Position numbers and translations under genes: made by a program. Shown in pieces: positions 1 to 64,000 of a stretch of DNA of 64,000 nt (its first letter is position 1; each line of letters begins with the position of its first letter). The notes beneath the pieces are model-generated. The model saw only the letters and a list, made by a program, of their open reading frames with translations. It was not told the origin of the DNA and ran no database searches. Location of the stretch: assembly GCF_900105215.1 (NCBI RefSeq), contig NZ_FOIP01000002.1, positions 558,001 through 622,000 of the forward strand, given 5' to 3'. This DNA comes from Lacrimispora sphenoides (GTDB lineage: Bacteria; Bacillota; Clostridia; Lachnospirales; Lachnospiraceae).

Positions 1-686
1 TAGGTAAACGTATTTGGACTATTACCTGTAACAGACAAAATTTCTTCCTGCAGCTTATTTAAATCATTCGATAAGAATTCTTCATAGTTCTCTAATGATT
101 CATTATCCATTTGGCAGCATCCATAGCGTCCTTTAGAAATTTTATGTAAATTGTAGGAATGGCTTTGTATTTCAACAAGTCCAGATTGCTGCATTTCTTT
201 TATTTCATCCCATGTTACATGAGAATATTCAATATTTTCATCGCATACTTTTGAAAAATCATCGACGCTTTTTCCAATTACAGATAAAACTATTTTCATA
301 TTATATTCTTTTGCCAGAGGATAAACATTTAAATAGGTACTAAGATACCCGTCATCAAAAGAAAGAATGACTGGATTCGGGGGTAATTCCTTTTTATCAT
401 GAACATATTCTATTAATTGCGTCATTGTTATAGTATTGTAATCATTTTCTTTTAAATACTTTAAATCACTTTCAAATTCATTGGGACTAATGACATCATT
501 GCCAAAACCACTGTTTTTTACTTGATGATACATTATAATCGGAACTAAAATCCCATCAGCAGGTTGTACGGAAGTGGTCGTATGGATTTTATATATACTT
601 TTTATTATGGAAATAGATAATAGGCTGTATGTAATGATCAATATAATATTTTTTAGAATATTTCTATATTTTTTTATTCGGTCCAT
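1..686 (-). CDS. Polysaccharide deacetylase, C-terminal part missing (window edge)
   Basis: The gene runs off the left edge; 228 codons are visible from the ATG at 686-684. After MDRIKKYR comes one hydrophobic segment (about residues 9-28), an uncleaved membrane anchor or signal. The NodB-type deacetylase fold follows: PIIMYHQV, then SFDDGYLSTY carrying the metal-binding Asp pair, then SHSYNLH carrying the metal-binding His residues. Members of this family remove acetyl groups from surface polysaccharide or peptidoglycan outside the membrane. An AAGGG lies just upstream of the chosen ATG. It is divergent from the histidine kinase gene. The family call is firm; the substrate is unknown. Confidence 0.85.
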   Translation of the reverse strand, partial: MDRIKKYRNILKNIILIITYSLLSISIIKSIYKIHTTTSVQPADGILVPIIMYHQVKNSGFGNDVISPNEFESDLKYLKENDYNTITMTQLIEYVHDKKELPPNPVILSFDDGYLSTYLNVYPLAKEYNMKIVLSVIGKSVDDFSKVCDENIEYSHVTWDEIKEMQQSGLVEIQSHSYNLHKISKGRYGCCQMDNESLENYEEFLSNDLNKLQEEILSVTGNSPNTFT

Positions 687-702
687 AATTATGCCCTTAT
701 AT

Positions 703-716
703 ATTGTTATAACAAT
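703..716. promoter_or_regulatory. Perfect 14-bp palindrome in the divergent intergenic region
   Basis: ATTGTTATAACAAT is its own reverse complement and lies 17 bases upstream of the deacetylase start. This suits an operator for an unidentified regulator. A 10-bp palindrome GAATTAATTC lies a little further right. The AT-rich setting makes chance occurrence possible. Confidence 0.35.
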
Positions 717-799
717 TGTATGCCGAAGATGTGAATTAATTCATATTATTTCCTTAATAGATTGGCTGTGGAACACAGGTAAAAAAGAAGAATATGTGA

Positions 800-828
800 T
801 TGTTAAAAAGAACCTTACCTGATATGCT
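800..828 (+). promoter_or_regulatory. Candidate promoter of the histidine kinase / response regulator genes
   Basis: TTGTTA (800-805), a 17-base spacer and TATGCT (823-828) form a modest sigma-A-like promoter. A small hairpin ATGCTT-aaaa-AAGCAT (824-839) overlaps the -10 box. Confidence 0.35.
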
Positions 829-895
829 TAAAAAAGCATGGATTATAGATATCTTTCAGAGGCAACGTAAAAACGCCATACCAGGGAGGGGAAAT

Positions 896-2638
896 ATGCA
901 TTCATTAGTTCATAAGCCCAATATCAGTCTTTTCAAGAAAATAATAACTATCTTTTTAATAGTTATAGCTCCAATTTTTATACTTGGAATTTATATCCGC
1001 AATTGGGGAGCCAACACGGTACGTGAAGAGCTGTCAAAATCATCAACTGCTCAGATTGAATTTTATTTAAGCCAGCTGGAAAAAGAAATTGAACGGCTTA
1101 AAATATTGCAATACACTTGCTTAAATGATGAGCACCTTAACCGTCTCGCAGTCCAGTATAGCATTATGAGTGATTATGATATAGTCAGCAATATGAGACA
1201 GCTTCAGGCACGTCTTATAACAATTGCGTATAGCAGCAGCTATGTAAAAAATGTCAGCGCCCATGTGTTTTCAATCGATAAAACGATCTCATCTTCCAGG
1301 GGAGTGGATGATTTAGATAACATGGTATATGAACGTACAAGGACCGCTGCAGGGCTGAGGGGAGCCCAAATCATCAGATATGAAGATGGTTTATATCTTA
1401 CAACAGTCTATCCTTCGGACAATACAGGCCCAAACAGTAACTATGTCATAGAGATAGAGTTGGATCAAGATGTATTTAAGGAAGATTTGGAGCAGTTTAA
1501 TATTTATCCCGATAGTGGATCGTTTTTGATCGATCTTACAAACTCGAATGAAATCGCCATGGCCAATACGGGGAAGCCTCTGCAGTTCCATGAGATATTG
1601 GGTGATCTTAGTATTGTTGATAAAAGTGGCACTAATCTTAGTAAAATAGAAGATTATCATTGCTATTCCGTGTATGCGAAGTCAGAGTATCTAAATATGC
1701 TATTACTCAGATATTTGCCGGAAAATTTGGTATTTACACCGATGCGAAATTTTACCAGCTGGATATGGGTATTCATCATGGTATCAATAACAGTAATTAT
1801 AATCTTCACATTATCCATGAACCGCTTTATAAATAAACCTATTAAAAAATTGGTAGAGGTTTTCCGGCAGGTAGAAAAAGGGAACCTGCAGATAAGTTTA
1901 GATACAAATGACGTTAGATCTAAGGAATTCGCCTATCTGTATACCAGATTCAACAAAATGGTTGATAGCTTAAATATGTTAATCGATCAGGCCTATAAGC
2001 AGAAAATATTGACCCAACGTGCCGAATTAAAGCAGCTGCAGGCACAAATCAAGCCGCATTTTCTATATAACAGTTTTTTCATTATCAATACTATGGCTCA
2101 GATGGGGGATGAAAATCTGATAGAGTTTACCAATCATCTGGGTGAATATTACCGCTATCTTACCAGGAATGCCGCAGATATTATCCCTCTTAATGAAGAA
2201 GTTGAACATGCACGTACTTATACCAGTATTCTGTCCATGCGTTTTACAAAGAATCTTAAGGTTGAATTCAGTTCCTGCCCAAAGGAATTTGCACATTATC
2301 CCGTTCCCCGGCTCATTATACAGCCCTTGATCGAGAACGCTTTTGAACATGCGGTGGAAAAGAGAATGAAAGATCGAATCATATCCATCTCTTTTGAAAG
2401 TGATAATGGAAGACTACATATTATTGTTGAAGATAATGGAACCAGTTTGACAGATGAAAAACTTTCAGAGCTGCAAAGAATGTTGACATCACAATCTGAT
2501 GACGCAGAAGTAACAGCATTGTTTAACATTAACAGACGTTTACAATTGCAGTACGATGAAGTTAGCAGAGTGTTACTTAAGCGAAGTCTGTTGGGAGGAC
2601 TTGGAGTAGAACTAATTTTAGGGCTTAGGGGGGAGTAA
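896..2638 (+). CDS. YesM/LytS-type sensor histidine kinase
   Basis: This 580-residue membrane kinase senses an extracellular sugar signal and phosphorylates the next gene's product. The start at 896 is chosen over 800 because GGGAGGGG lies directly upstream. Transmembrane segments are at about residues 14-34 and 287-309, with a roughly 250-residue external sensor domain between them, then a HAMP domain. The His_kinase family motif QIKPHFLYNSFF gives phospho-acceptor His388. An N-box (LIIQPLIENAFEHA) and a DNG ATP-binding loop follow. The response regulator starts one base after the stop. Kinases of this type usually control a neighbouring LplABC-like sugar importer, which fits the downstream genes. 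Confidence 0.93.
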   Translation: MHSLVHKPNISLFKKIITIFLIVIAPIFILGIYIRNWGANTVREELSKSSTAQIEFYLSQLEKEIERLKILQYTCLNDEHLNRLAVQYSIMSDYDIVSNMRQLQARLITIAYSSSYVKNVSAHVFSIDKTISSSRGVDDLDNMVYERTRTAAGLRGAQIIRYEDGLYLTTVYPSDNTGPNSNYVIEIELDQDVFKEDLEQFNIYPDSGSFLIDLTNSNEIAMANTGKPLQFHEILGDLSIVDKSGTNLSKIEDYHCYSVYAKSEYLNMLLLRYLPENLVFTPMRNFTSWIWVFIMVSITVIIIFTLSMNRFINKPIKKLVEVFRQVEKGNLQISLDTNDVRSKEFAYLYTRFNKMVDSLNMLIDQAYKQKILTQRAELKQLQAQIKPHFLYNSFFIINTMAQMGDENLIEFTNHLGEYYRYLTRNAADIIPLNEEVEHARTYTSILSMRFTKNLKVEFSSCPKEFAHYPVPRLIIQPLIENAFEHAVEKRMKDRIISISFESDNGRLHIIVEDNGTSLTDEKLSELQRMLTSQSDDAEVTALFNINRRLQLQYDEVSRVLLKRSLLGGLGVELILGLRGE

Positions 2639-2639
2639 A

Positions 2640-4337
2640 ATGTATCGACTTTTAATCGCAGATGATGAGGAGATTATCGTTAATGGGTTGTATGACATCT
2701 TTTCGAGTCTTGAAAATTTGGAACTGGATGTTTATAAAGCATATTCTGGCGAAGAAGCGATACAGTGGCTGGGACGCACGAGAATTGATATTGCTTTGAC
2801 AGATATAAATATGCCGGAAATCGATGGTCTTCAGCTGCTGGATGAAATCAAGAAACGCTGGCCATGGTGCCGTGTGATTTTCCTTACAGGGCATAGTGAA
2901 TTTAACTATGCATATAAGGCAATTCAATATAGCAATGTAAGATACATATTGAAGACCGAGGGATATGGCAAGATCATAAAAACAGTTGAACGTGTAGTAC
3001 AGGAGTTAAAAGATGAAAATCAGACAAATGAATTGATACAAAATGCCAAGGACCAAATAAATCTTGCTCAGGATTTATTTTGCCAGAAGTATTTTTATGC
3101 ACTACTTAATAATGATAATTCGTTAAAGATTAATGCGGAAGAATTTGAAAGGCTCTTTATACATCTAAAGGCAGACGAGCCTGTGATGCTGATTTTAGGC
3201 GAAATATTGATTTTGCCTAAAACGGTAGACTTTTGGGAGAAAAACCAGATTATGTATTCCATAAAGCAGCTGATCGTCAGATACTTTGCCATGCATATCA
3301 ACAGCTTGGTAGTACCGCTTAAGGACGAAAAAATAGCTGTTTTTGCTCAGCCCCATAAAATACAATCATATCCGGACAATCCATATGACAGTATGAGTGT
3401 CTTTTTAAAAGGGACTTTGGAAATGGTTCAGTCAGCCTGCCGGGAAAGGCTGAATGCTCCTGTAAGTTTTGCTTTAGCAGAAAAACCATGTAAATGGGAG
3501 GAAGTTGCAGAGAAATATGTATCCCTCATTGATTTACTCAATTATCAAGTTGGGCATGACATGGAAACAATCATTGATGAAAGGGAGTTTCGGAAGCAGA
3601 GACAGACATTTATTCCGTCTTTTGGGGGCAATTCTAATACCGCGACCACCTTATTGCAGGGATTGCTGTACCGCAAAGACTTGAGTAATCTGCATCATTC
3701 CATAGAGACCGGAGAGGAACAGGATTACTATGATTCTCTGCGAAGATGGCTCGAACCTCTTGGTGAAATACAGGATAAAAATGATGTGATCGCATTAGAG
3801 GCATATCAGACGATCATAACATTCTTTCTTTCCTGTGTAAATCGATTCCAGCTGGCACCACGGTTTTCTGAATCCCAAAATTTAAACAGGCTGTATAACG
3901 GCGAAAAATACACTACCTGGAAAGAGGCGGCAGAGCATCTTTTTGAATTGTCTCATATACTTTTTGACATGCAAAAAGAAGAACAGAGCAAAAGGACAAA
4001 TGATACAATCGATTTTGTGCGGCGGCATATCGAAAATCATTTGTCTGAAGATTTATCACTGACCAGTTTGTCTGAAAAGACTTATTTGAATCCTTCATAC
4101 CTTTCGCGGCTTTATCATCAGACGACCGGTCATAAGCTTTCCAGTTTTATAGAAAATTCCCGAATAAAAAAAGCTAAAGAATTACTTGAAAATCCTCATG
4201 AAAAGATATATGAAATTGCAAAGAAGGTGGGATACGACACAGCAGCCTCATTTACTCGCTTTTTTAAAAAAGCAGAGGGGATCTCGCCTCAGGAATACCG
4301 GGACTCATTTATTGCAATGAAAAGGCTGAAAAACTAA
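2640..4337 (+). CDS. YesN-type response regulator with AraC DNA-binding domain
   Basis: 565 residues. The N-terminal receiver domain (about 1-120) has the acidic pair IADDEE, the phospho-acceptor Asp55 in LTDINMPEIDG, and a conserved T/K region (FLTGHSEF, ILKTEG). The middle (about 140-440) is a poorly conserved linker domain. The last 100 residues are an AraC/XylS double helix-turn-helix (SLSEKTYLNPSYLSRLY; IYEIAKKVGYDTAASFTRFF). It is the partner of the kinase just upstream (one-base gap, same transcript) and probably activates the importer and hydrolase genes that follow. Confidence 0.94.
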   Translation: MYRLLIADDEEIIVNGLYDIFSSLENLELDVYKAYSGEEAIQWLGRTRIDIALTDINMPEIDGLQLLDEIKKRWPWCRVIFLTGHSEFNYAYKAIQYSNVRYILKTEGYGKIIKTVERVVQELKDENQTNELIQNAKDQINLAQDLFCQKYFYALLNNDNSLKINAEEFERLFIHLKADEPVMLILGEILILPKTVDFWEKNQIMYSIKQLIVRYFAMHINSLVVPLKDEKIAVFAQPHKIQSYPDNPYDSMSVFLKGTLEMVQSACRERLNAPVSFALAEKPCKWEEVAEKYVSLIDLLNYQVGHDMETIIDEREFRKQRQTFIPSFGGNSNTATTLLQGLLYRKDLSNLHHSIETGEEQDYYDSLRRWLEPLGEIQDKNDVIALEAYQTIITFFLSCVNRFQLAPRFSESQNLNRLYNGEKYTTWKEAAEHLFELSHILFDMQKEEQSKRTNDTIDFVRRHIENHLSEDLSLTSLSEKTYLNPSYLSRLYHQTTGHKLSSFIENSRIKKAKELLENPHEKIYEIAKKVGYDTAASFTRFFKKAEGISPQEYRDSFIAMKRLKN

Positions 4338-4490
4338 AAATAAGTAATAGATGTAAAAATATGTAAAGGCATAAGTTTTTTATGGTAAAAAAAAGTTAAG
4401 TAAATCAAAAGATGGTTGTAGAAAATGACAAAAAATGTGTTTATAATATGAAAAGAAATTGGTTATAAAGTATAAAATGAGGAGGGTTAT

Positions 4491-6221
4491 ATGAGAAAAC
4501 GTATTATAAGCACAGGTATATCTGCTGTATTGATTGGCGGCTTGCTGCTGACTGCCTGCGGAGGCAATCGTTCGGCGGTTTCATCGTCTTCTGCAAGCGG
4601 ATCAAGTGAAACAGGCTCTGCTGTTGAAAAAAACAGCTCTGTTGCAGCAGAAGATGGGGATCCATTTGGAAAATATGATCCATCTGTTAAAATGACGTTT
4701 GCCCGTACAGTAGATAATGATCTGAATGACAACATACTGCCGAAAACTCCAGGCGAAACAATTGAAAGCAACAGATGGTTGGATTTGTATTCAAAGGATT
4801 TAGGCATTGACATTAGCTATGCCTGGACTGTAAGAGGTGGTCTCAATGATGATGCTTATACACAGAAGTTAAATGTTACTATTGCATCCGGAGACTTACC
4901 GGATGTACTGATCGTAAATCGAACACAGCTGAAACAATTGGCAGAATCAGATATGATCGCAGATATGACAGTGTATTATGACAAGTATGCCAGTAAGCTG
5001 ACGAAGGAAGTTTATAATTCAGAAGGCCCTGGAATCCTGGAATCTGCTACTTTTAATGAGCGTTTAATGGCTGTGCCTTATGCAGATGCATCAGTGGAAA
5101 GTACACAATATCTATGGCTTCGTCAGGATTGGCTGGATAAGCTTAACCTGGAACCACCCAAGACCATGCAGGATTTATTGAAAATTGCGAAAGCATTCAC
5201 CACGCTTGACCCCGATGGAAATGGCAAAGACGATACCTACGCAATGGCAATCACAAAAAATTTATATAGCGGTGCCATGGGTACAGAAGGTTTTTTTGCA
5301 GGATATCATTCTTATCCGAATATGTGGGTGAAAACAGATGAAGGAACTTTAGCCTGGGGAAGTGTATTGCCGGAAACAAAGGAAGCTTTACGGGCTTTAG
5401 CTGAAATGTATGCGGCCGGCGAAATTGATCCGGAATTTGGAATCAAAGACGGCGCCAAGGTTGCAGAGATGATAGCAGCAGGGAAATTGGGTATTAATTT
5501 TGGTGAGCAATGGAATCCGATGTATCCGCTGATCAGCAACTATCAAAATGATCCGGAAGCGGACTGGGTTGGCTATCCTATCGTATCAATTGATGATACA
5601 TTACCTAAAGTTCCGCAGAAGTTCCGTACTCAATGGTATTATGCTGTCCGCAAAGATTATGCGAATCCTGAAGCCGTAGTTAAATTGATTAATCTGCACC
5701 TTGAGAAAAACTGGGGTGAGAACAATGAATTTGATTATTATTATATGCCGGCTGAAAATGGAGCTGTAGGTGTTTGGAAGTTCTCACCGGTTGCACCGGC
5801 TCCAACCAATAAGAACCTTGAGGCATTTAATGAGATTCAAAAAGCACGCAAGCTGGGGGATATGAGTATTCTGAAAGGTGAACCAGCTGTAATTCAAGGA
5901 AATCTGGAAGCTTACTATGGCGGTGATACTTCTCAGTGGGGCTGGGAGAAAATATATGGACCAACTGGAGTCTTTAATGCGCTGAATGGATATATTGAAA
6001 ATGGTCAGGTGATGAGAGAAGAGTTTGTAGGTGCACCTACGCCGACTATGGTAGATAAACAATCTTCTCTGCGTACGATGGAACTGGAGATGTTTGTCCG
6101 GATTATCATGGGTGATGTTTCCATAGATGAGTTTGATAAGTTCGTTGAAAACTGGAATGCTCTTGGCGGGGCTCAGATGACAAAGGAAGTTAATGAATGG
6201 TATCAATCCATTAAAAACTAG
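4491..6221 (+). CDS. Sugar ABC transporter substrate-binding lipoprotein (LplA-like)
   Basis: 576 residues with a lipoprotein signal (basic MRKR, hydrophobic core, lipobox LLTAC, Cys23), so it is anchored on the outside of the membrane. A Ser/Ala-rich linker (about 25-60) leads into a two-lobed extracellular solute-binding domain; the C-terminal FVENWNALGGAQMTKEVNEWY stretch is typical of the LplA-like group. GAGGAGGG precedes the ATG. A TATAAT at 4442-4447 in the 153-base gap behind the response regulator is a candidate -10 box, but I see no well-spaced -35, as expected for an activator-dependent promoter. Neighbouring enzymes point to arabinoxylo-oligosaccharides as ligand. Confidence 0.92.
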   Translation: MRKRIISTGISAVLIGGLLLTACGGNRSAVSSSSASGSSETGSAVEKNSSVAAEDGDPFGKYDPSVKMTFARTVDNDLNDNILPKTPGETIESNRWLDLYSKDLGIDISYAWTVRGGLNDDAYTQKLNVTIASGDLPDVLIVNRTQLKQLAESDMIADMTVYYDKYASKLTKEVYNSEGPGILESATFNERLMAVPYADASVESTQYLWLRQDWLDKLNLEPPKTMQDLLKIAKAFTTLDPDGNGKDDTYAMAITKNLYSGAMGTEGFFAGYHSYPNMWVKTDEGTLAWGSVLPETKEALRALAEMYAAGEIDPEFGIKDGAKVAEMIAAGKLGINFGEQWNPMYPLISNYQNDPEADWVGYPIVSIDDTLPKVPQKFRTQWYYAVRKDYANPEAVVKLINLHLEKNWGENNEFDYYYMPAENGAVGVWKFSPVAPAPTNKNLEAFNEIQKARKLGDMSILKGEPAVIQGNLEAYYGGDTSQWGWEKIYGPTGVFNALNGYIENGQVMREEFVGAPTPTMVDKQSSLRTMELEMFVRIIMGDVSIDEFDKFVENWNALGGAQMTKEVNEWYQSIKN

Positions 6222-6231
6222 AAAATATTTT

Positions 6232-6272
6232 ACGAGAGGAGAGGTTTAACAAAAACTTTTCCTCTCGTTTTT
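6232..6272 (+). terminator. Intra-operon terminator between binding protein and permeases
   Basis: A nine-base stem, ACGAGAGGA (6232-6240) with TCCTCTCGT (6260-6268), is followed by TTTTTAT. It lies 10 bases after the binding-protein stop, with no obvious new promoter before the permease gene, so it probably works as a partial terminator that lowers permease expression. Confidence 0.75.
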
Positions 6273-6301
6273 ATTCAAACAGGAAAGAGAGGATTATTTT
6301 T

Positions 6302-7201
6302 ATGAAACATGGACGAATGCGGGAACTGCCATTGCATTTGATGATTTTACCCAGTGTGATAATGCTCATTTGTTTCAGTTATTTACCGATGGGAGGGATT
6401 GTTATTGCGTTCCAGAAGTTTGTGCCTGCCAAAGGACTATTTGGTGACCAGAAATGGATTGGATTTGACAACTTTATTTATCTGTTCAGATTGCCAAATT
6501 TCATAAGCGTACTTTGGAATACTCTTTTTATTGCCATAATGAAGATAATTTTCGGACTTTTGATCCCGATTGTAGTTGCGATTCTCATTAATGAAGTAAA
6601 AAATAATTCATTGAAAAAAGGTATTCAGACGGCTATTTACTTACCCCACTTTTTATCATGGGTGGTATTAGGGGGTATATTTATAGATATACTCGCTCCC
6701 GGGGACGGACTGATTAATCATGTTGTAAAAGCTTTCGGTGGTCAGCCGATATTCTTTCTGGGTGATAATAAATGGTTCCCATTTACTTTAATAGTAACTG
6801 AGACATGGAAGTCATTTGGATATGGAACGATTGTATATTTGGCAGCAATAACAGGTATTGATCTAAGCTTGTATGAAGCAGCACAGGTTGACGGGGCAAA
6901 CCGTTGGAAGCAAATATGGCATATTACCCTTCCAGGTATGCGAATGGTTATTGTTCTATTAATGGTATTAAGTCTTGGAAATGTACTGAATGCCGGATTC
7001 GACCAGGTGTTCAACCTGTATAGTCCACCGGTGTATGCAAGTGGAGATATTATTGATACGTTTGTTTACCGGATTGGTATGTTAGAGGCACAATTTGGAG
7101 TTGCTACTGCGGTAGGTCTGTTTAAATCAGTTATTTCGCTGACTTTAATTTCGGTTTCATACTGGTTTGCTATTAAGTTTGCAGACTATCAGTTGTTTTA
7201 G
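6302..7201 (+). CDS. Sugar ABC transporter permease, LplB type
   Basis: 299 residues, an integral membrane protein with about six membrane-spanning segments, starting with the first one at residues 14-36. The cytoplasmic EAA loop, which contacts the ATPase, is seen at about residue 191 (YEAAQVDGA, followed by ITLPGM). Its partner permease starts 14 bases downstream. Together with the lipoprotein it forms a CUT1-like oligosaccharide importer. No ATPase gene is adjacent. The ATG at 6302 has GAAAGAGAGG upstream. Confidence 0.92.
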   Translation: MKHGRMRELPLHLMILPSVIMLICFSYLPMGGIVIAFQKFVPAKGLFGDQKWIGFDNFIYLFRLPNFISVLWNTLFIAIMKIIFGLLIPIVVAILINEVKNNSLKKGIQTAIYLPHFLSWVVLGGIFIDILAPGDGLINHVVKAFGGQPIFFLGDNKWFPFTLIVTETWKSFGYGTIVYLAAITGIDLSLYEAAQVDGANRWKQIWHITLPGMRMVIVLLMVLSLGNVLNAGFDQVFNLYSPPVYASGDIIDTFVYRIGMLEAQFGVATAVGLFKSVISLTLISVSYWFAIKFADYQLF

Positions 7202-7215
7202 GAAAGGAATCGTAT

Positions 7216-8094
7216 ATGAAAAGGAATAAGAAATTTAAGTGGTTTCCGGTATTGAATACTGCTATCCTGGTCATGCTGGCTTTGATCTGCGTGATACCGC
7301 TTGTCCATGTCGCTGCTGTTTCATTCAGTTCCAGCGCAGCGGCCGCCGCCGGAGATGTATCATTATGGCCTAAGGATTTTACGACAAATTCATACACATT
7401 TGTTGCAAAGCGTCCTGCTTTTTGGCGCTCAATGAGAGTCTCAGTTACACGAATTATCTTGGGTGGAGGCTTAAGCATTTTACTTACGATTACGGCGGCG
7501 TATCCGTTATCTCAGCCGAAGGGAAGCTTTCGATTCAGAACAGTTTATGCTTGGTTCTTTTTTATTACAATGATTTTTAATGCCGGGTTAATTCCATGGT
7601 ACATGGTAATAAGACAATTCGGTCTTTTGGATAGTATTTGGGCATTGATCCTTCCCGGCGCCGTACCTGTCTTCAGTGTTATTCTATTACTTAACTTTTT
7701 TCGTGAAGTTCCCAGAGAACTTGCAGAGGCGGCATTTATTGATGGAGCCGGGCATTGGCGCACCCTTTGGACAATATATGTGCCTTTGTCAAAACCTGCG
7801 CTTGCAACACTCCTGCTATTCTCGCTGGTGGCAAACTGGAACAGTTGGTTTGATGGCTTGATTCTCATGAACAATCCAGATAATTATCCACTACAGACTT
7901 ACATACAAACCATTGCGGTTCAGCGCTCATTCAGCATGATGACGAGAGAAGAAATTCAGCAGATGGCAACGATATCGGACCGAACCCTGCGATCTGCACA
8001 AATATTTTTAGGCTCCCTGCCCATTGTTGTGGTATATCCTTTCCTGCAAAAATATTTTGTGAAAGGAATAGTATTAGGTGGAGTTAAGGGGTAA
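7216..8094 (+). CDS. Sugar ABC transporter permease, YtcP/LplC type
   Basis: 292 residues with about six membrane segments. The EAA loop is at about residue 168 (AEAAFIDGAGH), and the C-terminus ends KGIVLGGVKG, a typical ending in this permease group. GGAAAGGAAT precedes the ATG. It pairs with the permease just upstream. The GH43 enzyme gene follows after 25 bases, so imported sugar is handed straight to cytoplasmic hydrolases. Confidence 0.92.
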   Translation: MKRNKKFKWFPVLNTAILVMLALICVIPLVHVAAVSFSSSAAAAAGDVSLWPKDFTTNSYTFVAKRPAFWRSMRVSVTRIILGGGLSILLTITAAYPLSQPKGSFRFRTVYAWFFFITMIFNAGLIPWYMVIRQFGLLDSIWALILPGAVPVFSVILLLNFFREVPRELAEAAFIDGAGHWRTLWTIYVPLSKPALATLLLFSLVANWNSWFDGLILMNNPDNYPLQTYIQTIAVQRSFSMMTREEIQQMATISDRTLRSAQIFLGSLPIVVVYPFLQKYFVKGIVLGGVKG

Positions 8095-8119
8095 GAAGGA
8101 AAAGGCTGGTGAATGCGAA

Positions 8120-9538
8120 ATGAAAAAACAGGTGTTTAATCCCTATCTGCCGTCATGGGAATATGTTCCCGACGGCGAACCACATGTGTTTGAGGAACGA
8201 GTATATGTGTACGGTTCACATGATCGATTCAATGGTTTTGCATATTGCTTAAATGATTATGTATGTTATTCTGCTCCGGTAGATGACTTGAGCGATTGGA
8301 GGTATGAGGGTGTTATTTATGAAATGACAAATGATCCTTTAAATGCAGATGGCAGCATGTGTCTGTATGCGCCTGATGTAGTCAGAGGACCGGATGGGAA
8401 ATATTATCTATATTATGTTTTAGATAAAGTTCCGATTGTTTCGGTGGCGGTAAGTGATACCCCTGCCGGAAAATACGGCTTTTATGGGTATGTACGTGAT
8501 ATAGATGGAACACGACTAGGAGAGAGAACCAATGATCAGCCGCAATTTGACCCGGCAGTTTTAGCGGAGGGTGATAAAGTCTACTTGTATACTGGTTTTT
8601 GCGGCCCTGGAGATAAATCGCGCAAAGGCGCTATGGCGACAGTACTTGCGCCAGATATGCTGACAATGATTGAGGAGCCTGTAATAATAGTTCCTGGAAA
8701 TTGCTATGGCAGCGGGACAGGGTTTGAAGGACATGAGTTCTTTGAAGCACCATCTATCAGAAAGCATGGAGATACTTATTATTTTGTCTATTCTTCGAGA
8801 CAGATGCATGAATTATGCTATGCAACGAGTATGTGTCCCACAAAAGACTTTACTTATCGGGGCGCGATTGTGAGCAATTGTGATGAGAATATTACTTACC
8901 GGAAACCGGCCGGGATGCACACGTATGTTCCTGGGAATAATCATGGCGGCATGGTAGAAGTACTTGGGCAGTGGTATATTTTTTATCATAGACATACAAA
9001 TGGAACCAATTTCAGCCGCCAGGGCTGTGCCGAACCAGTTCGGATTAAGGAGGACGGCTCAATTGAGCAAGTTGAAATGACATCGTGCGGTTTAAATGGC
9101 GGCCCTTTAATTGGAAAGGGGGAGTACTTTGCATATATTGCCTGTAATTTGTTCTCTAAATCGATGAAAAACGACCATCTGCTTCATCATGCTGGCTGGA
9201 TTGATGGGAAATATCCCAGAATCACGCAGGATGGACGGGATGGTGATGAAGAAATGGGATATATCGCCAATATGCAGGATTCCACAATAGCAGGATTTAA
9301 GTACTTTGAATGCAAGGGTATCACAAGGATTTCTCTTAAAACGAGAGGTTATGGAAACGGGTATTTTGAAGTGAAAATTTTGTGGGATGGGGAAACCTTA
9401 GGGAAAATTCCGGTAGGTTATTCAAACGTCTGGGTGGTAAATTCTGCTGATATCATGATTCCGGATGGAGTTCAAGCTTTATTTTACGAATTTAAAGGCG
9501 AGGGTGGAATCAGCTTAAATTCATTCACTTTAGAATAA
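8120..9538 (+). CDS. GH43-family glycosidase (arabinofuranosidase/xylosidase-like), cytoplasmic
   Basis: 473 residues from the ATG at 8120; an upstream in-frame start at 8078 would overlap the permease and is less likely. The N-terminal five-bladed propeller domain begins PYLPSWEYVPDGEPHVF and continues YVYGSHD, the form seen in one large Firmicutes GH43 group; the usual DP motif is replaced by PDGEP. APDVVRGPDGKYYLYY and FFEAPSIRKHGDTYYFVY mark later blades, the second carrying the probable acid Glu. Residues from about 380 look like a small beta-sandwich carbohydrate-binding module. There is no signal peptide. The position before a GH43 xylosidase and a GH51 enzyme suggests trimming of arabinoxylo-oligosaccharides. 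Confidence 0.85.
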   Translation: MKKQVFNPYLPSWEYVPDGEPHVFEERVYVYGSHDRFNGFAYCLNDYVCYSAPVDDLSDWRYEGVIYEMTNDPLNADGSMCLYAPDVVRGPDGKYYLYYVLDKVPIVSVAVSDTPAGKYGFYGYVRDIDGTRLGERTNDQPQFDPAVLAEGDKVYLYTGFCGPGDKSRKGAMATVLAPDMLTMIEEPVIIVPGNCYGSGTGFEGHEFFEAPSIRKHGDTYYFVYSSRQMHELCYATSMCPTKDFTYRGAIVSNCDENITYRKPAGMHTYVPGNNHGGMVEVLGQWYIFYHRHTNGTNFSRQGCAEPVRIKEDGSIEQVEMTSCGLNGGPLIGKGEYFAYIACNLFSKSMKNDHLLHHAGWIDGKYPRITQDGRDGDEEMGYIANMQDSTIAGFKYFECKGITRISLKTRGYGNGYFEVKILWDGETLGKIPVGYSNVWVVNSADIMIPDGVQALFYEFKGEGGISLNSFTLE

Positions 9539-9559
9539 TGAGAGTGAAAGGAGCAGGGG

Positions 9560-11125
9560 ATGCAGAAATATGGCGAAACGATAGAAGATAAAAGGGAAAC
9601 GCATATCTGGTGGACTGATATCCCGGATCCGGATGTGATCCGGGTTGATGATACATATTATATGACCAGCACTACCATGCACTTTACACCAGGCTGTCCA
9701 ATTATGAGATCAAAGGATCTGGTTCATTGGGAAATTGTAAGTTATGTTTATGATATTCTGGAAAACAGCGATGAAATGACTTTGAAAAATGGAAAACATG
9801 ATTATGGCAGAGGATCATGGGCGAGCTGTTTGAGGTATGCTAATCATACTTTTTATGTTGCATTCACGGCATACAATTCGAATAAAACATATATATTCCA
9901 GACTAAAAATATAGAAAGCAATAAATGGGACAGGTACACGCTTGAGGGTATTTACCATGATATGTCTCTGCTTTTTGATGAAGACGGTAAGGTTTATATG
10001 GTGTTCGGGGGTGGAACGATCCGGGTCATTGAATTAACCACCGATGCAAAGGCTATTAAACCTAAAGGCATGGACAAGGTGATTATTCTTAAAGCTGACG
10101 TGGGAGGAGAAGGCGGCCTTCCGGCCGAAGGCTCTCACCTATATAAACGGAATGGAATGTACTATATTTTCTTGATAGCATGGCCTTCAGCCCCTCGGTC
10201 TACGGGAAGGAGAATTCAAATATGTTATCGCTCAGATAGAATTGATGGTGAGTATGAGGGAAAAGTAATTTTCGAAAATGATATGGGATTTCACAATAAG
10301 GGGGTTGCACAGGGAGGGATTTTTGATACCGGGAGTGGAGAATGGTATTCCCTGATGTTTCAGGATCATGGTTCGGTTGGCAGGATTCCGGTTCTTGTCC
10401 CGTTTATCTGGGAAGAGGGTTGGCCGGTGTTTGAGGCCTATGGAAAGCTGCCCAATATAAACACTGTAAATTCGGAAAATTTCAACTGCCTTAATATCGT
10501 TAAATCTGATGATTTTAATCATCAAACATCGTTATCTCTCCAGTGGCAGTGGAATCATAATTGCGATGACAGATACTGGTCGCTGAGCGAAAGACCAGGA
10601 TGGCTCAAATTGACGAATGGTACGCTTTGTCACAATATATCCGATGCCCGTAATACATTGACACAACGAACCTTTGGCCCTATCTGCTCTGGTAAGGTTT
10701 TGATTGATACATCAAATATGATGAATGGTGATTTTGCAGGTTTGAGTGCTTTTCAAGATCAGTATGGGTATGTGGGAGTTATGATGGCGGATGATGGAGC
10801 GAAGGTCATTATGGCAATGGCAAAACCTGAACCGTTTGAGCCAGCTAATACGCGATATGAGCCGGGAAAGCCAGAGTTAATAGTAGAAAGCATACCTTTA
10901 AACCAGAGAGAAATATATCTTCGCATCGACTTTGATTTACGTGACATGGCTGACACTGCTGATTTTTATTATAGCTTAGACGGCAGCAGATGGAGTGAGA
11001 TTGGCAGACAATTGAATATGTCATACAGATTAACACATTTTGTGGGCTATCGCTTCGCTTTGTTTAGCTATGCGACGAAAGAAACAGGCGGTTTTGCCTC
11101 GTTTGATTATTTTAAGGTATCTTGA
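9560..11125 (+). CDS. GH43 beta-xylosidase-like enzyme with C-terminal beta-sandwich
   Basis: 521 residues, no signal peptide. The GH43 propeller spans about residues 10-315: WWTDIPDPDVIRVDDTYYM holds the catalytic-base Asp, and LPAEGSHLYKRNGMYYIF holds the probable acid Glu. The C-terminal 200 residues (from SLQWQWNHN) match the concanavalin-like domain typical of GH43 beta-xylosidases, which completes the active site. It sits 21 bases after the first GH43 gene and 39 bases before the GH51 gene, in one operon. The likely role is releasing xylose from short xylo-oligosaccharides in the cytoplasm. The exact specificity cannot be read from sequence. Confidence 0.88.
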   Translation: MQKYGETIEDKRETHIWWTDIPDPDVIRVDDTYYMTSTTMHFTPGCPIMRSKDLVHWEIVSYVYDILENSDEMTLKNGKHDYGRGSWASCLRYANHTFYVAFTAYNSNKTYIFQTKNIESNKWDRYTLEGIYHDMSLLFDEDGKVYMVFGGGTIRVIELTTDAKAIKPKGMDKVIILKADVGGEGGLPAEGSHLYKRNGMYYIFLIAWPSAPRSTGRRIQICYRSDRIDGEYEGKVIFENDMGFHNKGVAQGGIFDTGSGEWYSLMFQDHGSVGRIPVLVPFIWEEGWPVFEAYGKLPNINTVNSENFNCLNIVKSDDFNHQTSLSLQWQWNHNCDDRYWSLSERPGWLKLTNGTLCHNISDARNTLTQRTFGPICSGKVLIDTSNMMNGDFAGLSAFQDQYGYVGVMMADDGAKVIMAMAKPEPFEPANTRYEPGKPELIVESIPLNQREIYLRIDFDLRDMADTADFYYSLDGSRWSEIGRQLNMSYRLTHFVGYRFALFSYATKETGGFASFDYFKVS

Positions 11126-11152
11126 TCTTCAGTATGGAGCTTAATTAAATAG

Positions 11153-12673
<1,521 letters not shown>

Positions 12674-12850
12674 TAGATATCTCTACCAGTCAAAATAATT
12701 GAGAAAATGCTTAATTGGCCGTTTTGGAAAAAAGTCATCTCAATAGCAGGTGGCTCTGGCGCCTTACTGCAGGATTTAACGGCAGACCGTTCAAAGATTG
12801 TAACCATCGGCACCGCTTTGAGGGTATATAAAAATATAAAATCAATCTAT

Positions 12851-12899
12851 AAGCCGGAGAATCGGAGTACAAGATGCACTTCAATTGTCCGGCTTTTTT
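12851..12899 (+). terminator. Terminator of the arabinoxylan operon
   Basis: AAGCCGG (12851-12857) pairs with CCGGCTT (12889-12895), followed by TTTTT; the loop is long (31 bases). The rest of the 305-base gap 12674-12978, between the arabinofuranosidase and the convergent GntR gene, holds nothing else I can support. Confidence 0.7.
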
Positions 12900-12978
12900 G
12901 TTTTCTAGAAAGGAGCAATAGAACAATTGCTTTAATTTTAAAAGTGGATCCTTTTCCGAACCCTCTTATTGTATTCGC

Positions 12979-13680
12979 TCAATATATCTGATGCCCACCT
13001 TCCAAGGCCTCATCCAGCTGTTTATCGGTACATCTTCTTGCGGCCTCTGCATCACGCTCTTTTAGGCATTTATATAAACAAAGTACGCTATCGTATAGTG
13101 CCTCTTTCCCGTAACGCAGACAAAAGCGCTTCCAAAGCTGTGTTACAACAGGTTTAAAAGATATGTAAATTAAAGGTATAATACTGTTTCCACTGATAAC
13201 GGAAAGTCTGTGATGAAAAGAAAAGGTGGCTGAGACCGTTTCTTCAATCGAAGTTGCATCAGCAACTTCCACTAATAATCCTTCTAATCCAAGAATATCC
13301 TCATTCGTTGAATTCTTTATAATCGAATCCGTTGCCAGATGTTCCAATGCCCGGCGTACTTCAAGAATTGAGTAAATTTCTGCTTGCCCAAGTGTATCTC
13401 CGTGATATTCCATAATGGCATTTAAGGTATTGATATTTCCGTTCTTGCCGTAATCTGCTACAAATACCCCCTGCCTTGGATGCACTTCCAAAAAACCCTG
13501 TTTTTCAAGTTCTGCGAACCCACTGTTAACCACTGCACGGCTAACCTGCATCTGCCTCGCAATCTCCCTTTCAGGAGGTAATTTACTTCCAACAGGGATA
13601 TGCCCTGATAAAATCATGTCCCGAATCTGACAAATAAACATTTCTTTTAGGCTCAAAGCGCTAAGTTTCTGAAATTCCAT
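12979..13680 (-). CDS. GntR-family (FadR subfamily) transcriptional regulator
   Basis: 233 residues. The N-terminal winged helix (about 10-75) contains GSKLPPEREIARQMQVSR and a wing with GFLEVHPRQGVFV. A helical FCD effector-binding domain follows (about 90-225). The gene converges on the arabinoxylan operon and is divergent from hypB. A palindromic operator lies 22 bases upstream of its ATG, next to its own promoter, so autoregulation is likely. Proteins of this group often sense sugar acids or carboxylates; the ligand here is unknown. Confidence 0.9.
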   Translation of the reverse strand: MEFQKLSALSLKEMFICQIRDMILSGHIPVGSKLPPEREIARQMQVSRAVVNSGFAELEKQGFLEVHPRQGVFVADYGKNGNINTLNAIMEYHGDTLGQAEIYSILEVRRALEHLATDSIIKNSTNEDILGLEGLLVEVADATSIEETVSATFSFHHRLSVISGNSIIPLIYISFKPVVTQLWKRFCLRYGKEALYDSVLCLYKCLKERDAEAARRCTDKQLDEALEGGHQIY

Positions 13681-13701
13681 CGTTTCCCCCCCTTGTTCTG
13701 G

Positions 13702-13718
13702 TTCTGGCCATACCAGAA
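13702..13718 (-). promoter_or_regulatory. Predicted GntR operator
   Basis: Read on the minus strand the site is TTCTGGTATGGCCAGAA, a perfect 6+5+6 inverted repeat. It lies just downstream of the predicted transcription start of the GntR gene, so binding should block its transcription. Confidence 0.7.
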
Positions 13719-13732
13719 ATCAATACCATTTT

Positions 13733-13760
13733 ATCATACATTCTTACAAAAATTCAACAA
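13733..13760 (-). promoter_or_regulatory. Promoter of the GntR regulator gene
   Basis: On the minus strand TTGTTG (13760-13755), a 16-base spacer and TATGAT (13738-13733). Confidence 0.5.
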
Positions 13761-13796
13761 ATAAATAAGTCATAGTGACAATAATTTTTTACAATA

Positions 13797-13825
13797 TTGC
13801 TAGTTTCCATAGAATATTTTATAAT
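13797..13825 (+). promoter_or_regulatory. Promoter of the hypB operon with a 160-base leader
   Basis: TTGCTA (13797-13802), 17-base spacer, perfect TATAAT (13820-13825). The transcript would start near 13832, leaving a leader of about 160 bases before hypB. The leader can form several small hairpins: CTGG/CCAG (13858-13870), AGGAA/TTCCT (13878-13891), and CAGAG (13868-13872) with CTCTG (13913-13917). I recognise no known riboswitch class in it. Confidence 0.5.
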
Positions 13826-13994
13826 AATATTGTTAAAAAATAAACTAAGCGATTCACCTGGCTGAACCAGAGCACTTAGGAAAATATTCCTTCTTCCTGA
13901 CGGTTGAAAGACCTCTGAAAAAAGGAAAATTCCAAAAAGTGATTTAAAGCCAACAGATGACAGAAAAGAGAATATAAAGAAAGGAGCTTGACAC

Positions 13995-14663
13995 ATGGAA
14001 GATTTTAAAGTTCTTGAGATAAAAACAAGTGTCTTTGCTGACAACAACATACAAGCCGGAAAGCTTCGTGAAGAATTAAAGGAAAAGAAGGTTTTTCTTC
14101 TTAATCTGATGTCCAGTCCCGGAGCCGGGAAGACCACGACTCTGACACGTACGATTAATGCCCTAAAGAACGACTTTAACATTGGTGTTATGGAAGCGGA
14201 TATTGATTCTGACGTGGATGCCCGTACCATTCAGCAAACTGGTGCAAAGGCTATCCAGCTGCATACCGGTGGTATGTGCCATCTGGATGCGGAAATGACC
14301 CGCCAGGGATTAGAGGGACTTGATACAGAAGGACTTGACCTTGTAATATTAGAAAATGTAGGCAACCTGGTCTGTCCTGCAGAATTTGACACCGGTGCAG
14401 TAAAAAATGCGATGATCCTCTCCGTCCCGGAAGGAGATGATAAACCTCTTAAATATCCGCTGATGTTTTCTATTTGCGATGTGATACTGATTAACAAGAT
14501 GGATGTAATGCCGTATTTTAATTTTGATATGGAAAAATGCAAAGCTAATATTAGACTTCGTAATCCCAACGCTGTGATCATTCCCATCTGTGCTTTAAAA
14601 GATGAAGGTATAAAGGAATGGACCGACTGGTTAAGCAATGCAGTAAAATCCTGGTGTGAATAA
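13995..14663 (+). CDS. hypB: HypB-like nickel-inserting GTPase
   Basis: 222 residues, standard HypB length. A P-loop (SPGAGKTTTL, about residues 41-50) binds GTP. The family's metal-binding Cys-His is in GGMCHLDAEM. VILENVGNLVCPAEFD and NKMDV are the other switch and guanine-recognition motifs. There is no His-rich N-terminal nickel store. HypB hands nickel to a target enzyme together with HypA, which is encoded two genes downstream. AAAGGAG lies upstream of the ATG. No [NiFe] hydrogenase subunit or hypCDEF gene is in the window, so the client is unknown. Confidence 0.92.
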   Translation: MEDFKVLEIKTSVFADNNIQAGKLREELKEKKVFLLNLMSSPGAGKTTTLTRTINALKNDFNIGVMEADIDSDVDARTIQQTGAKAIQLHTGGMCHLDAEMTRQGLEGLDTEGLDLVILENVGNLVCPAEFDTGAVKNAMILSVPEGDDKPLKYPLMFSICDVILINKMDVMPYFNFDMEKCKANIRLRNPNAVIIPICALKDEGIKEWTDWLSNAVKSWCE

Positions 14664-14734
14664 TAAAAGCATAACTATCATAAAAAGGTATTCATAAACT
14701 TCAAATGCGCAAAACAAGCGCGGGAAAGGAAATT

Positions 14735-17425
14735 ATGAGTGAATTAAGACCTAAGATTGTAAGACTGGCGAAGATGGTAGGCGGTATAGCCGGAGCCATG
14801 AACAAAATCGATGAAAATTCTCCCGAATACTACGCTCTAAACTGTGTCGTAACAGATGACATGGCTGATATTGCTATGATTATCGGGCTGCGTAAACCCC
14901 GAACCTTCGAGTATGTTGCCAAGCGCTCCGGAAAGAGTAAAAAAGAGACAAAGGCCCTCTTAGAGCAGCTGGCCTACACAGGAGTCGCCAAAGTATGGAA
15001 GGATAAGGAAGATCATAAAGAGCGGTTTTTTGTGAATATATTTGCCCCCGGTATGTTAGAAATGATGGTAAATAACCGTGAACAGCTTAATGAACATCCT
15101 GAAATCGGCAAAGCCTTCGAAGAATATACCAGACTGCGTCTTGCGCCTATGGCAGCAAAATTCCCTCAAGGAATGGCAATGATGCGTGTCATTCCAGTCG
15201 AAGAGGCCATCAAGGATATCCCTGGTACAAAGCCCTGGGAACGTCTCTCTTATTACCTGGATAAATATGATACGTTCACGGTATCTGACTGCTCCTGCCG
15301 CCAGTCACGCCGTGTACTGGATGAGGGCTGCGGCCATTTGGAAAAAGACATCTGTATCCAGATGGGTGAAGGTGCCGAATATTACATAAAAACAGGCAGA
15401 GGCCGCCAGATATCACGGGAAGAAGCAAAAGAAATTATTAAATTTGCAGAAAATAATGGCCTGATGCATGAAATGCCCCATACCGACGGACTTGGTGAAT
15501 CAGCGGCAATCTGCAACTGTTGTGGCTGCTCCTGCTTCTCCCTGCGTCTTGCAACCCTTTTTAATACTCCGGATTCCATACGTTCTAACTTTACTGCCAA
15601 GGTAAAAAAGGAAAACTGTGTAGCCTGCGGACAGTGTGTGGAAAATTGTCCGGTTAATGCTTTAAAACTTGGCCAAAAACTCTGTTCCAAGACGCCTGTT
15701 GCCATAAAGGCTGAACCTACCGCACGTGACCATGTCTGGAGAGAAAACAACTGGAATGTGGATTACCGTGAGAACCGTAAAGATGTTACAGAAGAAGGTA
15801 CATCTCCTTGTAAAACTGCCTGTCCGGCTCATATTTCCGTACAGGGTTACATAAAGCTTGCTGCTTCCGGCCGCTACCATGAAGCATTAGAGCTGATAAA
15901 GAAAGAAAATCCTTTCCCTGCTGTCTGCGGACGCATCTGTCCTCATAGCTGTGAAAGCGAGTGCACCCGCGGAGATATCGATGAACCGGTTTCCATCGAT
16001 GAAATCAAAAAGTTTATTGCGGATAAAGAGCTGGATGGTTCGATCCGCTATATCCCGCCTATGCGTTATCACCTTGGAAATAAAATCGCAGTGGTCGGCT
16101 CCGGTCCTTCCGGTCTTTCCTGTGCATATTACCTGGCAATTGATGGTTATCAGGTAACCGTATTTGAAAAGGAAGAAAAACTTGGCGGTATGCTTACCCT
16201 TGGTATTCCCTCCTTCCGCCTGGAAAAGGAGGTTCTTAATGCTGAAATAGATGTTCTGCGTGAAATGGGTGTTGCCTTTAAAACCGGAATTGAAGTCGGA
16301 AAAGATATTACTCTTAATGAACTTCGGAAAGAAGGTTACGAAGCCTTCTATCTGGCAATCGGCGCACAGGGGGGCAGAAGTCTTGGCATTGAAGGGGAGG
16401 AAGCTAACGGTGTTATCTCAGGCGTTGATTTCCTTCGCAATGTAAACCTTGGAAGAAAGGCAGAGCTTTCCGGAAATGTAGTTGTGATCGGCGGCGGAAA
16501 TGTAGCAATTGATGTAGCCCGTACAGGGGTAAGACAGGGAGCTGCTGCTGTCAATCTTTACTGTCTGGAAAGTCCCAGTGAAATGCCGGCATTACCGGAT
16601 GAGATTGCAGAGGCTGAGGAAGATAAAGTTTCCTTTCATAATGGCTGGGGCCCTAAGCGCATCTTGACAGAAGATGGAAAGGTTACCGGTGTAGAATTTA
16701 AGCGCTGCATCAGTGTATTCGATGAAGGCCAACGTTTCGCTCCAAAGTACGATGAAAATGATACCATTACTGTGGAAGCTGATACCGTACTGCTTTCCAT
16801 TGGCCAGACTATTGAGTGGGGCGGACTTCTCTCAGAAAGTAAGGTTGAGCTTAGACGCGGCGGTACTGCCAAAGCTGACAGTCTGACCTTACAGACTTCG
16901 GAACCGGACGTTTTTGTTGGCGGTGACTGTTTTACCGGACCCCAATTTGCGATCCATGCCATTGCAGCCGGAAAAGAAGGTGCAATCTCTATTCACCGTT
17001 ATGTACAGCCGGGACAGTCTCTTGTCTTTGGCCGTGACCGCCGGGAATACCATGCTTTTGATAAAAATAACGTTGCTATCGGATTACAGGATTTTGATAC
17101 GACTCCCCGCCAGAGACCAGGCCATTCTCCTGAGAAAAAAGGCAGCTTCTATGATGAACGTATGACCTTCACCGAGGAACAGTTAAAGAAAGAAACGGAA
17201 CGCTGCCTTGGCTGCGGTGCGGTAGAAATCGACAGTTATATGTGTATTGGCTGCGGCATGTGTACTACCAAATGCAAATTTGATGCAATTCATTTAGAGC
17301 GAACCTATAACACGGTTCCAAATACCTATGAAAAGCTTCCTGTCAAGATTGCCGCCAACGCCATTGTTCGTACCGGAAAGATTGCTGCAACCACCCTCAA
17401 AGAAAGCGTTGGCAGAAGAAGCTAA
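14735..17425 (+). CDS. Multidomain Fe-S / FAD oxidoreductase (GltD-like core)
   Basis: 896 residues from ATG 14735, chosen because GGAAAGGA precedes it; 14705 has no ribosome site. The N-terminus (about 1-110) has a winged-helix-like segment. Cys-rich motifs SDCSCRQ and ICNCCGCSC (about 190-270) and a 4Fe-4S motif CVACGQCVENCP (about 293) follow. The central part resembles the small subunit of glutamate synthase: CKTACPAHISVQGYI, an FAD fold VVGSGPSGLSCAYYLA (about 450) and an NAD(P)H fold VVIGGGNVAIDVARTG (about 580). The C-terminus carries CLGC and CIGCGMCTTKC (about 822-850). It probably passes electrons between NAD(P)H and an Fe-S partner. It lies between hypB and hypA in one operon. Confidence 0.85.
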   Translation: MSELRPKIVRLAKMVGGIAGAMNKIDENSPEYYALNCVVTDDMADIAMIIGLRKPRTFEYVAKRSGKSKKETKALLEQLAYTGVAKVWKDKEDHKERFFVNIFAPGMLEMMVNNREQLNEHPEIGKAFEEYTRLRLAPMAAKFPQGMAMMRVIPVEEAIKDIPGTKPWERLSYYLDKYDTFTVSDCSCRQSRRVLDEGCGHLEKDICIQMGEGAEYYIKTGRGRQISREEAKEIIKFAENNGLMHEMPHTDGLGESAAICNCCGCSCFSLRLATLFNTPDSIRSNFTAKVKKENCVACGQCVENCPVNALKLGQKLCSKTPVAIKAEPTARDHVWRENNWNVDYRENRKDVTEEGTSPCKTACPAHISVQGYIKLAASGRYHEALELIKKENPFPAVCGRICPHSCESECTRGDIDEPVSIDEIKKFIADKELDGSIRYIPPMRYHLGNKIAVVGSGPSGLSCAYYLAIDGYQVTVFEKEEKLGGMLTLGIPSFRLEKEVLNAEIDVLREMGVAFKTGIEVGKDITLNELRKEGYEAFYLAIGAQGGRSLGIEGEEANGVISGVDFLRNVNLGRKAELSGNVVVIGGGNVAIDVARTGVRQGAAAVNLYCLESPSEMPALPDEIAEAEEDKVSFHNGWGPKRILTEDGKVTGVEFKRCISVFDEGQRFAPKYDENDTITVEADTVLLSIGQTIEWGGLLSESKVELRRGGTAKADSLTLQTSEPDVFVGGDCFTGPQFAIHAIAAGKEGAISIHRYVQPGQSLVFGRDRREYHAFDKNNVAIGLQDFDTTPRQRPGHSPEKKGSFYDERMTFTEEQLKKETERCLGCGAVEIDSYMCIGCGMCTTKCKFDAIHLERTYNTVPNTYEKLPVKIAANAIVRTGKIAATTLKESVGRRS

Positions 17426-17445
17426 CAAGAAAAGGAGAGGCAACA

Positions 17446-17787
17446 ATGCATGAGCTTGGTGTATTAAACTCTATGGTCCACACCATTGAGCGTATCGTAA
17501 AGGAGCAGAATATAACAGAGGTCCGCAAGCTTGTCATCGAAGTTGGCGAGCTTTCCGGTATCGTGCCCAGATACTTAGAGCAAAGCTGGCCTGCTGCCTC
17601 CTATAAGACTTTTATGGAAAAAACAGAACTGGAACTTATCGTCATTCCCGGTATTGTTAAATGTAAAGGCTGCGGCAGGGTATTTAATGCCGTTTACAGT
17701 GATTTAAATTGCCCTGGCTGCGGCAGTATGGATATGGAAATCCTGGAAGGCGACGACATGATAATTAAGGAAATCGTGTGTAACTAA
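17446..17787 (+). CDS. hypA: HypA-like nickel metallochaperone
   Basis: 113 residues, the normal HypA length. The N-terminal MHE supplies the nickel-binding His2. A zinc-ribbon is formed by Cys73/Cys76 (CKGC) and Cys89/Cys92 (CPGC). HypA delivers nickel with HypB to hydrogenase or other nickel enzymes. AAAGGAGAGG precedes the ATG and the gene follows the flavoprotein by 20 bases. Its separation from hypB by a redox protein, with no hydrogenase genes nearby, is unusual. Confidence 0.92.
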   Translation: MHELGVLNSMVHTIERIVKEQNITEVRKLVIEVGELSGIVPRYLEQSWPAASYKTFMEKTELELIVIPGIVKCKGCGRVFNAVYSDLNCPGCGSMDMEILEGDDMIIKEIVCN

Positions 17788-17920
17788 AGGATTCTAACGA
17801 AGAAGCGGCGGAGACTGTGGAAGAAGGAGCCGCAATTTAAAAGTCAAAGGTGAATGCCAGAACGTTCTCATGAATTTAATATGAAGGAAATTGAAGCGTG
17901 TGAAACAAGGAGGAATGGGT

Positions 17921-18973
17921 ATGTTTGTGTTTTCAGAAAGTGTTCCTACAATATTGGTTTTACTGGTATGGCTTGGGGTGTTTATATCGTTGTTTGCCGC
18001 AAATGAATTGAGCCGTCGTTTTAAGTGGGTGGGGTTTGGCTGCTTTGTTGTGCTTCCGGTTGTTTTAACAGTTTTATGGCTGACGACGTTAAAGGATACT
18101 TCTTATATGGACTGGTTTCATCTGGCAAAGGTTTACTCCTCTACGGCGGGGTGTATTGGCTTTTGGTGTATCCGTCATATCAAAAAGCTGCAGCATAATA
18201 AAATTGCGTTGTGTTTCCCGCCGTTAATTCTGGCGATCAATATCCTGGAAGCCTGTATCCGTGATTTTGAAGTAAGCCAGTATGCGACACCGGTTATGGA
18301 GTTTATGAACAACCAGGTCCAGTACTATATCGGTGGTTCATGGAATGTCATGAACGGGATTGCAGGTCTCTTAAATATTGTGACCATTACAGGCTGGTTT
18401 GGAATCTGTATTCGAAAGAAGACCAGTAAGGATAAAAGCCAGGATATGCTTTGGCCTGATATGATGTGGTTCTGGATTATCGCCTATGATTTATGGAATT
18501 TCGCTTATACCTATAACTGCCTTCCGACTCATGCATGGTATTGCGGATTAGCACTTTTACTGGCCCCCACAATTTGTGCATTTACAGTGGGCAAGGGAGC
18601 ATGGCTGCAGCATCGTGCCCAGACACTGGCACTATGGTGTATGTTTGCCCAGACGTTTCCGGTATTTCAGGATGCCAGCAGTTTTCTGGTGCATTCCCGA
18701 TCCAGTAAAGCTATTGCAGAAGCAGCGATACGGGAAGGAATGCTTTCCCCTGACGGGTATACGGTATTGACCGGAACAGGAATCCAACCGGTGGCAGGTG
18801 TATCACCGGATACTACTTTTTTGTTTGTTATGAGTTTGCTGGCTCTCCTCGCAAATATCGGAGTCTTTGTCTATATGATTTACAGAATGTATAAGACAAA
18901 GAGAAATCCATATACCGGAGAATTATATACGGATCATAAGAAGTATCAGGAGATTAAGGCTTTGGCGGAGTAA
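17921..18973 (+). CDS. Multi-pass membrane protein, DUF5692-like
   Basis: 350 residues from ATG 17921, supported by AAGGAGGA six bases upstream; a TTG start at 17891 is less likely. About eight hydrophobic segments are visible, beginning at residues 10-30 and ending near 310-330, with a short basic cytoplasmic tail (YKTKRNPYTGELYTDHKKY). The sequence reminds me of proteins annotated DUF5692, but I cannot confirm this. No catalytic motif stands out. It follows hypA by 133 bases and ends before a strong terminator, so it may be co-transcribed with the hyp genes. The function is unknown. Confidence 0.7.
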   Translation: MFVFSESVPTILVLLVWLGVFISLFAANELSRRFKWVGFGCFVVLPVVLTVLWLTTLKDTSYMDWFHLAKVYSSTAGCIGFWCIRHIKKLQHNKIALCFPPLILAINILEACIRDFEVSQYATPVMEFMNNQVQYYIGGSWNVMNGIAGLLNIVTITGWFGICIRKKTSKDKSQDMLWPDMMWFWIIAYDLWNFAYTYNCLPTHAWYCGLALLLAPTICAFTVGKGAWLQHRAQTLALWCMFAQTFPVFQDASSFLVHSRSSKAIAEAAIREGMLSPDGYTVLTGTGIQPVAGVSPDTTFLFVMSLLALLANIGVFVYMIYRMYKTKRNPYTGELYTDHKKYQEIKALAE

Positions 18974-19047
18974 ATTTAACTTCATCAAGTAGGGTCGCGG
19001 ATTGCCAATATCCGATTGACTGTATAGATGGACTGTTATGAAATCTC

Positions 19048-19113
19048 ATATGCTCTCTTCCAGGTTGACAAGTGAAATAATAAAGCTTGTCACTTAGAAG
19101 AGAGCATATTTTT
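19048..19113 (+). terminator. Strong nested-hairpin terminator
   Basis: The outer stem ATATGCTCTCTTC (19048-19060) pairs with GAAGAGAGCATAT (19097-19109), followed by TTTTTG. The loop contains a second hairpin, TGACAAG with CTTGTCA. Confidence 0.85.
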
Positions 19114-19215
19114 GTGCCTGTAGAAAATTATACTCACTAAGGCAGGTGCTTTACATATTATAAGATAATTGATAAGTTACTACATTGCTACTAAATGAAA
19201 GGAGTTGTCTTATAC

Positions 19216-20103
19216 ATGTTTCCTTACCCCCAAGAAATTCACCCATTTACTTATCACGATGATAGGGTTATGCCTTATGATTATTATAATTCCCCTTATT
19301 CTGAAGGACGATGGCTTAGGAGCAAGGGTGCTCTCGAATCGGATGAAAAATATCTTTTACCAGCACAGCAACGGCTTACTTACGTGCTTGTACATGGCTC
19401 TTGGGCTGATGCTCACTTCTGGGATGGCGTAGCAGCAGTGCTGTGTATTCAAGGGCATACAGTATTTACGCCAGAATACGCAGGCCATGGTAAGGACTCG
19501 AATAAAGATGTTACTCATGAGATGATAACAAAGTCAGTCGTTGATTTTATAACAAAACGGAATCTGAGTGATTTCGTTCTGGTTGGGCACAGCTTCGGTG
19601 GAAGTGTCATCCAAAAGGTTGCAGAACAGGTACCAGACCGCATTAAGCGCCTCATATTCTGGGATGCATTCGTATTGGAAGATGGAGAGTCGGTTGCCGA
19701 CGAGGTCCCCCCAAAAACACGACAGGGTTTCGAGCAGCTCCGGGCGGAATCAACGGATGATACGATTATGCTTCCATTTCCACTATTTCGAGATTTGTTT
19801 GTCAATACGGCTACCTTAGAAGAAGCCGGATGGCTGTATGCCCGCGTCACTCCGGAGCCGGCTGGACCGCTTTTCGAAAAGCTGGACCTTAAAGCATTCT
19901 ATGGGTTGTCTATATCCAAAAGCTATGTGTACTTTTTCCAAGACAATGCATTGCCGCAAGGAGAAGGCTACGGCTGGAATCCACATATGTCGGCACGGCT
20001 TGGTCAGTTCCGCCTTATTGTCGGCGATGGGGACCACTTTACGGATACTCTCACAAGGCCGGATATGGTTGCGTGGAAGCTTTACGAGGCGGGGCGTGAT
20101 TGA
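19216..20103 (+). CDS. Alpha/beta-hydrolase fold protein
   Basis: 295 residues from ATG 19216, which has AAAGGAG about 11 bases upstream; the ATG at 19195 overlaps that ribosome site. The hydrolase domain begins at about residue 55 (YVLVHGSWADAHFWDGV, oxyanion region), with the nucleophile Ser in GHSFGG (about 128) and the catalytic His in GDGDHFT near the C-terminus. The resemblance is to small esterases of the plant methyl-esterase type, though the N-terminal 50 residues are unusual. It stands alone behind a terminator. The substrate cannot be told from context. Confidence 0.8.
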   Translation: MFPYPQEIHPFTYHDDRVMPYDYYNSPYSEGRWLRSKGALESDEKYLLPAQQRLTYVLVHGSWADAHFWDGVAAVLCIQGHTVFTPEYAGHGKDSNKDVTHEMITKSVVDFITKRNLSDFVLVGHSFGGSVIQKVAEQVPDRIKRLIFWDAFVLEDGESVADEVPPKTRQGFEQLRAESTDDTIMLPFPLFRDLFVNTATLEEAGWLYARVTPEPAGPLFEKLDLKAFYGLSISKSYVYFFQDNALPQGEGYGWNPHMSARLGQFRLIVGDGDHFTDTLTRPDMVAWKLYEAGRD

Positions 20104-20141
20104 CGTGATAATAAGTTATTACTGCAAGCTTGCTGGAAAAA

Positions 20142-20170
20142 TTGAAAGGGCCTGAGGGTACTGATATAAT
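20142..20170 (+). promoter_or_regulatory. Promoter of the lone PTS EIIB gene
   Basis: TTGAAA (20142-20147), 17-base spacer, TATAAT (20165-20170) with an extended -10 TG. Confidence 0.65.
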
Positions 20171-20206
20171 AGAAATAAAATCAAAGAGAAGAAAAGGAGC
20201 AGAAAT

Positions 20207-20518
20207 ATGAAAAAACTTAAAATAACACTTGCCTGTGCTGGCGGTATGTCAAGCAGTATGCTGTGCAAGAAAATTATCACAGCATCAGAAAAGAAAGGCT
20301 ATGCAGGTACAGAGTGCGAAGCCTATTCTGTTCATAGTTTGCAGTCGGCAGCCCCGGGGAGTGATGTAATTTTGCTTGGGCCTCAGGTAGGATATATGAA
20401 GGATACCATAATGAAAAAGTACCCGGATATTCCTGTTGAGGTTATTTATATGAAAGACTATGGGATGATGAACGGTGAAAAAATATTTAATGATATGGCA
20501 GAAAAGTTTGATTGGTAA
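20207..20518 (+). CDS. PTS EIIB, lactose/cellobiose type
   Basis: 103 residues, the full length for a free-standing EIIB of the lactose/cellobiose family. The phospho-cysteine is Cys10 in LACAGGMSSSML. It would carry phosphate from an EIIA to sugar in a membrane EIIC. AAAAGGAGCAG lies upstream and a good promoter precedes it. Neither EIIA nor EIIC of this family is in the window, so it must pair with components elsewhere or act as a regulator. The next genes are under their own promoter. Confidence 0.9.
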   Translation: MKKLKITLACAGGMSSSMLCKKIITASEKKGYAGTECEAYSVHSLQSAAPGSDVILLGPQVGYMKDTIMKKYPDIPVEVIYMKDYGMMNGEKIFNDMAEKFDW

Positions 20519-20545
20519 ATTTGAATATTAAATCATTAAAAATTA

Positions 20546-20573
20546 TTGACTTGATGGATAATTGTGCTATAAT
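20546..20573 (+). promoter_or_regulatory. Promoter of the AtuA / ABC transporter operon
   Basis: TTGACT (20546-20551), 16-base spacer, TATAAT (20568-20573). The same -35, -10 and spacing recur in front of the GntR gene at 28938. Confidence 0.75.
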
Positions 20574-20574
20574 T

Positions 20575-20591
20575 TAATTGTTAAACAATTA
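20575..20591 (+). promoter_or_regulatory. Predicted operator over the transcription start
   Basis: TAATTGTTAAACAATTA is a perfect 17-bp palindrome right after the -10 box. Its core TTGTtaaACAA fits the TNGTnnnACNA-like form used by FadR-group GntR proteins, and such a regulator is encoded at 29018. Confidence 0.65.
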
Positions 20592-20640
20592 GATTAATAA
20601 ACTTATGAGCTTTAATAGTACATTGAATTCTGGAGGTCAT

Positions 20641-22005
20641 ATGAAAAAGGAAATAAAAATACTGGCACCCTGTGGAATCCTTGGTTATGGATATCCCAAA
20701 TCCTCTTTTTTAAAAGGAATGTCTTATAAACCGGATGCGATTGTTGTTGATGCGGGAAGTACTGATGCAGGACCGCATAAATTAGGTGCCGGAGTAGCAA
20801 TTGTAAGTGAAAAAGCCTGTAAAAAAGACTTGGAAATCATGATTACGGAGGGGGCAAAAGCTGGGATCCCGGTAATCATCGGGTCAGCCGGAGGAAGCGG
20901 GGGAAGAGTTCATGTTGAATGGACCTGGAATATTATAAAAGAAATTCTTAAGGAACAAGCATTGCAATCACAAAAGGTAGCGATCATATGGGCGGATATT
21001 CCTAAGGAAGCGGTAAAAGAAAAGTTACATAATGGCAAAGTTCAGCCGTTGGGTCTTTCTGTAAAAGAGTTGACGGAAGAACGGCTGGAATTAACCAATG
21101 GTATTGTGGCTCAGATGGGGCATGAACCGATTGTAAAAGCATTAGAATCGGGAGCTGATATCATAATCTGCGGAAGAGCTTATGACCCATCTCCCTTTGC
21201 GGCAGTAGCCGTGTATCACGGATTTCCGCTGAGCTATGGATATCATGCTGGTAAGATTCTTGAGTGTGCAGCCCTTTGTGCCGTACCGGGAACTACGAAA
21301 GACTGCATGCTTGGAACCATAACAGAGGAAGGATTTTTGATTACACCATTATCTGATGATAGAATTTGCACGCCTCTTTCTGTGGCAGCCCATACATTTT
21401 ATGAAAAAGATCATCCATATATCCTTCATGGTCCGGGAATAACCTTAAATTTAAAAGATTGTGAATTTAAACAGGTTGATGAAAAGAGTGTATTTGTAAC
21501 CGGAAGCAGGATTGAACAATCGAATCCTTACTGTATTAAATTAGAGGGAGCCATGAAAGTTGCCTACAGAACCTTTGTGGTAGCGGGTGTAAGAGATTCT
21601 CTTATGATATCACGGTTAGAGGAAATAGAGAGACTTGCAGAAGAACAAGTCAGAACTTATTATTCGGATATACCGGAGGAAGATTATACGATTCACTTTA
21701 TTAATTATGGAATGAATGGTGTAATGGGAGAGCTGGAACCTTCGAAAGAATTACCCCACGAAGTCGGAATCGTTTTTGAGGTAATTGCAAAGTCCCAGGA
21801 ACTTGCTGATGCAGTATGCGGTTCGCTTCGATCCAGTTTACTTCATTATGGTTATATCGGAAGAAAATCAACTGCCGGAAATCTGGCTTTCCCATTCGCG
21901 CCAAGTGATATTTCATTTGGTCCAGTATATGAATTTTCTGTTTATCACTTAATGGAAGTGGAAGATAGTTGTCAGATGTTTCCCATTGAATACCCTGATA
22001 TGTAA
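20641..22005 (+). CDS. AtuA-like protein (DUF1446 family)
   Basis: 454 residues from ATG 20641, preceded by TGGAGGT. The N-terminus KILAPCGILGYGYP and the stretch VVDAGSTDAGPHKLG, plus IIGSAGGSGG, are characteristic of the DUF1446/AtuA family. The founding member takes part in acyclic terpene breakdown in Pseudomonas, but that pathway makes no sense here. The gene is followed by a DUF4387 protein, the usual partner of this family. Both head a sugar-type ABC importer operon with two ADP-ribosylglycohydrolase-family proteins. The role is unknown, probably in catabolism of the imported compound. Confidence 0.85.
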   Translation: MKKEIKILAPCGILGYGYPKSSFLKGMSYKPDAIVVDAGSTDAGPHKLGAGVAIVSEKACKKDLEIMITEGAKAGIPVIIGSAGGSGGRVHVEWTWNIIKEILKEQALQSQKVAIIWADIPKEAVKEKLHNGKVQPLGLSVKELTEERLELTNGIVAQMGHEPIVKALESGADIIICGRAYDPSPFAAVAVYHGFPLSYGYHAGKILECAALCAVPGTTKDCMLGTITEEGFLITPLSDDRICTPLSVAAHTFYEKDHPYILHGPGITLNLKDCEFKQVDEKSVFVTGSRIEQSNPYCIKLEGAMKVAYRTFVVAGVRDSLMISRLEEIERLAEEQVRTYYSDIPEEDYTIHFINYGMNGVMGELEPSKELPHEVGIVFEVIAKSQELADAVCGSLRSSLLHYGYIGRKSTAGNLAFPFAPSDISFGPVYEFSVYHLMEVEDSCQMFPIEYPDM

Positions 22006-22024
22006 TGGAAAGGAGGAGATAAAA

Positions 22025-22345
22025 ATGGCGGAATGCTGTTTATATGATTGCGCGAAAGTAATACGTTCAAAGAATAGTGGACCTTTTGAGATTACTCTGG
22101 ATGTTCTTTTTGATGATCCGGTAATATATCAAAAAATAAAAGACAGTAATATTATTAATAAAACTACGATTTGCAATCTATACCGGTTAACTGAGGATAA
22201 AATCACGCAAATTGTTTTTTATGACAAGGCATTGGGGTTTAAGATTACATTTGCGAGAAAAATATCATCAGGTACTTGTTACGATACCGATGTTTATGGG
22301 GCACAACAACATGCACCTTTAAGTGAATTAATAGTCAGCATTTAG
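22025..22345 (+). CDS. DUF4387-family protein
   Basis: 106 residues from ATG 22025, which is preceded by AAAGGAGGAG. The start CLYDCAKVIRSKNSGPFEITLDVLFDD... is typical of DUF4387: the AKVIRSKNSGPFE segment is the family signature. These small proteins are encoded beside, or fused to, AtuA/DUF1446 proteins and probably form a complex with them. The gene lies 19 bases after the AtuA-like gene and 17 bases before the permease gene, in one operon. No biochemical function is established as far as I know. Confidence 0.85.
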   Translation: MAECCLYDCAKVIRSKNSGPFEITLDVLFDDPVIYQKIKDSNIINKTTICNLYRLTEDKITQIVFYDKALGFKITFARKISSGTCYDTDVYGAQQHAPLSELIVSI

Positions 22346-22362
22346 AAAGGGAGTGTCGGGTG

Positions 22363-23283
22363 ATGGCAAAACAAAAAGCCGGGGGGGCACAATCAAAGTT
22401 AAAGCGCATCTGGCGGGATAGGTTATTATATCTTACCTTACTGCCCACTTTAATATATTTCTTTGTATTCCATGTGATTCCGATCATTGGTATGAAATTG
22501 GCCTTTTATGATTACCGGATTAAAGGTGATAATGTATTTGTAGGATTTACATATTTTAAAAAGTTATTTTCGACTCCGGTATTTTTTCAGATACTGGAAA
22601 ACACTTTGATTATCAGTGCGATGAAGATATTCCTGTTTTTTCCGATGCCTATCATTTTTGCAATTATGTTAAATGAATTCAAGGCAGGTCCTTTTCGAAA
22701 GAGTGTACAGGTGATTTCTTATCTGCCGCATTTCCTTTCCTGGGTTGTAATAGCGGGAATATGGTTCGAATTTTTATCCCCTTCTACCGGGATTCTAAAC
22801 AGCGTTTTGACCGGTTTAGGTTTTGAAAAAGTAAATTTGTTAACAAGCAAAGGTTCAATAAGATGGGTTCTGCTGGCATCAGAATCCTGGAGATCCATTG
22901 GGTGGGATTCTATTGTATATTTAACGGCAATTATGGGGATTGATCCAACTCTATATGAAGCAGCAAAAATAGATGGGGCTAACCGCTTTCAGATTGTTGG
23001 AAGTATCGTTTTGCCGGCTTTGGCTGTAACAATGGTTACTGTTTTAATTTTGAATATCGGTTTCTTTATGAATGCAGGTCTGGATCAGGTGCTGAACTTT
23101 ACCAATGCTGCAGTTAATTCTAAGATTGATATCATAGACACCTATGTTTATCGGATTGGTCTGCAAAATTCCCAGTATTCCTTGGCAACAGCAGCGAATC
23201 TATTTAAAGGTGTAATCGGTACACTCTTAATTGTTTCTACCCATCTGTTTTCTAAAAAGCTGACTGGTAAGGGTGCATGGTAG
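22363..23283 (+). CDS. ABC transporter permease, LplB type
   Basis: 306 residues from ATG 22363 (an in-frame GTG directly before is also possible); AAAGGGAG lies upstream. A basic N-terminus leads into six predicted membrane segments. The EAA loop is at about residue 199 (LYEAAKIDGA). The C-terminal segment DIIDTYVYRIGL is typical of this permease group. It is paired with the permease 10 bases downstream and the lipoprotein at 24244. No ATPase is encoded. Confidence 0.92.
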   Translation: MAKQKAGGAQSKLKRIWRDRLLYLTLLPTLIYFFVFHVIPIIGMKLAFYDYRIKGDNVFVGFTYFKKLFSTPVFFQILENTLIISAMKIFLFFPMPIIFAIMLNEFKAGPFRKSVQVISYLPHFLSWVVIAGIWFEFLSPSTGILNSVLTGLGFEKVNLLTSKGSIRWVLLASESWRSIGWDSIVYLTAIMGIDPTLYEAAKIDGANRFQIVGSIVLPALAVTMVTVLILNIGFFMNAGLDQVLNFTNAAVNSKIDIIDTYVYRIGLQNSQYSLATAANLFKGVIGTLLIVSTHLFSKKLTGKGAW

Positions 23284-23293
23284 GAGGAAAGGT

Positions 23294-24181
23294 ATGAAAA
23301 TAAGAAAGAAAATATCAATTGGTAAACTTCTATGCGGCTTTATTATGATGCTTTTAGCTTTATGTATGTTAGTTCCATTATTGAATATCCTGGCAAGATC
23401 TCTTTCACAACCGGATTTAGTTCATGGCCTGAAAGGATATGATATACTGCCCAAAGGATTTACCACGGTTAATTATCAGGTTATTTTAGGACAGCCTATT
23501 GTAATCAGAAGTATACTGAACTCATTATTTATTACGGTTGCCGGCGTGTGTTTAAATATTATATTGACATCCAGTGCGGCTTATGTTTTAACAAGGCCGG
23601 GCCTGGTTGGTAAAAAGGTCTTTATGTACTTCTTTATTATTATGATGATATTTGAGCCGGGTATTGTACAGGAATATTTTTTGATGAAAAATATTCATTT
23701 ATTGGATAATCTGTTTTCCATGGTTATTTACAGAAGTGTAAATGTCTATTATCTGATCATATTAATGAGATTTATGGAAGAGGTTCCGGCTTCCATTCAG
23801 GAAGCTGCAAGAATTGATGGAGCTGGGCATTATAACATTTTATTTAAGATCATGATTCCTTTATGCAGAATCCCATTAATTACGGTAGGAATGTTTTATG
23901 CGGTGTTCCGCTGGAATGAATTTTTTAAATCCAGTATCTTTTTAACCAGCAAAAATCATACTGTTTTACAGGTGCTTTTAAGACAATTTGTTGTTAATTC
24001 AGATTCACAGGTAATTGTCGGTGCATCCAATATTTTAGCGAATAATAATATTGCGCAACTGGATAACGCTTCCTTAAAAGCTGCAACCATTGTAGTGGCT
24101 GTTGTACCAATTTTATTATTATATCCTATTATTCTTAAATACTATACGAATGGTGTTATGTCAGGAGGTGTGAAAGAGTAG
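23294..24181 (+). CDS. ABC transporter permease, YtcP/LplC type
   Basis: 295 residues from ATG 23294, preceded by AGGAGGAAAG. About six membrane segments; EAA loop at about residue 168 (QEAARIDGAGH); C-terminus GVMSGGVKE as is usual for the group. It completes the membrane part of the importer with the preceding permease. Since the locus encodes an AtuA-like protein and ADP-ribosylglycohydrolase-family proteins in place of glycosidases, the cargo may not be an ordinary oligosaccharide. Confidence 0.92.
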   Translation: MKIRKKISIGKLLCGFIMMLLALCMLVPLLNILARSLSQPDLVHGLKGYDILPKGFTTVNYQVILGQPIVIRSILNSLFITVAGVCLNIILTSSAAYVLTRPGLVGKKVFMYFFIIMMIFEPGIVQEYFLMKNIHLLDNLFSMVIYRSVNVYYLIILMRFMEEVPASIQEAARIDGAGHYNILFKIMIPLCRIPLITVGMFYAVFRWNEFFKSSIFLTSKNHTVLQVLLRQFVVNSDSQVIVGASNILANNNIAQLDNASLKAATIVVAVVPILLLYPIILKYYTNGVMSGGVKE

Positions 24182-24243
24182 ATAATCGTTTGCTTTGCGG
24201 GAAGGCATAGAAAAAATTATATTGATTATATGGAGGGTATGCA

Positions 24244-25719
24244 ATGAAAAAAACAATTTCATATTTATTAGTTATGGGAATGGCAATACTGTCCCTGGCT
24301 GGCTGCGGAAAAAAGATTGATTCCGGTTCCAATGTACAGAGCACACAGGATAGCACGAATGATTCATCATCTGTAACAATTAAGGCAGTAATAAAGGATT
24401 TATCAGCAGATGATGAAGTTTCCGTAAAATTTCTGGAGGCAGTAAGCAGCGGTGTATCAAAAGAGCTTGGCCGGGAAGTACATATTGAACTGGCACCGAT
24501 CTCTGATGGTACTTATTCAGAAAGTATGAGTCTGCTGCTTCAAAGCGGTGAAATTCCGGATCTGATGTATTTCCAGGGCGGCGATTATCAATTTGCCATT
24601 ACCCAGGGAATCTTGGAAGACTTGACTCAATATGTCAATAATTCAACGAATGTTAAAGCATTAATGCAGCCATTTAACAAGGAAAGATTAGCGAACTATC
24701 CATATCTTTTATGGTTGTCACCGGATAGAATAAAGGTTCCGGTTGTGAGACAAGACTGGTTTGATGCAGCAAAATCAAGTAAAGCACTTTTGGATAATCC
24801 TTCTACGGACAATTATAAAGCATTCTTCCAGGAATTAAAAGAGAACAACAATTTAAAAGCAGCATTTACTGTTCCCGGAGATATATCCGAGCTGGATACC
24901 GTATTTAACCTGGCCTTTGGGGTTAAGGCAACCTGGATAAAAGAAGGTGAAAAGTTTGTTTACAGTAAAGTTACAAATGCAGAAAAAGAAAAATTGGCAT
25001 TTTATGCAGAGCTTTATAAAGAGGGCTTATTGGATAATGAATGGCTGACAAAAAAGTGGGATACAAAAGAAAGTGCCTTTTATAATGGCGAAGTTGGAGT
25101 TGTAAGCGGAACCCAAGGCAGTGTCGTTAATGTTTACAATAATAAGATGGTAACACAAAATGGTGAAAATGCTAAGCTGGTTATTCTTCCGCCGGCAAAA
25201 GGTGCAGCACAAGGATATACTCCAGGTGATGTCAGTAAGGAATCCCGCGGCTGGGCAATCAGCAAATATTCTGAAAATAAGGATGTTGCTTTTGCAGTAT
25301 TAGAGTATATGGCCGGTAAGGAAGGTCAGCTTCTCGATAAATTGGGTTACGAAGGTGAAGAATACAATATAGAGAATAATGAAATTGTATTAACCGATAA
25401 AATATCGGAATGGTGGCCTCGTTTCCATGAATCAATTGCAAATTTTGATGCGCCCATATCAAGTAAGACTCCGTATTTTAGCGAAGCAGCCCTTAAATCT
25501 TTAGATATGGTCAATACCTATTCTTCTTTTGACAATGCATTTGTTATACCGGATGAATATGCAACAAACTGGGATGCAAGTCAGGCACTTTACATAGAAT
25601 TTGCAGCGGATGTAATAAGCGGTAACCGTTCCATTGATGATTTCGATCTATTTGTTGCAGATTGGAATGCGTTAGGCGGAGCAGAAATTACAGAATATGC
25701 GAACACGATATTGAAATAA
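24244..25719 (+). CDS. ABC transporter substrate-binding lipoprotein
   Basis: 491 residues with lipoprotein signal (MKKT, hydrophobic core, lipobox LAGC with Cys21). A Ser/Thr-rich linker precedes a two-lobed LplA-like binding domain; VADWNALGGAEITEYANTIL at the C-terminus is the group's signature and closely resembles the arabinoxylan-locus binding protein. TGGAGGGT lies upstream. It is the external receptor of the importer whose permeases precede it. The ligand is unknown. Confidence 0.92.
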   Translation: MKKTISYLLVMGMAILSLAGCGKKIDSGSNVQSTQDSTNDSSSVTIKAVIKDLSADDEVSVKFLEAVSSGVSKELGREVHIELAPISDGTYSESMSLLLQSGEIPDLMYFQGGDYQFAITQGILEDLTQYVNNSTNVKALMQPFNKERLANYPYLLWLSPDRIKVPVVRQDWFDAAKSSKALLDNPSTDNYKAFFQELKENNNLKAAFTVPGDISELDTVFNLAFGVKATWIKEGEKFVYSKVTNAEKEKLAFYAELYKEGLLDNEWLTKKWDTKESAFYNGEVGVVSGTQGSVVNVYNNKMVTQNGENAKLVILPPAKGAAQGYTPGDVSKESRGWAISKYSENKDVAFAVLEYMAGKEGQLLDKLGYEGEEYNIENNEIVLTDKISEWWPRFHESIANFDAPISSKTPYFSEAALKSLDMVNTYSSFDNAFVIPDEYATNWDASQALYIEFAADVISGNRSIDDFDLFVADWNALGGAEITEYANTILK

Positions 25720-25739
25720 TCAAGAGAAGAAAGGAATGT

Positions 25740-26729
25740 ATGATGTTAACAAGAGAATATCTGATTCAAAATAAAGAAGTTGCTCTGGATAAAGCAATCG
25801 GTTCACTCGGTGGTTTGGCGATCGGTGACTCCTTCGGGGATGCTGCAAGAAGCCCGGAAAACCAAAGAGATTATGGAATAACTACAGATTTTAATAAGGG
25901 TTCTTCCTGGAGTACGGACGATACGGAATTTGCCCTTTTGACGGCTGAAACTATGATTGAAGCCGGCGGTGATTTTACCTCAGAAGATGTAGTAAATATG
26001 TGGTTAAGACATGTGGCAACAGAAGATGAGCTGAAACGTGGCGGTGTCAGCGAAGTGGAAGCATGCAATAATCTGCGGAGAGGCATGCGTCCGCCGGAAT
26101 CAGGAAGGTTCAATGCTTACTATTTAAGCGATGGTGCTGCGATGAGAAGCGGCCCAATTGGTATCCTATGCGCAGGTGATCCGGAAAGAGCAGCCAGACT
26201 GGCGGAAATTGATGCCAGCGTAAGCCATCATATGGATGGTGTCTGGGGAGCACAGGCCGTTGCTGTTGCAGTATCCTTGGCAATGGTTGATGCTTCCATG
26301 GACGAAATTTTAGACGCTGTTTTAAAAACTGCACCGGAAGGGTCCTGGTTCAGGGAAACATTATTACGTGCCTTTAAAATTGTAGATGATGCAAAAGGTG
26401 ATATTGCAGATGCCTGGATGCCATTGCATTATGAATTATTCTCCACACACCGTTCTACGGTGGCAGAGGCGCTGCCGGAAGTATTTGGGTGCTTAAAATT
26501 AGAACATGACAGTTTTAAGTCAGGTTTGATTCTCGCCGGTAATTTTGGACGGGATGCTGATACCATTGGAGCTGTAGCAGGGGCTGTTCTTGGAGCAAAA
26601 TACGGTGCAAAAGGCATACCGGAGAAGTGGCTGCAAAAAACCAGATATCCTTCCGGAACCTGTTTAGGTTTTACAAAAGGAATTGATATCTTTGACCGCG
26701 CAGCCAAATTAGCAGCCTTAATTAAATAA
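25740..26729 (+). CDS. ADP-ribosylglycohydrolase-family protein 1
   Basis: 330 residues from ATG 25740, preceded by AAGAAAGGAA; longer in-frame starts lie inside the binding-protein gene. The all-helical ARH fold is shown by GLAIGDSFG, WSTDDTEFALL (first metal-binding Asp cluster) and GRDADTIGAVAGAVLG (second Asp cluster), so the two-Mg site looks intact. The family cleaves ADP-ribose or related ribosyl N/O-glycosidic bonds. In this importer operon it may hydrolyse an imported glycoside instead of modified protein. There is no signal peptide, so it acts in the cytoplasm. Confidence 0.87.
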   Translation: MMLTREYLIQNKEVALDKAIGSLGGLAIGDSFGDAARSPENQRDYGITTDFNKGSSWSTDDTEFALLTAETMIEAGGDFTSEDVVNMWLRHVATEDELKRGGVSEVEACNNLRRGMRPPESGRFNAYYLSDGAAMRSGPIGILCAGDPERAARLAEIDASVSHHMDGVWGAQAVAVAVSLAMVDASMDEILDAVLKTAPEGSWFRETLLRAFKIVDDAKGDIADAWMPLHYELFSTHRSTVAEALPEVFGCLKLEHDSFKSGLILAGNFGRDADTIGAVAGAVLGAKYGAKGIPEKWLQKTRYPSGTCLGFTKGIDIFDRAAKLAALIK

Positions 26730-26735
26730 TATCAT

Positions 26736-26768
26736 ATGGCCTGTCTGTCTGATTGACAGACAGGTCAT
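26736..26768 (+). other. Perfect intercistronic hairpin without U-tract
   Basis: ATGGCCTGTCTGTC (26736-26749) pairs with GACAGACAGGTCAT (26755-26768), 14 pairs with one G-U, loop TGATT. No T-run follows, so it probably stabilises or separates the transcripts of the two flanking genes. Confidence 0.7.
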
Positions 26769-26791
26769 AGTTATCAAAGGAGAATGAGAAT

Positions 26792-28894
26792 ATGATACCT
26801 GATAAATATTTGGAAAAGGTATATTCCGGATTTCTGGGGATGAATATTGGTATTCGTTTAGGGGCTCCTGTAGAGCCGACCATATGGACTTATGAACGTA
26901 TTTTAAATACATATGGCGAAATTACGGATTATGTAAAGGACTATAAAAATTTTGCTGCAGATGATGATGTGAATGGGCCGGTTTATTTTCTTCGGGCTTT
27001 ATATGATGATGCAAAAGACGGTAATTTAAAACCCCAGGATGTTGCCAGGGCATGGCTGAATTATGCCCGTGAGGGTGTCAGCATGTTCTGGTGGGGCGGC
27101 TATGGTATCAGTACGGAGCATACTGCATACTTAAACTTAAAGCAAGGTATTCCTGCACCGCAATCCGGGTCCATGAATCAAAATGGCCAATTACTTGCTG
27201 AACAGATCGGAGGCCAGATATTTATTGATACCTGGGGACTGGTAAATCCGTGCCAGCCGGACAAAGCAGCAGAATTCGGGCAGAGTGCCGCCAGTGTGTC
27301 CCATGATGGAGAAGGAATTTATGGTGCCCGTTTCTTCTGTGCATGTATTGCCAATGCCTTTCGGTGCCAGGATATCCATGAAATTATTCAAGTGGGGCTG
27401 TCACAAATCCCTGGTCATAGCATATATGCAAAGGTTGTTAATGAAGTCCTTGATTTTTATAAAAAAAACAATAATTGGCGGGATTGTTATAACATGCTGG
27501 TGCGTGATTGGGGATATGATAAATACGGCGGTGTCTGCCATATTATACCTAACGCAGGTGTATGTGCATTATCCATGGTATATGGGAATGGAGATTTTGC
27601 AAGGACCGTTGAAATTGCCACCATGTGCGGCTGGGATACAGACTGTAATGCAGGTAATGTAGGAACCGTGCTGGGTGTTATGTGTGGGATCGAAGGACTG
27701 CCGAAAAAGTATCGTAAGCCAATGAATGATGGCATTATTCTATCTGGAATTTCCGGTTATTTAAACAATCTGGATGTACCTACTTACGCGAAAGAGGTTG
27801 CTCTGCTGGGTTACAGACTGGCTGAGGAAGAAGCTCCGGTCTCTCTGCTTGATAGTATAAAAGAAGGAGAAGTTCATTTTGATTTTGAACTTCCGGGATC
27901 TACTCATAATATGCGGGTATCTAATTCATTTTATTGTACTGCAAGCCATTCCACTGATGTAGCATATAAAGGAAACGGTTCGTTAAAGATATTAGTCGAT
28001 CGGATGACACGCGGAAATCAATGTAAGCTGTTCTATAAACCTTTTTACCGCCGGGAAGAATTTTCTGATGAGCGTTATATGCCGGTATTTACGCCTACGG
28101 TATATCCGGGCCAGACAGTATCTATGAAGCTTTATCTGGATCAGTGGAATGGCTGGGAAACACTTGGGATAGCGCCTTATGTTCGTTCTATGAGCGATAA
28201 AAAAGAGCATTTACAGGGATATATTAAATTAGTGCAGGGGGAATGGATTGACGTGACCTTTGTGATACCGGAGGTAGACGGGGATTTAATTGATGAAGTA
28301 GGTATTGTAATGGAAGGTTATTCCATTGCAAAAGCCAAAACCCTGGGATTCTTATACTTAGACGAATTTTTTATTACAGGTAAAAGTAAGTATACAGTTA
28401 AAATTGCAAAGCAGCGAAATGAATTTGGTACAATTACCCCATTTTCTGTCAATCATGGAGCCTGGGGAAAGGACGGAGATAAGCTGTCTCTAATGAGGTG
28501 TGAGCCGGCCTTTGCCTATGCCGGTAATTATTTTTCAAAAGATGTAAGGGTGACAGTACCGGTTACTCCGATCAATGGGGAAAGCCACCTGTTACAAATC
28601 CGTGCTCAAGGTGCAATGCGTGGATATATTGCCGGATTTTCAGAAGAGGGTAAAGCCGCAATTTATAAAAATGATTTTGGTTATAAAAAAATGATAGAAA
28701 CTGATTTTGCCTGGAAACTTGGTACTGCTTATAAACTAACTCTGGAAGCGGTTGGTGATATGATTACCTTGTCCATTGATGATGAGAAAATAATAGAGAT
28801 GAAGGATGACAGCTTCCGGTACGGCATGTTTGGCTGTGGTTCCATTGGCATGGGGAGAACATTATTTGGTGATTTTGAAATTATGGAGATTTAG
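26792..28894 (+). CDS. ADP-ribosylglycohydrolase-family protein 2 with C-terminal beta-sandwich domains
   Basis: 700 residues, twice the usual ARH length. Residues 1-350 are an ARH domain: GMNIGIRLGAPVEPT, AADDDVNGP (first Asp cluster) and GWDTDCNAGNVGTVLG (second Asp cluster). VSHDGEGIYGARF resembles the helix seen in protein 1. From about residue 365 the chain looks all-beta: one galactose-binding-like domain (FDFELPG... GSLKI) and one lamin-G/DUF1080-like domain ending FGDFEIMEI. Carbohydrate-binding-like domains on an ARH fold suggest action on a glycan or glycoside. No signal peptide. AAAGGAGAATGAG precedes the start. Confidence 0.82.
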   Translation: MIPDKYLEKVYSGFLGMNIGIRLGAPVEPTIWTYERILNTYGEITDYVKDYKNFAADDDVNGPVYFLRALYDDAKDGNLKPQDVARAWLNYAREGVSMFWWGGYGISTEHTAYLNLKQGIPAPQSGSMNQNGQLLAEQIGGQIFIDTWGLVNPCQPDKAAEFGQSAASVSHDGEGIYGARFFCACIANAFRCQDIHEIIQVGLSQIPGHSIYAKVVNEVLDFYKKNNNWRDCYNMLVRDWGYDKYGGVCHIIPNAGVCALSMVYGNGDFARTVEIATMCGWDTDCNAGNVGTVLGVMCGIEGLPKKYRKPMNDGIILSGISGYLNNLDVPTYAKEVALLGYRLAEEEAPVSLLDSIKEGEVHFDFELPGSTHNMRVSNSFYCTASHSTDVAYKGNGSLKILVDRMTRGNQCKLFYKPFYRREEFSDERYMPVFTPTVYPGQTVSMKLYLDQWNGWETLGIAPYVRSMSDKKEHLQGYIKLVQGEWIDVTFVIPEVDGDLIDEVGIVMEGYSIAKAKTLGFLYLDEFFITGKSKYTVKIAKQRNEFGTITPFSVNHGAWGKDGDKLSLMRCEPAFAYAGNYFSKDVRVTVPVTPINGESHLLQIRAQGAMRGYIAGFSEEGKAAIYKNDFGYKKMIETDFAWKLGTAYKLTLEAVGDMITLSIDDEKIIEMKDDSFRYGMFGCGSIGMGRTLFGDFEIMEI

Positions 28895-28937
28895 CGGCCA
28901 GTTCCACTCCTGACAAGGAAGAGGTCGACGCAATTCG

Positions 28938-28965
28938 TTGACTTATCTATTAATTCAGGTATAAT
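28938..28965 (+). promoter_or_regulatory. Promoter of the second GntR gene
   Basis: TTGACT (28938-28943), 16-base spacer, TATAAT (28960-28965); nearly the same layout as the AtuA operon promoter. Confidence 0.7.
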
Positions 28966-29017
28966 TAATGTGTTAGACCTTTTAAATGTTAAGTTAGAGA
29001 TAAAGCGAGGTATCAAT

Positions 29018-29689
29018 ATGGGTTTTGCTCCAATTGAGAATGAAAGACTATCAGATAAAGTTGTACGGGTTATAATGGAACAGATAAAAGACGGTACTTT
29101 AAAACCTGGAGATAAATTACCAAATGAACTTGATCTGGCTGATGAATTCTGCGTAAGCAGAGGAATTCTAAGAGAAGCCCTAACGATATTACAAGCAAGA
29201 AATTATATCTGTAGAAAGCCGAAAGAGGGTACATTTGTTAATCCGAATATTTCGGAAATTTTGAATGTTCCTGCGGGAATTACACTAAAAGAAGGTACTT
29301 ACAGCGATTTAATTGAAATGCGTATATGCTTGGAACAAAGGACTGTGGAGAAAATCATTGAAACTGCATCGGATGAAGAGATTGTAGAATTATATGATTT
29401 GATTTCAGAAACAGACAAGAAAAAAGGAGCGCGTTCCATCGATCACTATTTTCACTATCGTCTTGCAGAGCTTTCCCATAATGCGATATTTATGAATTTT
29501 ATTGATTCCTATTATGATATCATTGATGAGGTTGTTACCCATACAACTAAGAATACAAACCGCAGACAGGAAATATATAAAGAACATTGTGAGATCATTC
29601 AAGCTCTTAAGGAAAGAGATAAAGAAAAGGCAAAAGCAGCAGTGGTAAGCCATCTTGAAAATGTATTACAAAATATCAAAAACGATTGA
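29018..29689 (+). CDS. GntR-family (FadR subfamily) transcriptional regulator
   Basis: 223 residues from ATG 29018, which has GCGAGGT upstream; 28970 lies too close to the promoter. The winged helix occupies about residues 10-75 (GDKLPNELDLADEFCVSRGILREAL, wing PKEGTFV; read as separate motifs). A helical FCD ligand-binding domain follows. It ends the AtuA/ARH locus under its own promoter and is the best candidate to bind the TAATTGTTAAACAATTA operator at 20575. Confidence 0.9.
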   Translation: MGFAPIENERLSDKVVRVIMEQIKDGTLKPGDKLPNELDLADEFCVSRGILREALTILQARNYICRKPKEGTFVNPNISEILNVPAGITLKEGTYSDLIEMRICLEQRTVEKIIETASDEEIVELYDLISETDKKKGARSIDHYFHYRLAELSHNAIFMNFIDSYYDIIDEVVTHTTKNTNRRQEIYKEHCEIIQALKERDKEKAKAAVVSHLENVLQNIKND

Positions 29690-29757
29690 GAGTAAAATGA
29701 GTTCATCGGGTATCTGTTCATCATAGATGATCTTATTAAAAAAGTATACGATTGTTG

Positions 29758-29786
29758 TTGAGTTTTTAAAGTGATTATGTTATTAT
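29758..29786 (+). promoter_or_regulatory. Promoter of the YitT-family gene
   Basis: TTGAGT (29758-29763), 17-base spacer, TATTAT (29781-29786). Transcription would start near 29793, upstream of the terminator at 29829, so that terminator lies in the leader. Confidence 0.55.
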
Positions 29787-29828
29787 TATAAAAAATAAAT
29801 TTTTAGATATTAGGCATATGCCTTGATC

Positions 29829-29869
29829 CACGTTTGCTAGGGAAAATCTTAGCAAACGTGTTTTTTTTT
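29829..29869 (+). terminator. Leader terminator (attenuator candidate) touching the ribosome site
   Basis: CACGTTTGCTA (29829-29839) pairs perfectly with TAGCAAACGTG (29850-29860), followed by nine T. The next bases, GGAGG, are the ribosome site of the YitT gene. A second small palindrome AGGCATATGCCT (29812-29823) precedes it. The hairpin may end the upstream GntR transcript, control the YitT gene, or both. Confidence 0.8.
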
Positions 29870-29879
29870 GGAGGATAGG

Positions 29880-30737
29880 ATGAAAAAGGGAAGATTAGTA
29901 TTGGAAATTTTAACGATCATATTAGGGAATTTTATTTATGCGGTAGGAATTGTGTTTTTTATTATGCCTTCAGGTTTGATTACCGGAGGAACTACTGGGA
30001 TTGCAATTGCTGTTAATCATTATACAAAATTACCTATATCAAGTATTGTATTAGTTTTTAATGTAATTATGTTTATGATAGGATTGTTTGTTTTGGGAAA
30101 AAAATTCGCGTTAACTACACTGATCAGTACATTATTCTTTCCATTATCTTTAGAAGTACTGCAAAAACTGTTCGCAAATTTTGTAATTACAGATGACATT
30201 TTTTTATGTACAATATTTGGAGGAATTTGTATAGGAAGTGCGATTGCTCTTGTAATCAGAGTTGGGGCAAGTACTGGAGGAATGAGTATACCGCCTTTAA
30301 TTTTGAACAAATATATGCATATTCCAGTATCTGTCAGTTTATACGTAGGCGACTGTATCATACTTGCTCTGCAGGTAGCTTTTAGTGATAAAAATAAAAT
30401 TCTTTATGGCATTGTTTTAGTTATGATTTATTCCATCGTTTTAGATAAACTTCTTATACTTGGTACAAATAAAATACAGATAAAAGTAATAAGCGGCAAA
30501 TCATCGGAAATAAAAGATGCAATAATTTCGAAATTTGATAGAGGAGTCACGCTTTTGCATAGTAAATCAGGATATCTGGAAAGAGAGATGGATATTTTAC
30601 TAACGGTTATTTCTAATAATGATTTATCTAAATTTGAAAAGCTGATTCATGAAATAGACGAAGAGGCCTTTGTTATTATTAGCCATGTTAATGAGGTAAG
30701 AGGCAGAGGATTTAGTATAGGAAAAAAATATTTATAA
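29880..30737 (+). CDS. YitT-family membrane transporter (DUF161 + DUF2179)
   Basis: 285 residues from ATG 29880 (GGAGG six bases upstream). Five to six membrane segments fill residues 1-200, with conserved loops FIMPSGLITGGTTGIAI and VIRVGASTGGMSIPPLI. The C-terminal DUF2179 domain (about 205-285) ends VNEVRGRGFSIGKKYL. The family is common in Firmicutes; transport roles have been proposed but the substrate is not settled. It stands alone behind a terminator-bearing leader, which may point to feedback control by its substrate. Confidence 0.9.
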   Translation: MKKGRLVLEILTIILGNFIYAVGIVFFIMPSGLITGGTTGIAIAVNHYTKLPISSIVLVFNVIMFMIGLFVLGKKFALTTLISTLFFPLSLEVLQKLFANFVITDDIFLCTIFGGICIGSAIALVIRVGASTGGMSIPPLILNKYMHIPVSVSLYVGDCIILALQVAFSDKNKILYGIVLVMIYSIVLDKLLILGTNKIQIKVISGKSSEIKDAIISKFDRGVTLLHSKSGYLEREMDILLTVISNNDLSKFEKLIHEIDEEAFVIISHVNEVRGRGFSIGKKYL

Positions 30738-30763
30738 TATTTTACAATGAGGGGAGGTTTATT

Positions 30764-31201
30764 ATGGAATTAAAAATTATTCAAGGAAATGTTTCAGAAG
30801 AAATCTTAGAACTATATGTAAAGTCTTTTCGTTTGAAACCTTGGAATGAAACGTGGACATTGGATATGGCTGGTATGAGGATAAATGATTATCTTCAGAA
30901 TCCGATGGCTCTAGGATATGAAGCTCGACAAGATGGAAATATAGTTGGATTTTTAATGGGATACATAATCTCCTATTTAGGAGTTAAAGAATTTCATATA
31001 CAGGATTTTGTAATTTCTGTAGATTTTAGCAGAATGGGGCTAGGAACAAAAATGCTGTCTTTGCTTCAACAGGATGTTAAGAGAAGAGGGATAGAAAATA
31101 TTAACTTACTCACGTTGAAAGACCCAAGGACTGAAGGATTTTACAATAAAAATGGATATGAAACTGATTCAACCCTTGTGTTTATGAATAAAAAAATATA
31201 A
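30764..31201 (+). CDS. GNAT-family N-acetyltransferase
   Basis: 145 residues, single GNAT domain. The acetyl-CoA binding motif is visible as SRMGLGTKMLSLLQQD (R/QxxGxG/A type, about residues 87-102), preceded by the beta-bulge strand HIQDFVIS and followed by TEGFYNKNGYE typical of the C-terminal half. GGGGAGG lies upstream. It follows the YitT gene by 26 bases and may be co-transcribed. The substrate amine is unknown. Confidence 0.85.
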   Translation: MELKIIQGNVSEEILELYVKSFRLKPWNETWTLDMAGMRINDYLQNPMALGYEARQDGNIVGFLMGYIISYLGVKEFHIQDFVISVDFSRMGLGTKMLSLLQQDVKRRGIENINLLTLKDPRTEGFYNKNGYETDSTLVFMNKKI

Positions 31202-31534
31202 ATAGAAGTATTGTGAGATATGTATATCGTATTTATAAGCTTAAGCTATAGTAAATAGTATCAATTTTATGCAGCGCCTTTTGTTTTATAAAGAAATCAG
31301 AATCTGAAACATATCAATGAGGCCCTGTCCGGAAATCCGGAAACAGAATGTGCATGGTACCCTGCAGACAAAAAACCTTATGAGACCAGGATTATTATAC
31401 TGGCATAAGCCGCGTTTAGATACAGGGACAAAAAAGAGATCAGACTGCTTACATCTTACAGAGTAAAAATAGAGAACGGCGTGGTAACCGTTCTTTATTT
31501 TTTTGCAGAAAAAAAGAGAATCTCTATGAGTGTG
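31202..31534 (+). other. Gap with an apparent broken reading frame
   Basis: No intact gene. From 31292 one plus-strand frame stays open for 87 codons up to the TGA at 31553-31555 except for a single in-frame TAA at 31406-31408; it has no start codon. Segments such as NEALSGNPETECAWYPAD and YRVKIENGVVTVLYFF look protein-like, so it may be the remains of a gene. A hairpin AGAACGG (31473-31479) / CCGTTCT (31488-31494) followed by TTATTTTTTT inside it would work as a terminator for the upstream genes. Confidence 0.35.
31473..31504 (+). terminator. Terminator upstream of the fructose-type PTS locus
   Basis: Stem AGAACGG / CCGTTCT with eight-base loop, followed by TTATTTTTTT. Confidence 0.6.
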
Positions 31535-31609
31535 AATCATAAAGAATTGAAATGAATCAATATGAATCAAAATGATTGACAATAAATCAAAATGGTGCTA
31601 TAGTTGATT
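31535..31609 (+). promoter_or_regulatory. Phased AATCA repeats around the PTS promoter (DeoR operator candidate)
   Basis: AATCA occurs at 31535, 31555, 31565 and 31585, that is at steps of 20, 10 and 20 bases on the same DNA face; the reverse copy TGATT occurs at 31573 and 31605. The repeats overlap the promoter. Direct repeats one helical turn apart are a known binding mode of DeoR regulators, and the ATCAA core resembles the repeat reported for IolR. The regulator at 33780 is the obvious binder. Confidence 0.6.
31576..31604 (+). promoter_or_regulatory. Promoter of the fructose-type PTS gene
   Basis: TTGACA (31576-31581), 17-base spacer, TATAGT (31599-31604): close to consensus. The leader to the start codon is about 140 bases. 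Confidence 0.8.
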
Positions 31610-31747
31610 TATTGAATACGGCGGGGAAGTAGCACCTGAATCAGTGTAAAGGAGGTACGAACAGCAGTATTGAATGGGTGGAGCCGGAACATGATACATA
31701 GAAAGATACGAAACCGCAGAAAATTATTATAATCAGGAGGAATCAAA

Positions 31748-33655
31748 ATGGGGGATATAACAAAGTTTCTCTCGCCTAAGCTGATCAAAGTTAACATGCA
31801 GGCAGGGGATAAGAATGCGGCGATAGAGGAGTTGGCGGAACTTCTCTATAAGGAACATGTACTGAAGGATAAAGCCATCTATATTCAGAATGTATTGGAA
31901 CGAGAGGCACAGGTACCCACAAATCTGGAGAACGGAGTGGCATTGCCTCACGGAAAATCGGATGCAGTACTGAGACCGGCGGTGGCAATTGGAATATCCA
32001 AACGGGGAATCCGGTTCGAAGAGGGGAGCCCGGTCAGCCATATCATCTTTCTCATCGCTATGCCAAACAATGCGGACGACACGCATATTACACTGTTAAG
32101 CGGTATTACTTCCCGTTTGCTGGATTGTGATTGCCTGGAATATCTAAAGGAGGCAAAACGGCCGGAAGATATTCTGGCGGCACTTTGCACAGAGGAGGTG
32201 CGGACAGAGAACAAAGGGTCTGAACGGTTTTTAATCGGGGTGACCGGCTGTACGGTAGGAGTAGCACATACGTATCTGGCGGCGAAAGCGTTGGCAAAAG
32301 CTGCTGAGGAGATGGGCGTATCCATAAAGGTGGAAACAAACGGTTCCATCGGCACGGAAAATGTTCCCACCAGGGAAGAGATTGAACGAGCTGAGGGGAT
32401 AATCATTGCAAGCGACAAGGAGACGGATATGGAACGTTTCCGGGGAAAACAGGTAGTTACCACCACCGTAAAGGAAGGAATCGACCATCCGACGGAGCTG
32501 ATCAGAAAGGTTCTGGATGGAAAGGCCCCGGTTTTTGGCGGGAGGTCCACAGAGCGTGTTCAGCAGGCAGCCAGTGGGAAGGCGGAGGAACCTGCCGGTG
32601 CGCTTAGTGGAAAGATGCTGTACAAAGCGTTGATGAACGGAGTCTCCTTTATGATCCCGTTTGTGGTAATCGGTGGCCTGCTGATTGCAGTTGCACTGGC
32701 AGTGGGAGGAAAACCCACACCCCAGGGTCTTGTGATCCCCGAAGGCAGCTTCTGGAATCAGATTTCTGCAGTGGGAAGCGCCGGATTTACATTGATGATC
32801 CCGATTCTCGCCGGCTACATAGCATTTGCTATCGGTGACAGGGCGGCTCTGGCTCCTGGCATGATTGGCGGCTGGATCGCCAACAACGGTTCTTTTTACG
32901 GAGCGTCAGCCGGAACCGGCTTTATCGGAGCCATTGTGGCTGGTTTTCTGACCGGATACTTTGTAAGGTGGATGAAGAAATTTCGTTGGCCGGAGATGAT
33001 CAGGCCGTTGGTTCCGATCATGATTATTCCTATTATTGGATCTTTGTTTATCGCATTTGTATTTATATTTATTATCGGAGCACCCATTTCGTCACTGATG
33101 ACGGCTCTTTACGCCATGCTGGAAAGCATGTCCGCCGGAAGTATGATTTTGCTTGGTATTACAATCGGTCTGATGCAGGGCTTTGACATGGGCGGTCCCT
33201 TTGGCAAGGTGGCATTCATGTTCTCGGTTGGTTTAATTGCCGAAGGACAGCCTCAGTTTATGGGAGCTCAGGCTATGGCGATTCCGGTTGCACCGTTAGG
33301 CATGGCGCTGGCTACATTCTTAGACCGTAAGCACCAGCTGTTTCTTCCTGAGGAAACTGCCAACGGAAAGGCGGCTCTTGCCATGGGCCTGGTGGGAATT
33401 TCCGAGGGAGCTATCCCGTTTGCTGCGGGCGATCCGCTGGCCGTCATTCCGGCCAATATGATTGGATCCGTAGTGGCATGTACGATGGGATTCTTATTCG
33501 GCATTACAGATTCTGTTGCTCATGGCGGCCCAATTGTGCTGATCCTGGGAGCAGTGAACAAGCCGTTTATGGGGCTGATCTGTATGGCTGCGGGAACTGT
33601 GGTGACTGCAATTGTCTGTATAACTTTAAAGCGTCTTAAATTAAAACGAAACTAA
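31748..33655 (+). CDS. PTS fructose-family EIIABC
   Basis: 635 residues with all three sugar-specific domains in one chain. EIIA is about 1-145 with phospho-His68 in ENGVALPHGKSD. EIIB is about 160-260 with phospho-Cys168 in GVTGCTVGVAHTY. EIIC is about 285-630 with multiple membrane segments (GLLIAVALAVGG; GMIGGWIANNGSFYGASAGT; FDMGGPFGKVAFM). It imports and phosphorylates a hexose- or polyol-like compound. AGGAGGAATC precedes the ATG. DeoR, glycyl radical enzyme and activase genes follow, so the cargo is probably the enzyme's substrate and need not be fructose. Confidence 0.93.
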   Translation: MGDITKFLSPKLIKVNMQAGDKNAAIEELAELLYKEHVLKDKAIYIQNVLEREAQVPTNLENGVALPHGKSDAVLRPAVAIGISKRGIRFEEGSPVSHIIFLIAMPNNADDTHITLLSGITSRLLDCDCLEYLKEAKRPEDILAALCTEEVRTENKGSERFLIGVTGCTVGVAHTYLAAKALAKAAEEMGVSIKVETNGSIGTENVPTREEIERAEGIIIASDKETDMERFRGKQVVTTTVKEGIDHPTELIRKVLDGKAPVFGGRSTERVQQAASGKAEEPAGALSGKMLYKALMNGVSFMIPFVVIGGLLIAVALAVGGKPTPQGLVIPEGSFWNQISAVGSAGFTLMIPILAGYIAFAIGDRAALAPGMIGGWIANNGSFYGASAGTGFIGAIVAGFLTGYFVRWMKKFRWPEMIRPLVPIMIIPIIGSLFIAFVFIFIIGAPISSLMTALYAMLESMSAGSMILLGITIGLMQGFDMGGPFGKVAFMFSVGLIAEGQPQFMGAQAMAIPVAPLGMALATFLDRKHQLFLPEETANGKAALAMGLVGISEGAIPFAAGDPLAVIPANMIGSVVACTMGFLFGITDSVAHGGPIVLILGAVNKPFMGLICMAAGTVVTAIVCITLKRLKLKRN

Positions 33656-33728
33656 TTGTATCAACTGCGGCAAGGATAACCGGAACAGAGGCATTGCACC
33701 GGTTAAGATCGATCGAAAGAATGATAGA

Positions 33729-33758
33729 TTGACATATGATTTCCTCCTCTGATATGAT
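33729..33758 (+). promoter_or_regulatory. Promoter of the DeoR gene
   Basis: TTGACA (33729-33734), 18-base spacer, TATGAT (33753-33758). It gives the regulator its own transcript inside the locus. Confidence 0.65.
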
Positions 33759-33779
33759 AATGGCGAAGGAGGTGACGTT

Positions 33780-34544
33780 ATGCTATCACAGCAAAGGCTT
33801 TATCATATCATGAGTATCGTAAAAGAACAGTCTTTTGTAACCATAAAGGAACTGATGGAACAGTTAAATGTGTCAAAATCCACGGTAACCCGGGATTTGA
33901 TTGAACTGGAGGAACAGGGGCTGGTCAGCAGGGAGCGGGGTGGAGCTATGTGCAGAGAGGTTTCTTCTACACTGACGGTATTCAACGAAGTTCCTACCGT
34001 GAACAAGGAGAGTCTGTGTGCCGAGGCAAAGGAGATTGTCTGCCAGCGGGCTGTCACGAATGTAAAGGACGGGGACTGCGTTTATGTGGACTCCGGCACC
34101 ACCCCTGTTTACCTGCTGCCGCAGCTGCTTGCGCACCATGTAAAGATTGTAACTCCAAGCATTTACTTAATCAAAAAGATTCCCATTACGTACAAAGGGG
34201 ATATCTATCTGCTGGGTGGTCGTTTTTCGCCAGATTATGATCTGAGTACAGGATCCATGGCTGTGGATATGATTCGGAATTTTAATTTTGACCATTCTTT
34301 TTTCAGTACCAATGGGGTTAATATGGAAAGCGGCGAGGTTTACATTTTCGACATGGAGATTGGGACGATGAAAAAGGAGATCATGAAGAAGAGCCAGAAC
34401 AATCATCTCCTGATCGATGACTCCAAGTATCATATTAAGGCAATGTTCTCATGGGCAAGTCTGGAGGATTTTACAAACGTGTATGTCAATCGTCTCCCTG
34501 ACACAGGTGAGGCACCGGATAATTTTACCGTTTGTCTCAGTTAG
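33780..34544 (+). CDS. DeoR-family sugar regulator
   Basis: 254 residues. The N-terminal winged helix (about 1-57) shows TIKELMEQLNVSKSTVTRDL and the wing GLVSRERGGA. The C-terminal DeoR sensor domain has DSGTTPVYLLPQL and LLGGRFSPDY, which bind sugar phosphates in this family. GGCGAAGGAGGTG precedes the ATG. It sits between the PTS and the glycyl radical enzyme and probably represses both until the phosphorylated substrate appears. Confidence 0.92.
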   Translation: MLSQQRLYHIMSIVKEQSFVTIKELMEQLNVSKSTVTRDLIELEEQGLVSRERGGAMCREVSSTLTVFNEVPTVNKESLCAEAKEIVCQRAVTNVKDGDCVYVDSGTTPVYLLPQLLAHHVKIVTPSIYLIKKIPITYKGDIYLLGGRFSPDYDLSTGSMAVDMIRNFNFDHSFFSTNGVNMESGEVYIFDMEIGTMKKEIMKKSQNNHLLIDDSKYHIKAMFSWASLEDFTNVYVNRLPDTGEAPDNFTVCLS

Positions 34545-34561
34545 AATACATTGGAAGAAAA

Positions 34562-34591
34562 GGGGACGCAGTTAAGCGCCCTCTTTTTTTT
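34562..34591 (+). terminator. Terminator behind the DeoR gene
   Basis: GGGGACGC (34562-34569) pairs with GCGCCCTC (34576-34583), followed by eight T. I see no convincing promoter between it and the glycyl radical enzyme, which may depend on readthrough or an activator. Confidence 0.8.
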
Positions 34592-34699
34592 ACTAAAAGT
34601 GCAGAACCGGAACAGGACTGCAGAACGGGGCAGTAAGAGGAAAGCTAAAGAACATAAGTGATTTTTCAAGTAATATTCGATAGAGGAGGAGATTCTGCA

Positions 34700-36970
34700 G
34701 TGAAAAAGAAAATTAACATTGACGGCGCTCAGAACGTAGAGGTGTCAATCCCAATTCCCAGTGAAAAAACACCGCGGGAGCAGTTGTCTATTATGGAAGC
34801 CTATACAGAGGCGCATAGAAACAGTGAGGGACTGGATAAGGCGAGAAGAGAGATTAATTGCCTGAAAGCAATATACCCGGTTCTCTTCCGTTCGATTGAA
34901 AGTGATGATCTGCTGGCAGGCAGACTTGATTTTTTGCCCATTGGTTTTGGCAGCGTAACAAGTATCGGAGGCGTAGGCCATTACTGCGTATTCCATAAGC
35001 TGAGGGCATTTAAAGAAACGCTGTCGACCGAAGAAGAAAAAGCAAGAGTTGATACGCTTTACGATTACTGGCAGGAACACGATACGAAAGCAATTTACTG
35101 TCAGGAGGTATTGACAGAGGATACCGTGGGAAGGTTTATTGATTGCTCCTATCCTCTGATGGCAACAGCCAGGTTGTCGGGTATGATGTTGAATTATAAA
35201 AAGCTGATGGAATATGGAGTGGAAGGCTTAAAAGAACTGATCCGTTCAAAAGAACAGAATGAATTCCTGGAATGCAGTTATGAAAGCCTTTGTCTTTTGC
35301 AGGAGGTAATGGAACGTCAGATGGAGCTGGTGAGAGAAGCAAGAACCGGTGCAGACCAGTCCCGTTTGAAAGATTTGGAACTAATGGAAAATGATTTGCG
35401 GTATATTAAGAAGAACAAACCCCGCACGTTCCACCAGGCTTTGCAGTTGTTTTGGATTTACGCTCTTTGTGCCGGAGTAATTAACTATGGGCGGCTGGAT
35501 GACGTGCTGGGACCATTTTTACAGCATGATCTGGATCATGGCTTGATTGATGAAGAAGAGTCTTACCGGTATCTGAAATCCTTGTGGAAGATGATTGAGA
35601 ACAGGCGTACCACGGTTAACGGGCGTATTATAGTAGGCGGTGTAGGTCGGGAACATCCGAAAGAAGCAGATACATTTGCCCGTATCTGTATGAGGGTGTG
35701 TAAGGACACTCGTTATGTAGAACCCCAGTTTACCCTGCGCTTTAGCAAGGATACCCCAGAGTACATAATGGATATGGCCTATGATTGTATCGGAAGCGGT
35801 GCTACTTACCCGACTTTATACAATGATGATGTGAATGTACCTGCTGTTATGTATTCCATGCGTGTGAATCGGGAGATCGCTGAACAGTACGTTCCATTTG
35901 GATGCGGTGAATTTGTCATTCAGGGTAAGAGCGTAGGGACACCGAATATTTTACTGAACCTTTTAAAAATCCTTAATATTACCTTAAACGGCGGAATAGA
36001 CCCTACGGACGGGAAAAGAAAAAGCGGACCCGTGGAGATTCCGGAATGTTCCCAGTTCAAAACCTATGACGAACTGTTTGATAAATATAAGGAGTTGTTG
36101 AATTATTACTTTGATTTAAGCATACAGGCTCAATACCGTTCTTACGAGATCATGAATGAAAAAGTCTCCTTTCTGTTTACTTCCGTTTTAATGGATGATT
36201 GTATCAATAGAGGGAAAGCAGGGCTGGATGGAGGAGTGGAAATCCTTGGCGGAACCAATGAAACATACGGTAACATCAATTCCAGCGATTCACTCTGGGC
36301 GATTAAAAAGCTGGTGTATATCGATAAAAAATATAGTCTCAGTGAATTGCACCAGGCACAGCTTGCCAATTTTGAAGGATATGAGAGGATTCGAAAAGAT
36401 TTATTGGATCAGGATAAATACGGCAATGACAAAACGGAATGCGATAATCTCGCAAATGATTTATTTGAATTTGTAGCCAAAGGGATCCGCCAGAAGGGGA
36501 TTGATTATGGCATGGGATATTTTCTGATTGTTATTTCAAATAACCAGACAAATACAGATTGGGGCCATGGGACATCTGCCAGCCTGGACGGAAGGAAAAC
36601 AGGTGTTTATTTGAATCCAGCTAATAATCCCCAGGGCGGAGCGGCTAAAAACGGGCCTACCGCCTGCTTGAATTCCCTGGTTAAGTTCCAGGCAAAATAT
36701 CATGGGGGAAGCGTGCAGAATATCAAATTTACGCCCCGTATGTTCAATAAAGACAGAAAAAAAGTTAAGATGCTGTTTGATACATACTTTAAGAAAGGGG
36801 GCTGCCAGCTCATGGTAACGGTGGTGGACTATGGCGTTCTTGAGGATGCACAAAAGAATCCAGAGAATTATCCGGATTTAATTGTACGGGTGGCCGGTTA
36901 CAGTGCGGTCTTTGTGAATCTGACAAAGGATATCCAGGAAGAATTGCTGAGCAGGGCATTGTATGATTAG
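34700..36970 (+). CDS. Glycyl radical enzyme of the PFL/diol-dehydratase superfamily, substrate unknown
   Basis: 756 residues from a GTG at 34700; TAGAGGAGGAG nine bases upstream decides this start. The catalytic Cys402 lies in VPFGCGEFV; the more usual neighbour sequence in dehydratases and lyases is GCVE. The radical-bearing Gly733 is in RVAGYSAVFV, 24 residues from the end, as normal. The enzyme is oxygen-sensitive and needs the activase encoded in overlap. It is linked to a PTS and a DeoR regulator, and not to microcompartment genes, which suggests a sugar- or polyol-phosphate substrate. One reported class opens 1,5-anhydroglucitol 6-phosphate; I cannot confirm membership. Confidence 0.92.
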   Translation: MKKKINIDGAQNVEVSIPIPSEKTPREQLSIMEAYTEAHRNSEGLDKARREINCLKAIYPVLFRSIESDDLLAGRLDFLPIGFGSVTSIGGVGHYCVFHKLRAFKETLSTEEEKARVDTLYDYWQEHDTKAIYCQEVLTEDTVGRFIDCSYPLMATARLSGMMLNYKKLMEYGVEGLKELIRSKEQNEFLECSYESLCLLQEVMERQMELVREARTGADQSRLKDLELMENDLRYIKKNKPRTFHQALQLFWIYALCAGVINYGRLDDVLGPFLQHDLDHGLIDEEESYRYLKSLWKMIENRRTTVNGRIIVGGVGREHPKEADTFARICMRVCKDTRYVEPQFTLRFSKDTPEYIMDMAYDCIGSGATYPTLYNDDVNVPAVMYSMRVNREIAEQYVPFGCGEFVIQGKSVGTPNILLNLLKILNITLNGGIDPTDGKRKSGPVEIPECSQFKTYDELFDKYKELLNYYFDLSIQAQYRSYEIMNEKVSFLFTSVLMDDCINRGKAGLDGGVEILGGTNETYGNINSSDSLWAIKKLVYIDKKYSLSELHQAQLANFEGYERIRKDLLDQDKYGNDKTECDNLANDLFEFVAKGIRQKGIDYGMGYFLIVISNNQTNTDWGHGTSASLDGRKTGVYLNPANNPQGGAAKNGPTACLNSLVKFQAKYHGGSVQNIKFTPRMFNKDRKKVKMLFDTYFKKGGCQLMVTVVDYGVLEDAQKNPENYPDLIVRVAGYSAVFVNLTKDIQEELLSRALYD

Positions 36971-37865
36971 AGTGACCAATATTGAACGCTTTGCGACCCA
37001 TGACGGGCCGGGAATCCGTACCACCGTTTTCTTAAAAGGATGCCCCCTGTACTGTCCATGGTGCGCCAATCCAGAGACACAGACATCTTATCCGGAACTG
37101 TTATACAACGAGTCGAAGTGTATCGGGTGCCGTTCATGCGAAAAGGGATGCGGGACTAAGGCTATTACCTTTGATGACAACGGAACGTTCCATTATAACA
37201 GGAACTTATGTACCGATTGCCTGGCCTGTGAGAAAAATTGTATGCAGAATGCAATTGAATTTTTTGGAAAAGATATGGAACTGGATTTCATCATGGAAGA
37301 AGTGATGAAGGATAAGGATTACTATGATAATTCCGACGGCGGGGGAATCACGGTCAGCGGAGGGGAGCCCTTTGTACAGCTGGAGGGGCTGATCGCCATT
37401 CTCAAAGCAAGTAAGGAAAGGGGATTGAATACGGCAGTAGAAACTACAGGGAATTATTCTTTAAAAGCCCTGCAGACTGCGGAACCCTATATCGACCATT
37501 TTCTCTACGATTTTAAACATCTGGATGACGAAGTGCTTAAAAGGGTTACAGGAGGAAATGGGAGACAGATTAAAGATAACCTGATATATCTGGTAGAGAT
37601 GTGTCCAGATAAGTTAACGGTGCGCATGCCGATTATTCCTGGATTCAACTTTGATTCCGCATTAATAAAAAAGACTTTGGAATACTTACAGCAACTGGGA
37701 GTTAAACGCGTAAACCTTCTTCCTTATCACACACTTGGAAAAGCGAAATACGAGAAATTGGGAAGAGTTTACCAGATGACTGATAAAATGCTTCATGAAG
37801 AAGATTTAGAGGAATATCACCAATATGCATTGAAGATTGGGTTGGAATCCAGAATCGGAGGATAG
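36963..37865 (+). CDS. Glycyl radical enzyme activating protein (radical SAM)
   Basis: 300 residues. The radical SAM motif is CPLYCPWC (CxxxCxxC, about residues 27-34), preceded by THDGPGIRTTVFLKG. Two ferredoxin-like 4Fe-4S motifs, CIGCRSCEKGC and CTDCLACEKNC, are inserted after it, as in activases of non-PFL glycyl radical enzymes. VSGGEPF is the SAM-binding GGE motif. It abstracts hydrogen from Gly733 of the enzyme encoded just upstream; the two genes overlap by eight bases, which implies translational coupling. Confidence 0.95.
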   Translation: MIRVTNIERFATHDGPGIRTTVFLKGCPLYCPWCANPETQTSYPELLYNESKCIGCRSCEKGCGTKAITFDDNGTFHYNRNLCTDCLACEKNCMQNAIEFFGKDMELDFIMEEVMKDKDYYDNSDGGGITVSGGEPFVQLEGLIAILKASKERGLNTAVETTGNYSLKALQTAEPYIDHFLYDFKHLDDEVLKRVTGGNGRQIKDNLIYLVEMCPDKLTVRMPIIPGFNFDSALIKKTLEYLQQLGVKRVNLLPYHTLGKAKYEKLGRVYQMTDKMLHEEDLEEYHQYALKIGLESRIGG

Positions 37866-37875
37866 AAGCAAAAAA

Positions 37876-37913
37876 ACAGGAAGGAACATGATATGAGGTC
37901 CTTCCTGTTTTTT
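37876..37913 (+). terminator. Terminator of the glycyl radical locus
   Basis: ACAGGAAGGA (37876-37885) pairs with TCCTTCCTGT (37899-37908), followed by TTTTT. Confidence 0.85.
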
Positions 37914-37931
37914 AGCATGCTTGGGTGTAGT

Positions 37932-37971
37932 TACTATACTAAAGTAGAGTATATGTACTAAAGGTGCGTAC
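37932..37971 (+). promoter_or_regulatory. Tandem HxlR/YodB-like operators
   Basis: TACTATACTAAAGTA (37932-37946) is an inverted repeat TACT-n7-AGTA that closely follows the published site of the redox regulator YodB. A second site GTACTAAAGGTGCGTAC (37955-37971) touches the -35 box. No HxlR gene is in the window. Confidence 0.6.
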
Positions 37972-38000
37972 TTGTTGATGCATTATGTTAATGATAAAAT
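37972..38000 (+). promoter_or_regulatory. Promoter of the flavodoxin-like reductase genes
   Basis: TTGTTG (37972-37977), 17-base spacer, TAAAAT (37995-38000) with an extended -10 TG. Confidence 0.55.
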
Positions 38001-38031
38001 GAGTATAAAAAGTCAATGGAGGTTAAAAGGT

Positions 38032-38568
38032 ATGAAAATAGTTGTTTTAACCGGAAGTCCTCATAAGGATGGTACATCGGCATTAATGGCGGAGAATTTT
38101 ATGAAAGGAACTGTTGAAGCAGGCCATGAGGTTTTCCGCTTTGATACTGCTTTTAAGAAGATTCACCCCTGTATTGGCTGTGACAAATGTCAGTATGGAA
38201 AGAATCCTTGCGTTTTTCGGGATGATATGCTGGAACTTTACCCCAAACTGATAGAAGCTGATCTGGTAGCCTATGTGACACCCCTTTATTATCACAATGT
38301 TTCCGCGCAGTTGAAAGCGGCAATAGACCGTTATCATGGGATTAATAACCTTATCCGAGGGACGGGGAAAAAGGCGATTTTGATTGTGACTGCAGCATAT
38401 CCAGAGGAGTGGGTATTACATGGTATTACTGCAACCTACGAAACTACGCTCAAATACCTTGGCTGGCAGGACTGCGGTAAGATTCTGGCTTACGATTGTC
38501 GCCGCCGGTCTGATATTGAGAATACGGATTACCCGAACCAGGCATATGAGCTTGGACGCGGATTATAA
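38032..38568 (+). CDS. Flavodoxin-fold NAD(P)H-dependent reductase / iron-sulfur flavoprotein-like
   Basis: 178 residues from ATG 38032, with TGGAGG upstream. The FMN phosphate loop is TGSPHKDGTSA (about 7-17). A compact Cys motif CIGCDKCQYGKNPC (about 48-61) matches the Fe-S site region of iron-sulfur flavoproteins. TPLYYHNVSAQLKAAIDR is the conserved flavin-side segment. It probably reduces quinones or other electrophiles in the cytoplasm. YodB-like operators in the promoter fit this detoxification role. A related gene follows after 14 bases. Confidence 0.85.
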   Translation: MKIVVLTGSPHKDGTSALMAENFMKGTVEAGHEVFRFDTAFKKIHPCIGCDKCQYGKNPCVFRDDMLELYPKLIEADLVAYVTPLYYHNVSAQLKAAIDRYHGINNLIRGTGKKAILIVTAAYPEEWVLHGITATYETTLKYLGWQDCGKILAYDCRRRSDIENTDYPNQAYELGRGL

Positions 38569-38582
38569 GGAGGCATGTGATT

Positions 38583-39149
38583 ATGGCAATTATAGTAGTA
38601 TGGTCATCCCCTAATAAAAATGGACTTACAGCAGCTGCAAAAGATAGGGTGATTACAGGAATTAAAAACGCAGGTTTTGAAGCAGAAGAAATTCATCTGA
38701 ATCAAATGAAAATGGAGCATTGCAAAGCCTGTGGAAAAGGCTGGGGAATTTGCAGAACAAAAGGTGAGTGTATTATAAATGATGATTTTGCAGCTGCCTA
38801 TGAAAAGCTGGTTCAGGCAGACGGCATTGTAATTGTATCAGCCGTTTATTGGCATGACATTACCGAGTGTATGAAAGCATTCTTGGATCGTCTGCGCAGA
38901 TGTGAGACCGCACACAATAAATATTTAGCAGGCAAAAGATGTCTTCTTGTAGCCTGTGCCGGAGGTACCGGTCTGGGAGCAGTAGAATGCCTGCACAGTA
39001 TGGAGGAAACTTTGAAGCATATGAGCATGAGGGCTTATGACAGGCTTCCGGTAATTCGCTATAACGAAGGCTATATGCTTCCGACATTAGAGAAGGCCGG
39101 AGAAACTTATGCGGTCCGGTTGGCAGAAGGCTTTGATATGCAATATTGA
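38583..39149 (+). CDS. Second flavodoxin-fold reductase
   Basis: 188 residues from ATG 38583; AAGGAGG lies nine bases upstream, so the GTG at 38577 is too close. The phosphate loop is degenerate (WSSPNKNGLTAA). A Cys-containing segment CKACGKGWGICRTKGEC and SAVYWHDITECMKAFLDR match the same family as the preceding gene. The two proteins are probably co-expressed and perhaps act as a pair in FMN-dependent reduction of electrophiles. Confidence 0.82.
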   Translation: MAIIVVWSSPNKNGLTAAAKDRVITGIKNAGFEAEEIHLNQMKMEHCKACGKGWGICRTKGECIINDDFAAAYEKLVQADGIVIVSAVYWHDITECMKAFLDRLRRCETAHNKYLAGKRCLLVACAGGTGLGAVECLHSMEETLKHMSMRAYDRLPVIRYNEGYMLPTLEKAGETYAVRLAEGFDMQY

Positions 39150-39316
39150 TTTATTATTTTAGAATATTGTTAGTGAAATACAATAGGATACAATCAGATA
39201 GTGAAAAGTAAACCTTACAAAGTCAAACGGTGGATAACTATGGCAATTTATGACATAAAGTTATGAACACGTAGGTGCGGCATATAATAGAATTAATAAG
39301 ATCAGCGAGGTAAGCC

Positions 39317-40633
39317 ATGATCATACATGTTGTCCAACCCGGTGATACCATCTATTCAATATCAGATTATCATAACATCCCTGTTGACAGATTAATATTG
39401 GAAAACGGATTAACAAACCCTGGCAACCTGGCAGTAGGCCAAACGATTGTGATTGTTCAGCCTGAAACACTTTATACGGTTAAGGCCGGTGATACCTTGG
39501 AGAGCATTGCAAAGCAGCATGATACTACGACAATGGAGTTATTAAGAAACAATCCATATCTTTCCGACAGAGAATTTTTGTACGAAGGTGAAACGATAGT
39601 TATAAGTTATCAAACGAATAGAACAAGAACAATTACAACTATTGGCTATGCCTTTTCTTATATAGATAAACCTATTTTAATAAAAACACTTCCTTTTTTA
39701 ACTTTTCTGTCTATATTCAATTATAGGTTTACAACTGAAGGAAAAATTATCTTCAAAGCGGACGATACTGAACTTGTCAATCTAGCTAAAACTTATGGTG
39801 TTGCACCCCTGATGTTTGTTTCCACTTTATCGGAAGATGGATTAGTCGCCCCGGAAGTGACCAATCATATTTTAAATGATCCTTCTGTGCAGGATCGTGT
39901 TATTGATAACGCTCTTAACATAATGAAAGCGAAAGGTTTTTGTGGTATTAATATATATGCTGAAAACATCACTTATGAGAACTTAAATAGCTTTGCAGAA
40001 TATTTGAGAAGAGCCTCTGAAAAATTTCATTCAGAGGGTTATAAGATACTGATTACGATTACGCCTATTGCGAATATTGAGGCTCCAAATGTCAGTTTTG
40101 AAAAAATAGATTATGGAAAATTAACTGAATCAGTAGATGGAATTATATTCTCATCTTATGATTGGGCATTGTCATATAGCTATCCAAATTCAATATTCCC
40201 GGTTAATGTTTTAAGAGAATTGTTAGATTATGCAGTTAGAATTATTCCCCCTGAAAAAATTTTATTCGGAATCACCACTCTAGGTTATGATTGGATACTT
40301 CCTTATGTTCCTGGCGTCACAGAAGCCGCTGCTATAAGTTATGATCGTGCGATAGAAATAGCAGCGGAAAATGGTATAACAATACAATTTAATGTAGAAG
40401 CACAGTCACCTTATTTCTTCTATACGGATAGTGATGAATCTCTGCATTTAGTATGGTTTAAAGATGCAAGAAGTTTTGACACAAGAGCAGGATTGGTAGA
40501 AGAGTATGATCTCCAGGGGTTATCTATTTGGACGATTATGAGATTCAGTACCCAAATGTGGTTTATTATTAATACTCGATATTACATAGAGAGACTTACG
40601 GGGATTAACTGTCAATCGTGTGTGTTTGCTTAG
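39317..40633 (+). CDS. LysM-GH18 spore cortex/germination protein (YaaH/SleL-like)
   Basis: 438 residues. Two LysM peptidoglycan-binding repeats fill residues 1-95 (HVVQPGDTIYSIS; YTVKAGDTLESIA), without a signal peptide, as in spore coat-associated YaaH/SleL. A GH18 barrel follows. The active-site strand reads GINIYAENI; family members usually have GVNIDFE, so the Glu is kept while the preceding Asp is Tyr. That may alter activity. A TATAAT at 39283 has no good -35, which would suit a sporulation sigma factor. It is evidence that the organism makes spores. Confidence 0.88.
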   Translation: MIIHVVQPGDTIYSISDYHNIPVDRLILENGLTNPGNLAVGQTIVIVQPETLYTVKAGDTLESIAKQHDTTTMELLRNNPYLSDREFLYEGETIVISYQTNRTRTITTIGYAFSYIDKPILIKTLPFLTFLSIFNYRFTTEGKIIFKADDTELVNLAKTYGVAPLMFVSTLSEDGLVAPEVTNHILNDPSVQDRVIDNALNIMKAKGFCGINIYAENITYENLNSFAEYLRRASEKFHSEGYKILITITPIANIEAPNVSFEKIDYGKLTESVDGIIFSSYDWALSYSYPNSIFPVNVLRELLDYAVRIIPPEKILFGITTLGYDWILPYVPGVTEAAAISYDRAIEIAAENGITIQFNVEAQSPYFFYTDSDESLHLVWFKDARSFDTRAGLVEEYDLQGLSIWTIMRFSTQMWFIINTRYYIERLTGINCQSCVFA

Positions 40634-40691
40634 TATTATTCGGTACCCAAGGTCGGTACGGTTAAGATGAAAGAATTGTTTCGATGTAAAA

Positions 40692-40723
40692 AGACGGTAG
40701 AACTATTCCCTATCGTCTCTTTT
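40692..40723 (+). terminator. Terminator behind the LysM-GH18 gene
   Basis: AGACGGTAG (40692-40700) pairs with CTATCGTCT (40710-40718) with one G-U, followed by CTTTT. Confidence 0.7.
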
Positions 40724-40788
40724 GTGAGAGTAAAATAAGATATTTAAATCAAGATTAAAAAGAGTTAAAAGAAATTGAAACAAAAAGT

Positions 40789-40971
40789 TTGAAAATAAAT
40801 TCATCGTCTGTCTCTGATACCGGAATTACTCAAGCAGTAATATCTCTGGACGAAAAACGGATTAAAAAAGAATATCTTCTGGCAAAGGATTTAATTGAGG
40901 ATATAACCGAAGATATAGATGAAAAAGATATAACCATTGATAACATATGTAAATATCTGAATAATAGGTAA
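40789..40971 (+). CDS. Possible 60-residue acidic protein
   Basis: A short frame starting at TTG 40789, without a strong ribosome site. The C-terminal half is rich in Asp, Glu and Lys (LIEDITEDIDEKDITIDNI) and has coding-like base use, and a terminator-like hairpin follows. I recognise no family. It may be a real small protein or chance. Confidence 0.35.
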   Translation: MKINSSSVSDTGITQAVISLDEKRIKKEYLLAKDLIEDITEDIDEKDITIDNICKYLNNR

Positions 40972-41000
40972 TCATTCTTTGCTATTGATATATTCATAAA

Positions 41001-41043
41001 AACGGCTCTAAGTGCAATTTAAAAAACACCTGGGGCCGCTTTT
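41001..41043 (+). terminator. Imperfect terminator hairpin
   Basis: AACGGCTCTAAGTG (41001-41014) pairs with CACCTGGGGCCGCT (41027-41040) with two G-U pairs and two mismatches, followed by TTT. It may end the short gene before it. Confidence 0.5.
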
Positions 41044-41071
41044 GCTATACTTTAAAGTAATTATGCATTAG

Positions 41072-41122
41072 CGTAATCGGCTGCCGGCTGCAATGTACGG
41101 AAGTACCTCGCAGCAGATTACG
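41072..41122. other. Unexplained 51-base interrupted hairpin with GGAA loop
   Basis: Nested pairs: CGTAATC (41072-41078) with GATTACG (41116-41122); GCTGC (41087-41091) with GCAGC (41110-41114); GTAC (41095-41098) with GTAC (41103-41106), closed by the loop GGAA. The left arm carries a tandem GGCTGC copy that can slip. It has no U-tract and no gene overlaps it. Confidence 0.55.
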
Positions 41123-41175
41123 GCATCTTGTTTTGCCACTGGCTTATTATTGATTGTTGTCAGTTTTATAATGCA

Positions 41176-41442
41176 TTATTTGATTTTTCCATTTATAACG
41201 GCATATGCCTTTTCATAATCCGTCTTTCTGACAAAAATAATATATTGATATTCCAACTTCAAATTTTCACCAAACGTTCCTGTTCTTGCTCTGGAACCGG
41301 CACCAAATAACGATGGGCTTTTTCTATTAATCACATTGATAGAATAAGGGATTTTAAATTGATTCAGTAAATCACGAACTTCTACCTGCTTTTTCATGTC
41401 ATAAGTGCTGATCAGCTCTTTTCGATTGAATATTGTAATCAT
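41176..41442 (-). CDS. Conserved-looking 88-residue protein of unknown function
   Basis: ATG at 41442-41440 is preceded on the minus strand by AAGAAGGAATAAG, a good ribosome site. The chain begins MITIFNRKEL, has a middle segment NRKSPSLFGAGSRARTGTFG and a C-terminal YQYIIFVRKTDYEKAYAVI. The alternation looks like a small alpha/beta domain. I have a sense of similar short proteins in other Lachnospiraceae, but no named family. It stands alone, opposite to its neighbours. Confidence 0.65.
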   Translation of the reverse strand: MITIFNRKELISTYDMKKQVEVRDLLNQFKIPYSINVINRKSPSLFGAGSRARTGTFGENLKLEYQYIIFVRKTDYEKAYAVINGKIK

Positions 41443-41750
41443 CTTATTCCTTCTTTCTTTTTTATACCATATTACTCTTAAGAACGCTAACTATCAATAT
41501 AAAAATTCCAATGTACTCTATTGTCCTTTCATTCAATTCTTTGATTCATGGATAAGCAAACTCCAGTTACTCTAAGACGCAAACATAAAATATCGACGCA
41601 TTGCCAACAATATATAGCAGGCCGGCACCAGGGGAAGTCATCATTGAATCTTGGTGTTACTGATCATTCAGGGTAAAATTGCCAAAAAAGTGAGGAATAC
41701 GATATTTTATTTGGGGTATTTGATGTAAAAAACACAGCACAAGGATGACC
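41443..41750. other. Intergenic stretch between the small minus-strand gene and the PTS regulator
   Basis: AT-rich leader and promoter sequence for both flanking genes. Apart from the promoter at 41751 I see no gene, repeat or strong hairpin in it. Confidence 0.5.
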
Positions 41751-41779
41751 TTTACATTAAAATTACTATCCTATATTAT
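41751..41779 (+). promoter_or_regulatory. Promoter of the PRD regulator gene
   Basis: TTTACA (41751-41756), 17-base spacer, TATTAT (41774-41779). Confidence 0.6.
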
Positions 41780-41818
41780 AAAATTAACTAGTGGTTATTA
41801 AAAGAATGGAGTTAAGCT

Positions 41819-43915
41819 ATGTTTCAAATCGGAAAGCGCGAAATCGAACTTCTATATTTGGTAAATTCATCGAAGGATGGGTTTATTTACAGAGAGTTAA
41901 TTGAGAGATTTGGATATACGGAACGTTCTTTTAAATATGCAGTCGACTTAATCAATAGTTTTCTGAAAGAAAACTCCCAACAGGCCTGTTTCGTACTTGG
42001 CAACAAGAGATGCTATCTAAAAAATGCCCCTCTATCCATGAAGTTTACTATGGATCATATTACAAAAGAACAGTATTACCTTTCGAAGGAAGACCGCTGT
42101 GAAACTATTTTCTTCCGGTATCTTGCTGATTTACACTATACAATTGATGAAATTACAGACTATTTGGCTGTGAGTAAATCTACGGTAAAGAAATCCCTTG
42201 CAGTAGTTAAGGAAGAATGCGGGAAATACGGTCTGGAACTTGTAAACCATAAGAGAATGGGGATTGAGTTAAATGGAAGTGAAACGGTAATCCGTTCAGC
42301 ACTCATGGATATTCTTTATAAATACTGCGGCCTGTCAAATCAGGACAGTAAACACAGGAAGCTTGCAATCCGCAACTGCAATCCTTATTTAAGAGAATGG
42401 ATCGAAGCGGTTTTTAACCAGTATCAATCAGAACAGAAAGCGGAGGTTTTACTATCCTCTATATGGGAATATTTGCCGGTGATTCAGAATGATGAAATTT
42501 ATATACTGGCAGTTCTGAACCTGATTCTGGTATTTTACAGAACAGGAAGCGGGTATTACGTTTCAGCAGATGCAAAGGAATACGTAGGATTGGAAGGGAG
42601 AAAGCTGGCAGAAGTCATCAGCAGTTCCTGTGAGAAACATTTAAAGATCAAACTGCCCTGTGAAGAATTTTTTAAATTTGTCATTGTTTTAAACAAAGGT
42701 TATTCCATAGAAAGCAATGAAAAAGACCAATATCTGCTAATTGGAAGTATGATCTGGATCCATCGTCTGGTTTCTGATTTGCTGCAGAAATACACAAACC
42801 AGTCTTTTGGGTCACTGATAAATGAATACAGCTTAAACGAAGCATTGGATATGCTCTACAACCATTTCTATGCAGCGGTGGAGAGAGTAAGGAGAAACAT
42901 TTATATTCAGAATCCAATTCTTCAGGACATAAAAGAAGAATACGGGGAGGCATTTCATGATGTTGAGAGCAGTTTAGAAGGGCTTGAAAATTATCTGGAA
43001 AAGAAATTTTCACAAGATGATATCGGATATTTCACCTTGTTGATAGAGAATATCATTTCCCAGGTCCACAAACAGAAGAAACGGGTCCGCAGGATTGTTC
43101 TTATCTGTGGTTTGGGCTTTGGAACCGCCCAAATGGTGAAAAATAAAATCATGCAGAAGTTTGATGTGTTGATCGAAGATGTAATTCCTTATTATAGGCT
43201 GGACACTTATGCGGATAATAAGAATATCGATTTATTCGTATCAACTGTCCCTGTAAAGATAAATACAGTCAGCAATGTGGTGGAGGTGAATCCGCTGCTT
43301 ACAGAGCAGGATGCAGAAGCTTTGATAAAAGCAGGAATGGTCCGCGTGGGCAATGATTTATCCACGCTGATGCAGTTAATAGAGCAGAATGCAGTGATAA
43401 CCAATCGTCCCCGTTTAGAAAAAGCACTAAAGGAATTAAATGGAATCAGAGATTTGAAACATTCTAAATATGAGATTTTATTAAAGTATCTGCCAGAATG
43501 CAGGATCCTTGTCAATCAAACTTATAAAAACTGGCAGGAAGCCATTGATGCGGCTGGCGGTCTTCTGGTAGGGACGGATTGTGTTTTGCAGTCTTATGTG
43601 GAAGATATGATCAATAATATCAAAGAGTTCGGTTCTTATATCACCATAGGCAATGGAATTGCCCTGCCTCACGCCAGAAATAAGAATAATGTGAAAAAGA
43701 CCGCATTCAGCCTGATTACACTAAAAAAGCCGGTAGTATTTGATAATGGGAAAGAGATTGATACGGTTATCAGTTTCTGTAATGTTGCAGGCAATGATTA
43801 TACAACAGCACTGACGGCTCTCATGGAATTAAGCGAGAACCAGTCCTTCCTGGACTATAAAAAAAAGGTGGAAACACCAAGCCAGCTATTGGATTATATA
43901 AAAAAATTAAAGTAG
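41819..43915 (+). CDS. BglG/MtlR-type PRD transcriptional regulator with EIIB and EIIA domains
   Basis: 698 residues. N-terminal helix-turn-helix segments (about 1-160; IDEITDYLAVSKSTVKKSL) indicate DNA binding. Two PRD domains span about 175-420. An EIIB-like domain has Cys430 in VLICGLGFGTAQM. A C-terminal EIIA domain has His618 in GIALPHARNKNN. Phosphorylation of these sites by the PTS tells the protein whether its sugar is present. The EIIA, EIIB and EIIC genes follow directly, so it is most likely their activator. GGAGTTAAG precedes the ATG. Confidence 0.92.
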   Translation: MFQIGKREIELLYLVNSSKDGFIYRELIERFGYTERSFKYAVDLINSFLKENSQQACFVLGNKRCYLKNAPLSMKFTMDHITKEQYYLSKEDRCETIFFRYLADLHYTIDEITDYLAVSKSTVKKSLAVVKEECGKYGLELVNHKRMGIELNGSETVIRSALMDILYKYCGLSNQDSKHRKLAIRNCNPYLREWIEAVFNQYQSEQKAEVLLSSIWEYLPVIQNDEIYILAVLNLILVFYRTGSGYYVSADAKEYVGLEGRKLAEVISSSCEKHLKIKLPCEEFFKFVIVLNKGYSIESNEKDQYLLIGSMIWIHRLVSDLLQKYTNQSFGSLINEYSLNEALDMLYNHFYAAVERVRRNIYIQNPILQDIKEEYGEAFHDVESSLEGLENYLEKKFSQDDIGYFTLLIENIISQVHKQKKRVRRIVLICGLGFGTAQMVKNKIMQKFDVLIEDVIPYYRLDTYADNKNIDLFVSTVPVKINTVSNVVEVNPLLTEQDAEALIKAGMVRVGNDLSTLMQLIEQNAVITNRPRLEKALKELNGIRDLKHSKYEILLKYLPECRILVNQTYKNWQEAIDAAGGLLVGTDCVLQSYVEDMINNIKEFGSYITIGNGIALPHARNKNNVKKTAFSLITLKKPVVFDNGKEIDTVISFCNVAGNDYTTALTALMELSENQSFLDYKKKVETPSQLLDYIKKLK

Positions 43916-43924
43916 GTGAATGAA

Positions 43925-44359
43925 ATGAGTATTATCAATGAAAAATGTATAGCATTAAGGCTTGATGCCTCTGACGCACAGGAGGGGATTATAAAAGCCG
44001 GGCAGGTGCTTCTTCATCAGGGGTATATCAGGAAAGAGTATATTGATGCGATGCTGAAAAACTTCGAAAAGAACGGCCCTTATTTTGCCATTGCACCTGG
44101 TTTTGCAATGCCTCATGCAAGGCCGGAGGATGGAGTCATTCAATCCGGAATATCCTTAATTACCCTTGAAAATCCGGTTTCTTTTGGAAGCAGCAACGAT
44201 CCGGTGAAGCTGATTATGGCACTTGCAACCAGCAGCGATGATGAACATCTTGAGTTTATGACGAAAATAGCCGGACTTTTAGGAAAGGAACATGTGATAG
44301 ACAGGTTGTATCAGTGCGTGACAGCTGATGAGGTCATGTCAATCATAAACAATAATTAA
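43925..44359 (+). CDS. PTS EIIA, mannitol/fructose-ascorbate type
   Basis: 144 residues from ATG 43925, with AGTAGGTG upstream; a GTG at 43916 overlaps that site. The single EIIA-2 domain has phospho-His64 in GFAMPHARPEDG, the UlaC-like arrangement. It takes phosphate from HPr and gives it to the EIIB encoded 15 bases downstream. It nearly abuts the regulator gene and belongs to the same operon. Confidence 0.92.
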   Translation: MSIINEKCIALRLDASDAQEGIIKAGQVLLHQGYIRKEYIDAMLKNFEKNGPYFAIAPGFAMPHARPEDGVIQSGISLITLENPVSFGSSNDPVKLIMALATSSDDEHLEFMTKIAGLLGKEHVIDRLYQCVTADEVMSIINNN

Positions 44360-44374
44360 GCAAAGGAGACGAAA

Positions 44375-44647
44375 ATGATGAAAGTATTAGCAGTTTGTGG
44401 ATTGGGTATGGGGTCCTCTCTTATCCTTCGGATGAATATTGAGGATGTGTTTAAGGCAGAGGGAGTGAAAGCGGAGGTGGAACACAGCGATGCTTCTGCA
44501 GCAAGCGGCGAAGCGTGTGATTTCATTGTTACAACAAAAGAAATTGCACAGTCACTTCAAAATCCAAGGGGAAAAGTAATTATTCTTGAAAATTTTATCG
44601 ACAAAGAAGAAATTAAAAGAGTGTTAAAGGAGAACCATGTTTTCTAA
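44375..44647 (+). CDS. PTS EIIB, ascorbate (UlaB) type
   Basis: 90 residues. The phospho-Cys is Cys8 in VLAVCGLGMGSSLILRM, the pattern typical of UlaB-like EIIB proteins. AAAGGAGAC precedes the ATG. Its position between EIIA and the UlaA-like EIIC shows that the three form one permease. Confidence 0.93.
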   Translation: MMKVLAVCGLGMGSSLILRMNIEDVFKAEGVKAEVEHSDASAASGEACDFIVTTKEIAQSLQNPRGKVIILENFIDKEEIKRVLKENHVF

Positions 44648-44670
44648 TTACAAACGGAGGAGGTTTAGGT

Positions 44671-45966
44671 ATGGCAGTAGTAAATTGGATTGCAACTAAT
44701 ATTTTTGGGAATGCCGGCTTTTTATTAGGAATTATCGTTATGTTGGGGTTGATTCTCCAAAAGAAGTCATTCAGCCAGACGGTTCAGGGAACGATTAAAG
44801 CGATTATCGGTTTTCAGATTATCGGAATTGGTTCAGGAATTGTGGTTTCCTCTCTGAACGTTTTCCAGCCTATGTGGGCTGAGGTGTTTGGACTGGAAGC
44901 ACAGAGTCTTGGCAAATATATGGGACAGAATGATTTTGTTCAAAGATTCGGTACCGTAGTTACCCTTTCAATGACATTTGGATTTCTGATCAATGTACTT
45001 CTGGCACGGATTACAAAATTTAAGTATATCTATTTAACTGGTCATATGATGTTCTGGACTTCTCTTATTTTTGCAGGAATCATTTTTGATCAGAATATCA
45101 ATGCAAATACATTTGCAGTAACTGTATTTTTATCAATTGTATTGGGCGTTTACTGGACATTACAGCCTGCTTTGACACAGCCTTTCTTAAGAAAAATCAC
45201 GGGAAATGACAGTGTGGCACTGGGACATACATCAGCTTCTGTTGCATTTTTAGGTGCAGTGGCAGGCAAATTTGTGGGAAATAAGGACAAGAGCACAGAA
45301 GACCTGGTTATCTCTGATAAATGGGGATTTTTAAGGGATTCCAACATTGTTACCGGAATTACGATGGCAGTTTTGTTCATCATTGGTACCATCCTTCTTA
45401 TGATCAAAAATACAGAGGGTGCCAGAGAAATTCTTGTAACCTCAGGAGATACAAGCTTTATCATATACTCCATATTAACCAGTTTACAATTTGCAGGCGG
45501 TATTGCGGTGGTACTTTTCGGAGTCCGCATGTTTATTGGTGAAATGGTACCTGCTTTTAAGGGAATTGCTACGAAAATCGTTCCAGGTGCAATACCTGCC
45601 CTTGATGCACCCATTGTTTATCCCTATGCGCCCAATGCGGTTATTATCGGATTCCTTGGAGCATTTGTGGCAAGCTTAATCTGGCTTGTAGTTTTAGGAA
45701 ATACCGTAGGTTATGTGTTTGTTCCCACTATGATTGCTATTTTCTTCCATGCTGGAACAGCAGGAGTTTTTGGCAATAAAACAGGTGGAATCAGAGGAGC
45801 ACTGTTTGCAGGTGTTATTACGGCAACAATCATTGCAATCGGCCAGTATGTCATGGTTACGTTCCTGGCACCAACGACTGTTCCAGATGTAGTTATGTGG
45901 GCTGCTGATTCCGATATGTTTATCATTGGGCCGATTATCCGGTTCATTGCCGGCTTCTTATTCTAA
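44671..45966 (+). CDS. PTS EIIC, ascorbate (UlaA/SgaT) type
   Basis: 431 residues, about 11 membrane segments. GNAGFLLGIIVMLGLILQKKS at the N-terminus (shown in part), LTQPFLRKITGNDSVALGHT and FGNKTGGIRGALFAG are features of the UlaA family. Family members carry L-ascorbate, but many homologues carry other compounds. The downstream genes do not include the usual UlaG lactonase or the D/E/F enzymes, so ascorbate is unlikely. GGAGGAGG precedes the ATG. Confidence 0.92.
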   Translation: MAVVNWIATNIFGNAGFLLGIIVMLGLILQKKSFSQTVQGTIKAIIGFQIIGIGSGIVVSSLNVFQPMWAEVFGLEAQSLGKYMGQNDFVQRFGTVVTLSMTFGFLINVLLARITKFKYIYLTGHMMFWTSLIFAGIIFDQNINANTFAVTVFLSIVLGVYWTLQPALTQPFLRKITGNDSVALGHTSASVAFLGAVAGKFVGNKDKSTEDLVISDKWGFLRDSNIVTGITMAVLFIIGTILLMIKNTEGAREILVTSGDTSFIIYSILTSLQFAGGIAVVLFGVRMFIGEMVPAFKGIATKIVPGAIPALDAPIVYPYAPNAVIIGFLGAFVASLIWLVVLGNTVGYVFVPTMIAIFFHAGTAGVFGNKTGGIRGALFAGVITATIIAIGQYVMVTFLAPTTVPDVVMWAADSDMFIIGPIIRFIAGFLF

Positions 45967-45984
45967 AAAAATATGATTTTACCT

Positions 45985-46021
45985 GCATAGCCGGAGTTTT
46001 TCAAAAAACTTACGGCTATGC
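45985..46021 (+). other. Strong intercistronic hairpin after the EIIC gene
   Basis: GCATAGCCG (45985-45993) pairs with CGGCTATGC (46013-46021); inside it AGTTTTT pairs with AAAAACT. Only TTTCCC follows, so it is a weak terminator at best and may set a lower level for the enzyme genes downstream. Confidence 0.65.
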
Positions 46022-46059
46022 TTTCCCGTAGAATTCACGGACAGACAGGAGGATTTATC

Positions 46060-47049
46060 ATGAGTTTTGTCAGAACGATTTTCGGTGATATTTCACCGGT
46101 GGAAATGGGAATTACCTATTCCCATGAACATTTGTTATGCGTACCGCCTTATTGGAAGGAGAGAAATGCAGATGACCTGCTTCTTGATGATCCTGAAAAA
46201 ACAAAAGGGGATATGCAGGATTTTAAAGAATTAGGCGGCCGTACAATAGTGGATGCCACCGCCATTGATTATGGAAGAAATGTTTCCGGAGTTGCAGAAC
46301 TGGCGAAAGAGCTGGATATTCAAATCATTGCAACCGCAGGGTTTAACAAGTCCTTTTTATGGGCTGCAAAGCTGCCGGAGCATTTAATTCCTATTGTAGG
46401 AAATTATCATACTTATCAGGAGTGGATGGAACAGGCAACCGTTGATCAGCTAACGGATCACGTAATCCGTGAAGTCGAAGTAGGGTTGGAAGGAACCCCT
46501 TATAAAGCAGGGCAGGTAAAAACCGGTACGGGCTATAACAGCATTAATCCCTTAGAGGTCAAGACCATTGTTGCGATCGCAGCAGCCCATCATGAGACCA
46601 AGGCCCCTGTTCATCTTCATACAGAAGCAGGAACCATGGCGCTGGAGCAGATTGAGATTCTGGAGAGGGAAAAGGTGGACATCAGCCGCGTTTCCTTTGG
46701 GCATATGGACCGGAACCTGGATTTATATTATTATGAGAAGATTTTGTCCCACGGAGGATTTTTAAGCTTTGACGGACTTGGGAAAATAAAATATGCACCG
46801 GAGTCTGCAAGGATTCATGTAATTTTGGAGCTGTGTAAAAGAGGATATGAAGATCACCTTTTGATCAGCCATGATCTTGCCAGAAAATCCTATTACAGGA
46901 ATTACAGCTACGGAATCGGTTTGAAATTTATATTAGACAAGTGGATTCCCAGATTCATAGAGGAAGCAGATGCATCAGGCTTAGATGGAAGGACTTTGGC
47001 AGATAAATTCCTGGCAGACAACCCCAAACGATGCTTTTCCTTTCGATAG
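46060..47049 (+). CDS. Phosphotriesterase-family metal hydrolase (lactonase-like)
   Basis: 329 residues from ATG 46060, preceded by ACAGGAGG. The binuclear-metal barrel is shown by GITYSHEHLL (HxH ligands), HLHTEAGT, SFGHMDRN and LISHDLARK (final Asp). Many bacterial members hydrolyse lactones or phosphosugar lactones and not phosphotriesters. Next to an ascorbate-type PTS, it could open the ring of an imported lactone 6-phosphate, taking the place that UlaG holds in ascorbate loci. No signal peptide. Confidence 0.88.
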   Translation: MSFVRTIFGDISPVEMGITYSHEHLLCVPPYWKERNADDLLLDDPEKTKGDMQDFKELGGRTIVDATAIDYGRNVSGVAELAKELDIQIIATAGFNKSFLWAAKLPEHLIPIVGNYHTYQEWMEQATVDQLTDHVIREVEVGLEGTPYKAGQVKTGTGYNSINPLEVKTIVAIAAAHHETKAPVHLHTEAGTMALEQIEILEREKVDISRVSFGHMDRNLDLYYYEKILSHGGFLSFDGLGKIKYAPESARIHVILELCKRGYEDHLLISHDLARKSYYRNYSYGIGLKFILDKWIPRFIEEADASGLDGRTLADKFLADNPKRCFSFR

Positions 47050-47060
47050 GAGGGGAGAAA

Positions 47061-47792
47061 ATGAACAATAAAATGAATGAACTGGATGGGGTATCAATCA
47101 GAGACTTAATTCCAACCCATGATATCGCACTGCTCCCCTTAGGAACTGTGGAAGTCCATGGCCCACACCTGCCCATAGGTACGGATTCCTTTCTTGCTGA
47201 AAAGCTGTGTGAAAAGCTTTCTGAGCGGGTTCCTTCCCTGATTCTTCCTGTGATTCATTACACCCAGGTTTGGAGTCTGGGAGAAATGAAAGGATCCGTC
47301 AGTATCAGCAATGAGCTGTTAACACAGCTGCTCTGTGAAATCCTGTTGGAAACAGAACGTAATGGATTCCGTATGGCTGTTGTGATCAATACCCATCTGG
47401 GAAATAACGGTGCCATAAAAGAGGCAGCCAGGAAGGCTTTGAAAGAAAGACCGGACTTTAAGATCCTGTATTTCACCTACCCCGGCGCAGGAGAAATTCT
47501 GGGAGAAGTGATGGGAGCAGGCAATTTTCACGGCGGATTTTTCCATGCAGATGAAATTGAAACTTCTTATATGCTGTATCTGTGCAAGGAACATGTGGAC
47601 ATGTCTAAAGCTGTCAATGAAACCCCGCTGGTACCTGAGCTCATAGACGTAACGCCTATCCGGTGGAGTGAATTTACTGAGACCGCGGTTATGGGGAATG
47701 CAAAAGATGCAACAGAGGAGAAAGGCCGTAAAGTCATCGAATATGTTTTGGACCGAATGGTTTCTCTCATCGAAAAAGCAAAGGAGAGGTGA
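47061..47792 (+). CDS. Creatininase-family amidohydrolase
   Basis: 243 residues from ATG 47061, preceded by AGGAGGGGAG. The metal-site motifs are LPLGTVEVHGPHLPIGTD (Glu, His, Asp), NTHLGNNG and HADEIETS. Family members cleave cyclic amides or N-formyl bonds, for instance creatinine and formamides of pyrimidine-like molecules. It starts 11 bases after the phosphotriesterase-like gene and is followed by the SIS gene after three bases. This points to a lactam, formyl or amide bond in the imported compound; the substrate is not known. Confidence 0.88.
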   Translation: MNNKMNELDGVSIRDLIPTHDIALLPLGTVEVHGPHLPIGTDSFLAEKLCEKLSERVPSLILPVIHYTQVWSLGEMKGSVSISNELLTQLLCEILLETERNGFRMAVVINTHLGNNGAIKEAARKALKERPDFKILYFTYPGAGEILGEVMGAGNFHGGFFHADEIETSYMLYLCKEHVDMSKAVNETPLVPELIDVTPIRWSEFTETAVMGNAKDATEEKGRKVIEYVLDRMVSLIEKAKER

Positions 47793-47795
47793 TTC

Positions 47796-48536
47796 ATGAA
47801 CGGTATTAAGACTTATTTTAATAACATTGAACGGATTCTGGATTCCGTACAGGAAAGCCAGGGAGAGGCTATGGAAGCCGCTGCAAAGTGCCTTGCAGAT
47901 GCAATCGGGCAAAAGCGTTCCATCTATGTGTTTGGCTGCTCCCATGGAGCTATTCTATCAGAGGAAATGTTTTACCGTGCCGGAGGCCTGGCAGTGATCA
48001 ATCCTCTGTTTAATCCATCTCTTATGCTCAATGTCCGCCCGGTTACTCTGACAAGCAGATTTGAAAGGCTGGAAGGCCAGTCAAAGGCTCTTCTTGAAGA
48101 GTCCAGTGCAAAAGATGGAGATGTGATTCTCATTCATTCAGTTTCCGGAAGGAATGCAGGAATTGTGGAAATGGCTCTGGAAGCCAAAGCCATGAATATG
48201 ACCGTCATCGGAATTACCAATCTGGCATATTCTGAGAAGAACACTTCCCGCCACAGCAGCGGAAAAAGACTTTTTGAACTGTGTGACATCTGCATAGACA
48301 ATGGGGGAGAGTTTGGGGACGGCTGTGTTGAAATCAAAGGAATCCACGAAAAGGCAGGAGCCACATCCACGGTAATCGGAGCATCCATTGTCAATGGCAT
48401 TTCCGTCAGGGCTGCTGAAATTCTGGCTGAAAGAGGAATTCAGCCGCCTGTCCTTCACAGTGCAAATGCGGATGGGGGAGACGAGATCAACAATAAGATT
48501 TTTGAAGAATACAAAGACTGTATCCATTATTTATAA
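47796..48536 (+). CDS. SIS-domain sugar-phosphate-binding protein
   Basis: 246 residues. The SIS fold is visible as SIYVFGCSHGAILSEEMFYRAG and HSVSGRNAGIVEMALEA (motifs cut short), which form the phosphosugar site. The length and the C-terminal PPVLHSANADGGDEINN fit the UPF0309-like group of free-standing SIS proteins. It probably isomerises, deaminates or cleaves an amino-sugar phosphate made by the two enzymes before it. AAAGGAGAGG precedes the ATG. It is last in the operon. Confidence 0.88.
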   Translation: MNGIKTYFNNIERILDSVQESQGEAMEAAAKCLADAIGQKRSIYVFGCSHGAILSEEMFYRAGGLAVINPLFNPSLMLNVRPVTLTSRFERLEGQSKALLEESSAKDGDVILIHSVSGRNAGIVEMALEAKAMNMTVIGITNLAYSEKNTSRHSSGKRLFELCDICIDNGGEFGDGCVEIKGIHEKAGATSTVIGASIVNGISVRAAEILAERGIQPPVLHSANADGGDEINNKIFEEYKDCIHYL

Positions 48537-48559
48537 AGGGAGTAATTTAAGATAAAGAG

Positions 48560-48600
48560 AACTGCTGCGGGTTGATTTGTTTATGCCTGCAGCAGTTTTT
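48560..48600 (+). terminator. Terminator of the ascorbate-type PTS operon
   Basis: AACTGCTGC (48560-48568) pairs with GCAGCAGTT (48589-48597), followed by TTTTTATT. Confidence 0.85.
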
Positions 48601-48629
48601 ATTGGGAAAATAGAAAGAAAAACGATTAT

Positions 48630-48659
48630 TTGACGTTTGTTAAAAAAACATGATATAAT
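48630..48659 (+). promoter_or_regulatory. Promoter of the ROK regulator gene
   Basis: TTGACG (48630-48635), 18-base spacer, TATAAT (48654-48659). Confidence 0.7.
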
Positions 48660-48718
48660 ATGAAAAGCTGACAGAAACTATATCTGATGCATATTATAGA
48701 GCGGCGAGGAAGACGGAA

Positions 48719-49912
48719 ATGAATCAGAACCGGGGAATTAACCAGGACGTGACACAGGAGATGAATCGGTCTCTCCTTTTGAAAAGTTTAAGAAGAGAAG
48801 GCGTATGCTCCAGAGCGCATCTTGCAGCACTTACGGGGCTTAAACAGGCGACTGTGACTAACATCATGAAAGATTTCTTAAACTGGGGAATCGTTAAGGA
48901 GGTTGGTTTCTTAAATGGCAGCAAAGGGCGCCGGTCGATTGGAGTGTCCATCAATCCTGACGGCTACCGTGTCATCGGCGTGCGGCTTGCGAGAAAGCAT
49001 TACAGCGTGGGACTATTTGATTTGACAGGCAAGCAGATTGTGAAAGAGCGCGTGGATTTTGAGCCGGATGAGCAGCCCGGTGCGGAAGAAATCTTAAATC
49101 AGATTGTGGGGCGGATGCGCCTGTTGATTCAGCAGTATGGAAAGGACTCTGTGCTGGCCGCGGGGCTTGCAGTGCCAGGACCATTTATAGCGAAAAAAAG
49201 CCGTATTGCGTTAATAACGGGTGCGGATATATGGAAAGATATCGAGTTGAAGGCGTTTTTTGACCGGGAGATGGATATCCCGGTGTTCCTGGAACACAAC
49301 GCCAATGCCGGAGCCTATGCCCATATGTGGGATTTGAAGGAGGCCTATCATGATGACATTCTTGTTTACATTGCCGCCGGTCAGGGGATTGGCGCAGGAA
49401 TTGTGATGAATGGCAGAATCTACGAAGGGGCGCTGGGGACGGCAGGTGAGATTGGACATATGACGATAGACAGAAATGGGAAACCATGTGCCTGCGGAAA
49501 CAGGGGCTGCCTGGAACGCTATGCCTCTTCACTGGAACTTGTAAAAGCGGTGTATGGGGAGCGTGCCGGTATGGAAGGCTGTAATTTTGAGGATTTGGAG
49601 CAGCAGATCAGAAACGGTGATACAACCGATACAGAGCATTACCGCAGGGCATGCGAGAGCCTTGGCATCGGGATCATAAACATTATCAATGTGATTAACC
49701 CGGACCGGATTATTATCGGTGATGATATGGCACGTCCGAATCCGGAATTAATGGAACAGACTGTGCGGGAGACGGTGCAAAAGGGAATCTTGCCGGATGT
49801 CTGGGACGAGCTTACGCTTTCCATCAGTGCATACCAGGGGGATCCCATCCTGACCGGTGCGGCGATCGTGGCGATTGACAGGGTCTTTGACAGTCCGGGA
49901 CAGTTTATATAG
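48719..49912 (+). CDS. ROK-family transcriptional regulator (XylR/NagC type)
   Basis: 397 residues. The N-terminal winged helix (about 15-75) has SRAHLAALTGLKQATVTNIM. The ROK domain shows the sugar-kinase-like GAGIVMNGRIYEGALGTAGEIGH (cut short: GEIGHM) and the zinc site CACGNRGCLE. Such proteins repress sugar genes until a sugar or sugar phosphate binds. It precedes the aldolase and transketolase genes, whose promoter carries a palindrome that it may bind. GAGGAAG lies upstream. Confidence 0.92.
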   Translation: MNQNRGINQDVTQEMNRSLLLKSLRREGVCSRAHLAALTGLKQATVTNIMKDFLNWGIVKEVGFLNGSKGRRSIGVSINPDGYRVIGVRLARKHYSVGLFDLTGKQIVKERVDFEPDEQPGAEEILNQIVGRMRLLIQQYGKDSVLAAGLAVPGPFIAKKSRIALITGADIWKDIELKAFFDREMDIPVFLEHNANAGAYAHMWDLKEAYHDDILVYIAAGQGIGAGIVMNGRIYEGALGTAGEIGHMTIDRNGKPCACGNRGCLERYASSLELVKAVYGERAGMEGCNFEDLEQQIRNGDTTDTEHYRRACESLGIGIINIINVINPDRIIIGDDMARPNPELMEQTVRETVQKGILPDVWDELTLSISAYQGDPILTGAAIVAIDRVFDSPGQFI

Positions 49913-49935
49913 AACTGAATATTGAATTATGCTGA

Positions 49936-49992
49936 AGCAGCATTAAGGTCATGGAACGTTTGCGCGAAAGATGACTTTGGTGCTGTTTTTTT
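49936..49992 (+). terminator. Terminator behind the ROK gene
   Basis: AGCAGCATTAAGGTCAT (49936-49952) pairs with ATGACTTTGGTGCT (49971-49984) with some mismatches, followed by eight T. Confidence 0.75.
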
Positions 49993-50037
49993 GTTTGCCG
50001 ATTCAGAAAGAAAAGATATGAAAATACAAATAACCTA

Positions 50038-50065
50038 TTGACAATTTTGCAAAAAATGTTATTGT
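50038..50065 (+). promoter_or_regulatory. Promoter of the aldolase/transketolase operon
   Basis: TTGACA (50038-50043), 16-base spacer, TATTGT (50060-50065). Confidence 0.6.
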
Positions 50066-50077
50066 TTAATAGGATAT

Positions 50078-50096
50078 ATTAATTAAATGAATTAAT
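50078..50096 (+). promoter_or_regulatory. Predicted ROK-regulator operator
   Basis: ATTAATT-AAATG-AATTAAT is a perfect 7+5+7 inverted repeat at the expected transcription start. Its AT-rich TTAATT/AATTAA arms suit a ROK-type regulator, encoded directly upstream. Confidence 0.55.
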
Positions 50097-50141
50097 ACAT
50101 AAAATGAAAATAATATTAAGGCCAATGAAAGGGGAAAGAAA

Positions 50142-50795
50142 ATGAAATTTTTTGTTGACACAGCAAAGGTAGAGGATATCAAAAAGGTAAATGATATGGG
50201 GATTATCTGCGGGGTAACGACGAACCCGTCACTGATTGCAAAGGAAGGCAGAGATTTTGTGGAAGTAATCAAGGAGATCACTTCAATTGTAGACGGACCA
50301 ATCAGCGGGGAAGTAAAAGCTACGACGACAGATGCCAAAGGAATGATCGAAGAAGGGCGCGAAATTGCGGCAATCCATCCCAACATGGTTGTTAAAATTC
50401 CAATGACTGTCGAAGGCTTAAAAGCGGTGAAGGTTTTGACTGCAGAGGGAATCAAAACCAATGTGACTCTGATTTTCAGTGCGAACCAGGCACTTTTAGC
50501 AGCACGCGCGGGTGCTACTTATGTATCCCCATTTCTGGGGCGTCTCGATGATATCTCTCAGCCAGGAATGGACTTAATCAGAATGATTGCTGATATATTC
50601 CGTATCTCAGGGATTGAAACGGAGATCATTGCCGCCAGTGTGAGGAATCCGATTCATGTGATTGACTGTGCACTTGCAGGGGCGGATATCGCCACGGTTC
50701 CATACGGTGTATTGGAGCAGATGACAAAACATCCGCTGACTGATCAGGGAATTGAAAAATTCCAGGCGGATTATCGTGCTGTCTTTGGAGAGTAA
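50142..50795 (+). CDS. Transaldolase / fructose-6-phosphate aldolase family
   Basis: 217 residues, the short form shared by bacterial small transaldolases and fructose-6-phosphate aldolase. [13 protein letters not shown] near the N-terminus and the Schiff-base Lys in VVKIPMT (about residue 86) are family signatures; SPFLGRLDD is the phosphate-side segment. The enzyme transfers or splits a dihydroxyacetone or hydroxyacetone unit. The split transketolase follows, so pentose-phosphate interconversion is the safe reading. AAAGGGGAAAG precedes the ATG. Confidence 0.92.
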
Positions 50796-50813
50796 GCTGG
50801 GAGGAGAGAGAAG

Positions 50814-51653
50814 ATGGGGAATTATCTGGAATTAGAAAAAGTGGCAAATGAAATCCGCAAAGGGATTGTGACGGCAGTACATAGCGCAAAATCCGGTCAC
50901 CCCGGCGGCTCGCTGTCAGCAGCAGATCTATTCACCTGGCTCTATTTCAGGGAGATGAATATTGACCCGGAATATCCGGCAAAAGAAGACCGGGACCGGT
51001 TTGTTCTTTCCAAAGGTCATGTGGCGCCGGGATATTATTCAACCTTAGCAAACCGGGGATTTTTTCCGGTGGAGGATTTAAAGACCCTGCGCCATACCGG
51101 CTCCTATTTACAGGGGCATCCGGACAGAAAGCATATTCCGGGTGTGGATATGTCCAGCGGCTCTTTGGGACAGGGGATCTCTGCAGCAGTGGGGATGGCG
51201 CTTTCTGCAAAACTCAGCAAAGAACCTTTCCGCGTGTATACGCTCCTTGGCGATGGTGAGATAGAAGAGGGCCAGGTCTGGGAGGCAGCAATGTTTGCCG
51301 GCCATAGAAAGCTGGATAATCTAGTGGTTATTATTGATAATAACGGGCTTCAGATTGATGGCCCCATAGATGATGTCTGCTCTCCCTATCCGATTGATAA
51401 AAAGTTTGAGGCGTTTAATTTCCATGTCATCAATATTGACGGGCATGATTTTGCACAGATCGAATGCGCGTTTGAGGAAGCAAAGCAGACGAAAGGGATG
51501 CCGACAGCCATTGTTGCAAAAACCATAAAAGGCAAGGGCGTTTCATTCATGGAGGGCTCTGTGGCATGGCATGGGACGGCGCCCGATGACGCTCAATATG
51601 AAATTGCGATGGCAGATTTGGAGAAAGCAGGTGAAGCGCTATGCCGGAGATAA
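50814..51653 (+). CDS. Transketolase, N-terminal (thiamine-diphosphate) subunit
   Basis: 279 residues, the usual size for the first subunit of two-gene transketolases. KSGHPGGSLSAADL, LSKGHVAPGYYSTLA and the thiamine-diphosphate/Mg motif GDGEIEEGQVWEA ... DNNGLQ are present. It binds the cofactor and the donor sugar phosphate and works only with the C-terminal subunit encoded in overlap. AGGAGAGAG precedes the ATG. Confidence 0.95.
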   Translation: MGNYLELEKVANEIRKGIVTAVHSAKSGHPGGSLSAADLFTWLYFREMNIDPEYPAKEDRDRFVLSKGHVAPGYYSTLANRGFFPVEDLKTLRHTGSYLQGHPDRKHIPGVDMSSGSLGQGISAAVGMALSAKLSKEPFRVYTLLGDGEIEEGQVWEAAMFAGHRKLDNLVVIIDNNGLQIDGPIDDVCSPYPIDKKFEAFNFHVINIDGHDFAQIECAFEEAKQTKGMPTAIVAKTIKGKGVSFMEGSVAWHGTAPDDAQYEIAMADLEKAGEALCRR

Positions 51654-52603
51654 AGGAAATGACTGCAAAGAAGATTGCCACCAGGGAAAGCTATGGCAAT
51701 GCCCTGGTGGAACTGGGACAGATAAATGACAAAATCATCGTATTGGATGCAGACCTGGCGGCAGCGACAAAGACCGGAGTCTTTAAAAAGGCATTTCCGG
51801 AGCGCCATGTGGACTGCGGGATTGCAGAATGCAATATGATGGGAATTGCCGCCGGTCTTGCTGCTGCCGGCAAGATACCGTTTGCAAGTACCTTTGCCAT
51901 GTTTGCAGCAGGCAGGGCCTTTGAACAGGTCAGGAATTCCATCGGTTATCCGCACCTGAATGTGAAAATCGGGGCTACCCATGCAGGTATCTCTGTCGGT
52001 GAGGATGGCGCCACCCATCAGTGCAACGAGGACATTGCCCTTATGAGGACAATCCCTGGGATGGTTGTGCTCTGCCCATCAGATGACATAGAGGCGAAAG
52101 CAGCGGTAAGGGCAGCAGTGGAACATGATGGACCGGTTTATATGCGGTTTGGACGTCTGGCAGTTCCTGTCATTAACGACACGCCGGATTACACGTTTGA
52201 ACTGGGAAAGGGCATTGTGCTGCGAGAGGGAACGGATGTGACCCTGATTGCCACCGGGCTTGAAGTGTCGGAAACCCTTGCCGCAGCAAAAAGGCTGGAA
52301 TCCGATGGGATCTCTGCAAGAGTCATCAATATCCATACCATCAAGCCGTTAGATGAGGAGCTTGTCTGCAGGGCGGCGAAGGAGACCGGGAAGCTTGTTA
52401 CGATTGAAGAGCATTCAGTTATCGGCGGACTGGGAAGCGCTGTCTGTGATGCTGTGTGCAAAGAGTACCCGGTGCCGGTGAAGAAAATAGGAATTCAGGA
52501 TGTGTTCGGAGAGTCTGGACCAGCAAAGGAATTATTGCAGAAATATCAGTTGGATGAGATGGGAATATACCGGCAGGTGCTGGAATTTGTCAAAGGAATT
52601 TAA
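51641..52603 (+). CDS. Transketolase, C-terminal subunit
   Basis: 320 residues, with the pyrimidine-binding domain (IAECNMMGIAAGLAAAGKIPFAS, motif IAECNM) and the C-terminal transketolase domain (VTIEEHSVIGGLGSAV). The gene starts 13 bases before the first subunit ends, which implies coupled translation and equal amounts of both chains. The holoenzyme moves two-carbon units between sugar phosphates in the cytoplasm. A bidirectional terminator follows. Confidence 0.95.
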   Translation: MPEIKEMTAKKIATRESYGNALVELGQINDKIIVLDADLAAATKTGVFKKAFPERHVDCGIAECNMMGIAAGLAAAGKIPFASTFAMFAAGRAFEQVRNSIGYPHLNVKIGATHAGISVGEDGATHQCNEDIALMRTIPGMVVLCPSDDIEAKAAVRAAVEHDGPVYMRFGRLAVPVINDTPDYTFELGKGIVLREGTDVTLIATGLEVSETLAAAKRLESDGISARVINIHTIKPLDEELVCRAAKETGKLVTIEEHSVIGGLGSAVCDAVCKEYPVPVKKIGIQDVFGESGPAKELLQKYQLDEMGIYRQVLEFVKGI

Positions 52604-52607
52604 AAAT

Positions 52608-52647
52608 AAAAGCGGAAGAGAAACCGGAAGGTTTCTCTTTCGCTTTT
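52608..52647. terminator. Bidirectional terminator between convergent operons
   Basis: AAAAGCG-g-AAGAGAAACC pairs with GGTTTCTCTT-t-CGCTTTT around the loop ggaa; U-tracts arise on both strands. It serves the transketolase operon (plus) and the beta-helix gene (minus). Confidence 0.9.
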
Positions 52648-52652
52648 AAAAT

Positions 52653-54119
52653 TCACTTGCACGTATTATTGAGATACGACTTATAGAGGGATATCATCGC
52701 TTCATTTGGTACAAAGGCAGAACCAAATCCGTCCACGTTGGAACGCAAGCCGCTTAGCGCATTTTCCCTATTCTCCATTATCCTCTGCAGCTCCTGCATT
52801 TCCTGCGGGAAGATCAGGGAATTCCCAAAACGTTTGTTTGAGAGCAAAACGTTTGTTTCGCCATACATACAGAAAAAGTTTTCACCAAAATCGTTAACTA
52901 AATCCGTTTCGGCACAGTCTGTATTGTATTCGATTCCGACCTCACCGCCGACGAACAGATTATGATGAATCTGATTACGGGCACTGCGCTGTACAACCAT
53001 CTGCACGGGATTATCGATAAAGGTATTATTGCGGAAAATGCAATCCTCAGTCCGTCCAAGATCTGCATCATAACCGCCAAAAGCCAGCCCGCAATATCCC
53101 TGACAGTTTGCTATGATGTTATCGTGCACCTCTACACCCGATACGTGAAACAATGGATTGTCCTTGGGGCTATGTTCCGTTGCAACCTCAATGCCAATGT
53201 CGCAGCTGAAGATGAAGTTATTGTAAATTTCGATGTTCTGGCCCCCATCCACATAGATGCCTCCGGCACAGAGGCTGTAACCCGTACCTTCCAGATAGGC
53301 ATTATTTCCAAGAGTGCTGATTGCATAAACCACATTACCGTAGCACTTGCCGTTACGGGCATAATCCACATCATAGGGATTGCCTTTATAGTCATCTCTG
53401 TGTTTGGCAGTACCCTCAAATCCGATCATGTCGATGCCGATATTATTGTTATTGTGAATCTGATTATTGCGGATTGTGAAGCCGTCTATGTTGCCGTTGA
53501 AAACAGTGGACTCGCTGGAATCGCAGCGGCAGTCAAAAACCTCGCAGTTTTCCATCGTGATGTTTTTGACCGGCGCCTTGTAGTTGGCGGCATAAACACA
53601 GATTCCGTGGGTGCCGTTTATGTCATGGACTACGCAATTTTGAATGATGATATTTTCAAGTGCTTTTTCCCCCTGATCCGGTGTACTTTCATAATAGATC
53701 CCATGGGTGCCCCCTACAACCTCCAGGCCGGAAATTACGAAATTGTCAACGTTTATCAAATGAATGCCAATATCGTTCGTGCTCTGAATGACAGGTTTCT
53801 CTCCTTCGGCTGCGCGGATGGTTACCGGAGCCATCTCTGTCCCCGAACACTGGGCATTCACCTCGAACGGTTGATACGTACCTGCGTGGATGGAAATAGT
53901 CATGCCGGGCTTTACGGCTGCAAGCGCGTCTGGAATGGTAGTAAAAGGGTGCGTATCACTGCCGTCGGCGGTTTTATCATCGCCATTGGTTGAAACGTGC
54001 AGCACATTATCTGCAGGAACAATCCTTGACGATGCATAGGGGGTGCCTACTGCGGGATCACATCCAATTAGACATATACCGCAGAAAACCGAAATTACAA
54101 TATTTTTTACATATCTCAT
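52653..54119 (-). CDS. Parallel beta-helix lipoprotein (polysaccharide lyase-like)
   Basis: 488 residues from the ATG at 54119; GGGAGGAG lies upstream on the minus strand, and a longer frame to 54281 runs through the hairpin region and lacks a ribosome site. A lipoprotein signal ends in LIGC (Cys20), so the protein sits outside the membrane. The start VSTNGDDKTADGSDTHPFTTIPDAL is the usual first rung of a right-handed beta-helix (here read as short motifs), followed by many N-rich rungs (IIIQNCVVHDING, FTIRNNQIHNNNNIGI, IYNNFIFSCDIGI). Such proteins are pectate/alginate-type lyases or glycan-binding proteins. It is downstream of the LacI gene. Confidence 0.85.
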   Translation of the reverse strand: MRYVKNIVISVFCGICLIGCDPAVGTPYASSRIVPADNVLHVSTNGDDKTADGSDTHPFTTIPDALAAVKPGMTISIHAGTYQPFEVNAQCSGTEMAPVTIRAAEGEKPVIQSTNDIGIHLINVDNFVISGLEVVGGTHGIYYESTPDQGEKALENIIIQNCVVHDINGTHGICVYAANYKAPVKNITMENCEVFDCRCDSSESTVFNGNIDGFTIRNNQIHNNNNIGIDMIGFEGTAKHRDDYKGNPYDVDYARNGKCYGNVVYAISTLGNNAYLEGTGYSLCAGGIYVDGGQNIEIYNNFIFSCDIGIEVATEHSPKDNPLFHVSGVEVHDNIIANCQGYCGLAFGGYDADLGRTEDCIFRNNTFIDNPVQMVVQRSARNQIHHNLFVGGEVGIEYNTDCAETDLVNDFGENFFCMYGETNVLLSNKRFGNSLIFPQEMQELQRIMENRENALSGLRSNVDGFGSAFVPNEAMISLYKSYLNNTCK

Positions 54120-54175
54120 AGATATTATCTTACTCCTCCCAATGATCGTGTGCCTGGCTGCCTGTAAAATATTCC

Positions 54176-54214
54176 AAAGCCATAGGAAGATAGTAATTAT
54201 CTTCCTATGGCTTT
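54176..54214. other. Perfect 17-bp hairpin between LacI and beta-helix genes
   Basis: AAAGCCATAGGAAGATA (54176-54192) pairs with TATCTTCCTATGGCTTT (54198-54214), loop GTAAT. The plus strand is followed by TTAATA and the minus strand by GGAATATTTT, so termination of the LacI transcript would be partial. No other promoter is visible for the beta-helix gene. Confidence 0.7.
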
Positions 54215-54258
54215 TTAATAGACAGAATTCCATGATAATGCCGGATTCCCATAGGACT

Positions 54259-55281
54259 TCAAGTAGAGTTGCGCAGAACAAGGCTGGTAGGAAGAATTAC
54301 TTTCCTGGGGAGAAGCTGATACCCGTTAATCCTTGCAAGGAGCAGATCAACTGCAACCATGCCGATTTCCTTTGTAGGGATTTCAATTGTGGTCAGAGGA
54401 GGATTGGAATATTTGGATATTTCGATATTGGACAGCCCGATTACTGCTACTTTGTCCGGTACGGCTATTCCCATTTTATACAGGCTGCTTAAGGCGGCCA
54501 TGGCCATTAAATCACTGGCTACAAAGAAAGCGGTGGGAGAATCTTCTTTCTGATAGAGCTGGTTGACCTTTTCCATGCAAAGGTTCTCATCCCAGGCGCA
54601 ATCAATAACCCAGTCAGAATTTACCGGCAGGCCGGCAGCGTGCAGGGAGGCGTAATAGCCCCGGTACCTCTGGCTGGATTTTATATCGCCGCTCATACCG
54701 CTGCCGCCGATAAAGCCTATCTTTTTATGCCCCTTGTCAATTAAGTGCTGCACTGCCACACTTGCTACCCTGTAATGGTCATAACCTACATTGTCGATAT
54801 CCTCCCACCAGGTATCGATTCCGACAATGTTTGGAACCTGATTTCGTATGAACTGGTAGATTTCACTGTTGAGTGATTCCATCAGAATCAGACCAGAGAC
54901 CGGATTGCCAAAGGCGTTGTATAAGGCCTTTTTATCCTCCAGCTCGGCACCGGTCTTTATAAAGGTAAGTTCATATCCGTTGTTTTGAAGCTGTTCTTCT
55001 ACGCCGGACAAGATGGACATAAAATAAGGGTCGTTATATTTATTTTTCGTTACGCTTAGGACACAGCCTATTTTTACAAGTGCATTGCCTGAATGGGCTT
55101 TATTGTCACCGGAGGAAGAGTTTGCGGGGGATTTTACTGTATAGTTCAAATCTGTAACAGCCTTCCATACCCGTGCCCGGGTTTCGTCGGTCATTTTGTA
55201 TTGGGTATCGTTATTTAATACCCGTGATACAGTAGCTATTGACACCTTTGCCAGATTGGCTACGTCTCTGATTGTGCTCAA
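54259..55281 (-). CDS. LacI-family transcriptional regulator
   Basis: 340 residues. The N-terminal helix-turn-helix and hinge are clear: STIRDVANLAKVSIATVSRVLNN (residues 2-24; cut to TIRDVANLAKVSIATVSRVL) and ARVWKAVTDLNY. A periplasmic-binding-protein-like sugar sensor follows (IGCVLSVTKNKYNDPYFM; GFIGGSG; AFFVASDLMAMAAL). Operators of LacI type flank it: GTTTACGTAAAC in its own promoter region and GTTTAGTAAAC in the divergent operon's promoter. It probably represses both until an oligosaccharide or its product is present. Confidence 0.93.
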   Translation of the reverse strand: MSTIRDVANLAKVSIATVSRVLNNDTQYKMTDETRARVWKAVTDLNYTVKSPANSSSGDNKAHSGNALVKIGCVLSVTKNKYNDPYFMSILSGVEEQLQNNGYELTFIKTGAELEDKKALYNAFGNPVSGLILMESLNSEIYQFIRNQVPNIVGIDTWWEDIDNVGYDHYRVASVAVQHLIDKGHKKIGFIGGSGMSGDIKSSQRYRGYYASLHAAGLPVNSDWVIDCAWDENLCMEKVNQLYQKEDSPTAFFVASDLMAMAALSSLYKMGIAVPDKVAVIGLSNIEISKYSNPPLTTIEIPTKEIGMVAVDLLLARINGYQLLPRKVILPTSLVLRNST

Positions 55282-55328
55282 ATTAGTTTGCCCCCTTAAT
55301 CACAGCTTGTGAAATTTTTGTTTAGTAT

Positions 55329-55340
55329 GTTTACGTAAAC
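55329..55340 (-). promoter_or_regulatory. LacI-type operator in the LacI promoter
   Basis: GTTTACGTAAAC, a perfect 12-bp palindrome with the central CG typical of LacI-family sites, about 20 bases downstream of the predicted start of lacI-gene transcription. Confidence 0.75.
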
Positions 55341-55362
55341 TGCGTATATTACATACAGTTAA

Positions 55363-55392
55363 ATTATAATAATGTTTCACTGATTTTGTCAA
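55363..55392 (-). promoter_or_regulatory. Promoter of the LacI gene
   Basis: On the minus strand TTGACA (55392-55387), 18-base spacer, TATAAT (55368-55363): consensus boxes. Confidence 0.75.
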
Positions 55393-55587
55393 TACTTAAT
55401 TTTCCAGCCGCTAAGTGGCATTTATGGAAAAATCACTCCAGTTTGAGGATTTCTATGACAGTATCCCGGAATATTTCCATAAAAACTTATGAAATAAAAG
55501 GTATGAGAACAACAAACCTTTTCATGATAAGGAACGTTATTTGTAAAATATTTTATAATTTTTTTCATAATTATTTTAAAAATAGTA

Positions 55588-55616
55588 TTTACACAGGGCA
55601 GGGCAAATGTTATAAT
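55588..55616 (+). promoter_or_regulatory. Promoter of the DUF4832 operon
   Basis: TTTACA (55588-55593), 17-base spacer, TATAAT (55611-55616). Confidence 0.7.
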
Positions 55617-55627
55617 CCAGCTATAAA

Positions 55628-55638
55628 GTTTAGTAAAC
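55628..55638 (+). promoter_or_regulatory. LacI-type operator at the DUF4832 operon start
   Basis: GTTTAGTAAAC, a perfect palindrome that shares both arms with the operator at 55329, placed just downstream of the expected transcription start. Confidence 0.7.
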
Positions 55639-55742
55639 AAACGTAACAAAAAGTAACAAAAAAGAAAGCAATAATAAAAAGAACCTGACTAGTTTTAACA
55701 GAATTATCGATGCAGAGCAGCAAACAGAAAGGGAGTGTTGGG

Positions 55743-55955
55743 ATGAAAAGTATCCGCTGCCATAAGTGTGCAAAGGAATTAAGCAATAACGAGATTGCGC
55801 TTAACCTTAAGCTGTTGGGAAAGCAAATCGGGACGTTACACTGCTATCAGTGTTTATCGGAGTACTTCTGCTGTGATACTGTCAGACTGCAGGAGCTGGC
55901 AGAACAGTATAAAAGCAGCGGCTGCCTCTTGTTTCAAACAAATTATACAGCCTAA
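55743..55955 (+). CDS. Small zinc-ribbon-like protein
   Basis: 70 residues from ATG 55743, with GGGAGTG upstream. Two CxxC pairs, CHKC near the N-terminus and CYQC about 28 residues later, followed by FCC, would bind one zinc. The rest is helical and polar. It is the first gene of the LacI-controlled operon, 12 bases before the DUF4832 gene. I recognise no named family; an RNA-, DNA- or protein-binding role is possible. Confidence 0.7.
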   Translation: MKSIRCHKCAKELSNNEIALNLKLLGKQIGTLHCYQCLSEYFCCDTVRLQELAEQYKSSGCLLFQTNYTA

Positions 55956-55967
55956 GGAGATAAGCCT

Positions 55968-57289
55968 ATGAGTGATACCTATGTTACATATCCTAAAATA
56001 ACTGACGAACTCCTTGATAATCCGGGGATTGGCTTTATTGCAGCTCCGGGTTTGATGGAACCGGCAGGGTCAATACATGATAACCGGGGCAATCCGGTGG
56101 AAAAATACAAATTTACCGATAGCAGCAGAACCTCAAATCATCCCGACAGCAGGATTACCTACTGTGGAGTCCGGTGGAGAGATTTGGAGGCTGAAAAGGG
56201 CAGATACCGGTGGGATATCCTTGAGAAAAAGCTGGAGGAGGCAAAAGCATTGGGCTGTACGGCAATTGTACGCTGCTCTCCCTATGCATTGGCAGAAGAG
56301 GACGATATCCCGGATTGGTTTCGAAGGGAATGCCGGGAGGAACCGGAATTTCCCTTTTGGAGAGTTGACCCCCTGCATTCCCCCTATGTCACTTACTGGT
56401 CTAAGTTTATTGCGGAATTTGCAGAACATTTTGACGGACATCCGGTAATAAGCTCAGTGGATATGGCACTGGTAGGAGCCTGGGGCGAAGGCGGAGGCAC
56501 CGAGTTTCTTGATGAGGAAAGTATCAGGCAGATGGTAGGAGCTTATATCGACAATTTTAAATAACCCCGCTGCAGGCCCTTCTCCATGATCCAAAGTCGG
56601 TAAAGATGATCCGTGAGAGAAAGGAAAATATAGGATTTCGGGTGGATTGCCTGGGGGATATGGGAGGCTTCCATCAGGAAGAATGGTCCCATATGCTGGA
56701 TTTTTATCCGGAAAATATCTGTAACTTTGAAATGGAGGATGCATGGAAAAAGGCACCGGTGGTATTTGAAGCCTGCTGGCACATGAATGACTGGTACCTC
56801 CAGGGCTGGGATATCGATTATATTGTGGATGAATCCTTAAAGTGGCATATCTCTTCCTTTAACAGCAAGGGCACTACCGTCCCTGAGACATGGAAGGAGA
56901 GTGTTAAAAGGTGGCTCAATACAATGGGATACCGCTTTGAATTAAGAAAGCTCACGTATCATCCGGTGGTAAAAAAAGGAGAAGGCTTCCGAATCAGAGG
57001 ATTGTGGGCCAATACTGGTGTTGCTCCTATATATCATAGGTATCCCCTGGTAGTCCGCCTGAAAAATGAGAAAGAAGTCATCAGACTTACCAGTAAAACG
57101 GATATCAGAAACTGGCTGCCGGATATGGATATCCTTTGGGAAGAAGAGTTCGCCCTGGAAGGAATGGCCGGTGAGTATTCTCTGGAAATAGGAATTGAAA
57201 CCGGGATACCGGAGCTTGGAAATATAAAACTGGCAATTGAAGGTTTAAAAGACGGTTACTATTGTTTCGGAAAAATAATCGTAGAATAG
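55968..57289 (+). pseudogene. DUF4874/DUF4832-like protein, split by a frameshift
   Basis: The first part (55968-56564, 198 codons) starts ITDELLDNPGIGF and has a barrel-like half (FAEHFDGHPVISSVDMALVGAWGEGG, seen in short pieces). It stops at TAA 56562. The second part continues in another frame through LLHDPKSVKMI to 57289, with a beta-sandwich end (RKLTYHPVV, YPLVVRLKN). Adding one A in the AAA run at about 56559-56561 joins them as NFKITPLQALLHDP. So either one base was lost, making a pseudogene, or it is a sequencing error. The family is found in polysaccharide loci and resembles glycosidase barrels; activity is unproven. Confidence 0.8.
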
Positions 57290-57299
57290 AGGGATGAGC

Positions 57300-58589
57300 A
57301 TGGGACATTTATCGTATGGATTCAAAGAATGTGTGGATTATTGCGGCTTTGACAATCTGCCTGAGGGGCTGGAGCAATTCTATGCCGGCTATCCCGGGGT
57401 AGAGGACAGCCATTTTATAGAAAGAAGATTTTTAAAGGAAATATTTGAAAAATTCAACCTTCCGGAGAAAAAGCAAAGGCTACTGACAAAAGCGGCAGAA
57501 GCAGTGGAAGGGGACCCGAGACTGTTTCATTTCTCCAAATTCCTGGTATGGGATATGTGCTCTGCAAGAAACCGATGTGACGTGGATAACTATAAAAATA
57601 TGACTCCTGTGTGTATGGCAGAGTACGGAGAACTTTATTCCTTCCTCCTTCTGCTGGCCTGTGTGGTTCCTTCCATAAAGCTTTTAAAGGAACGGGGCGT
57701 TCCGGAGCATTATTATCGGGATATTCCTTTCCAGCCTATAAAGTCCCAATTAGAGAAGCTGGTTCGGGATGATGTGAGCGTAAGTGATTTTCCCTGGGAT
57801 ATGAATTTTTATACCTGCTCCATCTTTCTTATGGACCGGTTCCTGTTTATTCCTTGCCGCTTTGGCGATACATTTACCATGTACCGGAATAAGGTTTCCG
57901 GGAAGGTAACCGCCCTAAAACATGGCGGAGAGGAATTCCGCAGAGACGGGCAGTTTAATGGAATAAACGGAGTTTATGATAAAGCAGGAGCCTTTCTTTC
58001 CCTCTGGCAGGAGACGGAGGAGGAGATTACTGCAAATCCCATCAATCCCATGGGCTTTGTGGAGAGGGATCCCGTAACGCTGTTAAAGAAGGAATGGGAG
58101 GAAGCCTTAACCCAGGGGGATATGCTTCTGGCGCTTCATGTGCCTTCCGGTCCGGGATATAACCCTGAGAGGCTTAAGAATTCCATGGTGCTGGCGCTGG
58201 AGTTTTACAAGACTTATTTTCCGGAACTGCCGGTCAAAGGCTTTTGGAGTGAAAGCTGGCTGTATGATTCAAGACTGTCTCTGGTGCTTGATCATGATAC
58301 CAGCAATATTATAAAGGTCCAGCGTCAATTTTATCTATATCCGATTAAAGAGGGAGATGCCATGCTTCGATATGAGGTATTTGGTGACTGGAAAGCCGAT
58401 GAAACAAAGGTGGAGCTTAAGACCTCCCTGCAAAAAGCGGCTGCTGCCTATATGGCAACAGGAGCGTGCTTTAATAACCTGAGTATGGTGGTTCTAAAGG
58501 AAGAAGCGGATCAAACGGATCAAATGCCTTATATCACACAGGATGACATTGCACGCTTCAGACAAATTGCTGACAGCCATTTAAAATAA
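57300..58589 (+). CDS. Acyltransferase-like protein (NAT_N / GNAT_C type)
   Basis: 429 residues from ATG 57300; AGAGGG lies six bases upstream and directly abuts the ATG at 57294. The opening NLPEGLEQFYAGYPGVEDSHF and the second-half segments LALHVPSGPGYNPERLKNSM, GFWSESWLYDSRL and FQ-rich end resemble the two-domain acyltransferase proteins annotated with an N-acyltransferase N-terminal and a GNAT-like C-terminal domain. I recall this family from gut Firmicutes polysaccharide loci, but am not certain. No signal peptide or membrane segment. It lies between two DUF4832-like genes, perhaps for adding or moving an acyl group on the same sugar. Confidence 0.65.
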   Translation: MGHLSYGFKECVDYCGFDNLPEGLEQFYAGYPGVEDSHFIERRFLKEIFEKFNLPEKKQRLLTKAAEAVEGDPRLFHFSKFLVWDMCSARNRCDVDNYKNMTPVCMAEYGELYSFLLLLACVVPSIKLLKERGVPEHYYRDIPFQPIKSQLEKLVRDDVSVSDFPWDMNFYTCSIFLMDRFLFIPCRFGDTFTMYRNKVSGKVTALKHGGEEFRRDGQFNGINGVYDKAGAFLSLWQETEEEITANPINPMGFVERDPVTLLKKEWEEALTQGDMLLALHVPSGPGYNPERLKNSMVLALEFYKTYFPELPVKGFWSESWLYDSRLSLVLDHDTSNIIKVQRQFYLYPIKEGDAMLRYEVFGDWKADETKVELKTSLQKAAAAYMATGACFNNLSMVVLKEEADQTDQMPYITQDDIARFRQIADSHLK

Positions 58590-58602
58590 GGAGGAGCTGC
58601 CC

Positions 58603-59685
58603 ATGGGAAAATATGCACTGGAACATTATAGTCCCTATGAAACTTATAAAATACGGCCGCTGCACCTTTCTAAGGCCACAGTTAATCCTGGCAGAGGGCA
58701 GTACCGGATGGTTGAACTCACCTGGGAGGAGCTGGAGCCTCATCGGGGTAAATATAACCTAAACCGGTTAAAAGAAGCACTTGCAGAGGTTCATAATCCG
58801 GTCCTTTCCATAAAACAGGGCTTTCCGGCCTGGCTAAAGAAGGGCCAAGAGGAAAGCTTTAAACACTTAATCCGCAGAGTTGCAAGCGCCCTGAACAATG
58901 AAAAGCTTATTGGTGTTGCGGTTTCTACGGAAGATAGCAGCCAGGGAATCTGGGATGCTTATCTGGAAGCCTTTGAGGGCATTCCGTTATTGGTTAGTCT
59001 TGAGCAGGAGGACTTGCTGCAGTATCTAAAGGATCATGAATACCCTTTTGGCCTTATTGTAAATTGCAGCGAAGATAACTGGATCAGCTGCTGCGAAAAA
59101 TTTGCCGGGTACCGGCTTCAAAATACCTGGCAGCGGATGCCGGTACTGCTTCAAATAGAAGAGGAGAGCCCTGGAGAGAATATCCGCCGGGAAGGCCTGC
59201 GATGGCCTGCCGGTCTCTCCAGCCGCCTCATGGATGTAGGGTATGACTTTTCCATAAGAAGATTGACATATCCAAAGAAGATCGCATCAAAGGGAGCACT
59301 TCCCCTCCGCTTTTGGTTTGTAAATAGGGGCAGTGCGCCTTGTTATCTGGATTACAGCTTAAGGCTTCGTCTGGAAAGGGGAGGGGAGGAGCAGGAATTT
59401 GTCTTAAACATTGACAAAGGTGCCTGGAAAGTTGGGGATATTACCCACAATGAGATTATTTCCTTACCGATACTGCCTATTGGTGAATACGGTTTGTCAG
59501 TTGGGATTTTCTTTGCTGATGAAAGCCCCATGGAGCTGGATATCCAGATGGAGAAAAAGGACGGTTATTACAGGCTGGGAACGGTGGAGGTGTGTAAAGA
59601 CACAGCGGTGGATTTGGCACATGCCTGGGATGATTTCTATCCCGATGGCTATTATCCGCTGGAGGATCCGCAGCTTCCCGATTGA
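58603..59685 (+). CDS. DUF4832-like protein, intact paralogue
   Basis: 360 residues, preceded by AAGGAGGAG. The N-terminal half looks like a reduced TIM barrel (ELTWEELEPHRGKYNLNRL, as in GH42-like folds). The C-terminal beta-sandwich has IRRLTYPKKI and LPLRFWFVNRGSAPCYLDY, which line up with RKLTYHPVV and IRGLWANTGVAPIYHRY in the frameshifted gene at 55968. So the two are paralogues. No signal peptide. The function is not established. Confidence 0.7.
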   Translation: MGKYALEHYSPYETYKIRPLHLSKATVNPGRGQYRMVELTWEELEPHRGKYNLNRLKEALAEVHNPVLSIKQGFPAWLKKGQEESFKHLIRRVASALNNEKLIGVAVSTEDSSQGIWDAYLEAFEGIPLLVSLEQEDLLQYLKDHEYPFGLIVNCSEDNWISCCEKFAGYRLQNTWQRMPVLLQIEEESPGENIRREGLRWPAGLSSRLMDVGYDFSIRRLTYPKKIASKGALPLRFWFVNRGSAPCYLDYSLRLRLERGGEEQEFVLNIDKGAWKVGDITHNEIISLPILPIGEYGLSVGIFFADESPMELDIQMEKKDGYYRLGTVEVCKDTAVDLAHAWDDFYPDGYYPLEDPQLPD

Positions 59686-59725
59686 TTGGATGGACGACAG
59701 AAAATAATAGCAGGAGGAAAGAAAA

Positions 59726-60982
59726 TTGAAAATTGCATTGGTTGGTGCAGGACAGCGGGGAATGATTTATTCCAAACAGGCCTATGAAACAAAAAAGGCA
59801 GATATTGTAGCGGTGGTGGAGCCGGAGGATGAAAGAAGATCAGCTGCGGCGGAAAATTTCGGTATTCCGTCTGAAATGCAGTTTAAAAATATAGAGGATT
59901 TTTACCGGAGGGGCAGGATTGCCGATGCCGTTATCATTGCATCCATGGACCAGGACCATTGCCAACAGGTTCTGGCTGCTCTGGAGCTTGGATATGATAT
60001 TCTTCTTGAAAAGCCCATATCTCCCAATCCAAAGGAATGTCTTATGATTCAGGATAAGGCAAATCAGAAGGGCTGTAAGGTTATTGTATGCCATGTACTC
60101 AGATATACGAATTTTTTTGCGGCGATTAAGGAAATTATCGACAGCGGAGAGCTGGGGAAGGTAATTACCATCCAGCATAATGAGAATGTAGGTAATTACC
60201 ACATTGCCCATTCCTTTGTCAGAGGAAATTGGAGAAGAAGTGATTTATCCAGTCCCCTGGTGATGCAAAAATCCTGCCATGACATGGATATCCTTGCCTG
60301 GCTGGTGGGCAGTGAGGCGAAAAAAATAGTTTCTTTTGGCAGTTTAAAATACTTTAAAGAAGAGAGTGCTCCAAAGGGCAGCTCCGAACGTTGCCTGACC
60401 TGTAAGGCTGCCGGAGACTGCCGCTTTGATGCCCGCAAGGCCTACCTGCCGATTATGGGAAGCTGGCCGGCTACGGTTCTTACCCAGGACCAGACGGAAG
60501 AGGGGGTAAACAAAGCTTTGGCTGAAGGCCCCTATGGACGTTGTGTATACCGCTGTGACAACGACGTATGCGACAATCAGGTAGTATTAATCGAATTTAA
60601 GAATGACGTAACAGTCAGCTTTAATTTAAGCGGATTTACGAATAAAATTAGCCGGACGATCAAGGTTATGTGCGAAAATGGGGAAATCAGAGGGGATGAC
60701 AGTCTGAACCAGATTGAGGTTACAAAATTTGCCTCCAATGCAATTGATGGTTTTGAGCAGAAAATCATTCATACCGGTCAGCCCCAGGGAGGCCATGGAG
60801 GAGGAGATGTGGCCCTGGTGGATGATTTTGTCAGTCAGATGGAAACACACAGCAACAACAGCAGATCCTCCATAACCCAGTCAGTGGAAAGCCATGTGAT
60901 GGCATATGCGGCAGAGCAATCCAGAATTACCGGCGAAATAATTGATGTGGATGCATTAAAAAGCCGGCTGCGAAACTCTTAA
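59726..60982 (+). CDS. Gfo/Idh/MocA-family oxidoreductase
   Basis: 418 residues from a TTG at 59726, which is justified by AGGAGG eight bases upstream and by the dinucleotide fold beginning at residue 1: MKIALVGAGQRG. EKPISPN is the conserved EKP catalytic-region motif, and a C-terminal alpha/beta domain follows. A Cys-rich insertion is notable: CLTCKAAGDC (about 224-233) and CVYRCDNDVC (about 272-281), which could hold zinc. The family oxidises or reduces sugars, inositols and amino sugars with NAD(P). It lies between the DUF4832 genes and the importer genes. Confidence 0.9.
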   Translation: MKIALVGAGQRGMIYSKQAYETKKADIVAVVEPEDERRSAAAENFGIPSEMQFKNIEDFYRRGRIADAVIIASMDQDHCQQVLAALELGYDILLEKPISPNPKECLMIQDKANQKGCKVIVCHVLRYTNFFAAIKEIIDSGELGKVITIQHNENVGNYHIAHSFVRGNWRRSDLSSPLVMQKSCHDMDILAWLVGSEAKKIVSFGSLKYFKEESAPKGSSERCLTCKAAGDCRFDARKAYLPIMGSWPATVLTQDQTEEGVNKALAEGPYGRCVYRCDNDVCDNQVVLIEFKNDVTVSFNLSGFTNKISRTIKVMCENGEIRGDDSLNQIEVTKFASNAIDGFEQKIIHTGQPQGGHGGGDVALVDDFVSQMETHSNNSRSSITQSVESHVMAYAAEQSRITGEIIDVDALKSRLRNS

Positions 60983-61008
60983 AAAACGGAAAAGAGTGGT
61001 GAAGAGTG

Positions 61009-61974
61009 ATGAAATCAAAAAGAATTCAAAAGGAAGCACCGGGGCCTAAAGAAGACCGGATAAAAGAATTCCTGCGTGAAATAAAAAGAAACAAAGGCCT
61101 GTATCTTATGTGTATGCCTGCTCTGATTGTACTGGTTATGTTTTGCTACATTCCTTTTGCAGGAACCTGGATGGCATTTACCGATTTCAATGTAATGGAT
61201 GGTATCTTCGGAAGCAAGTTTGTAGGCTTAAATAACTTCAAGTATTTCTTTTCCGAGAGCAGCATGGGCTGGCGGGTAACTTATAACACACTGTTTATCA
61301 ATTTCTTTGGAATCGTACTGGGTCTGATTGTTCCAATCAGTATTTCCATATTTTTCAATGAAATCAGGAGCGAGCTCTTTAAGAAACTGACACAAAGCTT
61401 TATGTTTTTTCCGTATTTCCTTTCCTGGGTCGTAGTAGGTACGATTATCTACGGATTTTTTTCCACCGATGTGGGCGTTATCAACAATATGCTGCGATCA
61501 TTGGGAATGGAACCGGTAAAGTGGTATGCGGAACCAAAGTATTGGAAGGGGATCATAATTACCGCCAGTATGTGGAAGTGGAGCGGATACAGCTCCATCA
61601 TTTACATGGCGGCCATGGCGACTTTCGACGGTTCCTTATACGAGGCTGCAAAAGTGGATGGTGCAAACAAGTTCCAGAGAATTTTGTATCTCACCATTCC
61701 GATGCTGAAACCGACGGCCGTTGTACTGACCCTTATGAGTATCGGACGTATTTTCTACGGTGATTTCGGCATGATCTACGGTATTGTAGGCAACAATCCG
61801 GTATTGATTGATGCGGTAACCGTAATTGACACTTATGTGTATCAAAGCATGAGAACCCTGGGCTTTTCCTATGCAACCGCAATTGGACTGTTCCAGTCGG
61901 TGATGGGCCTGATTCTGGTATCCGTTGCCAACCGGTTAGCAAAAAAATATAATGACGGGGAGGGATTATTTTAA
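61009..61974 (+). CDS. ABC transporter permease, LplB type
   Basis: 321 residues from ATG 61009 (a GTG directly before is possible). A charged cytoplasmic N-terminus of about 30 residues leads into six membrane segments. The EAA loop is at about residue 211 (YEAAKVDGA). The stop codon overlaps the start of the partner permease (TAATG), so translation is coupled. It belongs to the LacI-controlled operon. Confidence 0.92.
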   Translation: MKSKRIQKEAPGPKEDRIKEFLREIKRNKGLYLMCMPALIVLVMFCYIPFAGTWMAFTDFNVMDGIFGSKFVGLNNFKYFFSESSMGWRVTYNTLFINFFGIVLGLIVPISISIFFNEIRSELFKKLTQSFMFFPYFLSWVVVGTIIYGFFSTDVGVINNMLRSLGMEPVKWYAEPKYWKGIIITASMWKWSGYSSIIYMAAMATFDGSLYEAAKVDGANKFQRILYLTIPMLKPTAVVLTLMSIGRIFYGDFGMIYGIVGNNPVLIDAVTVIDTYVYQSMRTLGFSYATAIGLFQSVMGLILVSVANRLAKKYNDGEGLF

Positions 61975-62867
61975 TGAGAAAAAGCAAATCATTCGGCGAT
62001 CACCTGGTAACGATCCTTGCTTATTTATTTATAGGCTTATTCGGGCTGCTTTGTCTGTATCCCCTTATTCTTACCTTAGGTGTGTCCCTGTCCTCGGAAC
62101 GTGAAATCGTCATGCATGGTTATTCTGCTATTCCGCAGAAATTTACCCTTAATACATACATTTATATTTTTGCAAACAGTGGTATGAGGATTTTAAAGTC
62201 TTACGGAGTCACCATTTTTGTTACGGTTGCCGGAACCGTTGGAGCTATGATCATTACCAGTATGATTGCCTTCGCGTTATCGATTAAGAGCTTAAAGTAC
62301 CGTAATGTCATTGCCTTTTTATGTAACTTCACCATTGTATTTTCAGCGGGACTCATTCCCTGGTATGTGGTTTGTGTGAATTACTACGGATTAAAGAATA
62401 ACATTCTGGCATTGATTCTTCCTTCTATTTTCAGTGTCTGGAACATGTTCCTTATGAGAACCTATTTTTCAAGCATTTCGCCTTCCTTATACGAGGCAGC
62501 TAAAATTGATGGAGCAAGTTATATGCTGATTTATTGGAGGATTGCACTTCCCCTCAGTAAAACGGCAGTGCTTACCGTAGGCCTTATGTATGCCCTGCAA
62601 TACTGGAATGACTGGTGGAATGCCCTGATTTTTATTAATGACAAGGATTTGTTTCCTCTCCAGTATTACCTCTACACAATTCTTTCAAATGTAAATGCCA
62701 TTAGTTCGGGGCGTGTTCCTTCCGGCGCTGCCGCGGGAATCACACTGCCCTCTGAAACGATGAAAATGGCAGTTACGGTTATAACCATAGGCCCGATTAT
62801 CTTCTTATATCCCTTTGTACAAAAATATTTCGTACAGGGTATTATGACTGGTGCAGTTAAGGAATAA
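61974..62867 (+). CDS. ABC transporter permease, YtcP/LplC type
   Basis: 297 residues, about six membrane segments. The EAA loop is at about residue 172 (YEAAKIDGA) and the C-terminus reads GIMTGAVKE, as in the other two permeases of this type in the window. It overlaps the previous gene by one base. The binding-protein gene follows after 68 bases. Confidence 0.92.
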   Translation: MRKSKSFGDHLVTILAYLFIGLFGLLCLYPLILTLGVSLSSEREIVMHGYSAIPQKFTLNTYIYIFANSGMRILKSYGVTIFVTVAGTVGAMIITSMIAFALSIKSLKYRNVIAFLCNFTIVFSAGLIPWYVVCVNYYGLKNNILALILPSIFSVWNMFLMRTYFSSISPSLYEAAKIDGASYMLIYWRIALPLSKTAVLTVGLMYALQYWNDWWNALIFINDKDLFPLQYYLYTILSNVNAISSGRVPSGAAAGITLPSETMKMAVTVITIGPIIFLYPFVQKYFVQGIMTGAVKE

Positions 62868-62935
62868 ACCCTGTAATAAAAATCATTGGTAGGCCAGGAG
62901 AAAGGCTTAACATAAACCAAAAGGAGGGTATTGTA

Positions 62936-64000
62936 ATGAAAAGACTATTTATACTGACAACTGCCGTTATCATGGCAATCGGTTTACTTGGGGGATGCAG
63001 CAGCAAGGGTAAATCGAAAGAAGGCACGAATACCGAAACCGTAACGATTCTTTATCCCGGTGATGAAAGTGATAGAATGTCAGAATTTATGAGTAATGAG
63101 TTTGCTGAGAAAATGAAAGAGGATTTAGGCATTAAGGTGGAAATGGTTTATACTCCATGGGACCAGTATTGGGAACAAAAAGATATCATGCTGGCAGCCC
63201 AGGAACCCATCGACCTGTATTGGGACGGACTTCCCGATCTTGCCACCATTGTGAATAAAAAACAGGCTTCTGTTCTGAATGATTTAATTGACAAATATGG
63301 CCAGAATTTGTTGAAGGTGCTTCCTGAAGAACAGTTAAAGGGTGCTACCATTAACGGAGAGGTTTATGGGATCCCCTCCGCTTATGCACCTTCCTCCGGA
63401 ATGTTCCAGATGGTATGTGTCCGCCAGGATATTCTGGAAGCCTGTGGTATGACGGAGATTAAGACAACAGAGGATTTGAAATTATTTGCAGAAAAGGCAA
63501 AAAAATTGTATCCGGAAATGAAAGGGCCTGCAGACCCCATCTTTAAACCCCTGACCAGATATTTTGCCGATGAGCAGCTTACCTGGTGCGCCAATGAAGA
63601 TGCCGTTGTATATGGTGATACCACAAATAAGGTTTATGATTACTATGAAACCGATGCGTTCAAGAAGGTTGCACAGTATAACCGCCAGATGTATCATGAA
63701 GGCTTATATTCCGATGATTTAACGACCAAATACAATGAGAGGGATTCCCGTATGCAGACCGGCTTATACTTATGGGTAGAGGGTTCTCTTGGCAAAGAAA
63801 ATGAGATTATCAGCAGCGTGAAGGCAAATGCTCCTGATGCCAGATTAAAGAACTATATCCTGAAACCGGAGGAACCCCGCTATATCATAGCCACCGGCGG
63901 CGAAGTCCTTTGCATACCACAGACGGCACCCAATCCGGAAGGTGCAGTGAAATTTATTGACTGGCTCTACTCTTCACAGGATAATTACCTGATGGCTTTA
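62936..64000 (+). CDS. ABC transporter substrate-binding lipoprotein, C-terminus cut by window edge
   Basis: 355 codons visible from ATG 62936 (AAGGAGGG upstream). Lipoprotein signal with lipobox LGGC (Cys21). The binding domain shows TVTILYPGDES, a type 1 solute-binding layout and PYYMALP-like ligand loop equivalents such as VYGIPSAYAPSSG. It is less similar to the other two binding proteins here. It is the receptor of the importer encoded just before it and thus probably brings in the substrate of the DUF4832 locus. Confidence 0.9.
   Translation, partial: MKRLFILTTAVIMAIGLLGGCSSKGKSKEGTNTETVTILYPGDESDRMSEFMSNEFAEKMKEDLGIKVEMVYTPWDQYWEQKDIMLAAQEPIDLYWDGLPDLATIVNKKQASVLNDLIDKYGQNLLKVLPEEQLKGATINGEVYGIPSAYAPSSGMFQMVCVRQDILEACGMTEIKTTEDLKLFAEKAKKLYPEMKGPADPIFKPLTRYFADEQLTWCANEDAVVYGDTTNKVYDYYETDAFKKVAQYNRQMYHEGLYSDDLTTKYNERDSRMQTGLYLWVEGSLGKENEIISSVKANAPDARLKNYILKPEEPRYIIATGGEVLCIPQTAPNPEGAVKFIDWLYSSQDNYLMAL

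Follow-up and report, generated by a model that had tools for sequence, protein, structure and literature searches.

A phosphotransferase-linked glycyl radical enzyme of a family without assigned function in Lacrimispora sphenoides

The described glycyl radical enzymes (GREs) that come closest in theme to the one considered here are YbiW and PflD of Escherichia coli, which PMC12441222, with reference to Ma et al., gives as lyases of anhydroglucitol-6-phosphate (AG6P) and anhydromannitol-6-phosphate (AM6P). Near these enzymes E. coli carries FSA aldolase genes, with no link to NanE. A further point of reference is HypD, for which the mutants described in PMC7077986 show that H160, D278, D339, F340 and Y450 matter. 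The third is canonical NanE, the N-acetylmannosamine-6-phosphate 2-epimerase, whose catalytic and acetamide-contact residues are assigned in PMC8482478. Within a body of literature that leaves out most subscription journals, ‘anhydroglucitol’ shares no paper with ‘glycyl radical enzyme’, nor does the latter term occur together with both ‘epimerase’ and ‘N-acetylmannosamine’; the titles and abstract openings listed contained nothing on the present GRE family.

The locus

The window analysed is a stretch of 64,000 nucleotides from Lacrimispora sphenoides, a bacterium of gut type (contig NZ_FOIP01000002.1, positions 558,001 to 622,000). Within it, a plus-strand gene at 34700..36970, which starts with GTG at 34700 and whose stop codon ends at 36970, encodes a GRE of 756 residues; AGGAGGAG sits a few bases 5' of this GTG. 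Reading of the ORF and its motifs bore out the original prediction in placing Cys402 within FGCGEFV and Gly733 within RVAGYSA, with Glu404 two residues beyond the cysteine. The glycyl loop, Cys loop and PFL-like barrel of the GRE superfamily are all present (Pfam scores of 399.6 bits for PFL-like and 91.3 bits for Gly_radical). The host genome has four PFL-domain places, the window GRE scoring E 2.1e-119 in the profile search, and 1716 of the 7993 candidate proteins scored reached E<=0.001, other GREs included, so that the window GRE is not a chance match. Overlapping its gene, as had been predicted (the overlap is 8 nt), is a plus-strand gene at 36963..37865 for a radical-SAM GRE activase of 300 residues (TIGR02494, 325 bits against a cut-off of 174), which has a CPLYCPWC motif of the CxxxCxxC form and two CxxCxxCxxxC 4Fe-4S ferredoxin motifs, and which supplies the cognate activase characteristic of the superfamily. 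From its sequence, the GRE is predicted to be sensitive to oxygen, and the family to which it belongs has no assigned function.

Upstream on the same strand are genes for a fructose-class PTS EIIABC of 635 residues (31748..33655; Pfam domains EIIA_2, IIB and EIIC, with EIIA at 7-146, EIIB at 164-252 and EIIC at 296-573) and for a DeoR-family regulator of 254 residues (33780..34544; DeoRC and HTH_DeoR domains), the domain scan here agreeing with the original prediction. Over 307 residues the EIIC shares 44% identity with FrwC of E. coli, longer alignments give 32% to MngA (589 residues) and 36% to FruA (534 residues), and the PTS protein lies below all of the NCBIfam equivalog cut-offs listed. 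Of the 81 regions compared, that of the window among them, 36 have a DeoR-type gene. Promoter-like sites on the plus strand, each scoring 11/12 in a consensus scan, precede the PTS gene (TTGACA-17-TATAGT, 31576..31604) and the DeoR gene (TTGACA-18-TATGAT, 33729..33758); they are only suggestive, as the scan of 31200-38100 gave 17 sites against 12.7 (sd 4.2) in shuffles. Downstream, also on the plus strand, are genes for two FMN-reductase/flavodoxin-fold proteins (37999..38568 and 38577..39149; PF03358, 68 and 76.8 bits), the first a singleton among the neighbour clusters. Microcompartment genes, given as absent in the original prediction, were not found among the scanned window proteins (scans of 9, 9 and 10, partly overlapping, with small ORFs partly covered).

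Family placement and active site

In a tree of 39 rows, the window GRE and 11 sampled relatives form a core clade of 12 rows (support 100/100), which with a wider set makes a clade of 15 rows on a long stem (again 100/100); PFL, HypD, CutC and YbiW/PflD all fall outside the latter. The branching order of the other GRE families is unsure owing to the long branches of L131, L122:6330 and CutC, and the grouping of YbiW with PflD is itself poorly supported (59/71). In a profile scan the window GRE passed none of the NCBI GRE equivalog cut-offs; identity with HypD, CutC, or the sulfopropanediol or arylacetate GREs was rejected, the listed NCBIfam equivalogs being far below cut-off. Neither tree nor scan gives any clustering with pyruvate formate-lyase or a named dehydratase, and the earlier suggestion of a new class holds in that the enzyme lies outside the named families by both. 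Named relatives in the source databases are labelled ‘pyruvate formate lyase family protein’ or similar, yet it can scarcely be credited that the window GRE should be identical in function with pyruvate formate-lyase or with any other GRE that has a name: its GCGE loop has a single cysteine, with a glutamate two residues on and no Cys-Cys pair, TIGR01255 yields 92 bits where 994 are required, the PflB clade is separate in the tree, and every other equivalog listed is far from being reached.

The statement that most assigned dehydratases and lyases read GCVE at the Cys loop stands once GCIE is added (the YbiW, PflD, CutC and HypD rows read one or the other; the PflB rows read CCVS), with the qualifier that the window's own family reads GCGE or GCTE. 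Among 81 cluster sequences there are 36 with GCGE, 43 with GCTE, one with GCND and one with GCVE, the last two (L041:6330 and L006:16882) being other GREs caught in the cluster. The Cys-x-Glu pair of GRE eliminases is kept in 79/79 core and 33/33 wide sequences. Invariant across the same 79 and 33 sequences are R309, E521, N614, N615 and H668, none of which occurs in any of the 24 other GREs used for comparison, and likewise N262, R302 and R158, which occur in one, two and three of those 24, respectively.

HypD is the best PDB sequence match of the window GRE (E 1e-67), and the equivalents of its Cys434, Glu436 and Gly765 are kept. However, its H160, D278, D339, F340 and Y450 are without a like residue in the window GRE, which at these sites, in positions that are approximate at so low an identity, has Gly161-Met162, a deleted segment, V306, N307 and L418; the score is 275 bits against a HypD cut-off of 1100. 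An AlphaFold2 model built on 13 aligned rows was poor (pLDDT 58.7) and was set aside, and a 78-row alignment gave a model with pLDDT 90.9. In fold searches with the predicted structure the GRE eliminases tie, no closest function being singled out. The family is found in Bacillota, Bacteroidota, Actinomycetota and Spirochaetota, with many hosts from animal guts, and may have spread across these phyla by descent or by transfer; 19 viral-contig stretches matched the search pattern, and none held a relative.

A NanE-type epimerase and other neighbours

A distinct NanE-type gene, here called GRE-type NanE, occurs in 55 of 80 related loci, and in 34 of those 55 it precedes the GRE gene at a distance of no more than 200 bp. 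Matches to it of at least 66% identity were detected in 32 of the 37 tested genomes that are GRE-positive. A set of 398 genomes of the phylum gave none, the best match there being 45%; among these a GCGE-clade GRE (E<=1e-100) occurs solely in the window's own genome, and the other 397 lack the GRE and the epimerase alike. The 18 rows of GRE-type NanE in a tree make up one monophyletic group (support 100/100). The protein resembles canonical NanE in its PF04131 domain, in the six catalytic residues Q11, R40, K63, D124, E180 and R208 and in the acetamide contacts F72 and Y149, all kept in 53 of 53 sequences, but it forms a separate clade, has 20 fixed positions that are rare in 24 canonical NanEs, and is linked with the GRE rather than with nan/nag genes. 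To judge by these features, it is predicted to be a dedicated epimerase and a firm biochemical partner of the GRE family. The window genome is without GRE-type NanE and has a canonical NanE elsewhere (40% identity), and three GRE genomes (those of L012, L041 and L049) have no NanE match whatever. In a post hoc comparison, GRE-type NanE is missing from five of six genomes with a fructose-class PTS, against one of 32 others.

The remaining neighbours are mixed. A ROK kinase gene is present in 21/80 loci and PTS clusters c17, c18 and c21 in 12/81 regions; 33 of the 81 regions have the ROK cluster or one of the three PTS clusters, and 48 have neither. GH94-like, GH38, DeoC, ManA and GldA genes and a 3-keto-glycoside cassette also occur, and when a GH94-like neighbour and a TIM-barrel neighbour, one of each, were compared by sequence with the PDB, neither gave a match. 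Near the GRE, the 80 loci hold one NagA, two NagB, one NanA, no AgaS and no MurQ gene; a sialic acid or GlcNAc operon setting was rejected because nan/nag genes besides NanE and ROK are nearly absent. NagA passed its cut-off in 36 and ManA in 35 of the 37 GRE-positive genomes, and their presence, being nearly universal, is uninformative. All neighbour counts are lower bounds, since clusters c11 and c14 are antisense artefact ORFs, many loci are cut off by the end of a contig, and two of the 80 loci (L037, L080) yielded no GRE ORF in the caller; the names FGGY, PfkB and ABC for unscanned neighbours were assigned by eye or BLAST.

Proposed chemistry and alternatives

The neighbourhoods are best read as originally proposed, with a phosphorylated sugar delivered by the PTS (or, in some relatives, by a ROK kinase). 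We put at about even the chance that the window GRE represents an undescribed GRE family and works as a radical eliminase, its substrate being the 6-phosphate of a reducing hexose or hexosamine of the gluco/manno pair that can be epimerised at C2, most likely the manno form. The fructose-class PTS would import and phosphorylate the sugar, a role that a ROK kinase or mannose-class PTS would take over in some relatives. The activase, whose motifs are present, would by homology place a radical on Gly733 for transfer to Cys402. By analogy with GRE eliminases, Cys402 would abstract hydrogen from a carbinol carbon, with Glu404 as the base, and an adjacent leaving group would be expelled, be it OH, the oxygen of the ring or of a glycosidic bond, or an acylamino group; the most concrete guess is that a manno-configured sugar phosphate loses its axial C2 substituent and becomes a 2-deoxy product. 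In most tested relatives the dedicated 2-epimerase would convert the gluco epimer to the form that the GRE can use, the order of these steps being presumed, and in most genomes without GRE-type NanE there is a fructose-class PTS close to the GRE. As the window genome is among those without GRE-type NanE, its sugar has to be read from relatives, and PTS class is a weak guide to the substrate. Against this reading also stand the scarcity of hexosamine genes, the mixed neighbours, the 48 of 81 regions without a ROK or PTS cluster and the three GRE genomes with no NanE match.

The original prediction had likened the enzyme to 1,5-anhydroglucitol-6-phosphate lyase. YbiW and PflD do share with it the GRE fold, a Cys and a Glu two apart, and the theme of a sugar 6-phosphate with PTS linkage, the 44% match of the window EIIC being to FrwC, which is encoded beside E. 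coli PflD; moreover, PflD-type operons are found near the GRE or NanE gene in L006 and L177. This likeness did not hold up, and a diverged AG6P or AM6P lyase seems improbable. At about 26% identity the window GRE sits in its separate 100/100 clade outside the YbiW/PflD branches, lacks both their GCVE/GCIE loop and a segment of about seven residues near the active site, and has Gly161 in place of their GH histidine. Its operon, unlike the surroundings of the E. coli enzymes, contains no FSA aldolase gene, the nearest FSA-type aldolase being 13 kb off in another PTS cluster, and L006 alone of the 80 related loci holds a fructose-6-phosphate-type aldolase, within a separate PflD-type operon. Elsewhere in the host genome the gene of a second, PflD-like GRE precedes genes for an activase and for an aldolase of the fructose-6-phosphate type, which makes an AG6P or AM6P lyase an unlikely answer for the window GRE. 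An anhydro-alditol has no aldehyde and could therefore not serve the aldehyde-requiring epimerase that is tied to this family.

The order of steps might also be reversed. An unusual sugar phosphate would then be turned by the GRE into a 6-phosphate of the mannosamine or mannose type, which the NanE-type epimerase would pass to central metabolism as GlcNAc-6-P or Glc-6-P. In L048, L054, L072, L075, L077 and L084 the chain scarcely extends beyond kinase, NanE, GRE and activase, so that two steps may reach a common metabolite. NagA and ManA are at hand in 36 and 35 of the 37 genomes, and ManA-like genes occur in 5/80 loci and beside an unlinked GRE-type NanE (L177). Such an order is nonetheless rather unlikely, as the three GRE genomes without any NanE would need another exit and we know of no GRE that forms a compound of this kind. 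Alternatively, the GRE might cleave a 6-phospho-mannoside, for example 2-O-(6-phosphomannosyl)glycerate, in a glycerol-dehydratase-like reaction on the aglycone that expels the sugar. This would fit the fructose/MngA-class PTS and the presence, in L025, L040 and L049, of GH38 alpha-mannosidase genes no more than 10 kb from the GRE. Its probability is low, because the radical step would be superfluous where GH38 occurs, GH38 is confined to those three of 80 loci and was not found in the window neighbourhood, and NanE substrates exclude glycosides. N-substituted 2-amino-2-deoxyhexose-6-phosphates (Heyns products) occur as both gluco and manno epimers, and a GRE cleaving them as a deglycase would agree with the single chain of mannose-class PTS, NanE and GRE in L021, L024, L025 and L059, and with NagB-like proteins beside NanE in L182 and L183 and near the GRE in L070 and L081. 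We regard this as very improbable, since an AgaS-type SIS protein, the sole deglycase family searched, is in none of the 80 loci, and the GH94-like, GH38 and 3-keto-glycoside neighbours would be left unexplained.

Returning to elimination from a manno-configured sugar phosphate, we tentatively suggest, at somewhat under an even chance, a new anaerobic sugar pathway in which the GRE removes the C2 (or a neighbouring) substituent of a hexose- or hexosamine-6-phosphate, a purpose-evolved 2-epimerase sets the needed C2 stereochemistry, and the wider GCGE clade comprises further radical sugar lyases. If true, many gut bacteria would have a radical route of sugar breakdown besides the anhydro-sugar lyases, and the epimerase and radical enzyme would have evolved together. 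A large GRE family gains a NanE partner, and thus a short list of testable substrates. The wider clade (L126-L128, P0122-P0241) shares with the window GRE the GCGE loop and R158, R309, E521, N614, N615 and H668, but is only 35-41% identical to it. NanE is absent from the eight wider-clade contexts inspected, some of which hold sugar ABC-transporter or PfkB-like genes, as named by BLAST or eye.

The glycyl radical enzyme and its family

The glycyl radical enzyme (GRE) of the window (34700-36970, + strand), with AGGAGGAG just 5' of its GTG start at 34700, is on translation and by its motifs the 756-residue protein first described, with Cys402 within FGCGEFV and Gly733 within RVAGYSA. The activase does overlap it, starting at 36963 (+) within the final GRE codons and carrying CxxxCxxC and two ferredoxin motifs, and the expected fructose-class PTS EIIABC (31748-33655, +) and DeoR regulator (33780-34544, +) both lie upstream. 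Two FMN-reductase/flavodoxin-fold genes right after the activase (37999-39149) are singletons among the relatives' neighbour clusters.

In a 39-row tree the window GRE and 11 sampled relatives, 12 core rows, form a single clade (support 100/100). Three divergent GCGE proteins, with 35-38% identity to the window GRE, extend it to a wider clade, likewise at 100/100. PflB and HypD are separate clades (each 100/100), and YbiW/PflD and CutC fall outside, their own arrangement being poorly resolved. The window GRE also scores far under the cut-off of every NCBIfam GRE equivalog listed; it clusters neither with pyruvate formate-lyase nor with a named dehydratase, as the original prediction requires. 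GREs at L129:6070-8481 and L130:8805-10988 have a GCNW or GCHW Cys loop lacking the catalytic Glu. L122:6330-8660, apparently on the contig of Epulopiscium L041, is a second, unrelated GRE with a GCND loop; its neighbours are a kinase judged FGGY-like by eye, a pair of GldA-type genes and DeoC.

The window's genome (5.93 Mb) groups near Lacrimispora, judged from 96% identity to the nearest named protein. It encodes four PFL-domain proteins: the window GRE, CutC, a PflB-type protein with a Cys-Cys loop, and a PflD-like GRE (41% to PflD) whose gene precedes those of an activase and an FSA-type aldolase. The E. coli lyases YbiW and PflD are reported, in an extract of PMC12441222, to cleave 1,5-anhydroglucitol-6-phosphate (AG6P) and 1,5-anhydromannitol-6-phosphate after PTS phosphorylation, and PDB titles 8id7 and 8id0 agree. 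The anhydro-sugar role therefore appears to be taken by the PflD-like paralogue. The predicted phosphorylated-sugar substrate was right in direction, but its named example, AG6P lyase, does not suit a GRE lying outside YbiW/PflD in a genome holding this paralogue and its aldolase. In Breznakia (L178:4-3438) the end of a probable PflD-type GRE (49% to the family cluster) precedes 3-hexulose-6-phosphate synthase (HPS), phosphohexuloisomerase (PHI) and ManA-type genes, whose L068 homologues score over the HPS and PHI cut-offs.

A 2-epimerase accompanying the enzyme

One scan of named genomes gave 129 loci, of which the best 80 (60-78% identity) come from Erysipelotrichia, Lachnospiraceae, other Clostridia, Enterococcus, Listeria, Lacticaseibacillus, Bacteroidales, actinobacteria (e.g. 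Atopobiaceae) and one spirochaete. With the window counted, an activase is present in 68 of these 81 regions, DeoR-type regulators in 36 and fructose-class PTS in 6. A NanE-type epimerase occurs in 55 of the 80 loci: in 35 it lies upstream and in 14 downstream, both on the strand of the GRE, with 6 placed otherwise, and in 34 it is <=200 bp upstream. Less frequent are ROK kinases (21/80; one profile-scanned, glucokinase-like at 249 bits, under the cut-off of 260), GH94-like proteins (9, the 8 long ones sharing a conserved DW-x-D motif), DeoC-like aldolases (6), ManA-like isomerases (5), mannose-class PTS (5), GldA (3) and GH38 (3). BLAST with E. coli proteins across the 80 loci found NagB in 2, FSA aldolase, NanA and NagA in 1 each, and AgaS and MurQ in none.

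NanE was sought in 37 genomes chosen non-randomly from the 80 loci (30 of the top 37 by identity, 7 of the other 43). In 32 of them a NanE has 66-100% identity to the GRE-linked type, their other NanEs reaching <=43%. This type is absent from 398 genomes sampled in the window's phylum (best match 45%), a set that includes the window's own genome, and that genome alone in the set carries a GCGE-clade GRE at E<=1e-100. Within the genomes sampled here, GRE-type NanE is thus found only alongside the GRE; the Fisher p of 1.5e-43 (32/37 vs 0/397) is overstated, given the relatedness of the genomes and a control set unmatched by habitat. GRE-linked NanEs are monophyletic (100/100; 18 rows sampled of 53), and all 53 keep Q11, R40, K63, D124, E180, R208, F72 and Y149, by comparison with SaNanE residues from an extract of PMC8482478. 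As all catalytic residues are kept, GRE-type NanE reads as a working C2-epimerase; 20 positions fixed in it are rare in 24 canonical NanEs, and its pocket has probably changed. A dedicated 2-epimerase gives an anonymous GRE a short, testable substrate list.

Proposed supply routes and chemistry

Five of the 37 GRE genomes lack GRE-type NanE (L009, L012, L040, L041, L049), and the window's genome has canonical NanE only. A fructose-class PTS lies <=10 kb from the GRE in five of these six, window included, at distances of 35 bp to 8.9 kb, the exception being L009. Conversely, GRE-type NanE occurs in one of six genomes with the fructose-class PTS (L025) and is missing from one of 32 others (p 7e-5, post hoc). 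We read this pattern as two routes supplying the same GRE substrate, which would be either imported directly or made by NanE after import of its epimer. Alternatively, NanE may act after the GRE, not before. Where GRE-type NanE is unlinked, it adjoins DeoC-like and RmlD-like genes in L177 (with ManA) and L179, and NagB-like genes in L182 and L183 (with Gfo/Idh genes in the latter). These NagB-like proteins score under every deaminase cut-off listed and keep D72, H143 and E148, with Asn replacing D141, in E. coli NagB numbering. There are hints of both deoxy-sugar and amino-sugar chemistry.

Gene content, residue conservation, clade structure and co-occurrence are observations; the mechanism is a proposal. 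By homology, the radical would pass from Gly733 to Cys402, with Glu404 acting as base. The substrate would be a sugar-6-phosphate, putatively of manno configuration, and the bond broken may be the one to its C2 substituent. On chemical reasoning, the axial C2 substituent of the manno form would be well placed to leave from a radical on the adjacent carbon, and this would account for a need for a 2-epimerase.

Further loci

In five Bacteroidales loci (L048, L062, L065, L077, L084) the GRE set lies near a 3-keto-glycoside cassette, which may supply its sugar; a 3-keto-disaccharide-hydrolase cluster occurs in 8 loci, and a BT_2158-type dehydrogenase is over cut-off in L065. In two Anaerostipes MAGs (L043:13355-15445, domain-scanned; L046:5626-7716, assigned by the same cluster) the gene immediately behind that of the GRE activase encodes a fusion of iron hydrogenase with rubredoxin-like and rubrerythrin domains.

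The window holds another PTS cluster apart from the first (41819-52603), with a PRD regulator, EIIA, EIIB, an ascorbate-type EIIC that passes its cut-off at 476 bits, two hydrolases under cut-off (one phospho-furanose-lactonase-like, the other creatininase/IolN-like), a SIS protein, a NagC-like ROK, an FSA-type aldolase (over cut-off) and a split transketolase. It may encode a pathway for a furanose or an ascorbate-like acid. At 25737-28894, two tandem ADP-ribosylglycohydrolase-family genes stand behind genes that by eye resemble those of ABC sugar transporters, which is an unusual setting for ADP-ribose chemistry.
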